This document shows positions 1-64,000 of a DNA stretch of 64,000 nucleotides, piece after piece. The position numbers were made by a program, and so were the translations under genes. The stretch's first letter is position 1. Each line of letters begins with the position of its first letter. The notes beneath the pieces were generated by a model. The model saw nothing but the letters and a program-made list of their open reading frames with translations, did no database searches and was not told where the DNA came from. Source of the DNA: Veillonella dispar (GTDB lineage: Bacteria; Bacillota; Negativicutes; Veillonellales; Veillonellaceae); assembly GCF_900637515.1 (NCBI RefSeq), contig NZ_LR134375.1, positions 1,013,952-1,077,951 of the forward strand, given 5' to 3'.

Positions 1-566
1 GAAGATATATTAAACAAAACACGTTATATTCAAGAGCGGCTATTAAACAAGGTGTTGGTTGGTTTGGTTCACAACCTGAATATGGTAATGGAGCACCAAG
101 TACTCGGTTTACACAACTTTTAGTAGATGTGGATTATCAAATGCCTCGTACATGGGGGCATAGGCCAGCAAGTATTACTACATCATTCCATGGACAATGG
201 ACATTAGGGGATAAACGTTTATTCTCTAGAGATATGATTAGCCTTGGCAATCGATATACGGTACAAGGGTTTGATGGTGAGAATACATTAATGGCTGAAA
301 GCGGTTGGTATATGCGTAATGAAGTTGCTAGCTATATCCCTAAATGGCGCTCAAGTATCTATGCTAATGTAGATTTTGGCGCTGTATATGGTCCAAGTAC
401 AGATGTATTAACAGGTAAATTTATCGCTGGTACTAGTTTAGGGATGAAAGGGCAGTTCAAATCTGGATTATTCTATGATGTATTTGTTGGTGTCCCATTA
501 TATAAACCGAGTGGTTATAGAACAGACTCTGTAACTACAGGTTTCCAAGCTGGTATACGATTCTAA
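1..566 (+). CDS. TpsB outer-membrane secretion transporter (FhaC/ShlB/CdiB family), 3' end only
   Basis: This is the C-terminal end of a two-partner secretion transporter; the gene begins before the window. The reading frame is open from base 3 to the TAA at 564-566. The visible part reads as outer-membrane beta-barrel, with alternating polar and aromatic residues, the stretch GNRYTVQGFDGE typical of the VRGF/Y motif of TpsB barrels, and a terminal strand ending in GIRF with the final aromatic residue expected of an Omp85-like barrel. In this family the barrel exports one dedicated TpsA partner across the outer membrane. The very large TpsA gene starts 36 bases downstream, so the two are almost surely cotranscribed. 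The POTRA domains and signal peptide lie outside the window. Confidence 0.85.
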   Translation, partial: RYIKQNTLYSRAAIKQGVGWFGSQPEYGNGAPSTRFTQLLVDVDYQMPRTWGHRPASITTSFHGQWTLGDKRLFSRDMISLGNRYTVQGFDGENTLMAESGWYMRNEVASYIPKWRSSIYANVDFGAVYGPSTDVLTGKFIAGTSLGMKGQFKSGLFYDVFVGVPLYKPSGYRTDSVTTGFQAGIRF

Positions 567-602
567 TTAGTTTGAGTATATGTATTAATAGAGAGAGTAA
601 TT

Positions 603-3600
603 ATGAAAGAAAAACGATTACAATATAAAATTGCCGTATGGCTTACTATGGGTTTAATGATTGTAGACCCATTAGTAGTTCCATTTGCCTATGCTGCAAA
701 TCCTATTGAGGTTGACAAAAATGCACCACATGAAAGACAAGCTACGGTTGGACAAGCTGCTAATGGTATTACATTAGTGAATGTTGCAGGTCCTTCTGCT
801 GGTGGAGTATCTAGAAATGATTATACTAACTTTAATGTACCGCAAAATGGTGTAATACTTAATAACTCCTACCAAATGGCTAATACAAAATTAGGTGGAT
901 ATGTACCTGGTAATGCTAATATGATGCGCGGTTCTGCCAATGTTATTGTTAACGAGGTTACATCACATAACCCAACTGAGATGAAAGGGTTTATTGAGGT
1001 AGCAGGTCGTAAAGCTTCAGTAGTTGTGGCTAATCCAAATGGTATTACTGTAGATGGTGGTGGCTTTATCAATACAGATCGAGCCGTATTAACTACAGGT
1101 AAAACAGAATATGATTCAAAGGGAAATCTAAACTCCTATCGCGTAGAGCAAGGTCGTGTTTCTATTAACGGAAACGGTCTTAATGCTAAAGATGCTAACT
1201 CACTACAAATTTTAACAGAAGCTACAAATGTAAATGCCGGAGTGTGGGCTAATACAATTGAAACCCGTACTGGCAAAAATACAATAGAGGCTAATACATT
1301 AGACACTCAAAAGATTGGTGATTCTAGTAATGTTGGTTTAGATGTCGCTGCTATTGGTGGTATGTATGCTAATTCTATTACCATGAAAGGTACCAATACT
1401 GGTCTGGGTGTAAATGTTAAAGGTGTAGTAAGCTCTACACAAGCATCTAGTATTACTAGTGATGGTAAAATTATAGTTGATGGTGGTGTTACAAGTAATG
1501 GCAACACTACGTTAGCTGGTCAAAGTATTGCCATTCACAATAGTGGTGTGGTTCAAGGTGATGTATCTACGACGGTAAATAGTCAAGATACACTAAATAA
1601 TAGTGGTCTTATTAACTCTGGAAACACTACGGCCATAAAAGCAAAATCTGTAGATAATCATGAAGGTGGACGCATTTATGGTGATACTGTAGCTATTGAT
1701 GCAAATACAGTTATAAATCACACAAATTCTGAAATAGAACAGCGTTACCATAAAGCTGGTAAGGATTTAGAAAAGGCTAAAAATGATCTTGATGCTGAAT
1801 GGAATGCTGATATCACTAAATATAAAACTAAAACAGAGTTAGAAGCACATCGTCAACGTATTAAAGAGTTAACAAAGACTTATGATGAAGCACAAGAGAA
1901 CGTTACTGCCATAAAAAAAGAATTAGATACGCATAAGTCAGGTGTCATTGCAGGTCGTAATCACGTTGATATAAATACAGATACAATAAATAATACGGGT
2001 AAAGGTTTCATCTATAGTGGTGGCACTATGGACCTTACTGCTAAACAAGGTATAAGTAATACGGGAGCAACTATTAAAGCCGTAAAGTCTATTGAACTAG
2101 ATACACCTGTAGTAAATAATGAAAATGTTGCATTAGGTGTTAAGCGTATTTCAGATGGTATTACTAAAAATCCTGATAAATTAAAAGTTACTCATCCACA
2201 TCATAAATTAGAAGGCCAAGTATTTGATAAATCTGAATTCCCTTATGCTGATTATAAAAGTGGCTATGGTACACCTCATGTAAAACCTGTTAAGACTGCT
2301 GAAGATGAAGCTTATAATAAAGAAATGGATAAGCGTGAAAACCGTGTTAATGAATTTACTATTATCCGTACCGAAACAGAGCATACTCATAAAGAGGTTA
2401 CTAATGATGATCCGGGTGTTATTAGTAGTGGCGGTGACGTTGTAACAACAGGTATTCTCCATAATGATAATAGTAAAGTTATTTCTGGGGGCACTGTTCA
2501 TGCTAAAGGGTCCATACAAAATATATCAGATTCAATAAGTGATAAGACATTCATAACGGGTACTACACAAGAAAGTTATACAACAAAAGTTGATAAAAGC
2601 CATCACATAGGGCGTAAAAAGAAACGTAGAAAGTGGAGATCTGAAGTCTATATGACTCCAACTATTACTGAAACCAATCTAAAGCCAATTGGTACAGTTC
2701 AAGAGCATGCTGAAGATACATTGTCTAAAGCTACTATTGCTAAGGTAAATGATAGTTTAGATCCCTATGGTTTAGATGGTGGCAAAGGTAAAGAAAGTCA
2801 TACTATAGATGGTTTATCCTTACCAACAGAGGCACTATATCAAATTCATCCAGATATTACAGCTAATGCTTTGATAGAGACTGATTCTGCTTTTACCAAT
2901 AGAAAGAATTTCCTATCCTCTCAATATATGATTGATGCCTTAGCAAATGATCCAGAACGAAGATTAAAACGTTTAGGTGATGGATTCTATGAGCAGCAGC
3001 TTATTAATGAGCAAATTGTATCAGCTACGGGCAAACAATATTTAGAAGGTTATACAGATAATGAGGCTGAATATAAAGCATTGTTAGAGGCCGGTATAGC
3101 CTTTGGTAAAGCTTTTAAATTAGCTCCAGGAATTGCTTTATCTAAAGAACAAATGGAAAGTATAACGACTGATATGGTGTGGTTAGAAACTAAAACAGTT
3201 GTAGTAGAAGGAAAAGCTCAACAAGTTCTATATCCTAAAGTATATTTAGCGAAACAACCTGCAAAATCTGTTGATGCAATGGGTGGAATCATAAGTGGTA
3301 AAGCTATTGTTAGCAATACTAATGCAGATATTCTAAATCAAGGCATTATGACTGCGGATACAATTGTATTAGGTGCTCATGATGTACAAAATACAGGCCG
3401 TATCGATGGACGCAAAGTGAATATTAAAGCATCACAAGATGTAACAAATACAGGTAATATTCATGGTGATAAACAGGTTAACATTAATGCAGGTCGTGAT
3501 ATTAATGTAGGTGCTCATGTAGATAGATTAGAACATCACGATATTGTTAGTCGTCAAGGTACTATTGGTGTAGCAAAAGATGGTGATTTAGTTTTATCTG

Positions 3601-6600
3601 CGAAACGAGATGTTAACCTTAAAGGTGCTATTGTTCATACTAAAGATAATTCTAAAGCAACGATTGAGGCTGGGAATAATATTAATTTAACAACAGAATC
3701 ATTATCCTCCAAAAAGGATATGACTGTTAATAGTGATAACTATAATCGTACTGATCGTCGTACAGAATTAGGTACAGCTATTTTAAGTGATGGTCATGTT
3801 AATTTGCATGCAGAAAATGATGTAAATATTCGTAATGGTATTGTTAATAGTGAACATGGTGTCACATCTGTTGAAGCAGGAAATGATGTTAACATCACTA
3901 ATGGAAAAAGTTATAGCCGTGATGAATATGGTCTAAAATACAAAGAAAAGAGTTTACTATCTCGTACAACTAATATCATTCGTACAGATCACGAACATAC
4001 AGGTGTTTTATCTTCTACGATTGGTGGAGATACGATTAATGTGAAAGCTAATCGCAATGTTTCTGTAACAGGTTCTAATATTTTGGGAACAAAAGATGTA
4101 TCTGTATCTGCAGGTAATGACGTGCGTACAGATTCTGGTGAAGAAACTCAACGTGATGATGTATATCAATATAGCAAAAAGTCTGGTCTGATGGGGGCAG
4201 GTATAGGCTTTACTATTGGTAGTAAAAAAGTGACTGATACATTAGAAGGAAATTCTAAAACTAATGTAAATACATTAATTGGTTCTGCGAATGGAAAAAT
4301 TAGTATTGATGCTAATAATAAAGCACATCTCACTAGTACTGATATAATTGGTAAAGATGATATTGAAGTTAGTGCTTCTGATATTACTCTTGATGGTAAA
4401 CATGATACTATAGCATCGAAACAGGAGCATGAAGAAAAACAATCGGGTTTAACTGTTAGCTTAGGTGGATCTATCGCATCAGCACTGACTACTGCACGTG
4501 GATTACAACGTAAGGCTAATAGCCGAGATGATAAACGCTTAGGAACTTTAGAATCTCTTGAAGCTGGTAAGGAACTTAAAAAAGGGTACAGTAAGATTCA
4601 AGAGTATAAAAACTTTACCCCTGATTTTGTACGAGATGAAGCACAAAAATCAATAGCGTCTGGAATACTTAAAGAACAAAAAGTAAAAGAAATCGATAGT
4701 CTTCTACAAAATAATAAATTAACCGACAAAACTAGAAAGGCATTAGAAAAAGAGAGAAAAAGATTAGCTGAAGAAGCAAGTTATGAAAAAGCAAAAGGCT
4801 ATAATGACTTAAAAGACATAAATGGGGATCAAAAGCAATACAAAGAAAATAAACGGGCAAAAAAAGATGGATTAGCTAATATTCATGTAAGTGTTGGCTC
4901 CAGTAAAAGTAGAAGTGAATCAAGATTAGATAGTAGTAAATATGCAGGAGGGCATATAGTATCTGATAATGGAATTAAATTAGTTACAAAACCAACTACA
5001 GCTGATTCAGGAGATATAGTGGCTATAGGGGAAACTATTCGAGGAGAATCTGTTGAATTGGATGCGAGTAGAAATCTCTCCTTACAAGCTGGAACAAATA
5101 CAACTACTATAACTGATAAATATGATAGTAAGGGCTGGTCAATTGGGGCTAACCTTAGTGTAAATGGTGGTGGCTTACTAGGTATTGATGCTAATTATAA
5201 TAAAGCAAATGAAAATGGTACTACAGTTAAAACAACTCATTCAGGGACGGTTGTTCAAGGAAATAAAGTAATTACAAATTCTGGAGCTGATACTGCTATT
5301 GTGGGATCAAAAGTATATGGTGACTCCATTCAATCTCAAATAGGCGGTAATTTAACAATTAAAAGCTTGCAAGATAGTGAAACCTATAGAGGCGAAAAGA
5401 AAAATGTAGGATTTAGTATATCTACAAATGGTACAAAATTAGGTGGCGTATCTGCAGAATATTCAAAAGGTAAAATGACTAGTGATTATACAAGTGTTAC
5501 GGAGCAAGCTGGACTATATGCAGGTGCTGAAGGATTTGATATCACAACTAAAGGAAATACTATATTAGAAGGTGCTGTTATTGATAGTAAGGCAAAAGCA
5601 GACAAGAATAAATTATCAACGAATTCCTTAACAGTTAAAGATATTAAAAATAAAGCTGAATATAAATCTAGTAATACAGGTTTAAGTTATACATCTGTAT
5701 CTGGATTTAAAAATTTAAGTCAAGCAGGTAAAGATGCTGTATATAATTCTCTAGGCTTATTACCAAAATTATTGCCAGATTCAGAAAAATCAGCTGAAAG
5801 TACTACAAAGTCTGTTATTTCTAATGGTACAATAACAACAGGATCATCTAATATTGATATTAATAAGATTTCCAAAGATACTAAAAATAGTCTAAATAAA
5901 CTTGATACTATTTTTGATAAGAAAAAGGTAGAAGAACGGCAAGAATTAGCACGATTATTCGCTAAAGATGCATTTGAGCAACTTCATTATTGGGAGCCTA
6001 AAACAAAAGAAGGAAAAGCTGCAAAGGCATTAGCGCATGCAGTAGTTGCTGAAACATCTGCACGTATAGCTGGAAACCCTAAAGGGAGTGGCTTCTATGC
6101 TGGTGCAACAAATGAAGCTTTGATTGGTGAAATTCATAAAATTGCTAAATCTAATCCAGCTGTAGCACAATGGCTAAGCGCAAGTTTAGGGGCTTTAGTA
6201 AATCACGGGCTTGGTAAATCTTCGATTACTGGAGCTACAGAGGCTCAATATGGAACAAAATGGAACTATGCTGGTGCATTGTTTCGAGTAGGTGTTGGTA
6301 CGTCCAAAATAGCTGTAAAAACAGCATCTGGAGAAACTATTACAGAGTTTATCCCTTATGTGGGTAACCCGAGCGCATTTGATCAAGTTACAACAAAGCC
6401 AGTTTCATTTAGTGATAGAGTTTCTGATCAAAGTACACCTATGGATGATGTAATTCCTCCAGGCTCAGATTTAACTGAATCAAGTAATCTATCATCACCG
6501 GTTGTTTTAAAATCAGAGGATTATAAAATATATAACCTTCCACCTGATATAGACAATCAAACTGGTCAAATAAGTGTATGGGATAATGAAAGACAAGAAT

Positions 6601-7703
6601 ATGTTAAAACTAATACGTATGAATTTGGTGGAATAAAAGTAAATGATCTAGGGGGTTATGATGAATTTAATCGTGCCATTTTTACTGAGGTCGGTACTGG
6701 TAATTTAGTATATGGTATAAATAAATATGGAGTAACCTTATATAGAGGTTCCGATGGTTCACCAAATTGGCATCTTGTTATACCAGAAAATAATTTTGCA
6801 AAAATAGGAAAGCTTGATGGAACTTCATTTGAACGTTTAAATATTACAACTGGAGATTTAGATATGCTGAGGGATCCAGGCTCTACAGCTATTTTTGATC
6901 CTGTAAATTCACGTATAATAAATAGTAATACAGGAAACCCTCTATCTAATATTGGGTATAAAAATTTTAAAAATAATATTAGTTTAGATACTATATCTAA
7001 AAATGATTTGGTCAATCTTCAGTGGGATAACGATGGTGTTACTGTTAAGGTTAAGGGTAAAGATTCTACTACTGATACAATTATTTTTGAAAATATGAGC
7101 TCAATGGGATATAAAAATAGTCAAACTGTTTTAGATGGAATACGTAGTGGTGCTATTACTCCAGGTAAACCAAAATTTACCAGAGAGCCTAAGTTTGATT
7201 TAGGCTTATCTTCGGTGAAATTAAATGATGGTCCTACAGAAGCTTTTAAAAATTGGAAAGGGATAACTGCTCAAGTAGGCGTAGATTTTCCTGCAACTGA
7301 GATTAATATGAGTGCATGGTCCGGAAATTCTGCATGGAGGGATACTAAAATGTATTTTGCTAGAATTAATATTGATACATTTTTAAGAGTAAATAAAAAA
7401 GAAGTCTCTATGGGAAGTAAAGGACGTGCTAATATAGGTGAATTAGATTTGAAAAAATCTTTTGATATTGATCGTTTTAAAGTAAATCTTGAAGGGCGTA
7501 TTGGTTATGGTGCTGGTGCTGGAGTGGAAGGTGGAATCCAATATTCTGATGGTAAGCTAGGTGCTTATTCAAGTTTGCAAAGACCAAAGCTGGGATTGAA
7601 TGGATCAGCCGGTGTTGATATTGAAATTAATGGTATCAATACTAAATTATTAGAAATAGATAAAAATTTAAATCATGATGATAAAAATAAAACAAAAAAG
7701 TAA
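603..7703 (+). CDS. TpsA/CdiA-like filamentous haemagglutinin exoprotein with C-terminal toxin module
   Basis: A 2366-residue exoprotein, the likely substrate of the TpsB upstream. Residues 1-32 form a signal peptide ending AYA-A. The TPS secretion domain covers about residues 33-290 and carries NPNGI and NTDRAVLTTG. A charged coiled-coil-like stretch lies near 379-446. It is followed by haemagglutinin-type beta-helix repeats (GNDVN, NINAGRDIN and similar) to about residue 1700. A pretoxin segment with FAKDAFEQLHYW and NPAVAQWLSASLGALVNHG ends at GATEAQ near residues 1876-1881. The last roughly 480 residues are unlike the rest and are the presumed effector module, glycine-rich near the end. 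The pretoxin segment is repeated in the decayed module at 8.7 kb, where similarity stops just after GATEAQ, which marks the module boundary. CdiA-like function is inferred from architecture; I do not recognise the toxin fold. The start has a GAGAGAG ribosome site. Confidence 0.85.
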   Translation: MKEKRLQYKIAVWLTMGLMIVDPLVVPFAYAANPIEVDKNAPHERQATVGQAANGITLVNVAGPSAGGVSRNDYTNFNVPQNGVILNNSYQMANTKLGGYVPGNANMMRGSANVIVNEVTSHNPTEMKGFIEVAGRKASVVVANPNGITVDGGGFINTDRAVLTTGKTEYDSKGNLNSYRVEQGRVSINGNGLNAKDANSLQILTEATNVNAGVWANTIETRTGKNTIEANTLDTQKIGDSSNVGLDVAAIGGMYANSITMKGTNTGLGVNVKGVVSSTQASSITSDGKIIVDGGVTSNGNTTLAGQSIAIHNSGVVQGDVSTTVNSQDTLNNSGLINSGNTTAIKAKSVDNHEGGRIYGDTVAIDANTVINHTNSEIEQRYHKAGKDLEKAKNDLDAEWNADITKYKTKTELEAHRQRIKELTKTYDEAQENVTAIKKELDTHKSGVIAGRNHVDINTDTINNTGKGFIYSGGTMDLTAKQGISNTGATIKAVKSIELDTPVVNNENVALGVKRISDGITKNPDKLKVTHPHHKLEGQVFDKSEFPYADYKSGYGTPHVKPVKTAEDEAYNKEMDKRENRVNEFTIIRTETEHTHKEVTNDDPGVISSGGDVVTTGILHNDNSKVISGGTVHAKGSIQNISDSISDKTFITGTTQESYTTKVDKSHHIGRKKKRRKWRSEVYMTPTITETNLKPIGTVQEHAEDTLSKATIAKVNDSLDPYGLDGGKGKESHTIDGLSLPTEALYQIHPDITANALIETDSAFTNRKNFLSSQYMIDALANDPERRLKRLGDGFYEQQLINEQIVSATGKQYLEGYTDNEAEYKALLEAGIAFGKAFKLAPGIALSKEQMESITTDMVWLETKTVVVEGKAQQVLYPKVYLAKQPAKSVDAMGGIISGKAIVSNTNADILNQGIMTADTIVLGAHDVQNTGRIDGRKVNIKASQDVTNTGNIHGDKQVNINAGRDINVGAHVDRLEHHDIVSRQGTIGVAKDGDLVLSAKRDVNLKGAIVHTKDNSKATIEAGNNINLTTESLSSKKDMTVNSDNYNRTDRRTELGTAILSDGHVNLHAENDVNIRNGIVNSEHGVTSVEAGNDVNITNGKSYSRDEYGLKYKEKSLLSRTTNIIRTDHEHTGVLSSTIGGDTINVKANRNVSVTGSNILGTKDVSVSAGNDVRTDSGEETQRDDVYQYSKKSGLMGAGIGFTIGSKKVTDTLEGNSKTNVNTLIGSANGKISIDANNKAHLTSTDIIGKDDIEVSASDITLDGKHDTIASKQEHEEKQSGLTVSLGGSIASALTTARGLQRKANSRDDKRLGTLESLEAGKELKKGYSKIQEYKNFTPDFVRDEAQKSIASGILKEQKVKEIDSLLQNNKLTDKTRKALEKERKRLAEEASYEKAKGYNDLKDINGDQKQYKENKRAKKDGLANIHVSVGSSKSRSESRLDSSKYAGGHIVSDNGIKLVTKPTTADSGDIVAIGETIRGESVELDASRNLSLQAGTNTTTITDKYDSKGWSIGANLSVNGGGLLGIDANYNKANENGTTVKTTHSGTVVQGNKVITNSGADTAIVGSKVYGDSIQSQIGGNLTIKSLQDSETYRGEKKNVGFSISTNGTKLGGVSAEYSKGKMTSDYTSVTEQAGLYAGAEGFDITTKGNTILEGAVIDSKAKADKNKLSTNSLTVKDIKNKAEYKSSNTGLSYTSVSGFKNLSQAGKDAVYNSLGLLPKLLPDSEKSAESTTKSVISNGTITTGSSNIDINKISKDTKNSLNKLDTIFDKKKVEERQELARLFAKDAFEQLHYWEPKTKEGKAAKALAHAVVAETSARIAGNPKGSGFYAGATNEALIGEIHKIAKSNPAVAQWLSASLGALVNHGLGKSSITGATEAQYGTKWNYAGALFRVGVGTSKIAVKTASGETITEFIPYVGNPSAFDQVTTKPVSFSDRVSDQSTPMDDVIPPGSDLTESSNLSSPVVLKSEDYKIYNLPPDIDNQTGQISVWDNERQEYVKTNTYEFGGIKVNDLGGYDEFNRAIFTEVGTGNLVYGINKYGVTLYRGSDGSPNWHLVIPENNFAKIGKLDGTSFERLNITTGDLDMLRDPGSTAIFDPVNSRIINSNTGNPLSNIGYKNFKNNISLDTISKNDLVNLQWDNDGVTVKVKGKDSTTDTIIFENMSSMGYKNSQTVLDGIRSGAITPGKPKFTREPKFDLGLSSVKLNDGPTEAFKNWKGITAQVGVDFPATEINMSAWSGNSAWRDTKMYFARINIDTFLRVNKKEVSMGSKGRANIGELDLKKSFDIDRFKVNLEGRIGYGAGAGVEGGIQYSDGKLGAYSSLQRPKLGLNGSAGVDIEINGINTKLLEIDKNLNHDDKNKTKK

Positions 7704-7715
7704 GAGGTATGAGAA

Positions 7716-8174
7716 TTGACTGTCAAAAATAAATTATTAGATTTTTTAAATGATCAGCGATTTCGTTGGATATCTTCGTTAATTTTATTGCTTGGTTTTT
7801 TTATTGGAAGCTTACAAGATATAAATTATGAGTTCTCATTTTCGGTTTTAGAAGGAATGTTTCCCGCTTTTTTATATTCCTGCGTTATGTTGGGACCTTT
7901 ATATAAAAGAAGAAAACTATATCGATTTATATATAAGCGAGCGTTAAATATATGCGGTTCAAAAACAAAAGTATTTCTTTATATTTTTTTGGGCCTGCAT
8001 GGTAAATTACTGGGAATTAATGTCACACATAAAAGTAAATTTAAATGGGCGATTATAATTATTAGTTATATAGTTTTTGTAGGCTGGACAATACAAAGTG
8101 AGATGCCATTTGTTTTAAAGTTAGTTATTGTAGTTATAGCGACATATAGATTATTAGTTTCTATAAACTCCTAA
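7716..8174 (+). CDS. Multi-pass membrane protein, candidate immunity protein (CdiI position)
   Basis: A 152-residue protein starting at TTG, 12 bases after the TpsA stop, with an AGAGG ribosome site at 7702-7706. The nearby ATG at 7709 is in another frame and closes after seven codons, so TTG is the credible start. It has at least four hydrophobic segments (roughly residues 18-38, 42-66, 106-126 and 129-148) separated by basic loops such as KRRKLYRFIYKR. In CDI systems the gene immediately after cdiA encodes immunity, and integral-membrane immunity proteins usually protect against toxins acting at the inner membrane. Position and topology therefore suggest an immunity protein against a membrane-active toxin. 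No family is recognised, so this rests on context alone. Confidence 0.6.
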   Translation: MTVKNKLLDFLNDQRFRWISSLILLLGFFIGSLQDINYEFSFSVLEGMFPAFLYSCVMLGPLYKRRKLYRFIYKRALNICGSKTKVFLYIFLGLHGKLLGINVTHKSKFKWAIIIISYIVFVGWTIQSEMPFVLKLVIVVIATYRLLVSINS

Positions 8175-8249
8175 TGAAATAGATGATATTCAGTAGATTG
8201 TAATATTTCTAGATAGTGTCAATAATTTAGTGTAAACATCTTTTTATTC

Positions 8250-8462
8250 TCAATTACCAAACATATTTTGTAACTGGCTAAATGTTACACCAAATTCATG
8301 ATGTACTTTACCAAAGAATTTAGTATTATACTCAGTAGTAAATGAATATACAAAAGTATCTAATAATTCAATTGACGATATGTAGCCAACAACGTTGAAA
8401 CCGTGCTCTTGGATATATTTCCTAACAAGCTTATTGCAATCCTTAAAATTCATTACCGACAA
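8250..8462 (-). CDS. Small hypothetical protein, probably a gene remnant
   Basis: A 70-residue reading frame on the reverse strand, opening at TTG 8462, with an in-frame ATG at 8453. I recognise no family. It contains the readable stretches KLVRKYIQEHGFNVVGYISS and KFFGKVHHEFGVTFSQLQNM. There is no convincing ribosome site, and the frame directly upstream on the same strand (8443-8613) is a broken piece of another protein. It may be the tail of a decayed reverse-strand gene and not a functional one. It sits between the candidate immunity gene and insertion-sequence debris. Confidence 0.3.
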   Translation of the reverse strand: MSVMNFKDCNKLVRKYIQEHGFNVVGYISSIELLDTFVYSFTTEYNTKFFGKVHHEFGVTFSQLQNMFGN

Positions 8463-8613
8463 AAAGGAGAATGTCCTCTAGACCTTTTTGTTTTGCATGA
8501 TCTAATAGCCCTTTGTAGACTAATATTCTTTCATTAGGATGTATACCATAATCAACGACATGGTTATCTCTTTATGGTGTAATACCAATTAAAACATGAA
8601 GAGCCTCTCTTTG
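8443..8613 (-). pseudogene. Transposase-like remnant (possibly IS256/mutator family)
   Basis: Reading the reverse strand from 8613, the frame gives QREALHVLIGITP, a stop codon, then further residues ending GLEDILLFVG. IS256-type mutator transposases carry a similar ALH-x-LIGI-TPEG stretch followed by GLEEVLLFV, so this looks like a fragment of one. There is an internal stop at the TP position and no start codon, and the similarity fades after LLFVG. Nothing else of the element is visible. The family call comes from memory of the motif and is tentative. Confidence 0.35.
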
Positions 8614-8617
8614 ATAT

Positions 8618-8696
8618 GTACCCCCTTTACTGGATAATCAGTAAAGGGGGTACTTTCATGAGATATAGTTATAAATTTAAAAAGAAAGCTATTGAG
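8618..8696 (+). mobile_element. Left-end remnant of an IS3-family-like insertion sequence
   Basis: A perfect 15-base inverted repeat (GTACCCCCTTTACTG at 8618-8632 and its complement at 8639-8653, spacer 6) is followed at 8658 by ATG and the frame MRYSYKFKKKAIEL. That resembles the start of IS3-group OrfA transposases (typically RYSYEFK followed by a VELY-like stretch). After 12-14 codons the transposase frame runs into sequence homologous to the CdiA-like pretoxin region, so only the first few dozen bases of the element remain. The junction lies within about 8690-8697. The element or a deletion at its edge appears to have removed the 5' part of the orphan toxin module. Confidence 0.55.
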
Positions 8697-9654
8697 TTAT
8701 CTGCCTAAATTATTACTAGATTCAAGTAAATCTTCCAAAAGCACTACGAAGTCTGATATTGCTAATGGTACAATAAAAACACAGACTTCTAATATTGATA
8801 TTGATAAAATTTCACGTGATACGAAGTATAGTCTAAATAAACTAGATACGATTTCTGATAAGAAAAAAGTAGAATAACGTCAAGAATTGGCTCGGCTATT
8901 TGCAAAAGATGCATTTGAACAACTTCACTACTGGCAACCTAAAACTAAAAAAGAGAAAATTTCAAAAGCATTTGCTCATGCTAAAGTAGTAGAATCTTCT
9001 GCCCGTATTGCAGGAAATCCAGCTGGAAGTGGATTTTATGCAGGTTTTAGTAATGAGGCGTTGATTGGTGAAATTCAAAAAATTGCCAAATCTAATCCGG
9101 CTGTAGCACAATGGTTAAGTGCAAGTTTAGGGGCTCTAGTAAATCATGGGCTTGGTAAATCTCAAATTATTGGTGCAACTGAAGCACAAAATGCAACAAA
9201 AAATAATGCATATGGTGTAATGAAAAAGAATACAGAACTCGAACCTTGGGATTATTATATTATCGATCTTTATGGTAACGTATATAAAAGAACTAATACG
9301 GACGATTCATTAGTATCGCCATCAGTTGTTCGTAATGGTATCGTAACAACTGTGGTTAAACAAAATCCTGCTAAAGGTTATCAATCTGATGGCCAAGAAG
9401 TATTTGTCTATCCAGATGGTCCATATGTTAATATTGATGAGCCATTGGGAAAAGTGCATGTAGGATAAGCACATTTACTAACTAATACAAGTTCTTCATG
9501 GGATAATCCTAGTGTAAATAATCCTGCAGTAGTTGAAGAAGCACCAAGAGTTATAGATGCATACCTGAAGAATCCACCAGTAGAATTTATAGAGTTTATA
9601 GTAATAGCTCAGAACCAGTATTTACAGGAGAATATCAAGGAAAGAGGAATTTAA
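8695..9654 (+). pseudogene. Orphan cdiA-CT module: pretoxin repeat plus different toxin, decayed
   Basis: From 8695 this repeats the pretoxin region of the large exoprotein: PKLLLDS, NIDIDKISRDTK, then FAKDAFEQLHYW and NPAVAQWLSASLGALVNHG, ending GATEAQ. Beyond that point the sequence is unrelated to the first module (PWDYYIIDLYGNVYKRTN and DGQEVFVYPDGPYVNI). It has no secretion domain and no start of its own; the 5' side abuts insertion-sequence debris. An in-frame TAA at 8875-8877 replaces the GAA codon of the parent, and a second TAA at 9466-9468 is followed by 61 more in-frame codons to a stop at 9652. It is the textbook arrangement of a displaced CDI toxin tip that can recombine onto the main gene, here apparently no longer intact. 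A frame restarting at 8887 could in principle still be translated. Confidence 0.75.
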
Positions 9655-10191
9655 TGTCAGATGCTACTGCTGTTTATAATCTAGATCATAAAGCTTGATA
9701 TGCTTGTGGGTATGTTATTTATCGAAATGCAGAAACTGACTCTATTATTCGTAAGCAAAGTTTAGAACAAAAAAAGAGTCAGTAATGGAGGTTATTAATA
9801 ATCCAGACACTGGCATTGGTATAATGTCTGATACTGTGAGTTATATGACAGACTATAAAGGTCTTGAATACGGTGGAACTGCAGTTACTTTTGGCCAATC
9901 TGTACCTAAGTTTTTGGATAATAACTCTCGATTTGAGAGTTTTGAAGGTAAATATTTAGCAGGGGTTAGTGATTTTGGAAGTGAAACGATAAAAGCAAGG
10001 TTAAGCCTTAGTACTGCAAATTTATTAGCTCAGGTAAGCAAGTTATGAGTCCATATCCTAATAATTTAAGTATGGCTCAAGAAGTATTGTTTGCTATTTC
10101 TGGTGGTTTGATAGTTAATCAGACATTTTCACCAACTATTAATATTACTAATGAAGAAATTAAAAATAAAATCAAAGATATTGAAAAATGA
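9654..10191 (+). pseudogene. Degenerate continuation of the orphan toxin module
   Basis: Protein-like reading continues after 9654 but changes frame repeatedly. One frame starts at ATG 9654, is broken by TGA, and runs to a stop near 9784. A second, 9785-10048 (87 residues), contains DTVSYMTDYKGLEYGGTAV. A third, starting at ATG 10045 (48 residues), contains LFAISGGLIVNQTF and ends IKNKIKDIEK at 10191. The consecutive shifts over a region of coding character look like the C-terminal half of the orphan toxin after frameshifts. Alternatively 9785-10048 and 10045-10191 are independent small genes, which I think less likely. No toxin family is recognised. Confidence 0.5.
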
Positions 10192-10449
10192 ATGGAAAAA
10201 ATAAAAGATATGGAACTTTTATTAATTGGTTTACTACTATCTAACTATATGTTAATTAAAAATCAACGTAATAATCTCAAAAAATTTATCATAGTTTTTT
10301 TATTTAGTAATATATGGGGAGGATTAAATCTTTATTCTATGTTTGAGCATATTAATGGTATTGAAAAAATCAATACATTATGCACATTACTCCTTATTTT
10401 GACTGGTGAATATATATTTTATTATCGTTATAAGAAAGGAACATTGTAA
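10192..10449 (+). CDS. Small membrane protein, candidate orphan immunity protein
   Basis: An 85-residue protein whose ATG follows directly on the preceding stop (TGA then ATG). It has three hydrophobic segments, around residues 7-23, 32-52 and 60-77, and ends in a basic tail YRYKKGTL. Position after a toxin module and membrane topology fit a CDI-type immunity gene. The same frame stays open beyond its TAA for 35 further codons to TGA at 10555-10557, and that stretch encodes another hydrophobic helix (IIIIVSFSIIGIVFLLW). The original protein may therefore have been longer and has acquired a stop, matching the decay of the toxin upstream. Function is inferred from context only. Confidence 0.5.
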   Translation: MEKIKDMELLLIGLLLSNYMLIKNQRNNLKKFIIVFLFSNIWGGLNLYSMFEHINGIEKINTLCTLLLILTGEYIFYYRYKKGTL

Positions 10450-10562
10450 GGGATATCTAAAATATATTTTGATATAAATAATTCTTTGTCTATTATTATA
10501 ATTGTTTCTTTTAGTATTATTGGAATAGTTTTTCTACTCTGGGAACTATTGAGGTGAATATT

Positions 10563-10733
10563 ATGAAAAAATTATTTTTCTATGCATTTGCATTGTTTGT
10601 ATTAATTTCTATAATTTATTCAATTGTTTATGATTTTATGACCGGTGCTGTAATTCATTATGATTTCTATGGAGCATTCTTTATTTGTTGGTTGATATTC
10701 TTTGGTATACTAAAACTTATTCTTAGAGTATAA
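10563..10733 (+). CDS. 56-residue membrane protein, first of a tandem pair
   Basis: A short gene starting at ATG 10563 behind a GAGGTGA ribosome site. The product has a first hydrophobic helix (FYAFALFVLISIIYSIVY), a loop with IHYDFY, and a second helix (FFICWLIFFGILKLIL), ending LRV. The next gene encodes a clear paralogue of identical length, so selection on the protein is likely despite its size. The pair closes the orphan toxin-immunity region. Roles as immunity proteins, or as small inner-membrane proteins carried with the module, are both possible. No family is recognised. Confidence 0.6.
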   Translation: MKKLFFYAFALFVLISIIYSIVYDFMTGAVIHYDFYGAFFICWLIFFGILKLILRV

Positions 10734-10796
10734 ATTTATTCTTTGACTTAAAGTTAAATTTTTAAATTAATACTAGCTTATTGAGAGGAAAATATA

Positions 10797-10967
10797 ATGC
10801 GACGATTAATAGTTTATGGATTTGCAGTATTAGCTATACTAAATATTTTATATGGAATAGTAGATGATCTATTAACAGGAAGTGCAATCCATTATGATTT
10901 TTATATAACTTCTTTTATTTGCTTCTCAATATTTTTTATCGTATTAAAATTAGCTTTACGTGTATAA
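10797..10967 (+). CDS. 56-residue membrane protein, second of a tandem pair
   Basis: It starts at ATG 10797 with an excellent GAGAGGAA ribosome site 7-10 bases upstream and ends at TAA 10965-10967. It is the same length as its upstream neighbour and matches it along the whole length: both have an N-terminal helix, the shared TG-x-x-IHYDFY loop, and a second helix ending FF-x-x-LKL-x-LRV. By eye about half the positions are identical. The 63-base spacer is AT-rich. Two hydrophobic segments predict an inner-membrane hairpin. The tandem duplication, each copy with its own ribosome site, supports two real genes. Confidence 0.62.
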   Translation: MRRLIVYGFAVLAILNILYGIVDDLLTGSAIHYDFYITSFICFSIFFIVLKLALRV

Positions 10968-10976
10968 AATAATAGT

Positions 10977-11006
10977 TTGACATTTTTCCCCCTGTATTGC
11001 TACAAT
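10977..11006 (+). promoter_or_regulatory. Promoter of glyQS
   Basis: TTGACA at 10977-10982 and TACAAT at 11001-11006 are separated by 18 bases. A TATAAT at 11013-11018 is an alternative -10. The promoter directly precedes the T-box leader. Confidence 0.65.
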
Positions 11007-11012
11007 ATTGTG

Positions 11013-11225
11013 TATAATATATGCGATGAAGCAGAGTAGTAAACCTCTCTAGCGAGTGAGGATGGTGTAAGCTCACATTTGGTTGAAGGCGCTGTAGAGC
11101 ATTGGCAGGAACGCAGGTATCTGTTAGTAAAGGCCAACATAGAAAAAAGAGGGCGCAAGCCAAATAGGGTGGAACCGCGGGTATACTCGTCCCTGTAACG
11201 TTTTTCGTTACAGGGACTTTTTTGT
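11013..11225 (+). promoter_or_regulatory. T-box riboswitch (glycyl) with terminator, upstream of glyQS
   Basis: The leader contains the T-box core AGGGTGGAACCGCGGG at 11166-11181, followed by a strong terminator stem (GTCCCTGTAACG at 11189-11200 pairing with 11206-11217) and a T-run. The T-box can pair with part of the terminator to form the antiterminator when uncharged tRNA binds. It precedes glyQ, so the regulating tRNA should be tRNA-Gly; a GGC triplet in the stem I region near 11088 is a possible specifier, though I did not fold the RNA to prove it. Confidence 0.9.
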
Positions 11226-11275
11226 TTGTAACGAAATGGTTGATTTTATGTCGGTTGTGTAAAGTGGAGGCAGCA

Positions 11276-12151
11276 ATGACATTTCAAGAGATTATTTTAA
11301 ATCTACAAAAATTCTGGAGCGATCAAGGTTGTATCGTTCAAAATCCATATGACATCGAAAAGGGCGCAGGTACAATGAACCCTGCAACATTCTTACATGC
11401 AATTGGTCCTGAACCATGGGCTGTATGTTATGTAGAGCCTTCTCGTCGTCCAGCAGACGGCCGTTATGGTGATAACCCTAACCGTTTGTTCCAACATCAC
11501 CAATTCCAAGTTATCGTGAAACCATCTCCAGATAACATCCAAGAATTGTATTTACAATCCTTGGCCACTCTTGGTATTCATGCTGAAGATCACGATATCC
11601 GTTTCGTAGAGGATAACTGGGAATCTCCAACATTGGGTGCTTGGGGCCTTGGCTGGGAAGTATGGCTTGATGGTATGGAAGTAACTCAGTTCACATATTT
11701 CCAACAAGTTGGTTCCATCGACTGTAAACCGGTTTCTGTAGAAATTACATATGGTTTAGAACGTTTGGCTATGTACATTCAAGGCGTAGAAAACGTATAT
11801 GACCTTAAATGGAATGAAAACGTTACATACGGCGACGTTTGGCATGCTAACGAAGTTGAGCAATCCGTTTACAATTTCGAATTAGCAGATACAGATATGC
11901 TTTTCAAATTATTTGATATGTATGAAGCAGAAGCAAAACGCGTTTGCGAAGCGGGCTATGTATTACCAGCTTACGACTATGTATTGAAATGTTCCCACAC
12001 ATTCAACTTGCTTGATTCCCGTGGTGCTATTTCCATCAGTGAACGAACTGCTTTCATCGGCCGCGTACGTGCATTAGCTCGTATTTGTGCACAACAATAC
12101 CTTGCTAAACGCGAAGAATTAGGTTTCCCACTTTTGAAAGGAGATAAATAA
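11276..12151 (+). CDS. glyQ: Glycyl-tRNA synthetase alpha subunit
   Basis: A 291-residue class II synthetase alpha subunit of the tetrameric alpha2beta2 enzyme that charges tRNA-Gly in the cytoplasm. It begins [19 protein letters not shown] and contains the strongly conserved [32 protein letters not shown] and [11 protein letters not shown] blocks. I chose ATG 11276, which has GTGGAGG just upstream, over the longer frame opening at 11222, because the extra 18 residues are not family sequence and overlap the leader terminator. It is followed one base later by glyS. Expression should rise when glycyl-tRNA is uncharged, through the T-box. Confidence 0.97.
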
Positions 12152-12152
12152 G

Positions 12153-14204
12153 ATGGCAAAGGATTTATTATTTGAAATCGGTGCAGAAGAAATTCCTGCC
12201 GGCTTTATGCCAAATATCTTAGGTCAATTGAAACAATTGGCTGAAACAAAATTAAATGATGCCCATCTTCCTTTTGAAAGCATCGCAACCTACGGTACAC
12301 CACGTCGTTTGGCTCTTATCGTGAAAGGTCTTGCTGACACATCCGCTGAAATCAGCGAACGTCATAAAGGTCCATCTGCATCTATCGCCTATGATGCTGA
12401 CGGCAATGCAACAAAAGCAGCTATCGGCTTTGCTCGTGGTAAAGGTCTTGATGTAGCTGATCTCGTTGTAGAAGACGGCTATATTTACGCTGAAACTAAA
12501 ACTGCCGGCGTACCTGCAAAAGATATCGTAAGTGAAATGTTGCCACAATTGATTACAGGTCTTAATTTCCCTAAATCCATGCATTGGGGCAATTTAGATG
12601 CTAAATTCGTACGTCCTGTACGTTGGCTTGTAGCATTACTTGATGAAGAAGTAATTCCTGTAGAATTTGCTACTGTAAAATCTGGTAATGTAACACGTGG
12701 TCATCGCTTCTTAGGTGCTGATGAAATTACTATTAAAAATGCAGCATCTTATGTAGACACATTAAAAGAAAACTTTGTTATGGTTGATCAAGACGCACGT
12801 CGTGAGTTGATTTCCAAACAATTACATGATATAGCAGCTTCTAAAAATGCATCCATTGTTTGGGATGATGATTTGTTAGAAGAAATCAACTATCTTGTTG
12901 AATGGCCTACAGCATTGTGCGGTGGCTTTGAAGAGTCCTACTTGGCACTTCCTGATGCAGCTATCATTACACCTATGAAAGATCATCAACGTTACTTCCC
13001 ATTGGTTGACCAAAACGGCAAATTGTTACCAATGTTCTTAACAGTTCGTAACGGCTCCGATCATTCCATCGAAGTAGTTCAAGCAGGTAATGAACGCGTA
13101 TTGCGTGCACGTCTTGATGATGCTAAATTCTTCTTCAATGAAGACCGCAAGAAACCTCTTATCGACCGTCAAGATGGTTTGACTAAAATCGTATTCCAAG
13201 AAGGTCTTGGTAACTTAGCAGATAAAACTGAACGTTTACTTAAATTGGGCCGTGTATTTGGTGAAGAATGTGGCTTGCACGAAGATGCAGCTGTTGTGTT
13301 AGAACGCGCTACAGAGCTTGCTAAAACTGACCTTACAACAGGTATGGTTACAGAGTTCACTGAATTACAAGGTGTAATGGGTAAAGAATACGCTTTACTT
13401 GATGGTGAATCTGAAGAGGTAGCAGAAGCTATTTTCGAACAATATTTACCACGTTTTGCAGGCGATGTATTGCCTCAAACTGAAGCAGGTAAAGTATTGT
13501 CCATCATCGATAAAGTAGATAACATCGTTGCTACTTTCAGCCGTGGATTAATCCCTACAGGCTCTCAAGATCCATATGCATTGCGTCGTCAAACAATTGG
13601 TATCTTGAACATCTTGCTTGGTAGTGAGTGGAATATTAGCTTACGTCCAATCTTCAAAGCATCTATGGAGTTATTGAATGTAGCTGCTGATAAACAAGAT
13701 GAATTGCTTGGCCAAGTAGAAGAGTTCTTCACACTTCGTTTGAAAAATATCTTCCTTGATCGTGAAGTGCCTCATCATGTCATCGACTTGTTGTTGTCCA
13801 ACAATGAATTGTCTGTTGCTGATGCAGAAGGTCTTGTAAACGCATTGTTAGCAAATCGCATCGATGAAAATGTTGAGCTTGTTCAAGCTTATACTCGTAT
13901 GTATAATCTTGTAAAAGATTTAGAATATACAGGCGTTAATAGCGACTTGTTAAAAGAAGATGCTGAAAAAGCATTGTTCGAAGCCGCTTCTAAAGCCTCT
14001 GAAGCAAGTCTAGCGGCGTGGGAAGCTAATGATTACGCTGCAGTTGTAGCTGTTCCTGCTACATTAGTTCCAGCAATCAACAAATTCTTTGAAGATGTAA
14101 TGGTTATGGACAAAGATGAAGCTATTAAATCTAACCGTTTACAACTTGTTCGTTTAGCTTATAGTGTAATGGCTATTATCGGCGATATTAGTGCATTAAA
14201 ATAA
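12153..14204 (+). CDS. glyS: Glycyl-tRNA synthetase beta subunit
   Basis: A 683-residue beta subunit of glycyl-tRNA synthetase, required for tRNA recognition and binding. The N-terminus reads LLFEIGAEEIPAGFMP, the usual opening of the family, and the C-terminal part has the helical DALR-type anticodon-binding region (SRGLIPTGSQDPYALRR lies in the middle domain). Length is normal. ATG 12153 overlaps no neighbour but is spaced one base from the glyQ stop; the AAGGAGAT ribosome site lies inside the end of glyQ. A terminator at 14247-14277 closes the operon. Confidence 0.97.
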   Translation: MAKDLLFEIGAEEIPAGFMPNILGQLKQLAETKLNDAHLPFESIATYGTPRRLALIVKGLADTSAEISERHKGPSASIAYDADGNATKAAIGFARGKGLDVADLVVEDGYIYAETKTAGVPAKDIVSEMLPQLITGLNFPKSMHWGNLDAKFVRPVRWLVALLDEEVIPVEFATVKSGNVTRGHRFLGADEITIKNAASYVDTLKENFVMVDQDARRELISKQLHDIAASKNASIVWDDDLLEEINYLVEWPTALCGGFEESYLALPDAAIITPMKDHQRYFPLVDQNGKLLPMFLTVRNGSDHSIEVVQAGNERVLRARLDDAKFFFNEDRKKPLIDRQDGLTKIVFQEGLGNLADKTERLLKLGRVFGEECGLHEDAAVVLERATELAKTDLTTGMVTEFTELQGVMGKEYALLDGESEEVAEAIFEQYLPRFAGDVLPQTEAGKVLSIIDKVDNIVATFSRGLIPTGSQDPYALRRQTIGILNILLGSEWNISLRPIFKASMELLNVAADKQDELLGQVEEFFTLRLKNIFLDREVPHHVIDLLLSNNELSVADAEGLVNALLANRIDENVELVQAYTRMYNLVKDLEYTGVNSDLLKEDAEKALFEAASKASEASLAAWEANDYAAVVAVPATLVPAINKFFEDVMVMDKDEAIKSNRLQLVRLAYSVMAIIGDISALK

Positions 14205-14246
14205 TATATTTTGTATTAGATACATTAAATTTTACAGAAATATATG

Positions 14247-14277
14247 AAAAAAGAGGTACCATTTGGTACCTCTTTTT
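14247..14277 (+). terminator. Rho-independent terminator after glyQS
   Basis: Stem AAAGAGGTACC / GGTACCTCTTT with a four-base loop, followed by T-rich sequence. Confidence 0.85.
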
Positions 14278-14371
14278 GCTTTTACGAAGAATATACATAT
14301 TTTATGCAGGAATTTTTGAGACTATGGCGAATATCTTATAATATACAAAGTTGTATGAGGAGATAACTGTC

Positions 14372-14758
14372 ATGAATCATGATGAATTATATAAAGCCTT
14401 ATGTAAGGTGCCAAACGGTAAAGAAAAATCTCGTGATAAAATAATTATAGAATTATATATGCGATCTGAAGGGGCATCTCAAAAACAATTAGTGGATGCT
14501 CTTAATATGCGTCCTGCTACAGTATCAGAGCAGACCGATATTCTTATTGAATTAGGGTATGTCACAAAGCACATCGATTATATGGATAAACGGATTTCCG
14601 TAGTAGGGCTCACTGAAGAGGGGAAACGATTAGGTAAGTCATTATTACATTCATATGACCAATTTCTTAATGTACTATTTTCTGATTTTTCTGATGATGA
14701 AAAAGACGATTTATACCGCTTGTTAGGTAAATTAAAGCGCCCAATTTTAAGTAAATAA
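14372..14758 (+). CDS. MarR-family winged-helix transcriptional regulator
   Basis: A 128-residue DNA-binding regulator of the MarR type. It has the helix-turn-helix around ASQKQLVDALNMRPATVSEQ and the beta wing DKRISVVGLTEEGKR, flanked by dimerisation helices. The start at ATG 14372 is preferred because GAGGAG lies at 14357-14362. The frame could also open at 14351, which would place the ribosome site inside the gene. It is a single-gene unit between the glyQS terminator and the rplS promoter. Its targets and ligand cannot be told from the sequence; no divergent transporter or enzyme gene is beside it. Confidence 0.8.
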   Translation: MNHDELYKALCKVPNGKEKSRDKIIIELYMRSEGASQKQLVDALNMRPATVSEQTDILIELGYVTKHIDYMDKRISVVGLTEEGKRLGKSLLHSYDQFLNVLFSDFSDDEKDDLYRLLGKLKRPILSK

Positions 14759-14787
14759 TTAGTTTCTTAAAATTATATAGAAAATAC

Positions 14788-14889
14788 TTGCGAACAGTAC
14801 GTGATTTATGATACTATATTGCTGTTAATTTGAGACAGTCCGCTGCCTATAAGGTGTAGGTATTGAATGTCTGCAAACAGGAGGAAACA
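14788..14889 (+). promoter_or_regulatory. rplS promoter and possible structured leader
   Basis: TTGCGA at 14788-14793 and TACTAT at 14812-14817 (spacer 18) form a plausible promoter. The following leader contains GACA and TGTC arms (near 14835 and 14871) enclosing CTGCCTA and TAGG, so a small hairpin can form just before the AGGAGG ribosome site at 14878-14883. Many Firmicutes have an autoregulatory L19 leader in this position; whether this is one needs a covariance-model match. Confidence 0.4.
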
Positions 14890-15231
14890 ATGAACATTAT
14901 TAACGTACTTGAACAAGAACAACTTCGTACAGACATCCCTACTTTCCGCGCTGGTGACACAGTTCGCGTACACGTAAAAGTAGTGGAAGGTTCTCGTGAA
15001 CGTATCCAAGTATTCGAAGGTTTGGTAATTAAACGTCAAAACGGTGGCGTACGTGAAACTTTCACAGTTCGTCGTATTGCATCCGGTGTAGGTGTAGAAC
15101 GTACATTCCCACTTCACAGCCCACGCTTAGCTAAAATCGAAGTTATGCGCCGTGGTGTTGTTCGTCGTGCTAAATTGTACTACTTACGTAACCTTACTGG
15201 TAAAGCTGCTCGTATTCGCGAAAAACGCTAA
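14890..15231 (+). CDS. rplS: 50S ribosomal protein L19
   Basis: A 113-residue L19, located at the 30S-50S interface. It has the typical [16 protein letters not shown] opening block, [10 protein letters not shown], and the C-terminal [20 protein letters not shown]. The ATG at 14890 follows AGGAGG; the longer frame at 14863 adds nine residues that are part of the leader. Its own terminator follows, and rbgA lies just beyond, a common Firmicute order that links ribosome components with ribosome assembly. Confidence 0.97.
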
Positions 15232-15238
15232 TGTTCAT

Positions 15239-15263
15239 AAAAGGCTGCCGTTGGCAGCCTTTT
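15239..15263 (+). terminator. Terminator after rplS
   Basis: Stem AAAAGGCTGCC / GGCAGCCTTTT with a short loop and T-rich tail. It probably separates rplS from the rbgA operon at least partly. Confidence 0.85.
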
Positions 15264-15298
15264 ATTTTTGCTAAAATTTAGATATGAAAGGAAATACT

Positions 15299-16204
15299 AT
15301 GGCAGATTCACCTATCGTACATTGGTTCCCTGGGCATATGGCGAAAGCCACACGTATGATTACGGAGTATATCAAAAAGGTAGACGTAGTTATTGAGTTA
15401 TTAGATGCACGTATTCCTCGTTCTAGTGCGAACCCTGTAATCACAGAACTCGTTGGTCAGAAACCTCATATCGTACTGTTAAATAAAGTAGATTTAGCAG
15501 ATCCTAAAGCTACAAAGGAATGGACTGAGTTTTTTACTAAGCAAGGTATCACAGTACTAGCTATCGATTCTAAATCTGGCAAGGGGAATAAGAAGTTAAT
15601 ATCTACGGTAGAGCGTTTAAGCAAGCCCATCATAGATCGTTGGGTAGCTAAAGGTATTCGTAGCCGCTCTGTACGTATTATCATCTTAGGGATTCCTAAC
15701 GTTGGTAAATCTACGTTGATTAACTCCTTAGCTGGCTCTGCTGCAACGCGTACAGCTAACAAAGCAGGTCATACCCGTGGTCAACAATGGGTTAAAATCG
15801 GTAAAAATCTTGAATTGCTTGATACACCAGGCGTATTATGGCCTAAATTAGAGGATCAACGCGCAGCGGCTCGCCTTGCTATGACGGGTGCTGTTTCTGA
15901 TGATGTGTACGACTTAGAGCATGTAATGAAACAGTTATTAAATCATTTATTGACGAATACACCAAATATTCTGGTAGAACGTTATAAATTAAAAGAAGAA
16001 GAGATGACAGATGTGGATACTATTCTTGAAAGCATCGGTCGTCGTCGTGGTTGTCTTGTAAGTGGTGGCGTAGTAGACTTTGATAAAGCACGCCGCATCA
16101 TCTTGCAAGACTATCGCAATACTAAACTAGGTACAATTACTCTCGATAAAGTTGATGAAGAACCATACTATCCTGAAAACGGTGAGGACACACAAAATGG
16201 ATAA
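15299..16204 (+). CDS. rbgA: Ribosome biogenesis GTPase RbgA (YlqF)
   Basis: A 301-residue circularly permuted GTPase that promotes late assembly of the 50S subunit. Its motifs come in the permuted order expected: G4 NKVDL (about residue 60), G5-like DSKSGKGN, then G1 GIPNVGKST (about residue 130) and G3 DTPGVLWP. It opens IVHWFPGHMAKA, the family signature. I chose ATG 15299 with AAAGGAAA upstream; the frame could start at 15284. The stop overlaps the rnhB start by eight bases, so the two are translationally coupled. Confidence 0.94.
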   Translation: MADSPIVHWFPGHMAKATRMITEYIKKVDVVIELLDARIPRSSANPVITELVGQKPHIVLLNKVDLADPKATKEWTEFFTKQGITVLAIDSKSGKGNKKLISTVERLSKPIIDRWVAKGIRSRSVRIIILGIPNVGKSTLINSLAGSAATRTANKAGHTRGQQWVKIGKNLELLDTPGVLWPKLEDQRAAARLAMTGAVSDDVYDLEHVMKQLLNHLLTNTPNILVERYKLKEEEMTDVDTILESIGRRRGCLVSGGVVDFDKARRIILQDYRNTKLGTITLDKVDEEPYYPENGEDTQNG

Positions 16205-16994
16205 GGATACATTTAGTAAATTAAAAGTGGCAGATATAAAAGCTCTTTTTGAAGCTGAACAAGCCTTAGAGATTTTGCCTTTAGCCCAAGAGGATACTCG
16301 TACTTCTGTACAAAAACTGGCCGCTTCTTACATTAAGCGCCAAGAAAAAGAGCTAAATGAACAACAACGCCTCATGAGCATGTATGACTATGAAGGTATG
16401 TTCTACGATCAAGGTATGTATCACGTAGCTGGTGTCGACGAGGTAGGTCGTGGTCCTATTGCAGGACCTGTAACGGTAGCTGCCGTTATATTGCCGCCTA
16501 TGACATTAATTCCTGGTTTAAATGACTCTAAAAAGCTAACAGAAGAAAAGCGTGAAACCCTCTATGATATCATCATGAAAGAAGCCGTAGCAGTAAGCTG
16601 TATTTCCTACGGTCCAGAAAAGATTGATGAGCTCAATATCTACGAAGCAACACGCCAAGCTATGTATGAGGCGATTCGAACTCTTAGCGTACCAGCTGAA
16701 GCCGTAGTGGCTGATGCTATGAAATTGCCTGATTTGACGATTCCTGTGGAGTCCATAATTAAGGGCGATAGTAAAAGTGCTAATATTGCGGCTGCATCCA
16801 TCATTGCTAAGGTTACGCGAGATCGATATATGAAGAGCCTTGATGACGAATACCCTGGTTATGGATTTGGTATTCATAAAGGCTATTATACGGAGTTACA
16901 TAAAGAAGCTGTTGAACAACAAGGTGTAACACCACTACATCGCAAGAGCTTTGAACCTATTAAATCTATCGTTCGTTGGGTTAAACCTGAGTGA
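16197..16994 (+). CDS. rnhB: Ribonuclease HII
   Basis: A 265-residue RNase HII, which cuts the RNA strand of RNA-DNA hybrids and single ribonucleotides in DNA. The catalytic DEDD set is visible: D and E in VDEVGRGPIAGP, D in VVADAMKLP, and the later D in the IIAKVTRDRYM region, with GDSKSANIAAASIIAK and YGFGIHKGYYT also conserved. There is an N-terminal extension of about 70 residues, usual for Firmicute RnhB. ATG 16197 overlaps the rbgA stop; the frame opening at 16152 lies wholly inside rbgA. A terminator follows. Confidence 0.95.
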   Translation: MDKDTFSKLKVADIKALFEAEQALEILPLAQEDTRTSVQKLAASYIKRQEKELNEQQRLMSMYDYEGMFYDQGMYHVAGVDEVGRGPIAGPVTVAAVILPPMTLIPGLNDSKKLTEEKRETLYDIIMKEAVAVSCISYGPEKIDELNIYEATRQAMYEAIRTLSVPAEAVVADAMKLPDLTIPVESIIKGDSKSANIAAASIIAKVTRDRYMKSLDDEYPGYGFGIHKGYYTELHKEAVEQQGVTPLHRKSFEPIKSIVRWVKPE

Positions 16995-17043
16995 TTATAT
17001 TAAATTAAATTTATAATACAAATTGAATATAGTTCATAACCGT

Positions 17044-17090
17044 AAAGAGGTTCCTATTGGTCACCGATGTGACTATTAGGAACCTCTTTT
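17044..17090 (+). terminator. Terminator after rnhB
   Basis: A long stem AAAGAGGTTCCTA / TAGGAACCTCTTT with an inner GTCAC/GTGAC hairpin, followed by T residues. Confidence 0.85.
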
Positions 17091-17218
17091 GTATTTACTT
17101 TTATAGTCTCCATATTCTACGCTACAAGTAAGTGTTACCTGTTGAAAGTTTAGATGTAGATTGAGTGATAACTATTCTATAAGTTATTGTAGTTACTACA
17201 CGTATATAGGAGGTATAT

Positions 17219-17617
17219 ATGAAAACGATTAGTACGGGTAAAGCATTCAATGAACTCGATTCCAAGGAACTTGGAAAATGGGGTGAACGGGTGGCCATTA
17301 AATATATTGAAAAAATAGGCCTTACTGTCGTAGATACAAATTATCGAACTAGATTAGGTGAAATCGATATTATTGCTAAACGTGATTTAGTGTATCACTT
17401 TATTGAAATTAAAGCCCGTCGAGGAATGCAGCATGGATTAGCTCGAGAAGCGGTGACAAAGAAGAAGCAAAAGCATATTAAACGGACAGCCATGTTATTT
17501 TTGTATGATCTACATCAGAAAAGACGGCGCTGGAAAGAGTTATCCTTTGATGTAATCGAAGTGTACTTGCATGAAGACTTTCAAAGTTCCATTCATTATT
17601 TGCCGCAGTGCTTTTAG
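17219..17617 (+). CDS. yraN: UPF0102 (YraN) family nuclease-fold protein
   Basis: A 132-residue member of the YraN family, predicted from its fold to be a restriction-endonuclease-like protein of unknown exact role. It carries the family pattern GKWGERVAIKYIEK, then GEIDIIAKRD and FIEIKAR, giving the E, D and E-x-K residues of the PD-(D/E)XK core. AGGAGG stands at 17209-17214. It lies immediately before comM, with dprA beyond, as in many bacteria; the neighbourhood suggests DNA processing. It starts a new transcription unit after the rnhB terminator. Confidence 0.88.
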   Translation: MKTISTGKAFNELDSKELGKWGERVAIKYIEKIGLTVVDTNYRTRLGEIDIIAKRDLVYHFIEIKARRGMQHGLAREAVTKKKQKHIKRTAMLFLYDLHQKRRRWKELSFDVIEVYLHEDFQSSIHYLPQCF

Positions 17618-17628
17618 AGAGGTTACCT

Positions 17629-19209
17629 ATGTATGCAAAACTTTATGGAGCCACCTTACATGGTATAGACGGATGCATTATTACGGTAGAGGTCGATATA
17701 TCTCAAGGTTTACCTGTATTTGATATCGTAGGACTGCCTAATCAGTCCGTAAAGGAAGCTCGGGAACGTGTGAGGGCGGCTATCAAAAATAGTGGCTATG
17801 ACTTCCCTATGAGGCGTATCGTAGTCAATCTAGCACCTGCTACAATTCGTAAAAGTAGTGCAGGACTCGATTTAGCGATTGCATTGGGGGTTCTCGTTGC
17901 ATCGGGGCAGATAAAGGGACGTAAAGCTAATATTTCAGCTTTATTGAATAGATGTCTATTTATGGGCGAGCTAGCCTTAGATGGTTCCCTGCTACCTACC
18001 TTTGGAACCTTGGCGATGTCGTTAGCAGGGTTAGAAGCTAATTACTCTACTATATATACAAGCGTAGAAAATGGATATAATTTGAAAGCTATTCCAAATC
18101 TTACTATCTATGGCGAGTCTTCATTACAAAATATTATTACCGTCTTAGAAGACCAAGTTAAATCTAAATCTATTTCAACTTCCAAAAAGGTAAAAATAGG
18201 GAACAATCAAGATGAGATATTAACAGATATGATGGATAATAAAAACCATAATACTACGTATGATGTAGATTTTGGTGATGTACAAGGTCAAGAACTTGGT
18301 AAACGCGCCATGCTCATTAGTGCTGCAGGACATCATCATTGTATTATGATAGGTCCTCCCGGTGGTGGTAAAACAATGATGGCTGAACGATTACCGACCA
18401 TATTGCCACCCATGACTTGGAATGAAATGGTTGAGGTCAGTCGCATCCAAGATGTGATCGGTTTACTCGGTGATAAGGGACTCGTTAAAACTAGGCCTTT
18501 TAGGCATCCACATCATACGGCGACTTTAGCGAGTATGGTGGGTGGAGGTATACAAGGACGCCCTGGGGAGGTCACACTTGCTCATGGTGGTGTTTTATTT
18601 ATGGATGAGGCACCTGAATTTCAACGTCAAGTTATTGATGCGTTAAGGCAGCCCTTAGAGTCTCGCACAATTACTATCAATAGGTCTCAAGGTAATTATA
18701 TGTATCCCGCCAATTTTATTTGTATATTGGCCGCGAATCCCTGTCCCTGTGGTTATTATCATGACCCACATAGGGAATGCATATGTTCTGAAACGATAGT
18801 TAAAAACTATCAGCAACGCTTGTCAGGGCCTATTATGGACCGCATTGATTTACATATTCCCGTTGAAAGGCCTACACTAGAACAACTATTAGATAATTCG
18901 ACGTCTACTATGACAAGTGAAAGCATGAGGCAACAAGTTATGTTGGCAACTGCTTTGCAACAGGAACGTTATGAAAACTTAGAATTTAATTCTAATGGAG
19001 CCGTACCTCATAAGGCCATAGGTGAGCTATGTAATATTACTGATAAGGCATGGAGTGTATTGGGCAATATATTTGATCACTTTCATTTAAGTGGGCGTGC
19101 CTTTGATCGCATATTAAAGGTGGCTCGTACTATAGCGGACCTTGAGGGAAATCCACAAGTGGAGCCTCATCACATTTCCGAGGCTATGTTGTTTAGAACA
19201 GGTAAATAG
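17629..19209 (+). CDS. comM: ComM/YifB AAA+ helicase-like protein (Mg-chelatase-like)
   Basis: A 526-residue AAA+ protein of the YifB/ComM family, which in transformable bacteria promotes branch migration during integration of incoming DNA. The N-terminal domain starts MYAKLYGATLHGIDG and carries VGLPNQSVKEARERVRAA. Walker A is GPPGGGKT (about residue 243), Walker B VLFMDEAPEF, and there is a cysteine cluster NPCPCGYYHDPHRECIC. ATG 17629 has AGAGAGG upstream; an upstream start at 17608 would overlap yraN. It is followed nine bases later by dprA. Confidence 0.93.
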   Translation: MYAKLYGATLHGIDGCIITVEVDISQGLPVFDIVGLPNQSVKEARERVRAAIKNSGYDFPMRRIVVNLAPATIRKSSAGLDLAIALGVLVASGQIKGRKANISALLNRCLFMGELALDGSLLPTFGTLAMSLAGLEANYSTIYTSVENGYNLKAIPNLTIYGESSLQNIITVLEDQVKSKSISTSKKVKIGNNQDEILTDMMDNKNHNTTYDVDFGDVQGQELGKRAMLISAAGHHHCIMIGPPGGGKTMMAERLPTILPPMTWNEMVEVSRIQDVIGLLGDKGLVKTRPFRHPHHTATLASMVGGGIQGRPGEVTLAHGGVLFMDEAPEFQRQVIDALRQPLESRTITINRSQGNYMYPANFICILAANPCPCGYYHDPHRECICSETIVKNYQQRLSGPIMDRIDLHIPVERPTLEQLLDNSTSTMTSESMRQQVMLATALQQERYENLEFNSNGAVPHKAIGELCNITDKAWSVLGNIFDHFHLSGRAFDRILKVARTIADLEGNPQVEPHHISEAMLFRTGK

Positions 19210-19217
19210 GTGTAAAG

Positions 19218-20444
19218 ATGACTAGATATGATGATACTATTTATATTGCAGGCTTACAAAGTTTATATAATGTAGGAGCCACACATGTACGGCGTTTCAT
19301 AGAGGATTTTGGGTCGCCTTATGATGCTTGGGATGCCGTTAAGAAGGTTGAAAATTTAAAGCCTTATACACATATTCCTAACGCTGATAAACGTGCTATA
19401 GCATCATCGGCTAAGGATGAAAAGTTAGATTATATAATTCATAAAATAGACGAATATAAGATGGATGTTACTACCTTTTTAGATAAAGATTTTCCATCTA
19501 TTTTGAACCATATTTATAATCCACCAGCTATATTATTTATGCGAGGCAATCGAGCTTTATTAGATAAAAGACTGAACCGTATTGCTATTGTAGGGGCACG
19601 GCGCTGCTCATTGTATGGACGGAATGTGGCGAGAATGCTTGGTAAAGAGCTCGGTAAATACAGCACTATTATAGTCAGTGGAGGTGCACGAGGTATTGAT
19701 ACACATGGTCATGAAGGACTATTAGCTAGCCTAGGGTATGGTATTGTGGTCATGGGTTGTGGCTTAGATATAGTATATCCACGAGAGAATACAAAATTAT
19801 TTGACCGAATCTTACAAAACAATGGTTTGCTTGTATCTGAATATCCACCTGGTACGCCACCATCTGCTAAACATTTCCCCGCTCGAAATCGTATCATTAG
19901 TGGCCTTAGTAGAGGTGTAATCGTAGTAGAGGCAAAAGGAAGTAGTGGTTCATTGATTACAGCGGATATGGCTGTTAGTGAAGGTCGAGATGTATTTGTA
20001 TTGCCTTGTAATTTATTAGACCATACAGCAGATGGCAATAAATTCCTCATGCGTAATGGAGCCTTTGTATTAACTGGTTATGAGGACATCGTTAAGGAAT
20101 ATCATTTAACCTTACGAGATATGTATAGTACTAAAGAAAAACTTTCACCACCAAATAAAAGAGATACAATGGGCGTAAAAAATAGTAGTCAAATGGTGAA
20201 TCATGGTCAGGGTGTTGATACACAAGGGCTCTCTATGTTAAGCTTTAGTTTGGATAAGAGTTTAATATTGAGTGAAATACCTCATGATCGTTGTATCACG
20301 GTTAGTGATATTTTGAAAGCGACCTCTATTCCATTACAACAACTGCAGCCCTTATTACTAGAGTTAGAAATGGAAGGGGCTATAGAACATCAACCGCCGA
20401 GAGGCTATATTAATATGACTAGGAGTGATATACTTGTCCATTAA
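19218..20444 (+). CDS. dprA: DNA processing protein DprA
   Basis: A 408-residue DprA, which binds imported single-stranded DNA and loads RecA. The Rossmann-like core is intact: IVGARRCSLYGR, VSGGARGIDTHGH, GCGLDIVYP, FPARNRIISGLS and GSLITADMA. A helix-hairpin-like N-terminal region (IYIAGLQSLYNVGATHVRRF) and a C-terminal winged helix (TVSDILKATSIPLQQLQPLL) flank it, with a linker of low conservation at about 310-345. It is the second gene in this window linked to natural transformation and overlaps the topA start. Confidence 0.95.
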   Translation: MTRYDDTIYIAGLQSLYNVGATHVRRFIEDFGSPYDAWDAVKKVENLKPYTHIPNADKRAIASSAKDEKLDYIIHKIDEYKMDVTTFLDKDFPSILNHIYNPPAILFMRGNRALLDKRLNRIAIVGARRCSLYGRNVARMLGKELGKYSTIIVSGGARGIDTHGHEGLLASLGYGIVVMGCGLDIVYPRENTKLFDRILQNNGLLVSEYPPGTPPSAKHFPARNRIISGLSRGVIVVEAKGSSGSLITADMAVSEGRDVFVLPCNLLDHTADGNKFLMRNGAFVLTGYEDIVKEYHLTLRDMYSTKEKLSPPNKRDTMGVKNSSQMVNHGQGVDTQGLSMLSFSLDKSLILSEIPHDRCITVSDILKATSIPLQQLQPLLLELEMEGAIEHQPPRGYINMTRSDILVH

Positions 20445-22833
20445 ACGATCAATCGTTATTGGCGAGCCAAAAGTAGCTAGTACTAGTAAAGATACTAAAA
20501 AGAAAAGTACTAAGAAAGAGAGTACTACGATAAAGCGTAAGGTTGCTAAAGAAGCCCTTACTCCCATGGGAATTGTACGAGATAAATCTGTACTACAAAC
20601 GTCCGTGCCACCAGAGCAACGGGAACCACGCGTATATAATCCTGATGGCAAAGTATTGGTTATCGTAGAGTCTCCTGCTAAATCTAAAACAATTGAAAAA
20701 TTCTTAGGCCCTAACTATGTTGTAAAGGCGAGTATGGGCCACTTACGAGATTTGCCAAAGTCTCAAATGGGCATCGATATCGAACATGATTTCACGCCCC
20801 GTTATAGCAATTTGGTAACTCGTAAAAAGGTTATTGATGAACTCGTTTCCTACGCCGATGAAAGTAGTGCCGTATTGCTCGCAACTGACCCTGACCGCGA
20901 AGGGGAAGCTATTTCTTGGCATTTAGCGTACATTCTAAATGTAGATCCAACGTCTACATGTCGTATTACGTTCAATGAGATTACTAAAAATGCCGTAGCA
21001 GAGGCCTTAGAATCTCCACGTACTATCGATATGAACATGGTTGATGCCCAACAAGCACGCCGTGTATTAGACCGTATCGTAGGCTATAAATTGAGTCCTT
21101 TATTATGGAAAAAGGTTTGTAAAGGTCTCAGTGCAGGTCGTGTGCAATCCGTTGCAGTTCGACTTATCTGTGAAAGAGAGCGAGAAATTCAAGCTTTCGT
21201 GCCACAAGAATACTGGACTATTGAAGGCAATTTTGAAACGCCTAAAAAAGAGGCTTTCACAGCAGAATTGACTCATATTAAAGGTGAGAAAATCGATATT
21301 ACTACTGAAAGTGAAGCGCAAGCCGTAGTAGATGCTATTGGCGGAGCCGATGCAGTAGTGACAAATATTGAAAAGCGCAAACGTTCTCGTAAAGCGGCAC
21401 CTCCCTTTACAACGTCTACGTTGCAACAGGATGGTGTTCGTAAGTTGAACTTTGGTGCAAAGCGTACCATGATGATTGCTCAACATCTTTACGAAGGTCT
21501 TGAAATCGGTTCCTATGGTCACGTAGGTTTGATTACGTACATGCGTACAGACTCTACGCGTATCTCTAAAGAGATGCAGGTCATGGCTAAGGATTATATT
21601 ATTCATAACTATGGTGAAGATTATTATCCTTCTAAACCTAATATGTACGGTGCAAAAGGTTCTGCTCAAGATGCCCATGAAGCAATTCGCCCTACATCTT
21701 TAGAGTTAACACCTAAAATGGTAGAGCCCTTCTTGAGTCGTGATGAGCTTAAGTTATATACATTGATTTGGAATCGTTTTATGGCGAGCCAAATGGCACC
21801 ACAACAAAATGAATCTACAACCATTGAGTTGACGGTTCATGATGATTACACATTTAAAGCGACAGGATCTCGCGTAATCTTCCCAGGTTTTAGTGCTGTC
21901 TATGAAGATGCGAAAAAAGAGGATGCTCCTCAATTGCCTGCGCTTAAAAAGAATGATGCAGCTCATACGGTAGAGGTATTGCCTGAACAACATTTCACGC
22001 AACCACCTCCACGTTACTCTGAGGCGAGCCTCATCAAAACATTGGAAGAGCTCGGTATTGGTCGTCCAAGTACTTACGCTCCAATTCTAGATACAATCGT
22101 AAGCCGTAACTATGTAGAAAATACGAATAAACAATTCGTACCTACAGAGTTAGGCTTTGTAGTGGTAGATTTCTTGATAGCGTACTTTGAAAAAATCATC
22201 AATACAGGTTTTACTCGTGATCTAGAAGAAGAACTCGATGCTATTGCATCTGGTAAGGATACATATCTAAAGGTATTGTCTGATTTCTATGAAGTATTCG
22301 CTAAAGAGCTAGAAGATGCGAGCGATGTAGATCGCATTGAAATTGCATCTATGGAAAGTGACGAAACGTGCGATCTCTGTCATAGTCCAATGGTATATAA
22401 ATTTGGTCGCTATGGTAAGTTCCTTGCATGTTCTAACTTCCCAGAATGTAAAAACACTAAACCTATTACGGTAGGGACAGGTGTAACTTGCCCTAAATGT
22501 AAAGAAGGGGAAATCGTAGAACGTAAGTCTCGTCGAGGACGTTTGTTCTATGGTTGTAACCGTTATCCACAATGTGATTTCACATTATGGGATAAACCAA
22601 CCCATGAATTCTGTGATACATGTGGTTCTATTATGGTTGAAAAGACATATAAAAATGGGACGACTAAGAAATTCTGTTCCAATGAAGCATGTCCAACTAG
22701 ACCTCCAAAGAAAACTAGAAAGAAAAAGAGCGAAGCTAGTGAAGAAACTGTAAAAGAATCTAAAGAAACTAAAGAGTCTAAGAATTCTAAAAAATCTAGC
22801 AAAGCTAAAAAAGAGGAAACAACAGTTGAATAA
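20434..22833 (+). CDS. topA: DNA topoisomerase I
   Basis: A 799-residue type IA topoisomerase that relaxes negative supercoils. The TOPRIM domain begins [14 protein letters not shown] near residue 73, and the active-site tyrosine is in [12 protein letters not shown]. Three C-terminal four-cysteine zinc modules follow (CDLC..CSNFPEC, CPKC..CNRYPQC, CDTC..CSNEAC). A Lys/Glu/Ser-rich tail of about 45 residues and a charged 65-residue N-terminal extension are extra. I prefer TTG 20434, which has AGGAG eight bases before it, over GTG 20425. The start lies inside the end of dprA and the stop inside the start of trmFO, so expression is coupled. Confidence 0.94.
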
Positions 22834-24142
22834 TAAAAATGTTATTGTTATTGGCGCAGGGCTAGCTGGCTCTGAGGCGGCTTGGCAACTCGCTAATCGT
22901 GGTATTCATGTAGACTTATATGAAATGCGCCCTGTGAAGAGTTCCCCTGCGCACCAAACAGATCAGTTTGCAGAGCTTGTATGTAGTAACTCCTTACGCG
23001 CTGGCAATATTGAAAATGCAGTAGGTCTTTTAAAAGAAGAGATGCGTCGTTTAGGCTCCATTATTATGGAATGTGCCGATGCGACAGCTGTACCTGCCGG
23101 TGGTGCCTTAGCCGTTGATCGTCACTTGTTCAGTGAAATGGTGACTGAAAAGGTAAAAGGTCACCCTAATATTACAGTGCATCACGAAGAGGTAACCGAG
23201 ATTCCTGCTGAAGGTACTGTTATTTTTGCTTCTGGTCCCCTTACATCTGAAGCATTAGGGGATAAGATTAAAGAATTAACTGGTGAAACAGGCTTTTACT
23301 TCTACGATGCAGCAGCACCTATTGTGACAGCAGAATCTTTGAATTACGATAAAGTATTTGCCGCTTCCCGTTACGATAAGGGCGACGCAGATTATCTTAA
23401 CTGTCCTATGACAGAGGAAGAGTACAAAGCATTTTGGCATGAGCTTACAACAGCAGAAGCAGTACAACCAAAGGATTTTGAAAAAGAAATCTATTTCGAA
23501 GGTTGTATGCCTGTAGAAATTATGGCTAGCCGTGGTGAAGATACATTGCGCTATGGACCATTAAAACCAGTAGGTTTGGTGGATAAACGTACCAATGAGG
23601 AGTCTTATGCAGTAGTTCAATTGCGTAAGGAAAATAAGGAAGGTACCATGTTTAACTTGGTAGGCTTCCAAACTCACTTAAAGTGGGGCGAGCAAAAACG
23701 TGTATTTGGTATGATTCCAGGCCTTGAAAACGCAGAATTCGTTCGTTATGGTGTTATGCATCGTAATACGTATATCAACTCACCTGAGTTGTTGAACCAT
23801 GCATTCCAACTAAAAAAAGAACCGCGTTTATTCTTTGCGGGCCAAATGACAGGTGTAGAAGGGTATTTAGAATCTGCTGCTAGTGGTCTTATGGTAGGCT
23901 TACAAGTGGATCGTTATTTAGACGACCGTTCATTTATAGACTTCCCTAAAACTACAGCTATCGGTTCTCTTAGCCATTATGTTTCTAACTATGAAGGTTC
24001 CAACTTCCAACCTATGAATGTCAACTTTGGCATTATGGATCCATGGCCACAAAAAATCCGCAAGAAAAAAGAGAAAAATGCACTCATTGCTAATCGTGCA
24101 TTAGAAGAACTAGATGCATTAAAAGCTAAAGAAAATTTATAA
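22826..24142 (+). CDS. trmFO: Methylenetetrahydrofolate-tRNA-(uracil-5-)-methyltransferase TrmFO
   Basis: A 438-residue flavoprotein that makes the T54 methyl group of tRNA with methylenetetrahydrofolate as carbon donor. The FAD-binding start [21 protein letters not shown] and the conserved [11 protein letters not shown] and [16 protein letters not shown] blocks identify it. The start is TTG 22826, overlapping the topA stop by eight bases. In Bacillus-type chromosomes xerC, hslVU and codY follow; here a terminator and the reverse-strand lgt follow instead. Confidence 0.94.
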
Positions 24143-24199
24143 GTTTTGGTCTTATAAAATAAATTGCTCAATGCTATATGTGTTTTTAGACTTATAAAG

Positions 24200-24245
24200 A
24201 AAAATCCTTCATTCAATGGGACATCCATGAATGAAGGATTTTTTA
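24200..24245. terminator. Shared terminator between trmFO and lgt
   Basis: A 16-base stem (AAAAATCCTTCATTCA and its complement) with A and T runs on both sides can end both convergent transcripts. Confidence 0.85.
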
Positions 24246-24275
24246 TTCTCAATATATGTTGCTTATTATATGAAG

Positions 24276-25100
24276 TTATTTACGTTTTTTTGTTTTAGGC
24301 GCTGTCTCTGTAGTTTCAAGTACAGGTTGGTTTTTCTTTTCTAAGTAGCCTAAATAGATAAATAGACAAATGCCTACGATGATGACAATAAGACTAGTCA
24401 TCTGAGCTGATTTTAAGCCTAATGTTAAGTCTACATAGTCACCGCGTAAGAATTCAAGGAAGAATCTAGCTGTAGAATAGAGAATCGCATAAAGCACGAA
24501 TACTTGACCTTTAGCATGTTTAAAGGAGCTAAATAATAGGAGGGCTACAAAGATAAGAATGTCGATTTGACCTTCCCAGATTTCGGCTGGCCATAATGGT
24601 TGATTGCCGTAGGTGCGATGAGCCAACGTGCTTTCAGGGTAGAGAATACCAAAATTACCGCCCGTAGGATGACCAAAGGCATCGCCATTTAAGAGATTTG
24701 CCATACGGCCTACAGATTGTGCCAAAATCAATGCTGGTGCGAATAAATCGGCAAAGGCCCAAAAGTCGATATTATTTTTACGTAAGTACCAATAGCCTGC
24801 AATGGTGCCAAGAACGACACCGCCTTGAATGGCCATGCCACCTTGCCATACAAAGGGGATTTCTAGTAAATGATTGCCATAGTACTGCCAATCAAAGAAG
24901 AACACATCCCATAATCTGGCACCAATGAGACCTGCTACGGCAACAGTAATGGAAAAGTCGATGATGTGTTCATGCCAACCTCGTCCGTCTTTTTTTAATA
25001 AAACATAGGCAACCGAGGCACCACAGATGATAGCTAAGGCTAACATGGCACCATAAGCCCTGATAGGAAAGTCACCTATAAAAAATAGATATTGATGCAT
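24276..25100 (-). CDS. lgt: Prolipoprotein diacylglyceryl transferase
   Basis: A 274-residue inner-membrane enzyme that attaches diacylglycerol from phosphatidylglycerol to the lipobox cysteine of prolipoproteins, the first step of lipoprotein maturation. It has about seven hydrophobic segments, RAYGAMLALAIICG near the start, and the signature region QSVGRMANLLNGDAFGHPTGG; the usual N-x-E of the signature is N-G-D here. AAGGAG precedes ATG on the reverse strand. The C-terminus is basic (KTKKRK). The VanW lipoprotein at 57.6 kb is a likely client. Confidence 0.93.
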   Translation of the reverse strand: MHQYLFFIGDFPIRAYGAMLALAIICGASVAYVLLKKDGRGWHEHIIDFSITVAVAGLIGARLWDVFFFDWQYYGNHLLEIPFVWQGGMAIQGGVVLGTIAGYWYLRKNNIDFWAFADLFAPALILAQSVGRMANLLNGDAFGHPTGGNFGILYPESTLAHRTYGNQPLWPAEIWEGQIDILIFVALLLFSSFKHAKGQVFVLYAILYSTARFFLEFLRGDYVDLTLGLKSAQMTSLIVIIVGICLFIYLGYLEKKNQPVLETTETAPKTKKRK

Positions 25101-25252
25101 ATAAAACTCCTTTTGTAATAACTTGTATTGTATAAGGTAAATTATAAATTACATGTACCCTTCATGCAACAACTGAGATGAATTCTATATAATATGGTAT
25201 AATATAGAGATTGAAATTGTATCCCCTTATGGGGCTAGAGTTAGGAGAGTTC

Positions 25253-26935
25253 ATGATTCGTAAATCTACTATTTTAAAATCCTTAACAGCTTTAGTAATG
25301 TCCGCATTATCTACGACTGCAGTACAAGCTGAGGTATTGGTTCCCGTTGACCAATTCTTAGCAAATACAACGCGTCATTACGAAGCAAATCAATATAAAA
25401 CATCCTATACGGTGTATGTACCTCAAACAGAGTTACAAGGAAATGCTATTGTTTTAAATCCTGCTGCCGTTGGTGAACCTGTAAAATTGCCAACTACAAG
25501 TAAAAATGGCATGACCTATGTTGATATTGAGTCTGATCCAGCTATGCTCGGTGTGAGCTATACAAAGGTCAATGGTCAATTAACATTAGGTCCTGCACCG
25601 CAAGCCTCTACAGTAAAAGCTCCTTATACAATGCAGACACCATTGTCTTGGGCCTTTGATCCATGGCCAACACAGGGGACTCCATATCAAGCAAAGCTTA
25701 ATGCTAGCGGTGATAATATTATTTCTCCAAGCTGGTTCAAATTGCATAGCCTTGGACTCGAAGCAAGTCCTAATGTAAGTATTGATTATGTTAACGATTA
25801 TAAAAGTAAAGGTTATCACGTATGGCCTTTGATTACGAATCGATTTGATCCTGGCTTTACAAGTGGCATCTTAGCAGATCAATCTGTATGGAAAAAATAT
25901 GCTCATAACCTTGTACAATATGCCTATATTTACGGATTTGATGGTTATAACTTTGACTTTGAAAATATTGATTATGCCGACCGTGATCGTTTAACAGCGT
26001 TTGTAGCATATTTATCTAATCATTTACATCAATACAATATTAAAACATCCATTGATGTAACTGGTTATTCTGATAGCCCAGAATGGTCCTTAGTATATAA
26101 CCGCAGTGCCTTTGCTAATTCCGTAGACTATGTAGTTCTCATGGCGTATGACGAAACATGGGCTAAAAGTACAACAGCAGGTCCTGTAGCAAGTTATCCA
26201 TGGGTTCGCAACCATACAGAAAAAATGCTTTCTGAAGTACCATCTCAAAAATTGGTACTTGGTGTACCATTCTATATGCGCTTATGGCATGATACTAATG
26301 GCTATGCAAAAGGCGAAACTTTGGCTATGAAAAACACGGGTAGCTATTTTGCAAATTATAAAGATAAAATGACTTGGGATGATCGATTGAAACTATATTA
26401 TTTATCTATCCCAACTGGCTCTGGTTCTGACCGTATCTGGTTCGAAGATAATACGTCTTTAGGTTTGAAACTAGATCTCGTAAAAGAGTTACAGCTCGGT
26501 GGTTTTGCTGCATGGCGTAAAGGCTTTGAAGATGAAAGTACTATCGCTATGATTCAAGGTAAAGACTTAGGTCGTGGCATTCCTAAATCTCCTACAGCAG
26601 TCGCTCCTGAACCTGTAGTAGAAGAAACAAAACCATTAACTAAACTTGAACAATACAAATTGCGCTTAGAGGAAAAAGAAAAGGCAAAAGCCGCAAAAGC
26701 AGAAGCTAAACGCAAGGCTAAAGAGGAAAAAGAATTAGCTAAACGTAAAGCTAAGGAAGAAGCGCAGCAAGCTAAAGCGGAGAAAAAACGTTTAGAAGAA
26801 GAGGCTAAAGCGCAAAAGGAACGTGATGCACAAGAGGTAAAGGATAAAATTGCTTCTTATAAGAGTCATGGTTCTGTTCAAAATACAACTACTAAAAACG
26901 AATTAACAAAATCTGTACAAGTAGTAAAACGCTAG
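25253..26935 (+). CDS. Secreted glycoside hydrolase family 18-type protein (SleL/YaaH-like)
   Basis: A 560-residue exported protein with a signal peptide (residues 1-25, ending VQA) and a TIM-barrel-like domain of the YaaH/SleL branch of GH18, whose members cut N-acetylglucosaminyl bonds in peptidoglycan. The catalytic motif reads DGYNFDFEN with Asp230, Asp235 and Glu237; the third motif position is Asn, as is common in this branch. The VLMAYDETWA and LGVPFYMRLW blocks also fit. No LysM repeat is visible. The last 130 residues form a Lys/Ala/Glu-rich probable coiled coil. The ATG at 25253 has AGGAGAG upstream. Wall remodelling is the likely role; the substrate is inferred. Confidence 0.8.
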   Translation: MIRKSTILKSLTALVMSALSTTAVQAEVLVPVDQFLANTTRHYEANQYKTSYTVYVPQTELQGNAIVLNPAAVGEPVKLPTTSKNGMTYVDIESDPAMLGVSYTKVNGQLTLGPAPQASTVKAPYTMQTPLSWAFDPWPTQGTPYQAKLNASGDNIISPSWFKLHSLGLEASPNVSIDYVNDYKSKGYHVWPLITNRFDPGFTSGILADQSVWKKYAHNLVQYAYIYGFDGYNFDFENIDYADRDRLTAFVAYLSNHLHQYNIKTSIDVTGYSDSPEWSLVYNRSAFANSVDYVVLMAYDETWAKSTTAGPVASYPWVRNHTEKMLSEVPSQKLVLGVPFYMRLWHDTNGYAKGETLAMKNTGSYFANYKDKMTWDDRLKLYYLSIPTGSGSDRIWFEDNTSLGLKLDLVKELQLGGFAAWRKGFEDESTIAMIQGKDLGRGIPKSPTAVAPEPVVEETKPLTKLEQYKLRLEEKEKAKAAKAEAKRKAKEEKELAKRKAKEEAQQAKAEKKRLEEEAKAQKERDAQEVKDKIASYKSHGSVQNTTTKNELTKSVQVVKR

Positions 26936-27025
26936 AGTTTGACTGCTTTCATAGTACGTAGTAAAATAAAAATATTGATTATAAAACGGCAACTAATGAG
27001 GTTGACTATATGAGGAGGCCCCTAC

Positions 27026-29494
27026 ATGAATGAAAAATATGTAGCCCAAGATATTGAGAAAAAGTGGCAACAGTATTGGGAAGATAACCATACATTTAAA
27101 ACAGAATATGATGAATCTAAAGAAAAATACTATGTATTAGAAATGTTCCCGTACCCATCTGGCAATTTACACATGGGTCACGTGCGTAACTATTCCATCG
27201 GTGACGTAGTAGCTCGTTTCAAAAAAATGAAGGGCTTCAACGTGCTGCATCCAATGGGCTGGGACTCCTTTGGTATGCCTGCTGAAAATGCGGCTATCAA
27301 ACATGGTATTGCACCTAAAACATGGACACTGGACAATATCGAGAACATGAAATTGCAACAAAAAGCACTTGGCTTGTCCTATGATTGGGACCGTGAAGTT
27401 GCAACATGTAAAGAAGATTATTACAAATGGACCCAATGGTTCTTCCAACAATTTTATAAAAAAGGCTTAGCTTATAAAAAAGAAGCGAAAGTAAACTGGT
27501 GCGAAACTTGTCATACTGTATTGGCTAACGAACAAGTTATCGATGGCGCTTGCTGGCGTTGTGACAACCCAGTTGAGAAAAAAGACTTGTCTCAATGGTT
27601 CTTGCGCATTACAGAATATGCTGATCGCTTGTTAACTGATTTGGACACTCTTGATCATTGGCCACAACGCGTTAAATTGATGCAAAAGAACTGGATTGGC
27701 CGCTCTGAAGGTACAGAATTCTCCTTTGAAGTGCCATCCATTAATGAACGCGTATCTGTGTATACTACACGGGTTGATACTATTTATGGCGTAAGCTATG
27801 TAGTATTGGCTCCTGAACATCCATATGTAGAACGTCTTATTGAAAATGCTCCTAACAAAGCTGAATTAGAAGCTTTCATTACACGTATGCGCAATATGAG
27901 TGATATTGACCGTACATCTACAGAAGCACCTAAAGAAGGTATGTTCACTGGTTCCTATGCAGTAAACCCAATGTCTGGCGAACAAGTTCCTGTGTGGATT
28001 GCAAACTATGTATTGGTAGACTATGGTACTGGTGCCGTAATGGGTTCCCCTGCACATGATGAACGTGACTGGGAATTTGCTCACAAATATGATTTGCCTA
28101 TTAAACAAGTTGTAGCTCGTGAAAGTGAAGAATACAGCCTTGAAAAATGGCAAGAATGGTACCATGAAGATGGTATCCTCGTTAACTCTGGTGAATATAA
28201 TGGCCAAACATCTGAAGAGGCTCGTAAAACTATTACAGCTGCTCTTAACGAACGCGGCATTGGTGAAGGTAAAGTAAACTTCCGTCTTCGTGACTGGTTG
28301 ATTTCTCGTCAACGTTACTGGGGCGTGCCAATCCCTGTAGTATATTGTGAAAAATGCGGTGAACAACTTGTTACTGAAGAAGAGTTACCAGTACGCTTGC
28401 CAGAGGATGTTAAATTTGAATCTGGTGCTGTATCTCCATTGGCTACATCTGAAAGCTTCCTAAATACTACATGTCCTAAATGTGGTGGTCCTGCACGCCG
28501 TGAAACAGACACAATGGACACATTTATCGATTCCTCTTGGTACTTCTTGCGCTATACAGATGCTAAAAATGACCAAGCTCCATTCGATAAAAAAATCGCT
28601 AACTACTGGATGAACGTTGACCAATATATCGGTGGTATTGAACATGCTATCTTGCACTTGTTGTACTCTCGATTCTTTGTGAAAGTTATTCACGATTTAG
28701 GCCTTATCGAAGCTAATGAGCCATTCCGTGGTTTGTTAACACAAGGTATGGTTCTTAAAGAAGGCAGCAAAATGTCTAAATCCAAAGGTAATGTAGTTTC
28801 TCCAGAAGAAATTATCAATACTTATGGTGCAGATACTGCACGTTTGTTCATTCTATTTGCAGCTCCTGTAGATCGTGACCTTGATTGGTCTGACCAAGGC
28901 GTTGAAGGTTCTTACCGTTTCTTAGGTCGTGTATGGCGTATTGTTGATGCGTACAACGAAGAAGCTAAGAAAAATGTAACTGGTGAACTTACAAAAGACG
29001 AATTTGCATTGCGTCGTGAATTACACCGTGTTATCAAAAAGGTAACAGAAGACCTCGATAACAACTTCAACTTCAACACTGCGATTTCTGCTATCATGGA
29101 ACTAGTAAATGCTATGTACGCTCATAAGGACAAAGCTGAAACAATCAATAGTGCTTTAGCTAATGAATTAACTCATTCCTTATTACTTCTTTTAGCACCA
29201 TTTGTTCCTCATATGACAGAAGAGTTGTGGCATGAATTGGGTGAAACTACATCCATCCACGCTGAAAAATGGCCTGTATACGAAGAGGCAGCTCTCGTTG
29301 TAGATGAAGTAGAGGTAGTATTACAAGTAAATGGTAAAGTTCGTGATAAACTTACTGTTTCCGTAAATATTACAAAAGAAGAATTAGAAACATTGGCTAA
29401 AGAGTCTAGCCGTGTTCAAGAGTTTACAGAAGGTAAAAATATTGTAAAAGTTATTTATGTACCTGGTAAACTTGTAAATATCGTAGTTAAATAA
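27026..29494 (+). CDS. leuS: Leucyl-tRNA synthetase
   Basis: An 822-residue class I synthetase that charges tRNA-Leu. HIGH is represented by [15 protein letters not shown] near residue 47 and KMSKS by SKMSKSKGN near residue 583. The editing domain between them and two zinc-knuckle-like cysteine pairs (CETC..CWRC and CEKC..CPKC) are visible. Length is usual for bacterial LeuRS. GAGGAGG precedes ATG 27026. I looked for a T-box in the 90-base leader and saw none. A terminator follows at 29520. Confidence 0.97.
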
Positions 29495-29519
29495 CGATAT
29501 TCTATTCGTTTAATACTGT

Positions 29520-29556
29520 AAGCCCCCAACTACATAGGTAGAAGGGGGCTTATTTT
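29520..29556 (+). terminator. Terminator after leuS
   Basis: Stem AAGCCCCC / GGGGGCTT with a 16-base loop and a T-rich tail. Confidence 0.8.
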
Positions 29557-29570
29557 ATAGTGAGGTAATT

Positions 29571-30050
29571 ATGGCAAAACGTAGCGATTATATTTCCTGG
29601 GATGAATACTTCATGGGCGTTGCCATCTTAGCAGCGCAACGCTCTAAAGATCCTAATACACAAGTTGGTGCATGTATTGTTAGCAATGATAATAAAATTT
29701 TATCTATTGGCTATAATGGCATGCCTTTGAATTGTAGTGATGATGACTTTACTTGGGAACGCGATTCAGCAGACGATAACAAATATTTCTATACTGTACA
29801 TAGTGAACTCAATGCTATTCTAAATTATCGTGGTGGCTCTCTAGAGGGTTCCAAGATTTATGTTACATTATTCCCTTGTAATGAATGTGCTAAGGCAATT
29901 ATTCAAAGTGGTATTAAGGCCGTTATTTATCGCGATGATCTCTATAAGGACACAAAAGAGGTAAAAGCATCTAAGCGGATGTTAAAAACTGCAGGTGTAG
30001 AGATTATTGAATATAAACCTACAGGCCGTACTTTAAATATCACATTGTAA
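29571..30050 (+). CDS. comEB: dCMP deaminase family protein (ComEB-like)
   Basis: A 159-residue zinc deaminase of the deoxycytidylate type, converting dCMP to dUMP for thymidylate synthesis. The zinc site is HSELNAI and PCNECAKAII, with NTQVGACIVS and GYNGMPLNCSDDDF also typical. In Bacillus the homologue sits in the comE operon; here comEA-comEC lie 1.5 kb downstream, separated by a reverse-strand aminopeptidase, so the old neighbourhood is partly kept. It is a single-gene unit between terminators. The name reflects homology; a role in competence is not implied. Confidence 0.9.
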   Translation: MAKRSDYISWDEYFMGVAILAAQRSKDPNTQVGACIVSNDNKILSIGYNGMPLNCSDDDFTWERDSADDNKYFYTVHSELNAILNYRGGSLEGSKIYVTLFPCNECAKAIIQSGIKAVIYRDDLYKDTKEVKASKRMLKTAGVEIIEYKPTGRTLNITL

Positions 30051-30075
30051 TAGAATAAATTTTTACTATTATCAA

Positions 30076-30110
30076 AAGACCCTATATACAAGCGTATATA
30101 GGGTCTGTTT
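30076..30110 (+). terminator. Terminator after the dCMP deaminase gene
   Basis: Stem AGACCCTATATA / TATATAGGGTCT followed by GTTT. Confidence 0.75.
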
Positions 30111-30224
30111 CATATGTAGTTTTCCAATATAAATTGATATCTACTAGAGACGTTAGACTAGACATATAGTTCTTAGCTGTCATCTAATTTATGATTGTTT
30201 TGTAGTTATGTTTTGTAGTTATGT

Positions 30225-31454
30225 TTATACTTGTAAACGACCATCAATCATAATTTCTACTTCTTGACCGTCACGAGTATAGCCTTTGATGTTCATACGT
30301 TCATGGCCAATCATAAAGTCTACATGTGTTAAGGAGTGGTTAAGGCCGCGTTCTTTTAATTCTTCTTCAGATAAACCATTGCTATCTTTGAGGCATGTTG
30401 GATAAGAGGCACCAATTGCTAAATGGCAGGATGCATTTTCATCAAACAATGTTTCGAAGAAGATTTGGTTAGATTGACTAATTGGGCTGAAGTGATCAAC
30501 TAAAGCAACTTCGCCGAGGTAGTGGGAACCTTCATCAGTTTCTACTAATTCTTTCAATACTTCATAACCTTCTTTGGCTGTATATTCAACGATTTTACCT
30601 TCTTTAAACGTAAAGGAGAAATCAGAAATAGTATTACCGTGGTAAATTAAAGGTTTTGTACTGTACACAATACCATTAACGCCATTGTATTGTGGAGCAG
30701 AGAAAACTTCTTCTGTAGGTATATTAGCATTGAAAATAGTACCATCTTTGGAGGATTCTTCACCACCTAGCCAAATATGACCTTCTGGCAATTCTAATAG
30801 GAGGTCAGTACCATTTTCACAAGTATAACGCAATGCCTTTAAGTCTAATTTATTCAATGCTTCACAGCGGTGACGCAATTTTGCCATATGATGACGATAC
30901 GTATCTTTTGGTTCTACACCTTCAATGCGGCAAAGTTTCAATAATGTATCCCATAATTGGTTAATTTTTTCTTCGTCTGTACCTTTATAGCCTAATAAAT
31001 CTGCCCAAAGAACTGTTGGTACAGAAGCAACACACCATGTAACAGAAGAGTTCATGATGGCTGTATGATAGAAGGATAACGCTTTATTTAAGTTACGAGA
31101 TTGTAAGGAAATACGATCTGTTGGAATACCTTCTAAGGCTTTTGGATTAGCGCTGATTAAAGATAAGAAGGCTGCCTTATCATCGATGTATTGTTTGTAG
31201 AATTCCGGTATCCAGTTAGCAGGTTTTTCTAAAACAGATTCTTTCGCATGTAATAAACGTTGACGGGCAATTGGGGAGCATCTCCAGTTCAGAACAACCT
31301 CCTTAGCACCAAGTTCATAAGCTTCTTCAGTAACAATCACTGCAAAGTCTTTATTTTCTACATCTACAGAAATAACTAATGTTTGGTCTTGCTGCAAGTT
31401 TACACCGTATTGTAATAATGTACGGGTATATTTTCTTAATGTATCTTGATTCAT
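30225..31454 (-). CDS. M29-family metallo-aminopeptidase (AmpS/PepS-like)
   Basis: A 409-residue cytoplasmic aminopeptidase of family M29. The metal and catalytic residues of the family are visible: E in NIPTEEVFSAP, E in YLGEVALVDH, H and Y in CHLAIGASYP, and H-x-D in LTHVDFMIG. It ends at normal length. AAAGGAG precedes the ATG on the reverse strand. It is transcribed away from comEA, and nothing suggests operon partners. Such enzymes remove N-terminal residues from peptides in general protein turnover. Confidence 0.9.
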   Translation of the reverse strand: MNQDTLRKYTRTLLQYGVNLQQDQTLVISVDVENKDFAVIVTEEAYELGAKEVVLNWRCSPIARQRLLHAKESVLEKPANWIPEFYKQYIDDKAAFLSLISANPKALEGIPTDRISLQSRNLNKALSFYHTAIMNSSVTWCVASVPTVLWADLLGYKGTDEEKINQLWDTLLKLCRIEGVEPKDTYRHHMAKLRHRCEALNKLDLKALRYTCENGTDLLLELPEGHIWLGGEESSKDGTIFNANIPTEEVFSAPQYNGVNGIVYSTKPLIYHGNTISDFSFTFKEGKIVEYTAKEGYEVLKELVETDEGSHYLGEVALVDHFSPISQSNQIFFETLFDENASCHLAIGASYPTCLKDSNGLSEEELKERGLNHSLTHVDFMIGHERMNIKGYTRDGQEVEIMIDGRLQV

Positions 31455-31484
31455 AATTTCTCCTTTAATTCGTCATCAATTGTT

Positions 31485-31534
31485 AAACTCCTGCTAGTGT
31501 GACCAATAGAGTCAGTGGTAGGAGTTTTATTTTT
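31485..31534 (+). terminator. Terminator-like hairpin in the comEA leader
   Basis: AAACTCCT at 31485-31492 pairs with AGGAGTTT at 31520-31527, with extra pairing inside (GTGAC/GTCA), and is followed by TTATTTTT. It ends about 31 bases before the comEA ATG, and the gene upstream runs the other way, so it sits in the 5' leader and not after a gene. It may act as an attenuator. Confidence 0.5.
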
Positions 31535-31565
31535 CATAGGGAAATCCTTCAGTAGGAGGTGCACT

Positions 31566-32135
31566 ATGAAAGCTAAATTGAAGCCCTATATGATAATTAT
31601 ATTAATCCTATGTGTTTTAGTAGGAATTTGTTTCCTATGGCCTATTATAACAGATGATAGCGATTCTGTCCTAGTTGAAGGGGGTATAGATGGAAATTCT
31701 TCTATATCTACTGTAGAACAACAGCCTAATAAACCAATCGCTTATATAACAGGTGCAGTCGCTTCACCTGGTTTATATGAGCTTGAAAGCTCAGCTACTG
31801 TAGGTGATATTGTTAAGCTAGCAGGAGGACTATTACCCTATGCAGATGTAGAGTCGGTAAATATGGCTAAGCCAGTTACTGCAGGTGATCATATCCATGT
31901 AGTATTTAACTTTCACGGTAATCCTGAAGTGTTATTGCGTGGTAATAAGATAAACATAAACTCTGCCACTGCAAAAGAATTAGACTCTCTGCCAGGTATA
32001 GGCCCTGCCATGGCTAAAAGGATTGAAGAATATCGTTCACAAAAAGGCCCTTTTACTTCCGTTGAAGGCATCAAGGGGGTGAAGGGCATTGGTGACGGCG
32101 TATTTAAGAAAATTAAAGACAAAATTACAATTTAA
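31566..32135 (+). CDS. comEA: Competence protein ComEA, DNA receptor
   Basis: A 189-residue membrane-anchored DNA-binding protein for natural transformation. It has an N-terminal membrane helix (YMIIILILCVLVGICFLWPI), a SLBB-like domain (AYITGAVASPGLYEL, GDIVKLAGGLLPYAD), and a C-terminal helix-hairpin-helix pair (ININSATAKELDSLPGIGP, GIKGVKGIG) that binds double-stranded DNA. AGGAGG precedes ATG 31566; the frame opening at 31515 lies in the leader. comEC follows directly. Confidence 0.93.
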   Translation: MKAKLKPYMIIILILCVLVGICFLWPIITDDSDSVLVEGGIDGNSSISTVEQQPNKPIAYITGAVASPGLYELESSATVGDIVKLAGGLLPYADVESVNMAKPVTAGDHIHVVFNFHGNPEVLLRGNKININSATAKELDSLPGIGPAMAKRIEEYRSQKGPFTSVEGIKGVKGIGDGVFKKIKDKITI

Positions 32136-34314
32136 CAATCAAAATTATAATCACGAAGGTGCGGTTCTGCATACCAATACTATTCATCAAACAAAAGTGG
32201 TATTAACTCATAGTCAATGGGCACATGTTATATTAGGATCTATTATTATAGGAACAATACTAGGGTATGGAAATTATTTTCCTGTACTCAATCAAATGCA
32301 CTACATCTTTGCTATAGGGATAGCCATTATAGGTGTCGGTGTTTTTAAAGCCTTACAATCGGCTAATTGGTGGAGCTCACTTGGTAAGTTAATAGTATTT
32401 GTGTCCCTTTTAATAGGACTATCGTATTACCAAACAAATTTACGGATTATACATTTTAATAGCTATACATCATATTATTTGCACCAAGAAGGAGAATATC
32501 TTGGTACGGTTGTAATTGCTCCTGAAAGAGTAAATTTGAACGGACATGAGTATTACAAATATACCATTGAAATCCATAGCTTACATCCTTATAAAGATAC
32601 TGCCAAAAATGATTATATTAATGCTAAGGGCCGTTTACAGATATACTCAAAGGCATCTACCACCAAACATCCCATACGACTAGGGGAATATGCAGTTGTA
32701 GAAGGTACCCCAAAGTCCTTATTTCTTATCGAAGAGGAAGGTCGTATTAATCTTCGTGGCCGATATATGAGTTCCAATACTCGAGGACGTATCTATGATG
32801 GTGTATATAGAGTTGCGAGTCATAAAGATTTACAAGCATTTCACTTTAAAGAAACCTATTCTGAAGAACTATATAGGAAACTCTTATTTATTTGTGGATT
32901 AATACGAGAGTCTATAGATAAAACTATTTCTAATTATCTAGAGGGTCCACAACATGTATTAGCACAATCATTAGCTTTAGGTGGCCATTATAGTGAGCTA
33001 GGGGAAGATACAATGAAGGATTTTTCCTACACAGGACTTATCCATATTTTATCCATATCAGGTTCACATATTGCTCTCTTGTTAGCATTGGTATATGGAC
33101 TGGGACGACTTATTAAATTAAGAAAACGAACCAGTTTGATTATGGGAATTTTAGTGGCCTGTATGTATTGTGGTGTCGTTGGTGGTGATGCTCCTGTTGT
33201 ACGGACAACGATAATGAGCATACTCATGTGTATGGCTTACATAAAAGGTCGATTATATCAAGCTAAGCAAGCATTATGCATATGTGCCATACTATGTTTA
33301 GTATATGATCCTTTTTCTATATTTGATGTAAGCTTTCAGCTATCGTTTGGTGCAACCTATGGTTTGCTCATATGGGGAAAAGTATTATATGAACGTATTC
33401 AATGGTTACCTAAATGGATTAAAACACCTCTTGTATTATGTGTATCAGCACAGTTGCTCATCTTGCCTCTACAGCTATATTACTTTCATTATATTAGTAT
33501 TGCTAGTTTGTTAGCAGCTTGTATAGTGGCACCTTTATTAGATTTATCTATCGTTTTAATTTTTATAAGTACTGTTATTAGCTATGTATTGCCGATATCA
33601 TTTCTATGGTCATTGATAGATGTACTATTACGTATATCCTTATATTTAAATCATGTGTTAGGTCGTAGTGGCAGTTTACTTTGGTTAGGCATGATGAATC
33701 CTTATTGTGCTTATTTGTATTTGGTTCTATTAGGTTTATTTACGTATTTTTTAACCCATAGAAAAAGGTATACTGTTTATATAGTGTTATGTTTAGTTTT
33801 TATGGTCACAACCTTTGGTACTTCATATTATGTGACACAGTATCATAAGAATGCATTGGTTCACTATATTCCTATGAAGCAGTGTAATGTATTACTTTGT
33901 ATAGAACCTAATCACGAAGGGGCCTATGTATTAATTGATGCGCCAGACCATATTAAAACTACACCTAATGAAAGGCTTATCAATCAAGCTATACGGGCAT
34001 ATGGTGTCAATCCAAAAGTTGTAAAAGTAGACTACTTTCATAGTAACGGATCTGCAAAAACAATATATAAAAATAGTATGAAAGAAATCGATGTATATAA
34101 TGGACAAAGAGGAGAAAAAAATCTAAAATTAAATGATAAGACTAATACATTATTTATTACGAGTCGATCTAGTATAATGAACGAAATTGGTCGCATATTA
34201 CCGGATAATACTGTTTTATTTAGTAGTCCTCATGGTGCATTACGCGATGTGGACCCATCATCAGAACACATGTATATAATGGGGTACAGTTACATTAAAG
34301 ATATCTATCTGTGA
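32089..34314 (+). CDS. comEC: ComEC/Rec2 DNA-uptake channel protein
   Basis: The inner-membrane channel for single-stranded DNA uptake. The frame allows 741 residues from GTG 32089, inside comEA. A CTG at 32167 with GAAGG seven bases upstream is an attractive alternative start; no ATG or TTG fits. The N-terminal part has a DUF4131-like OB region after three helices. The competence domain follows with FSYTGLIHILSISGSHIALL, GGDAPVVRTTIMS and FDVSFQLSFGATYG, then many membrane helices. The C-terminal domain is about 160 residues and lacks the H-x-H-x-D-H metallo-beta-lactamase motif normally found there. The stop overlaps holA. Confidence 0.88.
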   Translation: MVTAYLRKLKTKLQFNNQNYNHEGAVLHTNTIHQTKVVLTHSQWAHVILGSIIIGTILGYGNYFPVLNQMHYIFAIGIAIIGVGVFKALQSANWWSSLGKLIVFVSLLIGLSYYQTNLRIIHFNSYTSYYLHQEGEYLGTVVIAPERVNLNGHEYYKYTIEIHSLHPYKDTAKNDYINAKGRLQIYSKASTTKHPIRLGEYAVVEGTPKSLFLIEEEGRINLRGRYMSSNTRGRIYDGVYRVASHKDLQAFHFKETYSEELYRKLLFICGLIRESIDKTISNYLEGPQHVLAQSLALGGHYSELGEDTMKDFSYTGLIHILSISGSHIALLLALVYGLGRLIKLRKRTSLIMGILVACMYCGVVGGDAPVVRTTIMSILMCMAYIKGRLYQAKQALCICAILCLVYDPFSIFDVSFQLSFGATYGLLIWGKVLYERIQWLPKWIKTPLVLCVSAQLLILPLQLYYFHYISIASLLAACIVAPLLDLSIVLIFISTVISYVLPISFLWSLIDVLLRISLYLNHVLGRSGSLLWLGMMNPYCAYLYLVLLGLFTYFLTHRKRYTVYIVLCLVFMVTTFGTSYYVTQYHKNALVHYIPMKQCNVLLCIEPNHEGAYVLIDAPDHIKTTPNERLINQAIRAYGVNPKVVKVDYFHSNGSAKTIYKNSMKEIDVYNGQRGEKNLKLNDKTNTLFITSRSSIMNEIGRILPDNTVLFSSPHGALRDVDPSSEHMYIMGYSYIKDIYL

Positions 34315-34325
34315 AAGGAGGAACT

Positions 34326-35303
34326 ATGGTACATATTCAACTCATTTATGGCGATGAGCCACAATTAATTGAAGAAGAAAAACGTAAATTTTTAAGTGCC
34401 TATCCTGACCTTCCAGTAACTGTATTAGATGATGAAGCTGGGCCACAGAAAATAAGTGAAAAGCTATGTGAAGATTCGCTCTTTGGCGATCAAAAGGTAT
34501 TTTGTTTAGTGAATTTACCTATTATTCGTAAAAGCGGTAAAAATAGCGATGCTTGGGTTCCATTATATGAACTCATTATGGAATATAATGGGAATAATCC
34601 CATCCTTTTGATTTATCATGATATGATTGATAAACGCATCAAGCAGAATAAAGCGATTTTAGATAAAATTCCCAATCATCAATGTAAGCGCCTTGAAGGG
34701 GCAGACCTTGTGATGTGGATACGTCAGTATTGCACTTCTAATGGTTTTAAAATGACACCTGATGCACAGGAATATGTAGCTCATCTCATCGATTTGTGGC
34801 AAGATGTACCGGTTTCTTTTATGAGAACCGAATTTGACCGGTATTTTCTACAAATTATAGGTGATAAAGTCATTACTAAAGAGTTTCTCGAAGAAAATGG
34901 TAGCGATTATGGGGCTAAAAACATTTTCACCTTTAAAGAGGCTCTGTTAAAACGAGATATTGATACATTGCTTGAACTATTTCCGTTTATGTTCGGCTAT
35001 AAAGAATTAGACCGTGCAATGAGCTATATTGAGGGGCAATTACGTTTACAGTTACTGGTTAGCGAATGCCGTCAAGCGGGAATGTCTGTTCAAGCTATTC
35101 AAAACTTATGTAAGGATCATGATTCGTCATTTAAACCATATCCAATTAAGCTAGCTTATGAGGCGAGTCCTAGAATTTCAATTAAGGCGCTACGAGCTTT
35201 ATTAAAAGGGCTCTATGAGATTATATTGGATAGCCGTAGCAGCAAGGGCGATATTTGGCGATTTAGAGATTTATGTATTACCTATTGTGGGTATAAGGGA
35301 TAA
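34326..35303 (+). CDS. holA: DNA polymerase III delta subunit
   Basis: A 325-residue clamp-loader subunit that opens the beta clamp. It matches HolA by its opening block (IQLIYGDEPQLIEEEKRKF), by VLDDEAGPQKISEKL and SLFGDQKVFCL near the start, and by a helical C-terminus (LRLQLLVSECRQAG, LRALLKGLYEIILDSRSSKG). There is no intact Walker A, as expected for delta. ATG 34326 follows AAAGGAGG. Placement after comEC is standard in Firmicutes. polC starts two bases after its stop. Confidence 0.88.
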   Translation: MVHIQLIYGDEPQLIEEEKRKFLSAYPDLPVTVLDDEAGPQKISEKLCEDSLFGDQKVFCLVNLPIIRKSGKNSDAWVPLYELIMEYNGNNPILLIYHDMIDKRIKQNKAILDKIPNHQCKRLEGADLVMWIRQYCTSNGFKMTPDAQEYVAHLIDLWQDVPVSFMRTEFDRYFLQIIGDKVITKEFLEENGSDYGAKNIFTFKEALLKRDIDTLLELFPFMFGYKELDRAMSYIEGQLRLQLLVSECRQAGMSVQAIQNLCKDHDSSFKPYPIKLAYEASPRISIKALRALLKGLYEIILDSRSSKGDIWRFRDLCITYCGYKG

Positions 35304-35305
35304 AA

Positions 35306-38300
35306 ATGAAAGTACGTTATCGTGTTGTACCAAAACAGAATAAGAAATCATCCTTCTATGTAAACTGTCATAGCCAACATGTGACGATTCAAGCGGCGGA
35401 CTCGGCCTTTTCCACATTACTTGGTTTGCGTGAAAGATTGTCTGCATGGTATAAGGAAAAAAATATCTCTTTTGACGATATTCCAACTAATACCGATACA
35501 GCTTGTTGTTTCGCATGGAAAGTAGATACTGAAACTGGAGAAGGTTTAGATACCTATTATTATGGTGGTGGCTGTGGTGCTGGTGAATGGATAGAAGCGG
35601 CAGAAGCGCAACGTGAGGCTGAAGAGGCTAAAAACAAAGTGCCTAGAGGTAAGTCTTTTGCTGGTTATGATCAACAAGATGAATATGATGATGTTGACGA
35701 AGATGATTTTGCTCCATTTGTAGAGGCTGTTGAGTTAGGCTATTTCAACAATAGTCCAGTTGTTGTGTCTCGTTCTAATCAAACGGCTGCCGCATCTAGC
35801 GGTAGTGATACTGTCGCATCTGTGAGCAGTACACCTAAAGCAAGCAAAGGTTTTGCACCTAAAAGTACTATAAAATCTACTGGAAAAGGTAGTGAAGGGG
35901 ATAGCAAATATCCTCGTCGTGCACCGAAGGATGCTCCTACTGATGAAGGCATGATTTTAGGACCTAAAATTGAGGGAGTTACCTCTAAAATTATGGGCAC
36001 TTTGGATACGCCTAGTGTTATTTTTGAAGGTGTATTTGTTGGTCTAGATAAACGTGATACTAAGACTGGTAAAAGTATCGTTAACGGTAGCATCGTAGAC
36101 GATACGAATAGTATCAAATTTATCAAGTTTACGAACAGCCCTGAAGAAGGGGATGCGCTACTTAAACAATTGAAAGGTTTACAACGTGTACGCGTACAAG
36201 GTAGCGTCAGCTTTGATGATCGATTTGATAAGGATTATATCTTATCTATTCGAAGCATTGAAGCTATGGAAACTAATAGCGTGGAGCGCACTGAAAACCG
36301 TCCAGACTCCCGTGTAGAGCTGCACTTACATACTAAGATGAGTGATAAGGATGCCCTTGTATCTGTTAAAGACCTATTTAAAACAGTAAAAAAATGGGGT
36401 CATCCTGCGGTGGCTATTACAGATCACGGCGTTGTACAAGCCTTTCCAGAAGCTCAAGCTCTTGGTAAAGAGTTGGGCGTTAAGGTTATCTACGGTGTAG
36501 AAGGCTATCTCATTGATGATGAAATTGTTGCTCGTGATGAAGAGCTTGTAGTAGATAAGAAGAAGAAAAAAGAAAAAGATAAACGTTACCATATTATCTT
36601 ATTAGCTAAAAATATGGTAGGTTTGCGCAATCTGTACAAGATGATATCTATTTCTCACCTTGAACACTATAAGGTACGTCCTCGTTTGCCTCGTTCTGTT
36701 ATTGAAGAACATCGTGAAGGCATTATTATCGGCTCTGCTTGTGAAGCTGGTGAACTTATGCAATCCATTGTTCGCGGCGCTACAAAGGAAGAACTATTAG
36801 AGATTGCATCTTTCTATGACTATCTTGAAATTCAGCCACATACAAATAATATGTTCTTGGTTCGTAAAGGGCTTATGCCAGATGAGCAAGCTCTTATCGA
36901 TATGAATAAAACAGTTATCGAATTAGGGGAAGCTTTAAATAAACCAGTATGTGCTACTTGTGACGTTCATTATTTAACACCAGAAGAAAAAATCTACCGT
37001 GAAATCATGTTAACGGCATGTGGTTATCCAGATGCAGATGAACAACCAGATTTACATTTACGTACCACCGATGAAATGTTGGCATCCTTCCCTTACTTAA
37101 GTGAAGAAAAGGCCTATGAAGTAGTTGTTACTAATACTCGTGCAATTAACGATAGCATTGAAGATATTAAACCAGTTCCAGATGGCACATATTCTCCAAA
37201 GATTGAAGGTGCCGATGAAGCTTTCACAGAAATGTGTTATAGAAATGCGAAAGCCATTTATGGTGACCCATTGCCTCGCGTAGTACAAGAGCGACTTGAT
37301 TATGAACTAGACTGTATTATCTCCAATGGTTACGGCGTATTGTATTACATTGCTCATAAGCTAGTAAAAAAATCACTTGATGATGGGTATCTCGTAGGTT
37401 CTCGTGGTTCTGTAGGTTCTTCCTTTGCAGCAACCATGTCTGAAATTACAGAAGTAAATCCATTACCGCCACATTATGTATGTCCTAATTGTAAGCATTC
37501 TGAATTCTTTGAAAAGGGCGAATACGCAGGTGGTTTTGATTTACCACGTAAAGATTGTCCAGAGTGTGGTCATGCGCTACAAACAAATGGCCATGATATT
37601 CCGTTTGCCATCTTCCTTGGTTTTGAAGGTGATAAGGTTCCAGATATTGACCTAAACTTCTCTGGTGACTACCAAGCAAAGGCACACAAGTATACGGAAG
37701 AATTATTTGGACGCGACAATGTATTTAAAGCGGGTACCATCGGTACTATTGCGGACAAAACAGCATTTGGTTATGTTAAAAAATACGCCGAAATTCGAGA
37801 TATTCAAGCTCGTAGTGGTTTCTTTGAACATTTGGCAAAAGGCTTTACCAATGTAAAGAATACAACAGGCCAACATCCTGGCGGTATTATGGTATGTCCG
37901 CGTGACATGGATGTGCATCACTTTACACCTATTCAGCATCCTGCGAATAAGAAGGAAAGTGGCGTATTAACGACACACTTTGACTATCACTCTATCGAAG
38001 GTCGTATGACTAAGCTTGATATTCTAGGTCATGATGATCCGACCATCATTCGTATGCTAGAGGATTTGACGGGTATTGATGCTAAGACAATTCCATTTGA
38101 TGATCCAAAGACGTTGAGCTTATTCTCTTCTACAGAGGGGATTGGGTTAACACCTGAGCAATTACAAGGTGACCAAGTAGCTAGCTTGGCTGTACCAGAA
38201 TGTGGTACGAAGTTCGTACGGGGCATGCTTGAAGATTCTCGTCCTCAAACATTCTCTGACTTGGTTCGTATCTCTGGATTCTCTCATGGTACAAACGTAT

Positions 38301-39097
38301 GGCTCGACAATGCTCAAGATCTCATTAAAAATGGTACTTGTAAATTGAATGAAGCTATTTCTACCCGTGATGACGTAATGAACTTCTTGATTCATCGCGG
38401 TATGGATAGAAAGCATAGTTTCTTCGTAATGGAAAATGTGCGTAAAGGGAAGGGCATTGAAAAACGGAATAAACAAGGTCAAGCTACGACGGAATTTGAA
38501 GCAGAAATGCGAGAAAATAATATTCCTGAATGGTTTATTGAATCTTGTAAAAAGATTTCCTATCTATTCCCTCGGGCCCATGCGGTAGCCTATGTAATGA
38601 TGGCATTCCGCATTGCCTGGTTTAAGGTATACCATCCATTGGCATTCTATGCAGCATATTTCTCCATTCGAGCGAAGGCCTTTGACTTACGCATTATGAC
38701 GGGTGACCTTAAAACGCAAATGACTGAGTTCAATCGTATTAAGGCTCTTGATCGCGCTGCCAGTCCTAAAGATAAGGACCTTATGAGCGCTTTAGAAGTA
38801 TCTATGGAAATGTACCAACGGGGCTATCGTTTTGTTAATGTAGATATTCAACACTCCGAAGCTAGACGCTTTAGCATTAAAGATGGTGCTTTATTGCCGC
38901 CATTCTTAGCTATAGACTCCTTAGGTGAAACAGTAGCTGATGCTATTGTAGCTGAACGAGAAGAACGTCCCTTTACATCCCTAAAAGACTTGCAACGTCG
39001 TTGTAAGGTATCTAATACCATCATTGATCTTATGAAAGAACTTAAATGCTGTGGTGAACTACCTGAAGACGAACAAATGTCACTCTTTGGGGCATAA
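35306..39097 (+). CDS. polC: DNA polymerase III PolC-type alpha subunit lacking the exonuclease insert
   Basis: A 1263-residue replicative polymerase. An N-terminal region (1-220, with a Glu/Asp/Ser-rich linker) and an OB domain (GMILGPKIEG and after) precede the PHP domain, which begins RVELHLHTKMSDKDAL near residue 335. In ordinary PolC the PHP domain is interrupted by a DnaQ-like exonuclease of roughly 170-190 residues; here YGVEGYLIDD is joined by a short Lys/Glu-rich linker (residues about 401-427) straight to YHIILLAKN. The zinc module (CPNC..CPEC) and catalytic PDIDLNFSGDYQ near residue 778 are intact. Total length is well below the usual 1430-1450, consistent with the missing insert. 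Confidence 0.93.
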   Translation: MKVRYRVVPKQNKKSSFYVNCHSQHVTIQAADSAFSTLLGLRERLSAWYKEKNISFDDIPTNTDTACCFAWKVDTETGEGLDTYYYGGGCGAGEWIEAAEAQREAEEAKNKVPRGKSFAGYDQQDEYDDVDEDDFAPFVEAVELGYFNNSPVVVSRSNQTAAASSGSDTVASVSSTPKASKGFAPKSTIKSTGKGSEGDSKYPRRAPKDAPTDEGMILGPKIEGVTSKIMGTLDTPSVIFEGVFVGLDKRDTKTGKSIVNGSIVDDTNSIKFIKFTNSPEEGDALLKQLKGLQRVRVQGSVSFDDRFDKDYILSIRSIEAMETNSVERTENRPDSRVELHLHTKMSDKDALVSVKDLFKTVKKWGHPAVAITDHGVVQAFPEAQALGKELGVKVIYGVEGYLIDDEIVARDEELVVDKKKKKEKDKRYHIILLAKNMVGLRNLYKMISISHLEHYKVRPRLPRSVIEEHREGIIIGSACEAGELMQSIVRGATKEELLEIASFYDYLEIQPHTNNMFLVRKGLMPDEQALIDMNKTVIELGEALNKPVCATCDVHYLTPEEKIYREIMLTACGYPDADEQPDLHLRTTDEMLASFPYLSEEKAYEVVVTNTRAINDSIEDIKPVPDGTYSPKIEGADEAFTEMCYRNAKAIYGDPLPRVVQERLDYELDCIISNGYGVLYYIAHKLVKKSLDDGYLVGSRGSVGSSFAATMSEITEVNPLPPHYVCPNCKHSEFFEKGEYAGGFDLPRKDCPECGHALQTNGHDIPFAIFLGFEGDKVPDIDLNFSGDYQAKAHKYTEELFGRDNVFKAGTIGTIADKTAFGYVKKYAEIRDIQARSGFFEHLAKGFTNVKNTTGQHPGGIMVCPRDMDVHHFTPIQHPANKKESGVLTTHFDYHSIEGRMTKLDILGHDDPTIIRMLEDLTGIDAKTIPFDDPKTLSLFSSTEGIGLTPEQLQGDQVASLAVPECGTKFVRGMLEDSRPQTFSDLVRISGFSHGTNVWLDNAQDLIKNGTCKLNEAISTRDDVMNFLIHRGMDRKHSFFVMENVRKGKGIEKRNKQGQATTEFEAEMRENNIPEWFIESCKKISYLFPRAHAVAYVMMAFRIAWFKVYHPLAFYAAYFSIRAKAFDLRIMTGDLKTQMTEFNRIKALDRAASPKDKDLMSALEVSMEMYQRGYRFVNVDIQHSEARRFSIKDGALLPPFLAIDSLGETVADAIVAEREERPFTSLKDLQRRCKVSNTIIDLMKELKCCGELPEDEQMSLFGA

Positions 39098-39127
39098 TAA
39101 AACACAAGATAAAACTTAAATACAAAA

Positions 39128-39166
39128 TAAGCACTATATCCAAAATTGGATATAGTGCTTATTTTT
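39128..39166 (+). terminator. Terminator after polC
   Basis: Stem AATAAGCACTATATCC / GGATATAGTGCTTATT with a T-run. Confidence 0.85.
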
Positions 39167-39234
39167 CTATATTTTGCTAAAATACAATTAATAATTAATA
39201 ATGTTACCCACTATAACTATACTACGAGGAGAAA

Positions 39235-39615
39235 ATGATTTTTCTTTTTTTAACATTAATGGCTGTTATTACAGTAGTAGTTCTAGCTAAATCAAAAGAA
39301 ATATATTTTGTATCTGCTTCTTTTAAAAGAAGTAAATCTTTTTTATTTATACAAATCTTCCAAGTTTTAGTAATTTATTTAGGTTTAATTTTTGCTGATT
39401 ATAGTAATAAAATATTTGTTATAGTTCTATTCTTAGTATCTATATCCGAAATGCTTAAATTGGTTTATTTGAAGAAAATTGTAAATAAAGAGATTAATAA
39501 AGAAACCAATATGCCTTATAAATTAACTGATGTTATTAGTAGATTAAATATCTATAGTCGAATTATCTTTATTATTGTACTCAATACTTTTGCTAATTTT
39601 CTTTTATTTAAGTAG
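39235..39615 (+). CDS. Hypothetical membrane protein
   Basis: A 126-residue protein with four hydrophobic segments: residues 1-17, about 36-55, 61-75 and 103-125. Between the third and fourth is a basic stretch (LKLVYLKKIVNKEINKE). GAGGAG precedes the ATG. I recognise no family. It begins a three-gene AT-rich stretch placed between the polC terminator and the shared terminator at 40373, which looks like an accessory insertion into conserved surroundings. No toxin or enzyme motif is visible. Confidence 0.55.
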   Translation: MIFLFLTLMAVITVVVLAKSKEIYFVSASFKRSKSFLFIQIFQVLVIYLGLIFADYSNKIFVIVLFLVSISEMLKLVYLKKIVNKEINKETNMPYKLTDVISRLNIYSRIIFIIVLNTFANFLLFK

Positions 39616-39643
39616 ATTTTTCTGATAAAGGGAGTGTTAGGAA

Positions 39644-39853
39644 ATGATAAATAAGCATAAAAATCAATCTGTGGAAATAGAATTTTGGGACATTGAGCCT
39701 GAGGATGTGCCTGAGTTAGAAGAATCCGATATTCCAGGTGTATATTTTAACGAATTCCGAGAATATGTTGATGAAGAAGGAAATATATTATCTCCATCAG
39801 ATCTAGATGCAATACGGTATAAAGACGATTACGAAGATGATTATTATAGATAA
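39644..39853 (+). CDS. Small acidic hypothetical protein
   Basis: A 69-residue, strongly acidic protein (VEIEFWDIEPEDVPELEESD, ending YKDDYEDDYYR). It has AGGAAA just before the ATG and follows the upstream gene by 28 bases, so it is probably cotranscribed. No family is recognised. Acidic small proteins beside membrane proteins are often immunity proteins or inhibitors that mimic nucleic acid, but nothing here proves either. Confidence 0.5.
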   Translation: MINKHKNQSVEIEFWDIEPEDVPELEESDIPGVYFNEFREYVDEEGNILSPSDLDAIRYKDDYEDDYYR

Positions 39854-39907
39854 AAATAATTAAAGTTTGATATTTATTGTGTTTATATTATTGCAAGTTG
39901 GTGAATT

Positions 39908-40366
39908 ATGAGAGTTCCGATATATGAAGCTGTAGCACATTATAAAAGGAATGAGACGTTACCTTATACAGAGTATTTTGGCTTAGGCTTTTTTTCCAAG
40001 TTATCTTTAGCTGAAAAGGCTTTAGTTGATTCTAAAATATTATCTGGATTTTCTGAGTTAAATGATGATTCCTTTTCTATAACAACTCACTATTTAAATG
40101 ATTGTGCTCATATAGGTGAGGATATTAACTATGAAATAGTAAATAACAAAATTTATGGTGTTTGGTATGATTACGATATAGATGATTATTATACATGTTT
40201 AGGATACATAGGTTTATTTAGTACTTTAAAATATGCAGAGAAAGCAATAGAGTGGTATAAAACCTGGGATATATTTAAAGTACATGGCATAGAGTGTTTA
40301 GGAATAAATACTATCACTCTTAATTTGAGGGGATGGACTGAAGGTTTTATAACAATATATGATTAA
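39908..40366 (+). CDS. Hypothetical protein
   Basis: A 152-residue soluble protein rich in aromatic residues and Asp (YGVWYDYDIDDYYTCLGYIG). It begins MRVPIYEAVAHYKRN and contains GLGFFSKLSLAEKALVDSK and YAEKAIEWYKT. I recognise no family; the repeated SLAEKA / KYAEKA elements suggest an internal duplication of a small helix-strand unit. The ribosome site is weak (TTGGTG). It is last in the three-gene orphan group and ends before a bidirectional terminator. Confidence 0.55.
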   Translation: MRVPIYEAVAHYKRNETLPYTEYFGLGFFSKLSLAEKALVDSKILSGFSELNDDSFSITTHYLNDCAHIGEDINYEIVNNKIYGVWYDYDIDDYYTCLGYIGLFSTLKYAEKAIEWYKTWDIFKVHGIECLGINTITLNLRGWTEGFITIYD

Positions 40367-40372
40367 ATTAAG

Positions 40373-40409
40373 AAAAAAGAGGTGTCATCATTTGATGACA
40401 CCTCTTTTA
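40373..40409. terminator. Shared terminator between orphan genes and poxB
   Basis: Stem AAAAGAGGTGTCATCA / TGATGACACCTCTTTT with A and T runs on both sides, so it can serve both convergent units. Confidence 0.85.
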
Positions 40410-40458
40410 AAAGTTTTGCAGTTTATTTAGTTTGGCAGATTTTGTAAATTTGGCAGAT

Positions 40459-42201
40459 TTAGTACAAAGATTTATATTTCATCCAGTTTGTTTTGGCCAT
40501 TTCTTTAAGTTCTGTACCACGGCCATCAAGGATTGCATTAATCAAGTATTTACTGAAGCCTTTAGCTTGTTGGTAAGCAATTTTTGGAGGCATAGCAAGT
40601 TCTTGTTTATCTACGCGAACATTGACGATAACAGGACCATTATGGTTAAGAGCCTCCATAATTTTTTCGTCTACTTCACTAGAATTTTGAATACTTACAC
40701 CTTTAATACCAGCCGCTTCTGCAAGTTTACCGAAGTCGGGATTTACAAAGTCTGTAGCATAGTCTAAGTAACCAGAAGCTTTCATTTCCATAGCGATGAA
40801 GCTAAGTTCCTCGTTGTTGAATACAAAGATTTTGACTGGCAAGTTAAGTTGTTTTAATGTTAACATTTCGCCCATCATCATAGTGAAGCCACCATCACCG
40901 GAGAGGGAGATGACTTGACGGTTTGGACATGCATTTTGAGCTCCAATGGCATGCATCATAGCATTGGCCATAGAACCATGGTTATAGGAACCTAAGATAC
41001 GGCGTTTACCATTTGTTTTTAAGTGACGGGCAGTCCAAATAACTGGAGTACCTACATCAAAAGTAAAGATGGCATCTTCACTTGCTAGCTTATTCAAACG
41101 ATTAACGAAATATTGTGGATGAATTGCTACACCATCTGGTTCAGCCGCAGCATAGCTATCCAAATTCTCTCTGAATTTTGTATATTCCTTACGTATTGTA
41201 TCAATAAATTCAGTATTTTCACGTTGACCTACGAGAGGTAACAACTCTTTTAACGTATCTTTTACTGTACCAATAATCCCTTGTGTAAGAGGTACACGGC
41301 GACCTAACGCACTAGGATCTCTATCTACTTGAATTACTTTTGCAGTTTCCGGATAGAATGGACGGTACGGGAAGTCTGTACCAAGCATAATGAGTGTATC
41401 GCAATGCTCAATAGCACGATAACCAGATGTATAGCCTAATAGGCCTGTCATACCTACATCATATGGGTTATCCCATTCAACCCATTCTTTACCTCTGAAG
41501 GCATGTACTACAGGAGCTTGTAAGCGTTTTGCTAATTCAACGACCTCATCATGTGCACCTTCACAACCTGCACCACAGAAGAGGGTAATGCGTTCACCTT
41601 TTTCTAAATGAGCAGCCATTTCTTCGATATCTTCACGTTGTGGAACGATATGAGGTAAGCGAGGGTGATGCCATACTGGTAATTCATCAATTTCCGTTTC
41701 CATTACTGCTACATCGCCAGGAAGGACGATAACAGCAACATCTTGATTACCAACTGCTGCATTCATAGCACGGAAAAGAATTTCCGGCATTTGTTTTGGA
41801 TTGGAAACGAGTTCACAGAAACAAGAGCATTCTTTGAATAAGTTTTCTGGATGTGTTTCTTGGAAGTAATTTAAGCCTACTTCGGATTGTGGAATATGGG
41901 AAGCAATAGCCAATACTGGAACACGATTGCGATGGCAATCGAATAGACCATTAATCAAGTGTAAGTTACCAGGGCCAGAGCTACCAGCACATACAGTTAA
42001 TTTATGAGTTAAGGCTGCTTCTGCACCTGCAGCAAAGGCTGCAGTTTCTTCATGTCTAACATGTTCAAAAGCAATCTTACCATTGCGACGTAAACTGTCG
42101 TTTACAGAGTTTAAACTATCACCAGTGATACCATAAATGCGTTCGATACCTGCATTGGCTAAGACTTCTATAAGTACATCAGAAATTCGTTTTTTTGCCA
42201 T
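40459..42201 (-). CDS. poxB: Pyruvate oxidase / pyruvate:quinone oxidoreductase (PoxB-like)
   Basis: A 580-residue thiamine-diphosphate and FAD enzyme that turns pyruvate into acetate and CO2. It matches E. coli PoxB closely from memory: GITGDSLNSVNDSLRR, RHEETAAFAAGAEAAL with the catalytic Glu, AGSSGPGNLHLINGLFDCHR and the TPP motif GDGGFTMMMGE ending in NN. The C-terminal end (AKTNWMKYKSLY) is also PoxB-like; in E. coli that region binds membrane. The electron acceptor (quinone or O2, the latter giving peroxide) cannot be decided by eye. AAGGTGAT precedes the ATG. It is a single-gene unit divergent from the riboflavin operon, which would supply its FAD. Confidence 0.88.
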   Translation of the reverse strand: MAKKRISDVLIEVLANAGIERIYGITGDSLNSVNDSLRRNGKIAFEHVRHEETAAFAAGAEAALTHKLTVCAGSSGPGNLHLINGLFDCHRNRVPVLAIASHIPQSEVGLNYFQETHPENLFKECSCFCELVSNPKQMPEILFRAMNAAVGNQDVAVIVLPGDVAVMETEIDELPVWHHPRLPHIVPQREDIEEMAAHLEKGERITLFCGAGCEGAHDEVVELAKRLQAPVVHAFRGKEWVEWDNPYDVGMTGLLGYTSGYRAIEHCDTLIMLGTDFPYRPFYPETAKVIQVDRDPSALGRRVPLTQGIIGTVKDTLKELLPLVGQRENTEFIDTIRKEYTKFRENLDSYAAAEPDGVAIHPQYFVNRLNKLASEDAIFTFDVGTPVIWTARHLKTNGKRRILGSYNHGSMANAMMHAIGAQNACPNRQVISLSGDGGFTMMMGEMLTLKQLNLPVKIFVFNNEELSFIAMEMKASGYLDYATDFVNPDFGKLAEAAGIKGVSIQNSSEVDEKIMEALNHNGPVIVNVRVDKQELAMPPKIAYQQAKGFSKYLINAILDGRGTELKEMAKTNWMKYKSLY

Positions 42202-42503
42202 ATTATCACCTTTATTTAATAAATAATATCAATTAAGTATTGTTATAAAACCATATATTATTATATTAGACCTCTTTGTAGTGTAATTATGTGATAAATG
42301 TTACTATTTTATGTATACATAGTTTATACATGTTTATATTGTTATTATAATATATTTTCAATCTAATAAAAATAGAAATAGAACTATAATAATAGTTATT
42401 TTATTTCAGGTTATATATTTAATATCTTTTCTCAATAAAAAACTCTTATTGTTGCATAACGTTAATAAAAGTGTTACTATTAATTCATAAACAAAATAGA
42501 TGA
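42202..42503. other. AT-rich divergent promoter region between poxB and the FMN riboswitch
   Basis: About 300 bases without a supported gene. The DNA is very AT-rich, with many TATA-like stretches. It must contain the poxB promoter (reverse) and the rib promoter (forward); TTGCAT at 42453-42458 and TACTAT at 42475-42480 (spacer 16) are a possible forward pair. Nothing else is seen. Confidence 0.5.
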
Positions 42504-42611
42504 GTCTTTGGGGATAGGTGAAATTCCTTACCGGCGGTATAGTCCGCGAACCTTTTAGGTATGAATCGGTGTAATTCCGATACCGACAGTACAGTCTGGA
42601 TGAGAAAAGAC
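42504..42611 (+). promoter_or_regulatory. FMN riboswitch (RFN element)
   Basis: The leader has the conserved RFN blocks: GGGATAGGTGAAATTCC, ACCGGCGGTATAGTCCGCGA, GGTGTAATTCCGATACCGAC and AGTACAGTCTGGATGAGA. The outer stem is GTCTTT at 42504-42509 with AAAGAC at 42606-42611. It precedes ribD, so it should reduce riboflavin gene expression when FMN is plentiful, probably through the terminator that follows. Confidence 0.96.
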
Positions 42612-42644
42612 GAAGCACATTTGACGTGCGTATTTATGATTACC

Positions 42645-42674
42645 CAAGGACTATGTATATAGTCCTTTTTTTTA
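42645..42674 (+). terminator. Regulated terminator of the rib leader
   Basis: Stem AAGGACTAT / ATAGTCCTT followed by a run of nine T, located between the FMN aptamer and ribD. It is the likely expression platform of the riboswitch. Confidence 0.85.
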
Positions 42675-42684
42675 TTGAGGTGAT

Positions 42685-43899
42685 ATGGTGGATGACGTAG
42701 CATATATGAAACGCGCCATTGCACTGGCAAAATTAGCCACAGGTCACACCTCGCCAAATCCTTTGGTGGGTGCCGTAGTGGTTAAAGACAATACAATAAT
42801 CGGTGAAGGTTATCATCATAAGGCTGGTACAGCTCATGCTGAGGTTCATGCCTTAAACCAAGCTGGTGATAATGCTAAAGGTGCTACTTTATATGTAACC
42901 TTAGAGCCATGCTCTCATTATGGTAAAACTCCACCTTGTGCGCTGCGTATTATTGAGGCTGGCATAGCTAAGGTCGTTGTAGGTAGTACAGATCCTAATC
43001 CACTAGTATCGGGAAAGGGTATGGATTTACTTCGTGAAGCAGGCATAGAGGTTGTTTGCCCTGTATGTAGTGAGGAATGTGCTGAACTAAATGAGCATTT
43101 CTTTACATATATACAGACAGGTAAACCTTTTGTAACTATTAAAAGTGCTATGTCCCTTGATGGTAAGATTGCCACTTTTACCGGCCAATCCCAATGGATT
43201 ACGAATGATTCCTCCCGCCGAGATGGACATATACTGCGTGCTACTCATGATGCCATGCTCGTTGGCATTGGTACAATTTTGGCCGATAATCCTCAATTAA
43301 ACTGTCGTTTAACTGACACTGAATTATCAGAGGCTTTATTAGATACAAGCATACTTGATGAAACGATTCATGTTCATCAGCCTGATGTAATCATCTTAGA
43401 TAGTCTAGGTAGAACACCTACCACAAGTCATGTATTTGAAGTAGATAATCGCAAGGTACATATATTTGTATCGAAAGGCTGTCCTAAAGAACGGATACAG
43501 GCGCTAGAACAAGTAGGGGCTCTTGTTACTGTTGTTGAATCAGTTGCTACTCGTAAAAGTAAAAGTACAGATATCGTAATAGATATTAAAAAACTATCTA
43601 TTGATGATATTCTTACGAAGTTGGGTGATTTTGGTTATACTTCAGTATTAGTTGAAGGTGGCTCTGCCATTATAAGTTCATTTGTAGAAACATTGAACTT
43701 TGATAAGGTTGTTACCTATATTGGTAATACAATAATCGGTGGAACAGAGGCTACACCTGCTGTAGGTGGTCGTGGCTTTGAAAGTTTAGAATCTTCTCCG
43801 CAGTTAACTTTTACAAAAACTAACATATTAGATAATAACATTCGCATCGAAGCGTATCGTCAAGGAAGGAGGGGCGCTTATGTTCACGGGAATCGTTGA
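42685..43899 (+). CDS. ribD: Riboflavin biosynthesis protein RibD (deaminase/reductase)
   Basis: A 404-residue bifunctional enzyme for two early steps of riboflavin synthesis. The N-terminal deaminase domain has the zinc site HAEVHAL and PCSHYGKTPPC. The C-terminal reductase domain starts FVTIKSAMSLDGKIAT and contains VEGGSAIISSF. About 35 residues near 210-245 form a less conserved insertion. The start may be ATG 42685 or GTG 42688, both behind GAGG. The stop overlaps ribE by 20 bases. Confidence 0.95.
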   Translation: MVDDVAYMKRAIALAKLATGHTSPNPLVGAVVVKDNTIIGEGYHHKAGTAHAEVHALNQAGDNAKGATLYVTLEPCSHYGKTPPCALRIIEAGIAKVVVGSTDPNPLVSGKGMDLLREAGIEVVCPVCSEECAELNEHFFTYIQTGKPFVTIKSAMSLDGKIATFTGQSQWITNDSSRRDGHILRATHDAMLVGIGTILADNPQLNCRLTDTELSEALLDTSILDETIHVHQPDVIILDSLGRTPTTSHVFEVDNRKVHIFVSKGCPKERIQALEQVGALVTVVESVATRKSKSTDIVIDIKKLSIDDILTKLGDFGYTSVLVEGGSAIISSFVETLNFDKVVTYIGNTIIGGTEATPAVGGRGFESLESSPQLTFTKTNILDNNIRIEAYRQGRRGAYVHGNR

Positions 43900-44536
43900 A
43901 GAAATCGGCCGTGTAGAGAGCATTAAAAAGGGCCCTAAATCCTTAGCCATAACAATTCGGGGGAATAAAATATTTAGTGATTTAAAAATAGGTGACTCCG
44001 TAGCTGTTAATGGTGTATGTTTAACGGCTACAACGATTGGTAATGGCGTATTTACAGCTGATGTTATGCCTGAGTCAATCAAGATGACTACGTTCACAAA
44101 TTTGAAAGTTCATCAACCAGTCAACTTAGAGCGTGCTATGCTCGCTAACGGTAGATTTGGTGGTCATATTGTGGCAGGTCACGTAGATGGGACGGGCCGC
44201 ATCATTAATCGGGAACAAACGGATAATGCCATTATCTTTACCGTAGAGGCCCCGAAATCCGTAATGGATTACGTTATTTATAAGGGCTCTATTACCATCG
44301 ATGGTATTAGCCTCACAATTATGCGACGAACGGACAGCAGTTTTTCCGTATCTATCATTCCTCATACCTTGGGCGAAACTATTTTAGGTTCTGCTCATAT
44401 CGGTACAGAGGTTAATTTAGAAACGGATATCGCTGGTCGATATATTCGTCATTTTATGAATCTCGGTAGTGAACCTACCGAAGAAAAACCTAAGAAATCT
44501 ATGCAATCCCTCTTAGTAGAGAATGGATTTATATAA
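43880..44536 (+). CDS. ribE: Riboflavin synthase alpha chain
   Basis: A 218-residue enzyme joining two lumazine molecules to give riboflavin. The N-terminus [15 protein letters not shown] is the family hallmark, and the two lumazine-binding repeats are visible ([13 protein letters not shown] and [12 protein letters not shown], with [13 protein letters not shown] between). AAGGAGGGG precedes ATG 43880, inside the end of ribD. The C-terminus overlaps the leader of ribBA. Second gene of the rib operon. Confidence 0.96.
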
Positions 44537-44552
44537 AGTAAGGAGCGTTCCT

Positions 44553-45755
44553 ATGAGCGAACAATTACATTCTATTGAAGAGGTCTTACAAGACCTTAAA
44601 GCTGGCAAACCTGTTATTATCGTTGATGATGAAAGCCGTGAAAACGAAGGCGATCTTATCATTGCTGCAGAGTTTGCTACACAAGAAAATATTAACTTTA
44701 TGGTTAAATACGCGCGAGGTATCGTATGTACACCTATGCGTCGTGAAGCCTTAGAAAAGCTTGGCATTCCTGCAATGGTTGCCAAAAATACAGATAACCA
44801 TGAAACTGCTTTCACCGTAACTGTTGACCATGTAGATACTACAACAGGCGTATCTCCAGCAGAACGTGCGTATACAATTCAAAAATTATTAGATCCTAAT
44901 GCTAAACCAGAAGACTTCCGTCGTCCTGGTCACGTATTCCCTCTAGTATATAAAGAGGGTGGCGTTTTAGTACGCCAAGGCCATACAGAAGCATCTATCG
45001 ACCTTTGTCGTTTAGCAGGCTTACAAGAGGCAGCTGTTATTTGTGAAATCACAAAAGACGATGGTGATATGGCTCGTTTGCCAGATCTATTACAATTTGC
45101 AAAAGAACATAATCTTAAAATTGCATCTGTAGCAGAACTTATTGAGTATCGTAAACAACATGAAGATATGGTAGAACTCGGTGCTTGTTCTAAACTACCT
45201 ACTAAATTTGGTGACTTTAATATCTTTGTATTTAAAAATGATTTAGATCATAAAGAACATTTAGCTATTGTTAAAGGTGATGTACAAAACTGTGACGATG
45301 TTCTTGTACGTATTCACTCTGAATGTTTAACAGGTGATGTATTCGGTTCTAAACGTTGTGACTGTGGTGAGCAATTAGATAACGCGTTACGTGCCATCGA
45401 AAAAGAAGGTAAAGGCGTTGTAGTATATATGCGTCAAGAAGGCCGTGGTATCGGTTTAACAAATAAAATTAAAGCCTATGCTTTACAAGAGCAAGGTTTA
45501 GATACTGTAGAGGCTAATGAACAATTAGGCTTCCCTGCAGATATGCGCGAATATTCTTTGGCTGCTCAAATTATCCGTTTCTTAGGTATTAAGAGTATTC
45601 GATTGTTGACAAATAATCCAGAAAAACGTCATGGCTTAGAACATTGGGGTATTGATGTCACTAGCCGGGTACCGCTCATTATTGCAGCCAATAAATTTAA
45701 TGCAGGGTACTTAAGGACAAAAGAAGAAAAAATGGGTCATATGTTAGAAGACTAA
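44553..45755 (+). CDS. ribBA: Bifunctional DHBP synthase / GTP cyclohydrolase II (RibBA)
   Basis: A 400-residue fusion feeding both branches of riboflavin synthesis. The RibB half carries [15 protein letters not shown] and RPGHVFPL; the RibA half has the zinc motif [18 protein letters not shown] and [11 protein letters not shown]. Both active sites look complete. The ATG at 44553 follows AAGGAGC; the longer frame at 44523 overlaps ribE and is not family sequence. Third gene of the rib operon, 72 bases before ribH. Confidence 0.96.
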
Positions 45756-45827
45756 TCATTTAGTTTTATTTAATAAATTGCTCGTCACATAAGAATTTCC
45801 TTTATAGGAATATAGGAGGTCAACATA

Positions 45828-46289
45828 ATGAAGGTTCAAGAAGGTAATTTACTAGGTAGCGGTAAAAAATTTGCTATTATCGGTTCTCGTTTTAACGAGT
45901 TCATTACGTCCAAATTAATTGGTGGCGCTGAAGATTGCTTATTGCGTCACGATGTAAAAGAAGAGGATATCACTGTTATCTGGGTACCAGGTGCTTATGA
46001 AATCCCATTGATCGCTAAAAAAGCTGCTTCATCTGGTCGCTTCGATGCGATTATCTGTGTTGGTGCCGTTATCCGTGGTGCTACAACTCATTATGACTAT
46101 GTATGTAATGAAGTAGCTAAAGGTATTGCTCATGTTTCCTTGGAAACAGGTATTCCTGTTATGTTCGGTGTAGTAACTACTGAAAATATTGAACAAGCGA
46201 TTGAACGTGCTGGTACTAAGGCTGGTAATAAGGGTTACGATTGTGCTATGGGCGCTATTGAAATGGTTAACCTTATCGATAAATTCTAA
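45828..46289 (+). CDS. ribH: 6,7-dimethyl-8-ribityllumazine synthase
   Basis: A 153-residue lumazine synthase that supplies the substrate of RibE. It has the conserved [34 protein letters not shown] and PVMFGVVTT blocks, with the catalytic His in the THYDYV stretch. AGGAGG precedes the ATG. It closes the operon before a terminator. Confidence 0.97.
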
Positions 46290-46302
46290 TAATTACATAG
46301 TA

Positions 46303-46336
46303 AACACTCAGTGTCTTATGATGCTGAGTGTTTTTA
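46303..46336 (+). terminator. Terminator after the rib operon
   Basis: Stem AACACTCAG / CTGAGTGTT with a 13-base loop and T-run. Confidence 0.8.
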
Positions 46337-46483
46337 TATTATCGAAAATATGTTCCTTTATCTTGGAAATAGACTAGACGAACATGTATTCTCTATTATT
46401 GAAAAGTAAATCTATGACATGATATACTATATAAGCACTATTAAGCGCATATGATGTATTAATTAGAAATAAGGAATGATAGA

Positions 46484-47362
46484 ATGGATTATATAAAACG
46501 TTTTACGACCCGCGAAGGGGTCCGTATGTCTTTAGCGGTAACAACAGATACTGTTGAAACAGCTCGCGTGCGTCACGATTTGTGGCCTGTAGCAACAGCT
46601 GCTTTAGGTCGCGCTATGACGGGTGCTATTTTGTTGGCAGGGGACTTTAAAAACCATGAAAATGTAAGTCTTCGTATCAAAGGTGATGGTCCGTTAGGAG
46701 TTGTTCACGTAGATGCTTTTGCAGATAATACAGTTCGTGGCTATGTGGATGAGCCTCATGTAGATGTACCTTTAAAACGAGCTGGTAAGCTTGATGTAGG
46801 TGCTGCTGTTGGTCATAATGGTGAAGTACAAGTTACTCGCTTTACACAATTAGCACAAGATTATACCTCTACAAGTCCAATTCAAAGTGGTGAAGTAGCA
46901 GAGGATTTGGCCTACTATTTATATGCTTCTGAACAAGTACCTTCTACTATTAGCTTAGGTGTATTGGTAGACCCAGATTATCATACAGTTGTAGCTGGTG
47001 GCTTTATCGTACAAGCTTTACCAGATGCTACAGATGAAGCATTAGCACAAGTAGAAAAGAATATTAACGAACTTGGTCCAATTACAGAGTATTTAAAAGC
47101 ACATCCAGATGGTAAGGGCCTAATGGAACGCGTTCTTGATGGCTTGACTGTTAATGAAGTATATAATGAACCAATTCAATTCCAATGTCGTTGTGGACGG
47201 GATCGCTTTGGTGCCGTACTTATGACATTAAGAGAAGAAGATAAACAGGCTATTTTGGAAGATGAAGTAACAGAACTTGTATGCCATTACTGTAATGAAA
47301 AGTATCATTTTAGTCGTGAAGAACTACAAGATATGTTCGAACCAAAAGGTCCAATTCAATAA
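46484..47362 (+). CDS. hslO: Redox-regulated chaperone Hsp33
   Basis: A 292-residue chaperone activated by oxidation that protects proteins against aggregation. The zinc-binding redox switch near the C-terminus is present as C-R-C (QCRCGRDRF) and CHYC, giving the C-x-C and C-x-x-C pairs. The core has DLWPVATAALGRAMTG and VSLRIKGDGPLG. It is a single-gene unit with a terminator at 47385. Its presence fits an anaerobe that meets oxygen. Confidence 0.95.
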   Translation: MDYIKRFTTREGVRMSLAVTTDTVETARVRHDLWPVATAALGRAMTGAILLAGDFKNHENVSLRIKGDGPLGVVHVDAFADNTVRGYVDEPHVDVPLKRAGKLDVGAAVGHNGEVQVTRFTQLAQDYTSTSPIQSGEVAEDLAYYLYASEQVPSTISLGVLVDPDYHTVVAGGFIVQALPDATDEALAQVEKNINELGPITEYLKAHPDGKGLMERVLDGLTVNEVYNEPIQFQCRCGRDRFGAVLMTLREEDKQAILEDEVTELVCHYCNEKYHFSREELQDMFEPKGPIQ

Positions 47363-47384
47363 GATTTTTATAATATGTAGAAAA

Positions 47385-47421
47385 ATACAGGCTACTAGGT
47401 TTTTCCTATAGCCTGTTTTTC
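47385..47421 (+). terminator. Terminator after hslO
   Basis: ACAGGCTACTAGG pairs with CCTATAGCCTGT, one base bulged, followed by a T-run. Confidence 0.75.
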
Positions 47422-47470
47422 TATTCTATGAGAAAATAAAAGATAGAGTGATTAATAATAGGAGGTCACA

Positions 47471-48265
47471 ATGAGTGCAATTGGCGTAATTGGTGGTACT
47501 GGTGTTTATGATCCGTCCATCTTTGAAAATATTCATGAAGAATCCTTAATGACACCATATGGTGAAATAGATTATGTACAAGGTACATACCATGGAAAAA
47601 CTGTAATCTTTGTAGCTCGTCACGGCAAAGATCATACAATTCCTCCGCACAAAATTAACTATCGTGCTAATATTTGGGGGCTCAAAAAATTAGGCGTTAC
47701 ATTTATTATCTCTACAACAGCTGTAGGTTCCTTAAATGAAAACTTCAAGCCTGGTCATTTCGTGTTGACTGATCAATTCTTAGATTTCACTAAGAACCGC
47801 ATCACTACATTCTATGAAGGTGGTGACCGTCCAGTAGCACATCTAGATGTAACAAATCCTTATTGCCCTGAATTACGTGATATTCTTCAAAAGGTAGGTG
47901 CTGAACAAGGCCTAACAATTCATAATGGCGGTACCTATGTATGTACAGAAGGCCCTCGTTTTGAAACTCCAGCGGAAATTAAAATGTTCCATATGCTCGG
48001 TGGTGATACAGTAGGTATGACAAATGTACCAGAAGTAAATTTAGCTAATGAAGCTGAAATGGCATATGCTACTATTTCTATGATTACAAACTATGCAGCA
48101 GGTATTTCTGAATCTGCGTTGACACATGGTGAAGTGGTAGAAATGATGGGTGACATGGCAGCTCAACTTAAAGCTCTTATTTTAGGTGCTATTGATGCAA
48201 TCGATGTAGATGCTCGTTATGACGCGCATAATCGCATGCAAGAATATGGTGGCTTTAAACTATAA
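47471..48265 (+). CDS. mtnP: MTA/MTI phosphorylase family protein, probably 6-oxopurine specific
   Basis: A 264-residue member of the MTAP/PNP family that splits methylthio-nucleosides with phosphate. GVIGGTGVYDP, ARHGKDHTIPPHKINYRANIW and EGPRFETPAEI identify the family. In human MTAP two Asp residues in TDYDCW bind the adenine amino side; the aligned segment here is TNYAAG, with Asn207 and Ala209. Asn at this place is the 6-oxopurine (PNP and methylthioinosine phosphorylase) type. Together with the deaminase three genes downstream this suggests methylthioinosine as substrate. AGGAGG precedes the ATG. First gene of a four-gene salvage cluster. Confidence 0.88.
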   Translation: MSAIGVIGGTGVYDPSIFENIHEESLMTPYGEIDYVQGTYHGKTVIFVARHGKDHTIPPHKINYRANIWGLKKLGVTFIISTTAVGSLNENFKPGHFVLTDQFLDFTKNRITTFYEGGDRPVAHLDVTNPYCPELRDILQKVGAEQGLTIHNGGTYVCTEGPRFETPAEIKMFHMLGGDTVGMTNVPEVNLANEAEMAYATISMITNYAAGISESALTHGEVVEMMGDMAAQLKALILGAIDAIDVDARYDAHNRMQEYGGFKL

Positions 48266-48307
48266 TCCATTCATAATGAAATACAATAGTTCATCGAAGG
48301 AGAAGGT

Positions 48308-49372
48308 ATGATTAATATTGAATGGCGTAAAGATACGCTGGTATTATTAGATCAAACTAAATTGCCTACTGAAATTACATATGTTCACTGTACAGATTGG
48401 CGCCAAGTAGCCGAAGCTATTAAAATGCTTCGCGTTCGTGGCGCACCTGCTATTGGTGTAGCTGCTAGTTATGGCCTCATTTTAGCGGCTATGGAAGCAG
48501 GACGTTTGGAGGTTCCTTTTAGTGAACAACTTACAAGCTTATATGAATTTAGTGAGACCTTAAAGGAAACTCGTCCTACCGCAATTAACTTAGCTTGGGC
48601 TGTAGATCGTGTTATTTCTCTTGTAAAAGAGCATGTTGAAAGCATGTCTTCTATGAGTGAAGTAGTAGAGCTCATTAGAAAAGAGGCTATTATAATTCAC
48701 GAAGAAGACGTGTCATTGAACCGTCGTATGGCTGAAGCAGGAGCAACTCTATTTGAAGGTCAAAAAAATATTCGTATTCTAACACATTGTAATGCTGGTG
48801 CATTAGCTACAGGTGGTTTAGGAACAGCACTCGGTGTTGTCCGTAAATTACATGAAAATGGACAATTAGAACGGGTATATGCGGATGAAACAAGACCATT
48901 ATTACAAGGTGCTCGTCTTACTGCTTTTGAACTTCATGAGGATGGTATCCCTGTCACTCTTGAGACTGATAATATGGCAGCTTATGCGATGCAACATGGC
49001 CTCATTGATGCCGTTATCGTCGGTGCTGACCGCATCACTACAAAAGGGGATGTAGCCAATAAAATTGGTACCTATGGTGTAGCTGTGCTAGCTAAATTCC
49101 ATAACATTCCATTTTATGTAGCAGCGCCATATAGTACATTTGACTTTACCCTTGAAAACGGTACGGATATTCCTATCGAGATGCGCGACGATTATGAAGT
49201 AACATCTCTACATGGTGTTCAAACAGCGCCTAATGGAATTGATGTACTTAATCCTGCCTTCGATGTGACGCCACATGAACTAGTGACTGCCATCATTACT
49301 GAAGAAGGTGTTTTAAAACCAGACTATGAAGAGTCTATTGATAAACTACGTCAAATTGTAGAAGCTAAATAA
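48308..49372 (+). CDS. mtnA: Methylthioribose-1-phosphate isomerase
   Basis: A 354-residue isomerase turning methylthioribose-1-phosphate into methylthioribulose-1-phosphate; some homologues also accept 5-deoxyribose-1-phosphate. RVRGAPAIGVAASYG, LTHCNAGALAT with the catalytic Cys, and VGADRITTKGDVANKIGTY with the catalytic Asp are intact. It follows mtnP by 42 bases and takes the product of that enzyme. No mtnB/mtnC-type genes are in the window, so the later fate of the sugar is open. Confidence 0.95.
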   Translation: MINIEWRKDTLVLLDQTKLPTEITYVHCTDWRQVAEAIKMLRVRGAPAIGVAASYGLILAAMEAGRLEVPFSEQLTSLYEFSETLKETRPTAINLAWAVDRVISLVKEHVESMSSMSEVVELIRKEAIIIHEEDVSLNRRMAEAGATLFEGQKNIRILTHCNAGALATGGLGTALGVVRKLHENGQLERVYADETRPLLQGARLTAFELHEDGIPVTLETDNMAAYAMQHGLIDAVIVGADRITTKGDVANKIGTYGVAVLAKFHNIPFYVAAPYSTFDFTLENGTDIPIEMRDDYEVTSLHGVQTAPNGIDVLNPAFDVTPHELVTAIITEEGVLKPDYEESIDKLRQIVEAK

Positions 49373-49416
49373 TCTATTATTGTTATGATGTAGATTTATG
49401 AGTAAAAGGAGATATT

Positions 49417-50661
49417 ATGCAATCTTTAATTAAAGATATTAATTTAGCAGCAGAAGGCCGCAAGAAAATTGATTGGGTTTCAAACTTTATGCCTACATTA
49501 AATACATTAGGCGATCGTTTTGAAGCAGAACAAACTTTCAAAGGTCAAACCATTGTTGTAAGTGTTCACTTGGAAGCAAAAACAGCATACTTAGCTACTG
49601 TTTTAAAACGCGGTGGTGCTGATGTTATTGTAACTGGTTCTAATCCATTATCTACACAAGATGATGTAGCGGCAGGTCTCGTTGATATGGGCCTAACTGT
49701 ATATGCTTGGTATGATTGTACTGAAGAAGAATACTTCAATTTCCTTAATAAGGCACTTGATCATAAACCGCACATTATCATCGATGATGGTGGCGATTTG
49801 GTAAACTTGTTACACACAACTCGCCAAGATGCTAAGGAACGCCTTTTAGGTGGTAGTGAAGAAACAACTACAGGTGTACATCGTCTCTATGCTTTAGAGA
49901 ATGCAAAACAATTGACATTCCCTATGATTGCAGTAAACGATTCTTACTGTAAATATCTCTTTGATAACCGTTATGGTACAGGTCAATCTGTTTGGGATGG
50001 TATTATGCGTACTACTAACTTAACCGTAACAGGTAAAAATGTAGTTGTTGCTGGTTATGGTTGGTGCGGTAAAGGCGTTGCTATGCGTGCAAAAGGCCTT
50101 GGTGCTCATGTATATGTAACAGAAGTAGACCCAATTAAAGCGATTGAAGCAGTATTTGATGGATTCAAAGTATTACCTATGATTGAAGCTGCTAAAGTTG
50201 GGGATATCTTCTGTACTGTAACAGGTTGTAAAGATGTAATCGTGAAAGAACATTACGAAGTAATGAAAGATAAAGCTATTTTGTGTAATGCTGGTCACTT
50301 TGATTGTGAAGTTAACGTAGCTGATCTTACAGAACTTGCAGTAAGTCATGAACGAGTTCGTCAAAACATCGAAGGTTATACTATGGCTGATGGCCGTAAA
50401 CTCTATGTATTGGCTGAAGGTCGTCTAGTAAACCTTGCCGCTGGTGATGGTCATCCTGCAGAAATCATGGATTTATCCTTCGCAATGCAAGCTCTTGCAG
50501 CAGAACATATCTTGCATAATGGCAAAGATATGGAACCTAAGGTATATGTATTGCCTCATGAATTAGATGCGGAAATTGCAAAACTTAAATTAAATTCCAT
50601 GGGTTACGATTTAGATTCCTTAACACAAGATCAAATCGATTACCTTACAAAAGTAAACTAA
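49417..50661 (+). CDS. ahcY: S-adenosylhomocysteine hydrolase-like protein, probably S-inosylhomocysteine hydrolase
   Basis: A 414-residue NAD-dependent hydrolase of the AhcY family in its short archaeal/Thermotoga-like form. The NAD site is VVVAGYGWCGKGVAMRAKG, and the catalytic region has EETTTGVHRL and VNDSYCKYLFDNRYGTG. Where human AHCY has H-M-T-V-E-T around the adenine (Thr57, Glu59), this protein has H51-L-E53-A-K55-T. The classical C-terminal extension ending KPDHYRY is absent. With the next gene encoding an MTA/SAH deaminase, the likely substrate is S-inosylhomocysteine. AAGGAGAT precedes the ATG. Confidence 0.85.
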   Translation: MQSLIKDINLAAEGRKKIDWVSNFMPTLNTLGDRFEAEQTFKGQTIVVSVHLEAKTAYLATVLKRGGADVIVTGSNPLSTQDDVAAGLVDMGLTVYAWYDCTEEEYFNFLNKALDHKPHIIIDDGGDLVNLLHTTRQDAKERLLGGSEETTTGVHRLYALENAKQLTFPMIAVNDSYCKYLFDNRYGTGQSVWDGIMRTTNLTVTGKNVVVAGYGWCGKGVAMRAKGLGAHVYVTEVDPIKAIEAVFDGFKVLPMIEAAKVGDIFCTVTGCKDVIVKEHYEVMKDKAILCNAGHFDCEVNVADLTELAVSHERVRQNIEGYTMADGRKLYVLAEGRLVNLAAGDGHPAEIMDLSFAMQALAAEHILHNGKDMEPKVYVLPHELDAEIAKLKLNSMGYDLDSLTQDQIDYLTKVN

Positions 50662-50756
50662 TTTCGAATCGAATTACATCTACATTTAATAGAAAGCTAA
50701 TGGCTTTGTACTAAACAACAATGTGCTAGATGTATTAGTTTTCTAATTTTACGAAT

Positions 50757-50783
50757 ATAACCGAGCTACTTTAGCTCGGTTAT
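50757..50783 (+). promoter_or_regulatory. Strong hairpin before mtaD
   Basis: ATAACCGAGCT and AGCTCGGTTAT form an 11-base perfect stem with a five-base loop, ending 17 bases before the ATG at 50800. There is no T-run, so it is not an ordinary terminator. It may be a processing or stability element, or part of a folded leader; TACATCTA and TAGATGTA upstream could pair as well. Confidence 0.5.
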
Positions 50784-50799
50784 ACCTATGAGGAAACCT

Positions 50800-52089
50800 A
50801 TGTCTGATTTATTGATTACCAATGTAGACGTCCTAACTAATGAGGGCGTTCTTAAAAATCATGCCATTGAAATTGAAAATGGTTATATTGCCGCTATTTT
50901 AAAGGATAGTGATATTGAAAAAGCAAAAGATTCTGCAAAGGAAGTACTAGATGGTAAAGGCCAATTAGCTGCACCAGGTTTAGTCAATACTCATACGCAC
51001 ATTGCAATGGGCTTATTTAGAAACTATGCAGATGATCTTGAGCTTATGGATTGGCTAGAAACTGCAATTTGGCCAACTGAAGCCAAGCTTAACGACGAGT
51101 ATGTACGTTATGGTACACAACTAGGTGTGGCTGAAATGTTACGCTCTGGTACTACAACATTTAGCGATATGTATTTCTTTATGAATACTACAGCTGAGGT
51201 AGTAAAAGAAACAGGTATTCGCGCCGTACTATCTCGTGGTTTAGCAGGTGTATCTCCAACAGCCGATCAAGCATTAGTTGAAAATGCTGATTTATTCCGT
51301 ACTTGGAACGGCTTTGATAATGACCGCATCAAGGTATTATTGGGACCACATGCGCCTTATACTTGCCCAGACGAATATATGGAAAAGGTTATTGCCTTAT
51401 CCCATGAATTAAATTGTGGTATTCACATGCACTTGTCTGAAACAAAAGGGGAAGTAGAGAATGTTATAAAAGCTACTGGCAAGACACCAATAGCTCATAT
51501 GCATGACTTAGGCTTATTCTGGAATACTACATTAGCTGCACATTGTGTTCATGTGACAGACGAAGATATGGCTATTATGGCAGAGAATAATGTAGCTGTT
51601 GCACATAATCCACAATCCAATTTAAAATTAGCAAGTGGTATTGCTCCAGTGCCTGAAATGATTGCTAAAGGTATTACAGTTGGTCTTGGTACAGACGGTT
51701 CTGCATCTAATAATAATGCAGATATGCTTGAAGAAGTACGCCTTGCTGCTACATTGCATAAGGCGCGTCTCTATGACCCTAAAGCGATTCCGGCACAAGC
51801 AGCGTGGAACATGGGCACTGTAGAAGGTACAAAAGCCTTAGGTTATAAAGATCTAGGTGTACTAGCTGAAGGGTATCGCGCAGATATCGTATTGTATGAT
51901 GTATCTGGTATGCACTGGATGCCTCGTTATAACGATTTAGCAGCACTTGTATACTCAGCTAATAGCTCTGATGCTAATACTACAATTGTAGGCGGCAAAG
52001 TTCTTATGAAAGATAAAGAATTGCTTACTATTGATGAAGAAAAACTTCGCGTAGAAATTACAAAAGCTCAAGAGTATTTTAGAAACTAA
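50800..52089 (+). CDS. mtaD: 5-methylthioadenosine/S-adenosylhomocysteine deaminase
   Basis: A 429-residue amidohydrolase that removes the amino group of the adenine in MTA, SAH or 5'-deoxyadenosine. Metal ligands are visible in order: H-x-H in VNTHTHIAMG, His in GIHMHLSET, His in LAAHCVHVT, and Asp in GLGTDGSASNNNADM. It starts MSDLLITNVDVLTNEG. I chose ATG 50800, since AGGAAA lies between it and the upstream ATG 50788. Its products, methylthioinosine and S-inosylhomocysteine, fit the residue changes in the phosphorylase and hydrolase upstream. Confidence 0.92.
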   Translation: MSDLLITNVDVLTNEGVLKNHAIEIENGYIAAILKDSDIEKAKDSAKEVLDGKGQLAAPGLVNTHTHIAMGLFRNYADDLELMDWLETAIWPTEAKLNDEYVRYGTQLGVAEMLRSGTTTFSDMYFFMNTTAEVVKETGIRAVLSRGLAGVSPTADQALVENADLFRTWNGFDNDRIKVLLGPHAPYTCPDEYMEKVIALSHELNCGIHMHLSETKGEVENVIKATGKTPIAHMHDLGLFWNTTLAAHCVHVTDEDMAIMAENNVAVAHNPQSNLKLASGIAPVPEMIAKGITVGLGTDGSASNNNADMLEEVRLAATLHKARLYDPKAIPAQAAWNMGTVEGTKALGYKDLGVLAEGYRADIVLYDVSGMHWMPRYNDLAALVYSANSSDANTTIVGGKVLMKDKELLTIDEEKLRVEITKAQEYFRN

Positions 52090-52156
52090 TATTTAGCAGC
52101 GACTATATTCATTACTATTAACGTATATTAGCTAATAAATGGATTAGTATATAAAG

Positions 52157-52192
52157 AAAACCCACTCATGATACTTCATGGAGTGGGTTTTG
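52157..52192. terminator. Shared terminator between mtaD and the methyltransferase gene
   Basis: AAAACCCACTC and GAGTGGGTTTT with A and T runs at both ends, between convergent genes. Confidence 0.85.
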
Positions 52193-52239
52193 TATTATGT
52201 AATAGTAGTTTTACTGACCTATTAGCTATTATTCAATAT

Positions 52240-52989
52240 CTATTTAATTGCTTTTACTAAAAACATAGGTACAGGAATGTAGAATTCATCTTCTTCACTG
52301 TAAATACGAGGTCCTACAGTAGGATCAATCGATACAGAGCTGGCACCCATTTTTGTGAGTAGTTCCTTATCCCATTGTGGACGTGTATAGGATGAAATTT
52401 CTAGCATATGGTATATTGTGTGGCAACGTTCCTTTAATTCATTGCTAACATGTTCATGCGCATGATGTACAGATTGTGGTAAATCATGATGATTGCGTGC
52501 GTGTTCTGCATCATAGTTTAGAATTAAACCACCAGGACGGATAACACGTAACCATTCAGCATAGGCTTTATCTGGATGCGGTAAATTCCATGTCACATTG
52601 CGAGCCACAACGATATCAAAGGTATTAGTATCAAAGCTTAGGTTTTCTGCATCCATAACGGAGAAGGTAGCATCAGATTGTAAAGACTCAGCAAGTTGAT
52701 TAGCCTCATCAATCATATTAGGTGTAATATCGATACCATGTACTGTATGGCCCAATTCAGAGAGAATAATGCTGAAAAAACCTGCGCCACAGCCAATATC
52801 TAAAATTCGCAAAGAACGGTCAGAATCAAAAATATGACTCATTAATTCATCGCGCCAAAGTTTAAGCTTAGGGCTTTCCAATTCTTTAGCTCGTAAAGAA
52901 CCGAAATCACGCGCTCGATCGCTCCAATAAGAGGTAATAAACTCTTTGTCATCCTTCATAGAATGATTTTTTTTAAATATATCGTTCAT
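52240..52989 (-). CDS. Class I SAM-dependent methyltransferase
   Basis: A 249-residue methyltransferase. Motif I is ILDIGCGAGFFSIILSELG, followed by GIDITPNM, FSVMDAENLSFD and VARNVTWNLPHPDKAYAEW, the Methyltransf_11 pattern. No substrate domain is recognised. It opens with a charged stretch (FKKNHSMKDDKEFITSYWSDRARD) like proteins annotated as ubiquinone/menaquinone-type or small-molecule methyltransferases. GAGGAG precedes the ATG on the reverse strand. It stands alone, pointing against its neighbours. Its by-product SAH would be recycled by the neighbouring salvage cluster, but that is true of any methyltransferase. Confidence 0.8.
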   Translation of the reverse strand: MNDIFKKNHSMKDDKEFITSYWSDRARDFGSLRAKELESPKLKLWRDELMSHIFDSDRSLRILDIGCGAGFFSIILSELGHTVHGIDITPNMIDEANQLAESLQSDATFSVMDAENLSFDTNTFDIVVARNVTWNLPHPDKAYAEWLRVIRPGGLILNYDAEHARNHHDLPQSVHHAHEHVSNELKERCHTIYHMLEISSYTRPQWDKELLTKMGASSVSIDPTVGPRIYSEEDEFYIPVPMFLVKAIK

Positions 52990-53136
52990 ATTTTTGTTCT
53001 CCTCATTTTTAATACACTTAATAGTACCATAAAATGAGAATGTACCATACTATAAATATCACACTTACTACATAAATAATTAATATTGAGTATGATATAA
53101 TACATCTATATTTTTGTTTTATGAAAGGGCAGGACA

Positions 53137-54075
53137 ATGATTTTACAGACGGGACAACGTACGGATATTCCTGCCTTTTATGGGCAATGGTTGATTAATC
53201 GTGTTCATCAAGGATTTGTAGATGTTCGAAATCCTTATAATCTACTGCAGATAACACGGTATCCTATTAATCATGATGTGGTAGATGGTATTGCATTTTG
53301 TACAAAGAATCCTTTGCCTTTCATTCCATTACTAAAAGAAATAAATGATTATAGACAGTTTTGGCACATGACCATAACTCCTTATGGTCCAGATATCGAG
53401 CCTTATGTACCCAAAGTAGATTCTGTAATAGATGGATTTAAACAAATATCTACGAGACTGAATCCTCAATCCATGGTGTGGCGTTATGATCCTATTATTT
53501 TAACCCATAACTATACAATAGATTTCCATTTTGAAAGCTTTTATAACATGGCTAAGGCTCTAGAAGGATATACGGATACGGTAGTTGTAAGTTTCTTAGA
53601 TATTTTTGATAAGGTGGCTCAGAACTTCCCTGAAGGCTTTAGACCAAGTGTTGATGTACAACATAACCTTATTAAGGAGCTTATTTCTATTGCTCATTCT
53701 TGTAATATGGACCTTAAAACCTGTGGAGAAGGGGATACATTTAAAGCATTAGGGGCTAATACGGAAGGTTGTTTAACCTTAGAGTGTTATGAACGGGCTT
53801 GGAATGTTTCGTTAAAAGCACCTAAACGGGCACCAGCAAGACCGGAATGTAATTGTTATTTACATGGTGATATAGGTGCCTATGATAGTTGTAGTCATTT
53901 CTGTCGCTATTGTTATGCCAATACAAATCAGGCTGCAGTCCGGCACAATCGTATGTTACATGATCCAAATTCTAGTTTACTTATTGGACCGCTTCCAAAA
54001 ACAGCAATTATCAAAGAAAGCACGGAAAAAAGCTGGATTATTGATACAAATTATAAGCAAGAAACTCTATTTTAG
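53137..54075 (+). CDS. DUF1848 family protein
   Basis: A 312-residue protein of the DUF1848 family. It begins with ILQTGQRTDIPAFYGQWLIN and RNPYNLLQITRYP, and contains VDGIAFCTKNPLPFIPLL and MVWRYDPIILT. Near residue 252 the cysteine motif CSHFCRYCYAN, with CNCYLH just before it, suggests an iron-sulphur or zinc site; the family is thought to have a radical-SAM-like barrel, though the cluster motif is C-terminal here. The reaction is unknown. The ribosome site is AGGGCAGG. It starts a transcription unit opposite the methyltransferase. Confidence 0.75.
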   Translation: MILQTGQRTDIPAFYGQWLINRVHQGFVDVRNPYNLLQITRYPINHDVVDGIAFCTKNPLPFIPLLKEINDYRQFWHMTITPYGPDIEPYVPKVDSVIDGFKQISTRLNPQSMVWRYDPIILTHNYTIDFHFESFYNMAKALEGYTDTVVVSFLDIFDKVAQNFPEGFRPSVDVQHNLIKELISIAHSCNMDLKTCGEGDTFKALGANTEGCLTLECYERAWNVSLKAPKRAPARPECNCYLHGDIGAYDSCSHFCRYCYANTNQAAVRHNRMLHDPNSSLLIGPLPKTAIIKESTEKSWIIDTNYKQETLF

Positions 54076-54227
54076 TTGGAATTACGATGCTATATAATGC
54101 TTATTTCGTTGACGTATCGTGTAAAATAGATAACAAAGGGGGTTGTCAAAGGGACACCTCAGGAATATAAGAGAGTGAATAGACTTATTAATTGTTTAGT
54201 TGTTTTATTATCACAAGGAGGTGTCGT

Positions 54228-55139
54228 ATGATAACCTACAAAAGTGATACTAAAGATTCATCCTTAGTATCACGTGAAGATTCTATGCCAGTTCTTGCCA
54301 TGTGCTATGATTTTGATAAGACTTTAACCCCGGATGATATGCAGGCACAAGGATTTATTCAATCTGTTGGCTATGATGAGGAGCAAATTAAGCAGTTCTG
54401 GCAAGAATCTAATCAATTGGCTAAGAAAAATGATATGGATAATAACTTGGCCTATATGTATAAGATGATCCAAGAAGCAGTAGGTCGCTTTTATGTAACT
54501 AAAGAAAAGCTCATGGAATATGGGAATCAAGTAGAGTTGTATGACGGTGTTCGTACTTGGTTTGAACGTATTAGAGAGTATGGATTAGAACATGGGGTTC
54601 GCATTGAACATTACATTATCTCTTCTGGATTGAAAGAGATGATAGAAGGCACAGAAATGGCGAAAGAGGGAGCTTTCACCAAAATATATGCCAGTGCATT
54701 TATGTTCGACGACAAGGGGGTAGCCGTATGGCCTGCGCAAGCAATTAACTATACGAATAAAACTCAGTTTTTGTTCCGTATTCAAAAAGGAATTCTAGAT
54801 ATTAATGATACAGGCGTTAACGATTATATTAAGCCTGAGGACCAACGTGTACCATTCCGCAATATGATTTATATTGGGGATAGTGATACAGATATTCCTT
54901 GCATGAGCCTTGTTAACGCAAATGGAGGTCATTCCATCGGTGTTTATGATCCTATTAAAAAGGACAAAGATAAAGTATATAAAATGATGCGTCATCACCG
55001 TATACGCTATTATGCACCAGCAGACTATACAAATGGTTCTCAGTTAGATACATTAGTTAAACAAATTATACGCAAAACAGCAGCATATGAAGTGTTAGAG
55101 GGCGAGTATATTCATTGTAAACACGAAGCAGAGGAGTAA
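54228..55139 (+). CDS. HAD-superfamily phosphatase
   Basis: A 303-residue phosphohydrolase. Motif I is CYDFDKTLTPDD, with the nucleophile and acid-base Asp, motif II lies around HYIISSGLKEMI, and motif IV is IYIGDSDTDIPCM. A helical cap region lies between about residues 40 and 110. The substrate cannot be told. AAGGAGGTG stands before ATG 54228; the frame opening at 54192 is upstream of that site. The next gene starts one base after the stop, so they form an operon. Confidence 0.82.
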   Translation: MITYKSDTKDSSLVSREDSMPVLAMCYDFDKTLTPDDMQAQGFIQSVGYDEEQIKQFWQESNQLAKKNDMDNNLAYMYKMIQEAVGRFYVTKEKLMEYGNQVELYDGVRTWFERIREYGLEHGVRIEHYIISSGLKEMIEGTEMAKEGAFTKIYASAFMFDDKGVAVWPAQAINYTNKTQFLFRIQKGILDINDTGVNDYIKPEDQRVPFRNMIYIGDSDTDIPCMSLVNANGGHSIGVYDPIKKDKDKVYKMMRHHRIRYYAPADYTNGSQLDTLVKQIIRKTAAYEVLEGEYIHCKHEAEE

Positions 55140-55140
55140 T

Positions 55141-55884
55141 ATGGAACAATCTAAGTTGACAAGTGAATGGATACAAACGTTTAATCGTTTAGGTTCTGAA
55201 GGTAAATTAAAACCTACCGTACCATATCATGATTTATTTAATCGTAAAGAGCTAAAAGGATTTCCGTTACATACATTGCCTATGTGGACTGTAACATTCC
55301 CAACAGGCCATATTACGTGCTGTGATCCTTTGGTAACATTACCTAATAAACCAGATACGTATATTAGAACGGTAGAACCAGGTACGTATTTGTTAGAAAC
55401 AAAAATTATTGAAATTGAACCAAATGAGTATCGCTATGTGGCAAGCCGTGTTGTTTTTAGTGGTAATGAGCCTGTGAACTATGAATTGGCTTTAAAAGGT
55501 ACGGAAGACTTAACAGATCTTGATGATGGTGAAAGCTACATCGGGTTCCCTGTAGATTCTGGACTTGCTACTGTAGTTGATGCAGAAACTATCGAAACCT
55601 ATAGAAAGTTTTATGATCAATGGCATACAAACTATCCAGACAAAAATATCTATGATGATTACTACAGTGACTTATTCCAATTAAATGCATTGGCATATCC
55701 ACAATTCCAACGGTCTAAAGGGGATTGGATTAACTTTACAATTCCTGAAACTGAATTAACAGTACCTATGATTCAATCAGGCTTTGGAGATGGTTTATAT
55801 CCTGTATACTGGGCCTTTGATAAAGATGGTCAAATCTGCCAACTGATTATGGAATATATTGATTGCAGCGAAGCATATCAATAA
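55141..55884 (+). CDS. DUF4241 family protein
   Basis: A 247-residue protein with the DUF4241 pattern: HTLPMWTVTFPTGHITCCDP, GTYLLETKIIE, FPVDSGLATVVDAET, and the end block FGDGLYPVYWAFDKDGQIC. No enzyme motif is known for the family. It lies one base after the HAD phosphatase gene, with GAGGAG in the end of that gene. It has no signal peptide and is probably cytoplasmic. The nearby HAD gene may share its pathway, but nothing else points to a role. Confidence 0.7.
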   Translation: MEQSKLTSEWIQTFNRLGSEGKLKPTVPYHDLFNRKELKGFPLHTLPMWTVTFPTGHITCCDPLVTLPNKPDTYIRTVEPGTYLLETKIIEIEPNEYRYVASRVVFSGNEPVNYELALKGTEDLTDLDDGESYIGFPVDSGLATVVDAETIETYRKFYDQWHTNYPDKNIYDDYYSDLFQLNALAYPQFQRSKGDWINFTIPETELTVPMIQSGFGDGLYPVYWAFDKDGQICQLIMEYIDCSEAYQ

Positions 55885-55936
55885 TATGATCTAGTGTAGT
55901 ATGTAAAGATATAAACCTAATAAACTTAATATATAC

Positions 55937-55974
55937 AAAAAAGACGCTTAGCATACTAAGCGTCTTTGTCTTTT
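55937..55974. terminator. Bidirectional terminator after DUF4241 gene and 49-residue reverse gene
   Basis: Stem AAGACGCTTAG / CTAAGCGTCTT with A and T runs at both sides, between convergent genes. Confidence 0.85.
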
Positions 55975-55998
55975 ATATAATATATTTAATTGTAAGGT

Positions 55999-56148
55999 CT
56001 AAACTCCAAAAATCCAGTTAACGAATACACGAAGGATACTAAGGCCTACAATAATTTCAGCTAAGAATCTTAAGGAACCTTCCATACCATTACCTAAATG
56101 TTTTAAACTGCCAATTTTGGCTTTACTTACGATGTCACACCAGCACAT
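55999..56148 (-). CDS. 49-residue peptide with hydrophobic C-terminus
   Basis: A short reverse-strand gene, ATG at 56148 and TAG at 55999-56001, with a strong GGAGG ribosome site. The peptide begins MCWCDIVSKAKIGSLKHLG and ends with an amphipathic to hydrophobic helix (FLAEIIVGLSILRVFVNWIF). Good ribosome site, normal codons and a shared terminator 25 bases downstream make it a credible gene although short. The basic half followed by a membrane-active helix could be a small membrane protein or a bacteriocin-like peptide; no family is recognised and no immunity or export gene is beside it. Confidence 0.6.
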   Translation of the reverse strand: MCWCDIVSKAKIGSLKHLGNGMEGSLRFLAEIIVGLSILRVFVNWIFGV

Positions 56149-56716
56149 ATAATACCTCCGTGAGAGTTAATATGAGTAAATTACATAATTTATATGACTA
56201 TTTTACAACCTTATATCAAAAATTTCAATATGTATTTAAAATTAAATAATAATAATTCTACACATACATCTATAATAATGAAATTGTAGTTACCATAAAC
56301 CTACATAAAATAAGGAATTATAAGCATCTAGTTAGTTTGATATATATTAAGGTTATGTAAGACTTATATAAATATATATAGCTAAATGATGTTATATAAA
56401 AAGATAGTTGTATTAGATACTAAACATTATTTAAGAGCTTATATGTATATACACCTAAGGTTAATGATTAATAAGCTTAGAAAACATAATTTAAATATTT
56501 ACATATATTAATTTTTATATAGTGAGATTAACTAGGTTACATAAATTAAATTAGAATTATAAGGTTAGATAAATTGAGTTAAATATTGTGTAATAGACTG
56601 GATTACATAATATGAAACGATAGGATCTGTTGATTGAGTAATTTAAAGGCTTATTTGGGTTGAAATGTAAATAAACTAGCTTATAGATATATAGGTTAGT
56701 TTTTTATTTGTTTTTA
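56149..56716. other. Gene-free AT-rich region at the strand switch
   Basis: About 570 bases with no supported reading frame, extremely AT-rich. On the forward strand G exceeds C strongly (63 G to 27 C in 56281-56700, counted by hand). AACTA and TAGTT arms before a T-run near 56682-56715 could form a weak forward terminator, which would mean a short transcript exists here. It leads up to the palindrome at 56717. Confidence 0.6.
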
Positions 56717-56753
56717 AATTACTTCCGATAACGATATATTATCGGAAGTAATT
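56717..56753. repeat. Perfect 15+7+15 palindrome, candidate dif/Xer-type recombination site
   Basis: AATTACTTCCGATAA at 56717-56731 and its exact complement at 56739-56753 flank CGATATA. No T-run follows on either strand, so it is not a usual terminator. The inner part resembles the Bacillus dif site as I remember it (ACTTCC at the left, ATATATTAT in the middle). It lies where gene direction switches and 2.3 kb from a tyrosine recombinase gene. Confidence 0.5.
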
Positions 56754-56762
56754 ATATAAAGA

Positions 56763-56787
56763 AAATTGGGCCTATATGGCCCAATCC
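56763..56787 (-). terminator. Terminator after the PAP2 gene
   Basis: On the reverse strand ATTGGGCC / GGCCCAAT is followed by TTTCTTT, 33 bases after the PAP2 stop. Confidence 0.75.
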
Positions 56788-56819
56788 CTTATATTATATA
56801 GTTTTTTAGCTATTTAAGC

Positions 56820-57437
56820 TTATTTACGTTTAAATGTGTATGGTTCGTATTCTACATCATTATGACGGTTAGTCCACCAATTCCAACCGATTCTTGCAAG
56901 CTTCCATGCAATAAAGCCTACGATGATTCCCAATACTAAGCCTGTTAATACATCTGTTGGATAATGTACAAATAGATATACTCTAGAAAATGCTACTACT
57001 AATGACCCAAGTAATGCTATAATTCCCAAATATCGCTTCTGAGGCGCTATTTGACTCAAGCCTAGGTAAATGGTCATGGCAGATGCAAATGAACCAAAAC
57101 TATGGCCTGACGGGAATGAATAACTATTTGCTTTTGGTAATGCAGACTCTAATGGTACTGTTACATTAGGAAAATCTACAAATGGCCTTAATCGAGCTAC
57201 ATGTGGTTTTAAACCTTGGTCACCAATGATAAATACAAATCCTAATGCAATTATTATCGCAACGCCTAATACACGATATTTTTTCTGTAACATCAATAAT
57301 AAGGCAATGACAATCCATAAGGCACCGCTGCCAGTAATTTTTGAAATAAATGCCATAATTGGTGTTAAAAAACTATATACAAGATGGTCATGTACATAGA
57401 AGATCAAGGAGTGATCAAATTGTAAGATTGTGTCCAT
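56820..57437 (-). CDS. PAP2-family membrane phosphatase
   Basis: A 205-residue inner-membrane phosphatase with five to six hydrophobic helices. The three phosphatase motifs are intact: KPHVARLRP, FPSGHSFGSF, and SRVYLFVHYPTDVL. Such enzymes dephosphorylate undecaprenyl pyrophosphate or phosphatidic-acid-like lipids on the periplasmic side; the size and motif order fit the BcrC/YbjG group best. The C-terminal tail is basic and soluble (NRHNDVEYEPYTFKRK). It stands alone on the reverse strand. Confidence 0.88.
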   Translation of the reverse strand: MDTILQFDHSLIFYVHDHLVYSFLTPIMAFISKITGSGALWIVIALLLMLQKKYRVLGVAIIIALGFVFIIGDQGLKPHVARLRPFVDFPNVTVPLESALPKANSYSFPSGHSFGSFASAMTIYLGLSQIAPQKRYLGIIALLGSLVVAFSRVYLFVHYPTDVLTGLVLGIIVGFIAWKLARIGWNWWTNRHNDVEYEPYTFKRK

Positions 57438-57632
57438 AGTTTCCTCTTCTATTTTACTAAATGATAATTGCTGAGAATGATTGAGAATAGATTATATCCT
57501 CAATATTCTGTATTGGATTTCCATATACTTTGTAATATGTATATATTGGTTTCTCAATTACATCCAAATAATAGCCTAAACTATTTATACCTCATGGTCA
57601 ATAGTTTAGGCTATATTTAATAAAATCTTTAA

Positions 57633-58976
57633 TTATGGTTTCTTTTTATCTGATTTTTTAGTTGAACCTTCAGGTGGCATTGTTATGATCGTATCTACTG
57701 GGTCATATACAGATTCAAAGGAATCAGTTTGTGTAACCCAGTTACCATATGTTATGGTTCTATACGTATTCATTGTTAAGCCTACATGCCCCTCTTGTAC
57801 TTCTTTTTCTTTTAAAGATGGATCTACGCGTGTAATTGTCTTATTTGGTATTTCACTACGATCACCAACTGAAATAGATACATTTTTAGGCTTGTCTTGA
57901 GCAGTACCTATAATATAGATGGTTAGTGTACCATGATTCATCACACTGAGAATATAAATGGATTGTTGGTATGGATTTCTAAACTTAAAGTCTAAATAGC
58001 CCCATGCTACTGTAGCATCACGACCAGCTTGAATATATCCAACAGGTTCAAAGTGAGGTGTACGTTCTACAATATTCATGCCAGATAATAAGGCTGTATT
58101 AAAGATGGTAGAACTAACTTGGCAAATGCCACCACCAATACCTGGAACTAATTTGCCATCAATCATTACCGGTGCATCATCATAGCCAGCCTCAGCAGTA
58201 CGCTCGCCTACAACATCGTTAAAGGAGAATACTGCACCAGGTTTAATCAATGTACCATTGATTTTATCAGATGCGAGTTGAATGTTATGTGTTCTGCTTT
58301 CATTATTTGGATCAAAATCTGTACTAAAGGATGCTAGAACGGTATTTAATGGTTTTAAATCAGAATCAGTAACCTTAATAGTATTTTTTGTGGTAAATAC
58401 CATAGATAGAGATGTGATGCTTTCTCCAGATTGTAATTGATCCTTAAGGTTTTGTAAGGTTGCATCAATATCAATGCGTTTACCTTCTTTAGCAGGATGG
58501 AATACAACTTGACCATTCTCAATGGTTAGATATGCATCATGTCCTGGCGTATCAATTGATTTGGCAAGTTCTGTAAGGTAAGTTTTGCTTTTTACCTCGT
58601 CTAGCTTATATTGAGGTTGAAAATGTTGTCCATAATATAAGGCATTAAATCTATGTGAAAGCAAGGTCCACCAATCATCTTCATACCCATATGTAGAAAT
58701 AGCTTTTACTACAGCCTCAGTATCTACTTGAATACCTAAATCATGATACGTAGCCTGTTGTTTTTTATTATTCCCCATATCAATGGATATAGTCTGTTGT
58801 GGTATTTTACTATTTAGTTCTTGTATTCGATCTTGTAATTCACCCTTTGGTGTATTAGATAGATCTGTATCATTGTAAAATACACCATACGATGTATTTT
58901 CTGTTGGGATGTATGAGCAGCCGCTCGTACTCAGCAGGACAAGCATAGTCCCTAATATTATATGTTTTTTACTCAT
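57633..58976 (-). CDS. VanW-family lipoprotein
   Basis: A 447-residue exported protein. The N-terminus has a lipobox, LLSTSGCSY, so Lgt should lipidate Cys20. A putative peptidoglycan-binding region (about 40-200) precedes the VanW domain with GAVFSFNDVVGERTAEAGY, GGGICQVSSTIFNTALLSG and VAWGYLDFKFRNP. A G5-like segment follows (TRVDPSLKEKEVQEGHVG). VanW proteins occur with glycopeptide resistance but also widely in ordinary cell-wall loci; no van genes are nearby, so resistance should not be inferred. Transcription probably stands alone. Confidence 0.87.
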   Translation of the reverse strand: MSKKHIILGTMLVLLSTSGCSYIPTENTSYGVFYNDTDLSNTPKGELQDRIQELNSKIPQQTISIDMGNNKKQQATYHDLGIQVDTEAVVKAISTYGYEDDWWTLLSHRFNALYYGQHFQPQYKLDEVKSKTYLTELAKSIDTPGHDAYLTIENGQVVFHPAKEGKRIDIDATLQNLKDQLQSGESITSLSMVFTTKNTIKVTDSDLKPLNTVLASFSTDFDPNNESRTHNIQLASDKINGTLIKPGAVFSFNDVVGERTAEAGYDDAPVMIDGKLVPGIGGGICQVSSTIFNTALLSGMNIVERTPHFEPVGYIQAGRDATVAWGYLDFKFRNPYQQSIYILSVMNHGTLTIYIIGTAQDKPKNVSISVGDRSEIPNKTITRVDPSLKEKEVQEGHVGLTMNTYRTITYGNWVTQTDSFESVYDPVDTIITMPPEGSTKKSDKKKP

Positions 58977-59083
58977 TGTATTATAAACTCTCCCAAATTA
59001 GTCATTATATTCTCTAATTATAGCATATAAGTACCTATTCTATGGTACAATTATATTGATATTTTTAGGGGTAAGGGTGAATT

Positions 59084-60094
59084 ATGTCAGAGTCTAAGGA
59101 ACAACAAAAACATTTCTATTTGCGCAATAATGATGCGCTTATGAATAGTACAAAGTTGTCTATGAAAGCCAAGCAAAGTATATTACTATCTAAGGCTGAA
59201 AATACTGTGGATGCTTACGAATCGGATTGGGATGATTTCGTAGATTGGTGTACCTATCAAAAGGTATCTTATTTTCCGGCTACACCAGAAACCATAGTTA
59301 ACTATATTAATGATCTTGCTGATTATGCTAAGGCAAATACAATCTCTCGTCGTATTAGCGCTATATCTGAGAATTATAATGCCTCTGGACATCGGGATAA
59401 TCCATGTATGGCACCAATCGTAAAACAAGCGTTACGAGGGATTAGACGTTTAAAAGGTACATTCCAACAAGGTAAGACACCAGTTCTATTAGAAGATATC
59501 GAAGATATTCTAGATTGTATGACTAAACTAGATGTACCTGAATTACAGCTATTACGAGATAAGGCCATTCTTTTAATTGGATTTATGGGTGCTTTTCGTC
59601 GTAGTGAAATTTCAGCTATTACAGTAGAGCATCTACAGTTTTCTCCGCAAGGTGTTGAAATCTTTGTGCCATCCTCAAAAGCGGACCAAGAAGGTCAAGG
59701 TGCTGTGGTAGCCATTCCTCATATACCTGGCTCCCCTTTAGATGCTGTGAAGGCCTTACAACAATGGTTACGTGCTTCTGGTATTTCTGAAGGCCCTATA
59801 TTTAGAGGTTTTACTAAAAATATGTCATTACGTAAAACGGCTATATCCGATAAGATGATTGCAGAAATCGTAAAAAAATATATTTCTCTTATCGGTCTTG
59901 ATCCAACTATGTATGGTGCCCATAGTCTACGTCATGGCTTTGCAACAACTGCTGCAGCTTATGGTGTAGAAGAACGTAATATTATGCGTCAAACACGTCA
60001 TCATAGTGTTAATATGGTTCGTCGTTATATTAATGAAGCGAACAAGTTTGTAGACAATCCTATTTCCACAATTTTTGAAAAGCGATTTAAATAA
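59084..60094 (+). CDS. Tyrosine recombinase (Xer/integrase-like)
   Basis: A 336-residue site-specific recombinase. The N-terminal SAM-like core-binding domain covers about residues 33-120, and the catalytic domain has the full set: Arg172 in GAFRRSEI, a Lys in SSKADQEG, His280 and Arg283 in HSLRHGF, His306/307 in RHHS, and Tyr315 in RRYIN. It is longer than XerC/D (about 300) and has an N-terminal extension. No phage genes, tRNA gene or attachment repeats are near, so a phage integrase is unlikely. The palindrome at 56717 may be its target. A terminator at 60131 follows. Confidence 0.87.
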   Translation: MSESKEQQKHFYLRNNDALMNSTKLSMKAKQSILLSKAENTVDAYESDWDDFVDWCTYQKVSYFPATPETIVNYINDLADYAKANTISRRISAISENYNASGHRDNPCMAPIVKQALRGIRRLKGTFQQGKTPVLLEDIEDILDCMTKLDVPELQLLRDKAILLIGFMGAFRRSEISAITVEHLQFSPQGVEIFVPSSKADQEGQGAVVAIPHIPGSPLDAVKALQQWLRASGISEGPIFRGFTKNMSLRKTAISDKMIAEIVKKYISLIGLDPTMYGAHSLRHGFATTAAAYGVEERNIMRQTRHHSVNMVRRYINEANKFVDNPISTIFEKRFK

Positions 60095-60130
60095 CAATCA
60101 TATATCAGTTAATAAAATAAAGTATATAAC

Positions 60131-60166
60131 AAAAAGCAGCTATCTCTACCGAGTAGCTGCTTTTTT
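60131..60166. terminator. Shared terminator between the recombinase and LysM genes
   Basis: AAAAAGCAGCTA and TAGCTGCTTTTT form a stem with runs on both sides, between convergent genes. Confidence 0.85.
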
Positions 60167-60189
60167 GCGTGGGATATTCCCATATATAT

Positions 60190-60498
60190 TTAGTTTTGAG
60201 CCACATAGTCCAAAGCTCTAACTGGACTATTAGATTTATGTGCTGGTACCTTTAATACTGTACCAGGTACAAGTGTACCAGAATCACTGATGTTGTTAAG
60301 TTCTTTCATGGCATATACCATTTCTCGAACATCCATATCTTTATGAGCTGTACGAGCTGCAATATCCCACATGGTATCGCCTGCTTGTACCTTTACTTCA
60401 CGTACTGCATGTGTATTTGTATCTGTTACAGGATTTGTCATATTATAACCAAATAATACTGTTAAACACATTCCTAGCATCATTAATATATTTTTCAT
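60190..60498 (-). CDS. LysM-domain membrane-anchored protein, YneA/SosA-like
   Basis: A 102-residue protein with an N-terminal membrane helix (ILMMLGMCLTVLFGYNM) and one LysM domain (VKVQAGDTMWDIAARTAHKD followed by ELNNISDSGTLVPGTVLKVP). I chose ATG 60498 with GAGGT upstream; the longer frame starting at 60612 crosses the promoter and LexA boxes. It is divergent from lexA and its promoter spacer is filled by a LexA box. In Bacillus and Staphylococcus the gene divergent from lexA encodes YneA or SosA, small membrane proteins (YneA with a LysM domain) that halt division during SOS. The same role is likely here by size, domain and place. Confidence 0.82.
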   Translation of the reverse strand: MKNILMMLGMCLTVLFGYNMTNPVTDTNTHAVREVKVQAGDTMWDIAARTAHKDMDVREMVYAMKELNNISDSGTLVPGTVLKVPAHKSNSPVRALDYVAQN

Positions 60499-60534
60499 AT
60501 CATACCTCACATTTATATCGAACATAATATCTGA

Positions 60535-60547
60535 GAACATTTGTTTG
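60535..60547 (+). promoter_or_regulatory. LexA box a
   Basis: GAACATTTGTTTG, close to the Firmicute LexA consensus (GAAC, four bases, GTTC/T). It lies downstream of the LysM gene -10, in the region of its transcript start. Confidence 0.75.
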
Positions 60548-60558
60548 TTTACATGAAT

Positions 60559-60588
60559 ATGATAGCACACAAACAAATGTTCGGTCAA
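60559..60588 (-). promoter_or_regulatory. Promoter of the LysM gene
   Basis: On the reverse strand TTGACC (60588-60583) and TATCAT (60564-60559) are 18 bases apart. LexA box b fills the spacer. Confidence 0.7.
60570..60582 (-). promoter_or_regulatory. LexA box b
   Basis: Read on the reverse strand this is GAACATTTGTTTG, identical to box a over 13 bases. It sits between the -35 and -10 of the LysM promoter. Confidence 0.78.
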
Positions 60589-60596
60589 GACTTTTA

Positions 60597-60609
60597 GAAC
60601 AAATGTTTG
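60597..60609 (+). promoter_or_regulatory. LexA box c
   Basis: GAACAAATGTTTG, the same pattern with the central bases changed. It overlaps the first bases of the lexA -35 element. Confidence 0.75.
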
Positions 60610-60635
60610 CAAAAACTTTTAAAATTGCCTATAAT
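60607..60635 (+). promoter_or_regulatory. Promoter of lexA
   Basis: TTGCAA (60607-60612) and TATAAT (60630-60635) are separated by 17 bases. LexA box c overlaps the -35, fitting autorepression. Confidence 0.75.
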
Positions 60636-60739
60636 AAGTATGTAAGTTAGTAATTATCTTACTTTTTTATTATATAGTATGACATGTGTTATTTTTTACG
60701 CATAAAATATTGACAATATATTGACTTTGGAGGTTCATC

Positions 60740-61411
60740 GTGAGACGCCCTGCTACAGATATTAATACTAAACAGCGCCGTATATTAGATTTTATTAAAG
60801 ACTCATTACATAATGAATATCGTTGTCCTACAGTTCGTGAAATCTGTACACATGTAGGACTTAGTTCTACATCTACTGTACAATCTCATTTGAATGCTCT
60901 TGAAAAGTTTGGTTATATTAAACGAGATCCTAATAAAAACCGTGCTATTACTGTTTTAGAGGATACAAAACCTTCTATTTCTGTAGATGGTAATGAAACT
61001 TCCAGTTCAGATAACTTTGAATTTTTAGGTGCCGGTCTTAAACAAGTACCTCTTATTGGTACTGTTCAAGCTGGTATGCCTATTACTGCTGTAGAAAACT
61101 TAGAGTCTACCCTTACATTGCCTGTTCAATTGACTGGAGATTCTGATTGTTTTTTACTTCGTGTTCAAGGCGAATCTATGATGAATATCGGTATGTATGA
61201 AGGCGATATGCTTATTGTACGTCATCAAAATACAGCTAATAATGGAGACGTTGTAGTGGCTCGTATTGATGATGAAGCTACTGTAAAACGTTTTTATAAA
61301 GAAAATGGACATATTCGTTTACAGCCTGAAAATGATGATTTTGATCCTATTATTGTGGATGACTGTCATATTGAAGGCCTAGTAATCGGTCTTGTACGAG
61401 ATAGAATTTAA
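60740..61411 (+). CDS. lexA: LexA repressor
   Basis: A 223-residue SOS repressor. The winged-helix N-domain has RRILDFIKDSLHNEYRCPTV and GLSSTSTVQSHLNALEKFG. The cleavage site is Ala111-Gly112 in GTVQAGMP, and the catalytic pair is Ser146 (QGESMMN) and Lys183 (ATVKRF). The start is GTG 60740 behind GGAGG. Its promoter overlaps a LexA box. DNA damage through RecA would trigger self-cleavage and release both lexA and the divergent LysM gene. Confidence 0.97.
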   Translation: MRRPATDINTKQRRILDFIKDSLHNEYRCPTVREICTHVGLSSTSTVQSHLNALEKFGYIKRDPNKNRAITVLEDTKPSISVDGNETSSSDNFEFLGAGLKQVPLIGTVQAGMPITAVENLESTLTLPVQLTGDSDCFLLRVQGESMMNIGMYEGDMLIVRHQNTANNGDVVVARIDDEATVKRFYKENGHIRLQPENDDFDPIIVDDCHIEGLVIGLVRDRI

Positions 61412-61412
61412 C

Positions 61413-61444
61413 AAAAAACGGCTACATATTGTAGCCGTTTTTTT
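61413..61444. terminator. Shared terminator between lexA and the transporter gene
   Basis: AAAAAACGGCTAC and GTAGCCGTTTTTT, a symmetric stem with runs at both ends between convergent genes. Confidence 0.88.
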
Positions 61445-61457
61445 GTTATTATACACT

Positions 61458-62399
61458 TTATATTTTATTATAACTATTTTTTCTGCGTAGTGTTGCAAAT
61501 ATAGCACCTGAAATATTATGCCATACACTAAAGATAGCTCCTACTAGTGTTGCTAAAGGATTTAATGCAAAATTTGTTGCTGCTAATGTAACCGCTAACC
61601 CACTATTTTGCATCCCAACCTCTATCGCTAATGCTGTAGTTTTATCATATCTTAATTTAAGTATATATCCTACACCTAATCCTAACAGCATGCCGAGCAT
61701 ATTATGAATACCAACAACTATTAGTGTTTCTAAGCCAGAAATTAACAGTTTATCTCTATTAACAGCAATAATGGCCGCTATTAATAATATTATAGCAATC
61801 ATTGAAACAATAGGACTTATACCAGTTAATGTATTAATTCGTGACTTACATACATATTGGATAATTGCACCTAATAAGATGGGGACTATAATCACTTTTA
61901 TCATAGTTATTATCATTGGTAGTAATGCAACATTTACCCATGTACCTCCAATATATAGGATTAGTAAAGGCGTTACAATAGGGGCTATTAATGTTGACGT
62001 AATTGTCATCCCTACTGATAAGGGGACATCACCTTTTGCAATATACGTTATTACATTGCTAGCAGTTCCACCTGGACAACAGCCAACTAATATAACACCT
62101 ATTGCTATGTCTGGTGGTAACGTAAAAATATGACAGATTCCCCAAGCCAATAAAGGCATAATTGTATATTGAGCAAGTACACCTATACATATATCCTTTG
62201 GATGTCGGAGAATACTACACAAATCTTCAAATTTAATAGTTAGCCCCATACCAAACATAGCTATGCCAAGTAAAAATGGTGTATAGGCTACGGCCCAAGA
62301 AAAGTAGGAAGGCATTATATAAGCAACACAAGAAAAGCCTATGATTAATATCATTAAGTTTTTAGTTATCAACTGATTTAGTATTATTAGATTCTTCAT
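61458..62399 (-). CDS. BASS-family transporter (PanS-like)
   Basis: A 313-residue membrane protein of the bile acid:sodium symporter superfamily with about nine to ten helices. GMGLTIKFEDL and GCCPGGTASNVITYIAKGDVPLSVGMT are the family hallmarks; the second holds the cation-binding motif. It lies 12 bases after panC, with AAGGAG before its ATG, as the last gene of the panD-panC operon. A BASS protein named PanS in Salmonella imports a pantothenate precursor (ketopantoate), so this gene may do the same. panB and panE are not seen here, which fits import of the missing part. The substrate is inferred from context. Confidence 0.8.
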   Translation of the reverse strand: MKNLIILNQLITKNLMILIIGFSCVAYIMPSYFSWAVAYTPFLLGIAMFGMGLTIKFEDLCSILRHPKDICIGVLAQYTIMPLLAWGICHIFTLPPDIAIGVILVGCCPGGTASNVITYIAKGDVPLSVGMTITSTLIAPIVTPLLILYIGGTWVNVALLPMIITMIKVIIVPILLGAIIQYVCKSRINTLTGISPIVSMIAIILLIAAIIAVNRDKLLISGLETLIVVGIHNMLGMLLGLGVGYILKLRYDKTTALAIEVGMQNSGLAVTLAATNFALNPLATLVGAIFSVWHNISGAIFATLRRKNSYNKI

Positions 62400-62411
62400 A
62401 ACTTCTCCTTC

Positions 62412-63254
62412 CTAATTTGGATCATAGGAGAAGTTATCTATTAGTCGTGTAGTACCAATATATACTGCCATGGCAACTAGAACAGGTGAAATGACCTTTT
62501 GAACAGGTTGCATAGTATTAGCATCTACAACTGAAATATAGTCAATTTTAGCAAGAGGCTCTGACTGTATAATTTCTGTCATAGTATTAATAATGCTATC
62601 CGCAGAACAACCTGGTTCAATAGAGGATTTACCTTTTTGAATCGATTTATATAATATAGTTGCTGCTTTACGTTCGTCACTAGATAAATATGTATTACGA
62701 GAGGATTTTGCTAATCCATCATGCTCACGCACAATAGGAACACCAATAATATTTACAGGGAAATTTAAATCAAAAACCATTTTACGTATAATAGCTAATT
62801 GCTGTGCATCCTTTTTACCAAAATATGCATTGGTAGGCTGTATAATATTAAAGAATTTAGCTACAACAGTACAAACACCTTTAAAGTGAATTGGTCTACG
62901 AAGTCCACATAATGTATTAGATAAATCAATAATATCTACGAAGGCCTTTTTATCTTGATACATTTCCTCTGAACTAGGTGTAAATATGAGGTCAACGCCA
63001 TGTGATTCACACAATTTTTTATCGTTATTAATATCGCGTGGATAGGTGCTTAAGTCTTCATTTTCTCCAAATTGAATGGGATTCACAAAAATAGAGACAA
63101 TTACCTTATCATTATTCTTTCTAGCTTGATCTATTAAAGAAGCATGTCCGTCGTGTAAAAATCCCATAGTTGGTACATAACCAATCGAATACCCTTCTTT
63201 TTTCCAATTACTAATCGTATTGCGTACATCTTCAATTGTAAGTACATGTTCCAT
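62412..63254 (-). CDS. panC: Pantoate-beta-alanine ligase (pantothenate synthetase)
   Basis: A 280-residue enzyme joining pantoate and beta-alanine with ATP. The family motifs PTMGFLHDGHASLI, VSIFVNPIQFGENED, YFGKKDAQQLAIIRKM and REHDGLAKSSRNTYLS are intact. GGAGG precedes the ATG. It is in operon with panD, which makes beta-alanine, and a transporter that may bring in the other precursor. Confidence 0.97.
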   Translation of the reverse strand: MEHVLTIEDVRNTISNWKKEGYSIGYVPTMGFLHDGHASLIDQARKNNDKVIVSIFVNPIQFGENEDLSTYPRDINNDKKLCESHGVDLIFTPSSEEMYQDKKAFVDIIDLSNTLCGLRRPIHFKGVCTVVAKFFNIIQPTNAYFGKKDAQQLAIIRKMVFDLNFPVNIIGVPIVREHDGLAKSSRNTYLSSDERKAATILYKSIQKGKSSIEPGCSADSIINTMTEIIQSEPLAKIDYISVVDANTMQPVQKVISPVLVAMAVYIGTTRLIDNFSYDPN

Positions 63255-63324
63255 AATGATTCCTCCGTTTATTGTAAATACGAAGATAGTCCTATACAGT
63301 CTACTGTAATTCGATCAATAACAA

Positions 63325-63717
63325 TTAATTTTGATCAACTAATAAACCATGTTTTTCATAGTTTTTTATTTGATTTATCTTATTGTTTGTATCTACAAAT
63401 ACAACGAGAGGCTTATGGCTCTCAACTTCACTTTCATTTAATTGGGCATAACACATGATTATAATTTTATCATGTACTTGTACATGCCGTGCAGCAGCAC
63501 CATTTAAACATATAACCCCACTGCCGGATTCTCCAGCTATAGTATATGTACTAAATCGTGCACCGTTATTAATATTTACAATTTGAACTTGTTCATATTC
63601 TCGTATTCCTGATGCATTCAATAGATCTGTATCAATAGTAATGCTCCCTACATAATCAAGTTCTGCTTGTGTCACAGTGGCTCTGTGAATTTTACCTTTT
63701 AACATTGTTAGTTCCAT
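63325..63717 (-). CDS. panD: Aspartate 1-decarboxylase
   Basis: A 130-residue pyruvoyl enzyme that makes beta-alanine from aspartate. The self-cleavage site is Gly-Ser in DYVGSITID, with [17 protein letters not shown] before it, and [20 protein letters not shown] after. I chose ATG 63717 because AAGGAG lies upstream; the longer frame at 63771 is not family sequence. It heads the pantothenate operon. No PanZ/PanM maturation gene is visible in the window. Confidence 0.96.
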
Positions 63718-63929
63718 GTTAAACTCCTTGTGTTTTAATGTAATCGCCTTATGGTCGATTCGAAATATCACAAATTGTTGTTTATCATGAATTAACAGTA
63801 GACTAGAGTATAGTTAAAATTACTATCTCCAGAGAGATTATATCATAAATAAAACCTTACATATTATAAAAATTACATCATTTTAGTAATACTATATGAA
63901 TGCATATTATGCTTCCTACTTATAAAATA

Positions 63930-63965
63930 AAAACAGTAGCTACTTATGATAGCTACTGTTTTTTT
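63930..63965 (-). terminator. Terminator of the gene entering from the right
   Basis: AAAACAGTAGCTA and TAGCTACTGTTTT form a stem with runs at both ends. As panD is transcribed away from it, it most likely ends the reverse-strand gene whose last codons begin at 63979. Confidence 0.75.
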
Positions 63966-63976
63966 ATCTGTATATT

Positions 63977-64000
63977 TTATTTTACGTATTCTGCTAAAGC
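63977..64000 (-). CDS. C-terminal tail of a reverse-strand gene
   Basis: Reading the reverse strand from base 64000 gives ALAEYVK and a stop at 63979-63977. The terminator just beyond it supports a gene ending here. Too little is present to name the product, and the frame choice is not certain. Confidence 0.4.
   Translation of the reverse strand, partial: ALAEYVK

Follow-up and report, generated by a model that had tools for sequence, protein, structure and literature searches.

Most bacteria use the XerC/XerD pair, and the known dimer-resolution systems with a single recombinase (XerS, XerH, archaeal XerA and XerL) are scattered exceptions. The genome of Veillonella dispar encodes neither XerC nor XerD, and the locus described here raises the question whether a palindromic site and a tyrosine recombinase encoded nearby take over this task. 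Both lie in the analysed window, a stretch of 64,000 nucleotides of the chromosome (contig NZ_LR134375.1, positions 1,013,952 to 1,077,951; Table 1). With a probability of roughly 87%, we regard them as the dif/Xer-type system with which Veillonella resolves chromosome dimers, using a single tyrosine recombinase that resembles Cre.

Table 1. Coordinates of the site, the recombinase gene and neighbouring features, numbered from the first position of the window.
Feature	Position	Strand	Remarks
topA and trmFO	20425..24142	+	lgt follows, no xerC; negative evidence only
Full 15+7+15 perfect palindrome	56717..56753	+	relatives keep the outer AATT/AATT only in part, as ATT/AAT or ATA/TAT
29-bp dif/lox-like core (11+7+11)	56721..56749	+	single copy, conservation in the family, skew switch, insertion in V. 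seminalis
Left arm of core	56721-56731		
Asymmetric 7-bp spacer CGATATA	56732-56738		
Right arm of core	56739-56749		
PAP2 phosphatase and VanW-like genes	56820..58976	-	separate site and gene in this genome; no component of the system
Cre-like tyrosine recombinase, 336 aa, intact	59084..60094	+	Phage_integrase and SAM_1 domains (Pfam); nearest to Cre in sequence profile and predicted fold
YneA-like LysM protein	60190..60612	-	52.1 bits, under the model cut-off of 60; also retained in V. seminalis; adjoins the recombinase in L112
lexA	60740..61411	+	conserved neighbour of the recombinase; also adjoins the gene in L112

A first inspection of the window by its letters alone (the sequence-only reading) had proposed a perfect palindrome, and the arms AATTACTTCCGATAA and TTATCGGAAGTAATT, placed around CGATATA, are indeed perfect complements of each other. 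The likeness to the dif site of Bacillus, noted in the same reading, was reproduced in a hand count, with agreement at 21 of 28 positions and one gap against ACTTCCTAGAATATATATTATGTAAACT, the form in which the B. subtilis dif is printed (PMC3025954). The window contains roughly twelve further palindromes with 12-19 bp arms, many of which look like terminators, and length by itself was accordingly not accepted as evidence. What lifts the site beyond chance is the combination of a single copy, near-invariance in the family without any match to a reversed control, and placement at the terminus. Genome-wide in V. dispar, the palindrome occurs once, even when up to three mismatches are allowed. Its 29-bp core was found in 27 of the 28 genomes of Veillonella's family; 26 of the 28 carry it once at 0-2 mismatches, another has an extra copy with three mismatches and one is without the core. 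The reversed control pattern gave no match in the 28 genomes searched. A 7-bp centre was found in the chromosomal sites.

The proposed location at the replication terminus was likewise supported by position and skew. On the closed chromosome of 2,116,915 bp, whose contig starts at dnaA-dnaN, the site lies 50.6% of the way from dnaA. GC skew was sampled in stretches along the chromosome. Nearly every sample between 0 and 1.07 Mb is positive, 960-970 kb being the only exception on the left arm, and those between 1.08 and 2.02 Mb are negative; the change of sign falls at the site. Within the window, cumulative G-C forms its highest plateau at 54.7-63.4 kb, peaking at 60053, and the value at the site is 13 counts under the peak value of 3172. 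The local signals described earlier were recovered as well: 36 forward and 5 reverse genes precede the palindrome and 2 and 6 follow it, and 63 G and 27 C in 56281-56700 give way to 13 G and 19 C in 57481-57600. A skew flip at the site was observed in all ten other genomes tested. Many G-rich octamers show a strong preference for one strand, such as CTGGTGAA (61:1) and TGAAGAGG (54:1); no KOPS-like motif guiding FtsK is claimed, as the leading-strand bias of genes alone could produce such a preference.

The recombinase 2.3 kb from the palindrome proved to be complete. It possesses the expected catalytic residues R172, K199, H280, R283, H306 and Y315, all six of which are invariant in 40 relatives, and it is present in 27 of the 28 family genomes, the same 27 that carry the core. 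By full-length sequence and predicted fold, the protein is Cre-like, with a similarity to Cre exceeding that to Xer proteins: in the family profile Cre is best with 81-85 bits, followed by XerD (51-54) and XerH (26), and the nearest predicted fold is again that of Cre (Z 27.3). A tree groups Cre with the recombinase family against XerD at 98 SH-aLRT, whereby the Cre branch is very long. Membership in the XerC, XerD, XerS, XerH and XerA families was rejected. The scores for the XerC and XerD equivalogs TIGR02224 and TIGR02225 are 51.6 and 54.9 bits against cut-offs of 335 and 330, and that for XerS (NF003462) is 32.2 bits against 267; the 11-bp centre and 31-bp length of the XerS site difSL also differ from the 7-bp centre found here. 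XerH remains far behind Cre in both measures (26 against 81 bits, Z 19.8 against 27.3), and XerA was rejected on scores. Of the earlier suggestion of a single-recombinase system like XerS or XerH, the nearby recombinase as partner, the missing XerC/XerD and the symmetric arms are supported, whereas the kinship with XerS and XerH is not, the protein and its symmetric site both resembling Cre/lox.

In several species the site lies just behind the extended -10 (TGATATAAT) of the recombinase gene, and in the other genera of the family it is found about 80-170 bp upstream of the gene; judged by these distances, the PAP2 and VanW-like genes do not intervene there. The palindrome might accordingly serve the recombinase as an operator for repressing its own expression, the enzyme itself serving plasmid or element resolution or another role. 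Autoregulation in addition to recombination is plausible, but as a full explanation we consider it improbable. In Veillonella 2.3 kb and two intervening genes separate the site from the recombinase gene, and in two Selenomonadaceae-type genomes (G266 and G267) it lies 224 kb and 167 kb from the gene and still coincides with the skew switch, which shows that it is not merely the operator of this gene. Neither a terminus position nor a conserved asymmetric 7-bp spacer is required of an operator.

A slightly less probable explanation is a mobile element, consisting of an integrase and its att site, that came to rest at the terminus by chance. It could appeal to the tyrosine recombinase family as such, to relatives outside the class that are largely plasmid-borne, and to islands that insert at the site. 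In V. seminalis, foreign DNA splits the locus exactly inside the 29-bp core when compared with an uninterrupted relative; this island carries its own partial integrase, so the insertion need not have used the Cre-like recombinase. Against a mobile element speaks the distribution: almost all genomes of the order have a single copy, the recombinase being present in 58 of 61 genomes and XerD or XerC in none of the 61. Moreover, the recombinase tree follows host groups, the lexA-side neighbourhood is conserved, the site marks the skew switch wherever tested, and the V. dispar genome holds no other candidate for dimer resolution.

Gene and palindrome are strongly associated across 380 Negativicutes-level genomes (109 with both, 43 with the recombinase only, 6 with the palindrome only, 222 with neither; p=4e-51). 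The 43 were scored as lacking the palindrome at two mismatches, and several of them have variant palindromes upstream (G098, G328, G376, G378 and Sporomusa ovata). G002 is without recombinase, site and lexA; since the loss extends to lexA, it was not counted as a case of gene and site disappearing together, and the absence is probably an uninformative assembly gap.

xerC often follows trmFO. In the window topA-trmFO is followed by lgt, which confirms the absence of xerC observed there in the sequence-only reading, and the search of the whole genome for another XerC or XerD found none, for which reason no ordinary dif is required elsewhere. Four Phage_integrase genes are present in the genome, and the three besides the window recombinase resemble integrases of prophages or islands. 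That one of these shares the two arms with the Cre-like protein is still less probable, in spite of the precedent of XerCD and of sister-group genomes that still hold XerD: the three are unrelated phage and island types, and in the Veillonella genome G018 the sole Phage_integrase match is the Cre-like protein. The arms, too, are identical and remain so as their sequence changes. Perfect palindromes make up 19 of 25 representative sites and have 15 different left arms between them, whereas shuffling of arms yields at most 8; arms thus change between lineages, with ACTTCC, AGTTCC, AGTAAC and ACTAGT types, yet stay mutually symmetric. An intrinsic terminator or other RNA hairpin, suggested by the intergenic position at the gene-strand switch and by terminator-like palindromes elsewhere in the window, is hardly credible, since no T-run was seen by eye after the palindrome on either strand, the arms covary symmetrically, and across genera the core keeps its sequence, the length of its spacer and its single copy while the flanks diverge.

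The analysis shows a single-copy site at the terminus, arms that remain symmetric as they change, an accompanying recombinase with its catalytic residues intact, the lack of XerC and XerD, an ftsK gene with a gamma domain, and an island inserted precisely in the core, all of which favour dimer resolution by the Cre-like recombinase. From this we infer binding, recombination, FtsK dependence and biological role as follows. An odd number of RecA crossovers would join sister chromosomes into a dimer. At the terminus, one monomer would bind each 11-bp arm, giving two identical monomers per site. At the division septum the two copies of the site would meet, the FtsK DNA pump being the probable agent (an FtsK gamma domain is present, 98.9 bits in a 924-aa frame), and synapse as a tetramer. 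The Y315 tyrosines would then cleave the DNA and swap strands over the 7-bp spacer, the asymmetry of which would give the site its direction, and the dimer would become two monomers.

The class contains genomes with XerC and XerD only, with both plus the Cre-like protein (Sporomusa), with XerD plus the Cre-like protein, with the Cre-like protein alone (Veillonellales and many Selenomonadaceae), and with neither. Our data lean towards a history, read from a quick tree with long branches, in which the chromosome of a Negativicutes ancestor captured a plasmid-type Cre/lox multimer-resolution module that replaced XerCD in dimer resolution, its steps still visible in the groups just listed. Several of the largely plasmid-borne relatives outside the class have a palindrome of like kind upstream. 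The best reading is that XerC was lost first and XerD thereafter, and that the resulting system spans Veillonellales and many Selenomonadaceae. In literature that lacked most subscription journals, no earlier account was found of chromosome dimer resolution in Negativicutes or of a tyrosine recombinase together with the terminus in Veillonella; two papers mentioning both Veillonella parvula and XerC had other subjects, judged by title.

The proposed system would add a clade-wide single-recombinase case among bacteria frequent in the human mouth and gut (Veillonella, Megasphaera, Dialister, Selenomonas) and, its recombinase being closest to Cre, would bridge plasmid multimer resolution and chromosome segregation. 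How XerCD was replaced can be tested directly in genomes that have both systems. The perfectly symmetric sites, whose outer arms are specific to each lineage, offer a natural series for recombinase specificity and could yield new Cre/lox-like tools, while genome analysts gain a reliable terminus marker for the class, flagged also as an insertion point of islands.

With XerC/XerD-dif, the Veillonella system shares the proposed function, the terminus position and a left arm like that of Bacillus dif (ACTTCC..AA); the former relies on two proteins and unlike arms, and Veillonella encodes neither protein. XerS/difSL of streptococci and lactococci and XerH/difH of Helicobacter and Campylobacter likewise have a single recombinase gene adjoining a terminus site (PMC5357621), but difSL differs in its 11-bp centre and imperfect arms. 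XerL/dif of Legionellales resembles our system in its single recombinase, perfectly symmetric arms of 10-12 bp, terminus site, mobile element inserted at dif and plasmid link, there in Coxiella (PMC9765430); it is set apart by its description, as the catalytic Y387 implies a protein longer than 336 aa and it is reported in Legionellales only. Cre/loxP of P1, to which the plasmid systems Nigri/nox and Panto/pox can be added, is the best match along the whole protein in both profile and fold, although identity to Cre in structural alignments is 21-22%. It also shares the use of one recombinase, presumed sufficient here, as well as inverted-repeat arms, a short asymmetric spacer and a site beside the gene, with lox about 0.4 kb upstream of cre in P1. 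The layout of loxP is 13+8+13 (PMC4957104) against 11+7+11 in the Veillonella core. Whereas Cre/loxP is carried by a phage-plasmid, the Veillonella system is chromosomal, located at the terminus and inherited with the chromosome.

The palindrome of Veillonella dispar lies at the replication terminus. On the single, closed contig of 2,116,915 bp, which starts with dnaA-dnaN, the 29-bp core has one match genome-wide with up to three mismatches permitted, at 1,070,672, corresponding to 50.6% round the chromosome. Nearly every sample taken between 0 and 1.07 Mb shows positive GC skew, and beyond that, between 1.08 and 2.02 Mb, the skew is negative. The sequence-only reading had claimed two perfect arms and a switch of gene strand at the palindrome (36 forward and 5 reverse genes upstream, 2 and 6 past it); both were confirmed, and its base counts around the site were exact on recount. 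Ten further genomes, including V. parvula and Dialister-, Negativicoccus-, Selenomonas- and Sporomusa-type genomes, likewise show positive skew ahead of the site and negative skew beyond it. Site and recombinase gene are 224 kb apart in genome G266 and 167 kb apart in G267; since the skew still flips at the site there, the terminus position tracks the site and not the gene.

Features around the terminus site and palindromes of plasmid relatives (window, C1:1013952-1077951, unless another contig is named; plasmid palindromes relative to the gene)
Feature	Position	Strand	Details
Flat top of cumulative skew maximum	54.7-63.4 kb		
Short open frame adjoining terminus region	56000-56147	-	MCWCDIVSKAKIGSLKHLGNGMEGSLRFLAEIIVGLSILRVFVNWIFGV; small hydrophobic peptide
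Palindrome	56717-56753		AATTACTTCCGATAA-CGATATA-TTATCGGAAGTAATT
Recombinase	59084-60094	+	336 aa; Phage_integrase and N-terminal SAM-like domains
YneA-like division-suppressor candidate and lexA	60190-61411		
Locus L113 with second site copy	3127-10069 (G027:C44)		ACTTCCAATAA TCATATA TTATCGGAAGT; 3 mismatches
Plasmid palindrome, Alicyclobacillus	-50, -884		
Plasmid palindrome, Protochlamydia	-108		
Plasmid palindrome, Salinibacter	-956		
Plasmid palindrome, Mesobacillus	-63		
Plasmid palindromes, Sporosarcina, Roseomonas			6-bp spacer

Only four Phage_integrase genes are present in the genome, the recombinase included, and the remaining three proteins (281-380 aa) have phage- or island-type neighbours or N-termini. 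The recombinase, 96-97% identical in V. parvula SKV38 and other oral Veillonella species, scores far under every cut-off of the XerC, XerD, XerA and XerS models, and XerC is indeed missing from its usual place behind trmFO, as had been noticed before. Six residues (R172, K199, H280, R283, H306, Y315) are invariant in 40 relatives and fall on catalytic positions in the alignment with Cre, presumably with the roles generally known for this recombinase family. The FtsK gene of the genome includes a gamma domain. The YneA-like candidate and lexA adjoin the recombinase in an SOS-type neighbourhood; in P1, likewise, a LexA site is placed between lox and cre.

Within the family, recombinase and site occur in the identical set of 27 of 28 genomes. 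The genome lacking both (G002) also lacks lexA, so that an assembly gap is likely. Two genes separate site and recombinase in the V. dispar window; in the family's other genera the site precedes the recombinase gene by about 80-170 bp and often has an extended -10 (TGATATAAT) directly in front of it, and therefore the gene may also be autoregulated. The gap, 2.3 kb in most Veillonella, is about 3.7 kb in G017 (L115) and about 5.5 kb in G008 (L116), which suggests insertions beside the site. Seen from the recombinase gene, the asymmetric spacer of V. montpellierensis (L207/L121) runs the other way round, as tatatcg, unlike the cgatata common to other Veillonella genomes. Close to the second site copy at L113 there are a primase-like gene and an integrase of phage type; this may be an element that bears a site mimic.

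Among 380 Negativicutes-level genomes the recombinase was detected in 152, XerD and XerC over cut-off in 119 and 108, and the palindrome arms (any spacer, up to two mismatches) in 115; a reversed control pattern gave 0 matches in the same genomes. Recombinase and palindrome occur together in 109 genomes, recombinase only in 43, palindrome only in 6 and neither in 222 (p=4e-51, kinship ignored), and the table for the large family f24 alone reads 50/17/2/120 (p=2e-28, kinship likewise ignored). Of the 61 genomes in the order that includes Veillonella, 58 encode the recombinase and none encodes XerC or XerD. Outside families f1-f5 and f24, two XerC/D-type proteins are kept in 3 of 25 genomes with the recombinase versus 33 of 39 without (p=8e-9, kinship ignored); these three all belong to the Sporomusa family, f29, and where a single such protein is retained beside the recombinase, it scores as XerD. 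Around 120 Selenomonadaceae-level genomes have neither recombinase, palindrome nor XerD (including G217, G193 and f24 genera g58, g60, g61, g63, g65 and g78); G217, 99% complete, has zero Phage_integrase matches.

The chromosomal sites found are 11+7+11, with a constant inner GATAA...TTATC and an outer arm differing by lineage (ACTTCC, AGTTCC, GGTTCC, AGTAAC, AATAAC, ACTAGT, ATATAC, ACATCC). Perfect palindromes make up 19 of 25 representative sites and at most 8 when right arms are shuffled, the outcome expected if one protein binds both arms. An imperfect variant, CCTTCCGATAA-N7-TTATTGGAAGT, recurs in genus g57 (G129, G130, G133, G138, G141, G142) with up to three copies in one genome and may be the mark of a mobile element that exploits the system. 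The locus of V. seminalis (G025) is divided between two contigs: C5 holds the normal left flank and core followed by foreign DNA, and C9 foreign DNA, the spacer-right arm of the core and the recombinase. The homology of both halves to an uninterrupted relative overlaps exactly at the 30-bp core, the footprint that would be expected from site-specific integration at this site; the island carries a partial integrase.

Family profile scores were 81-85 bits for Cre, 51-54 for XerD and 26 for XerH. Cre is also the nearest fold to the predicted model (mean pLDDT 86; Z 27.3, 294 residues, 2.6 A), followed by XerH (Z 19.8), and Foldseek places Cre first as well. Relatives detected by tblastn comprise 2482 plasmid records against just 12 phage records, and several plasmid relatives have a palindrome of the same type upstream of the gene. 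In a quick tree, which carries long-branch warnings, most chromosomal Negativicutes proteins form one clade (97) among plasmid-borne proteins, and Cre is on the recombinase-family side against XerD (98).

Site and recombinase are best read as a Cre/lox-type single-recombinase dif system, which would recombine the site at the septum together with, and presumably controlled by, FtsK, and whose origin may be linked to plasmids. In function the system would resemble XerL/dif of Legionellales, where symmetric arms and a plasmid link are found too.
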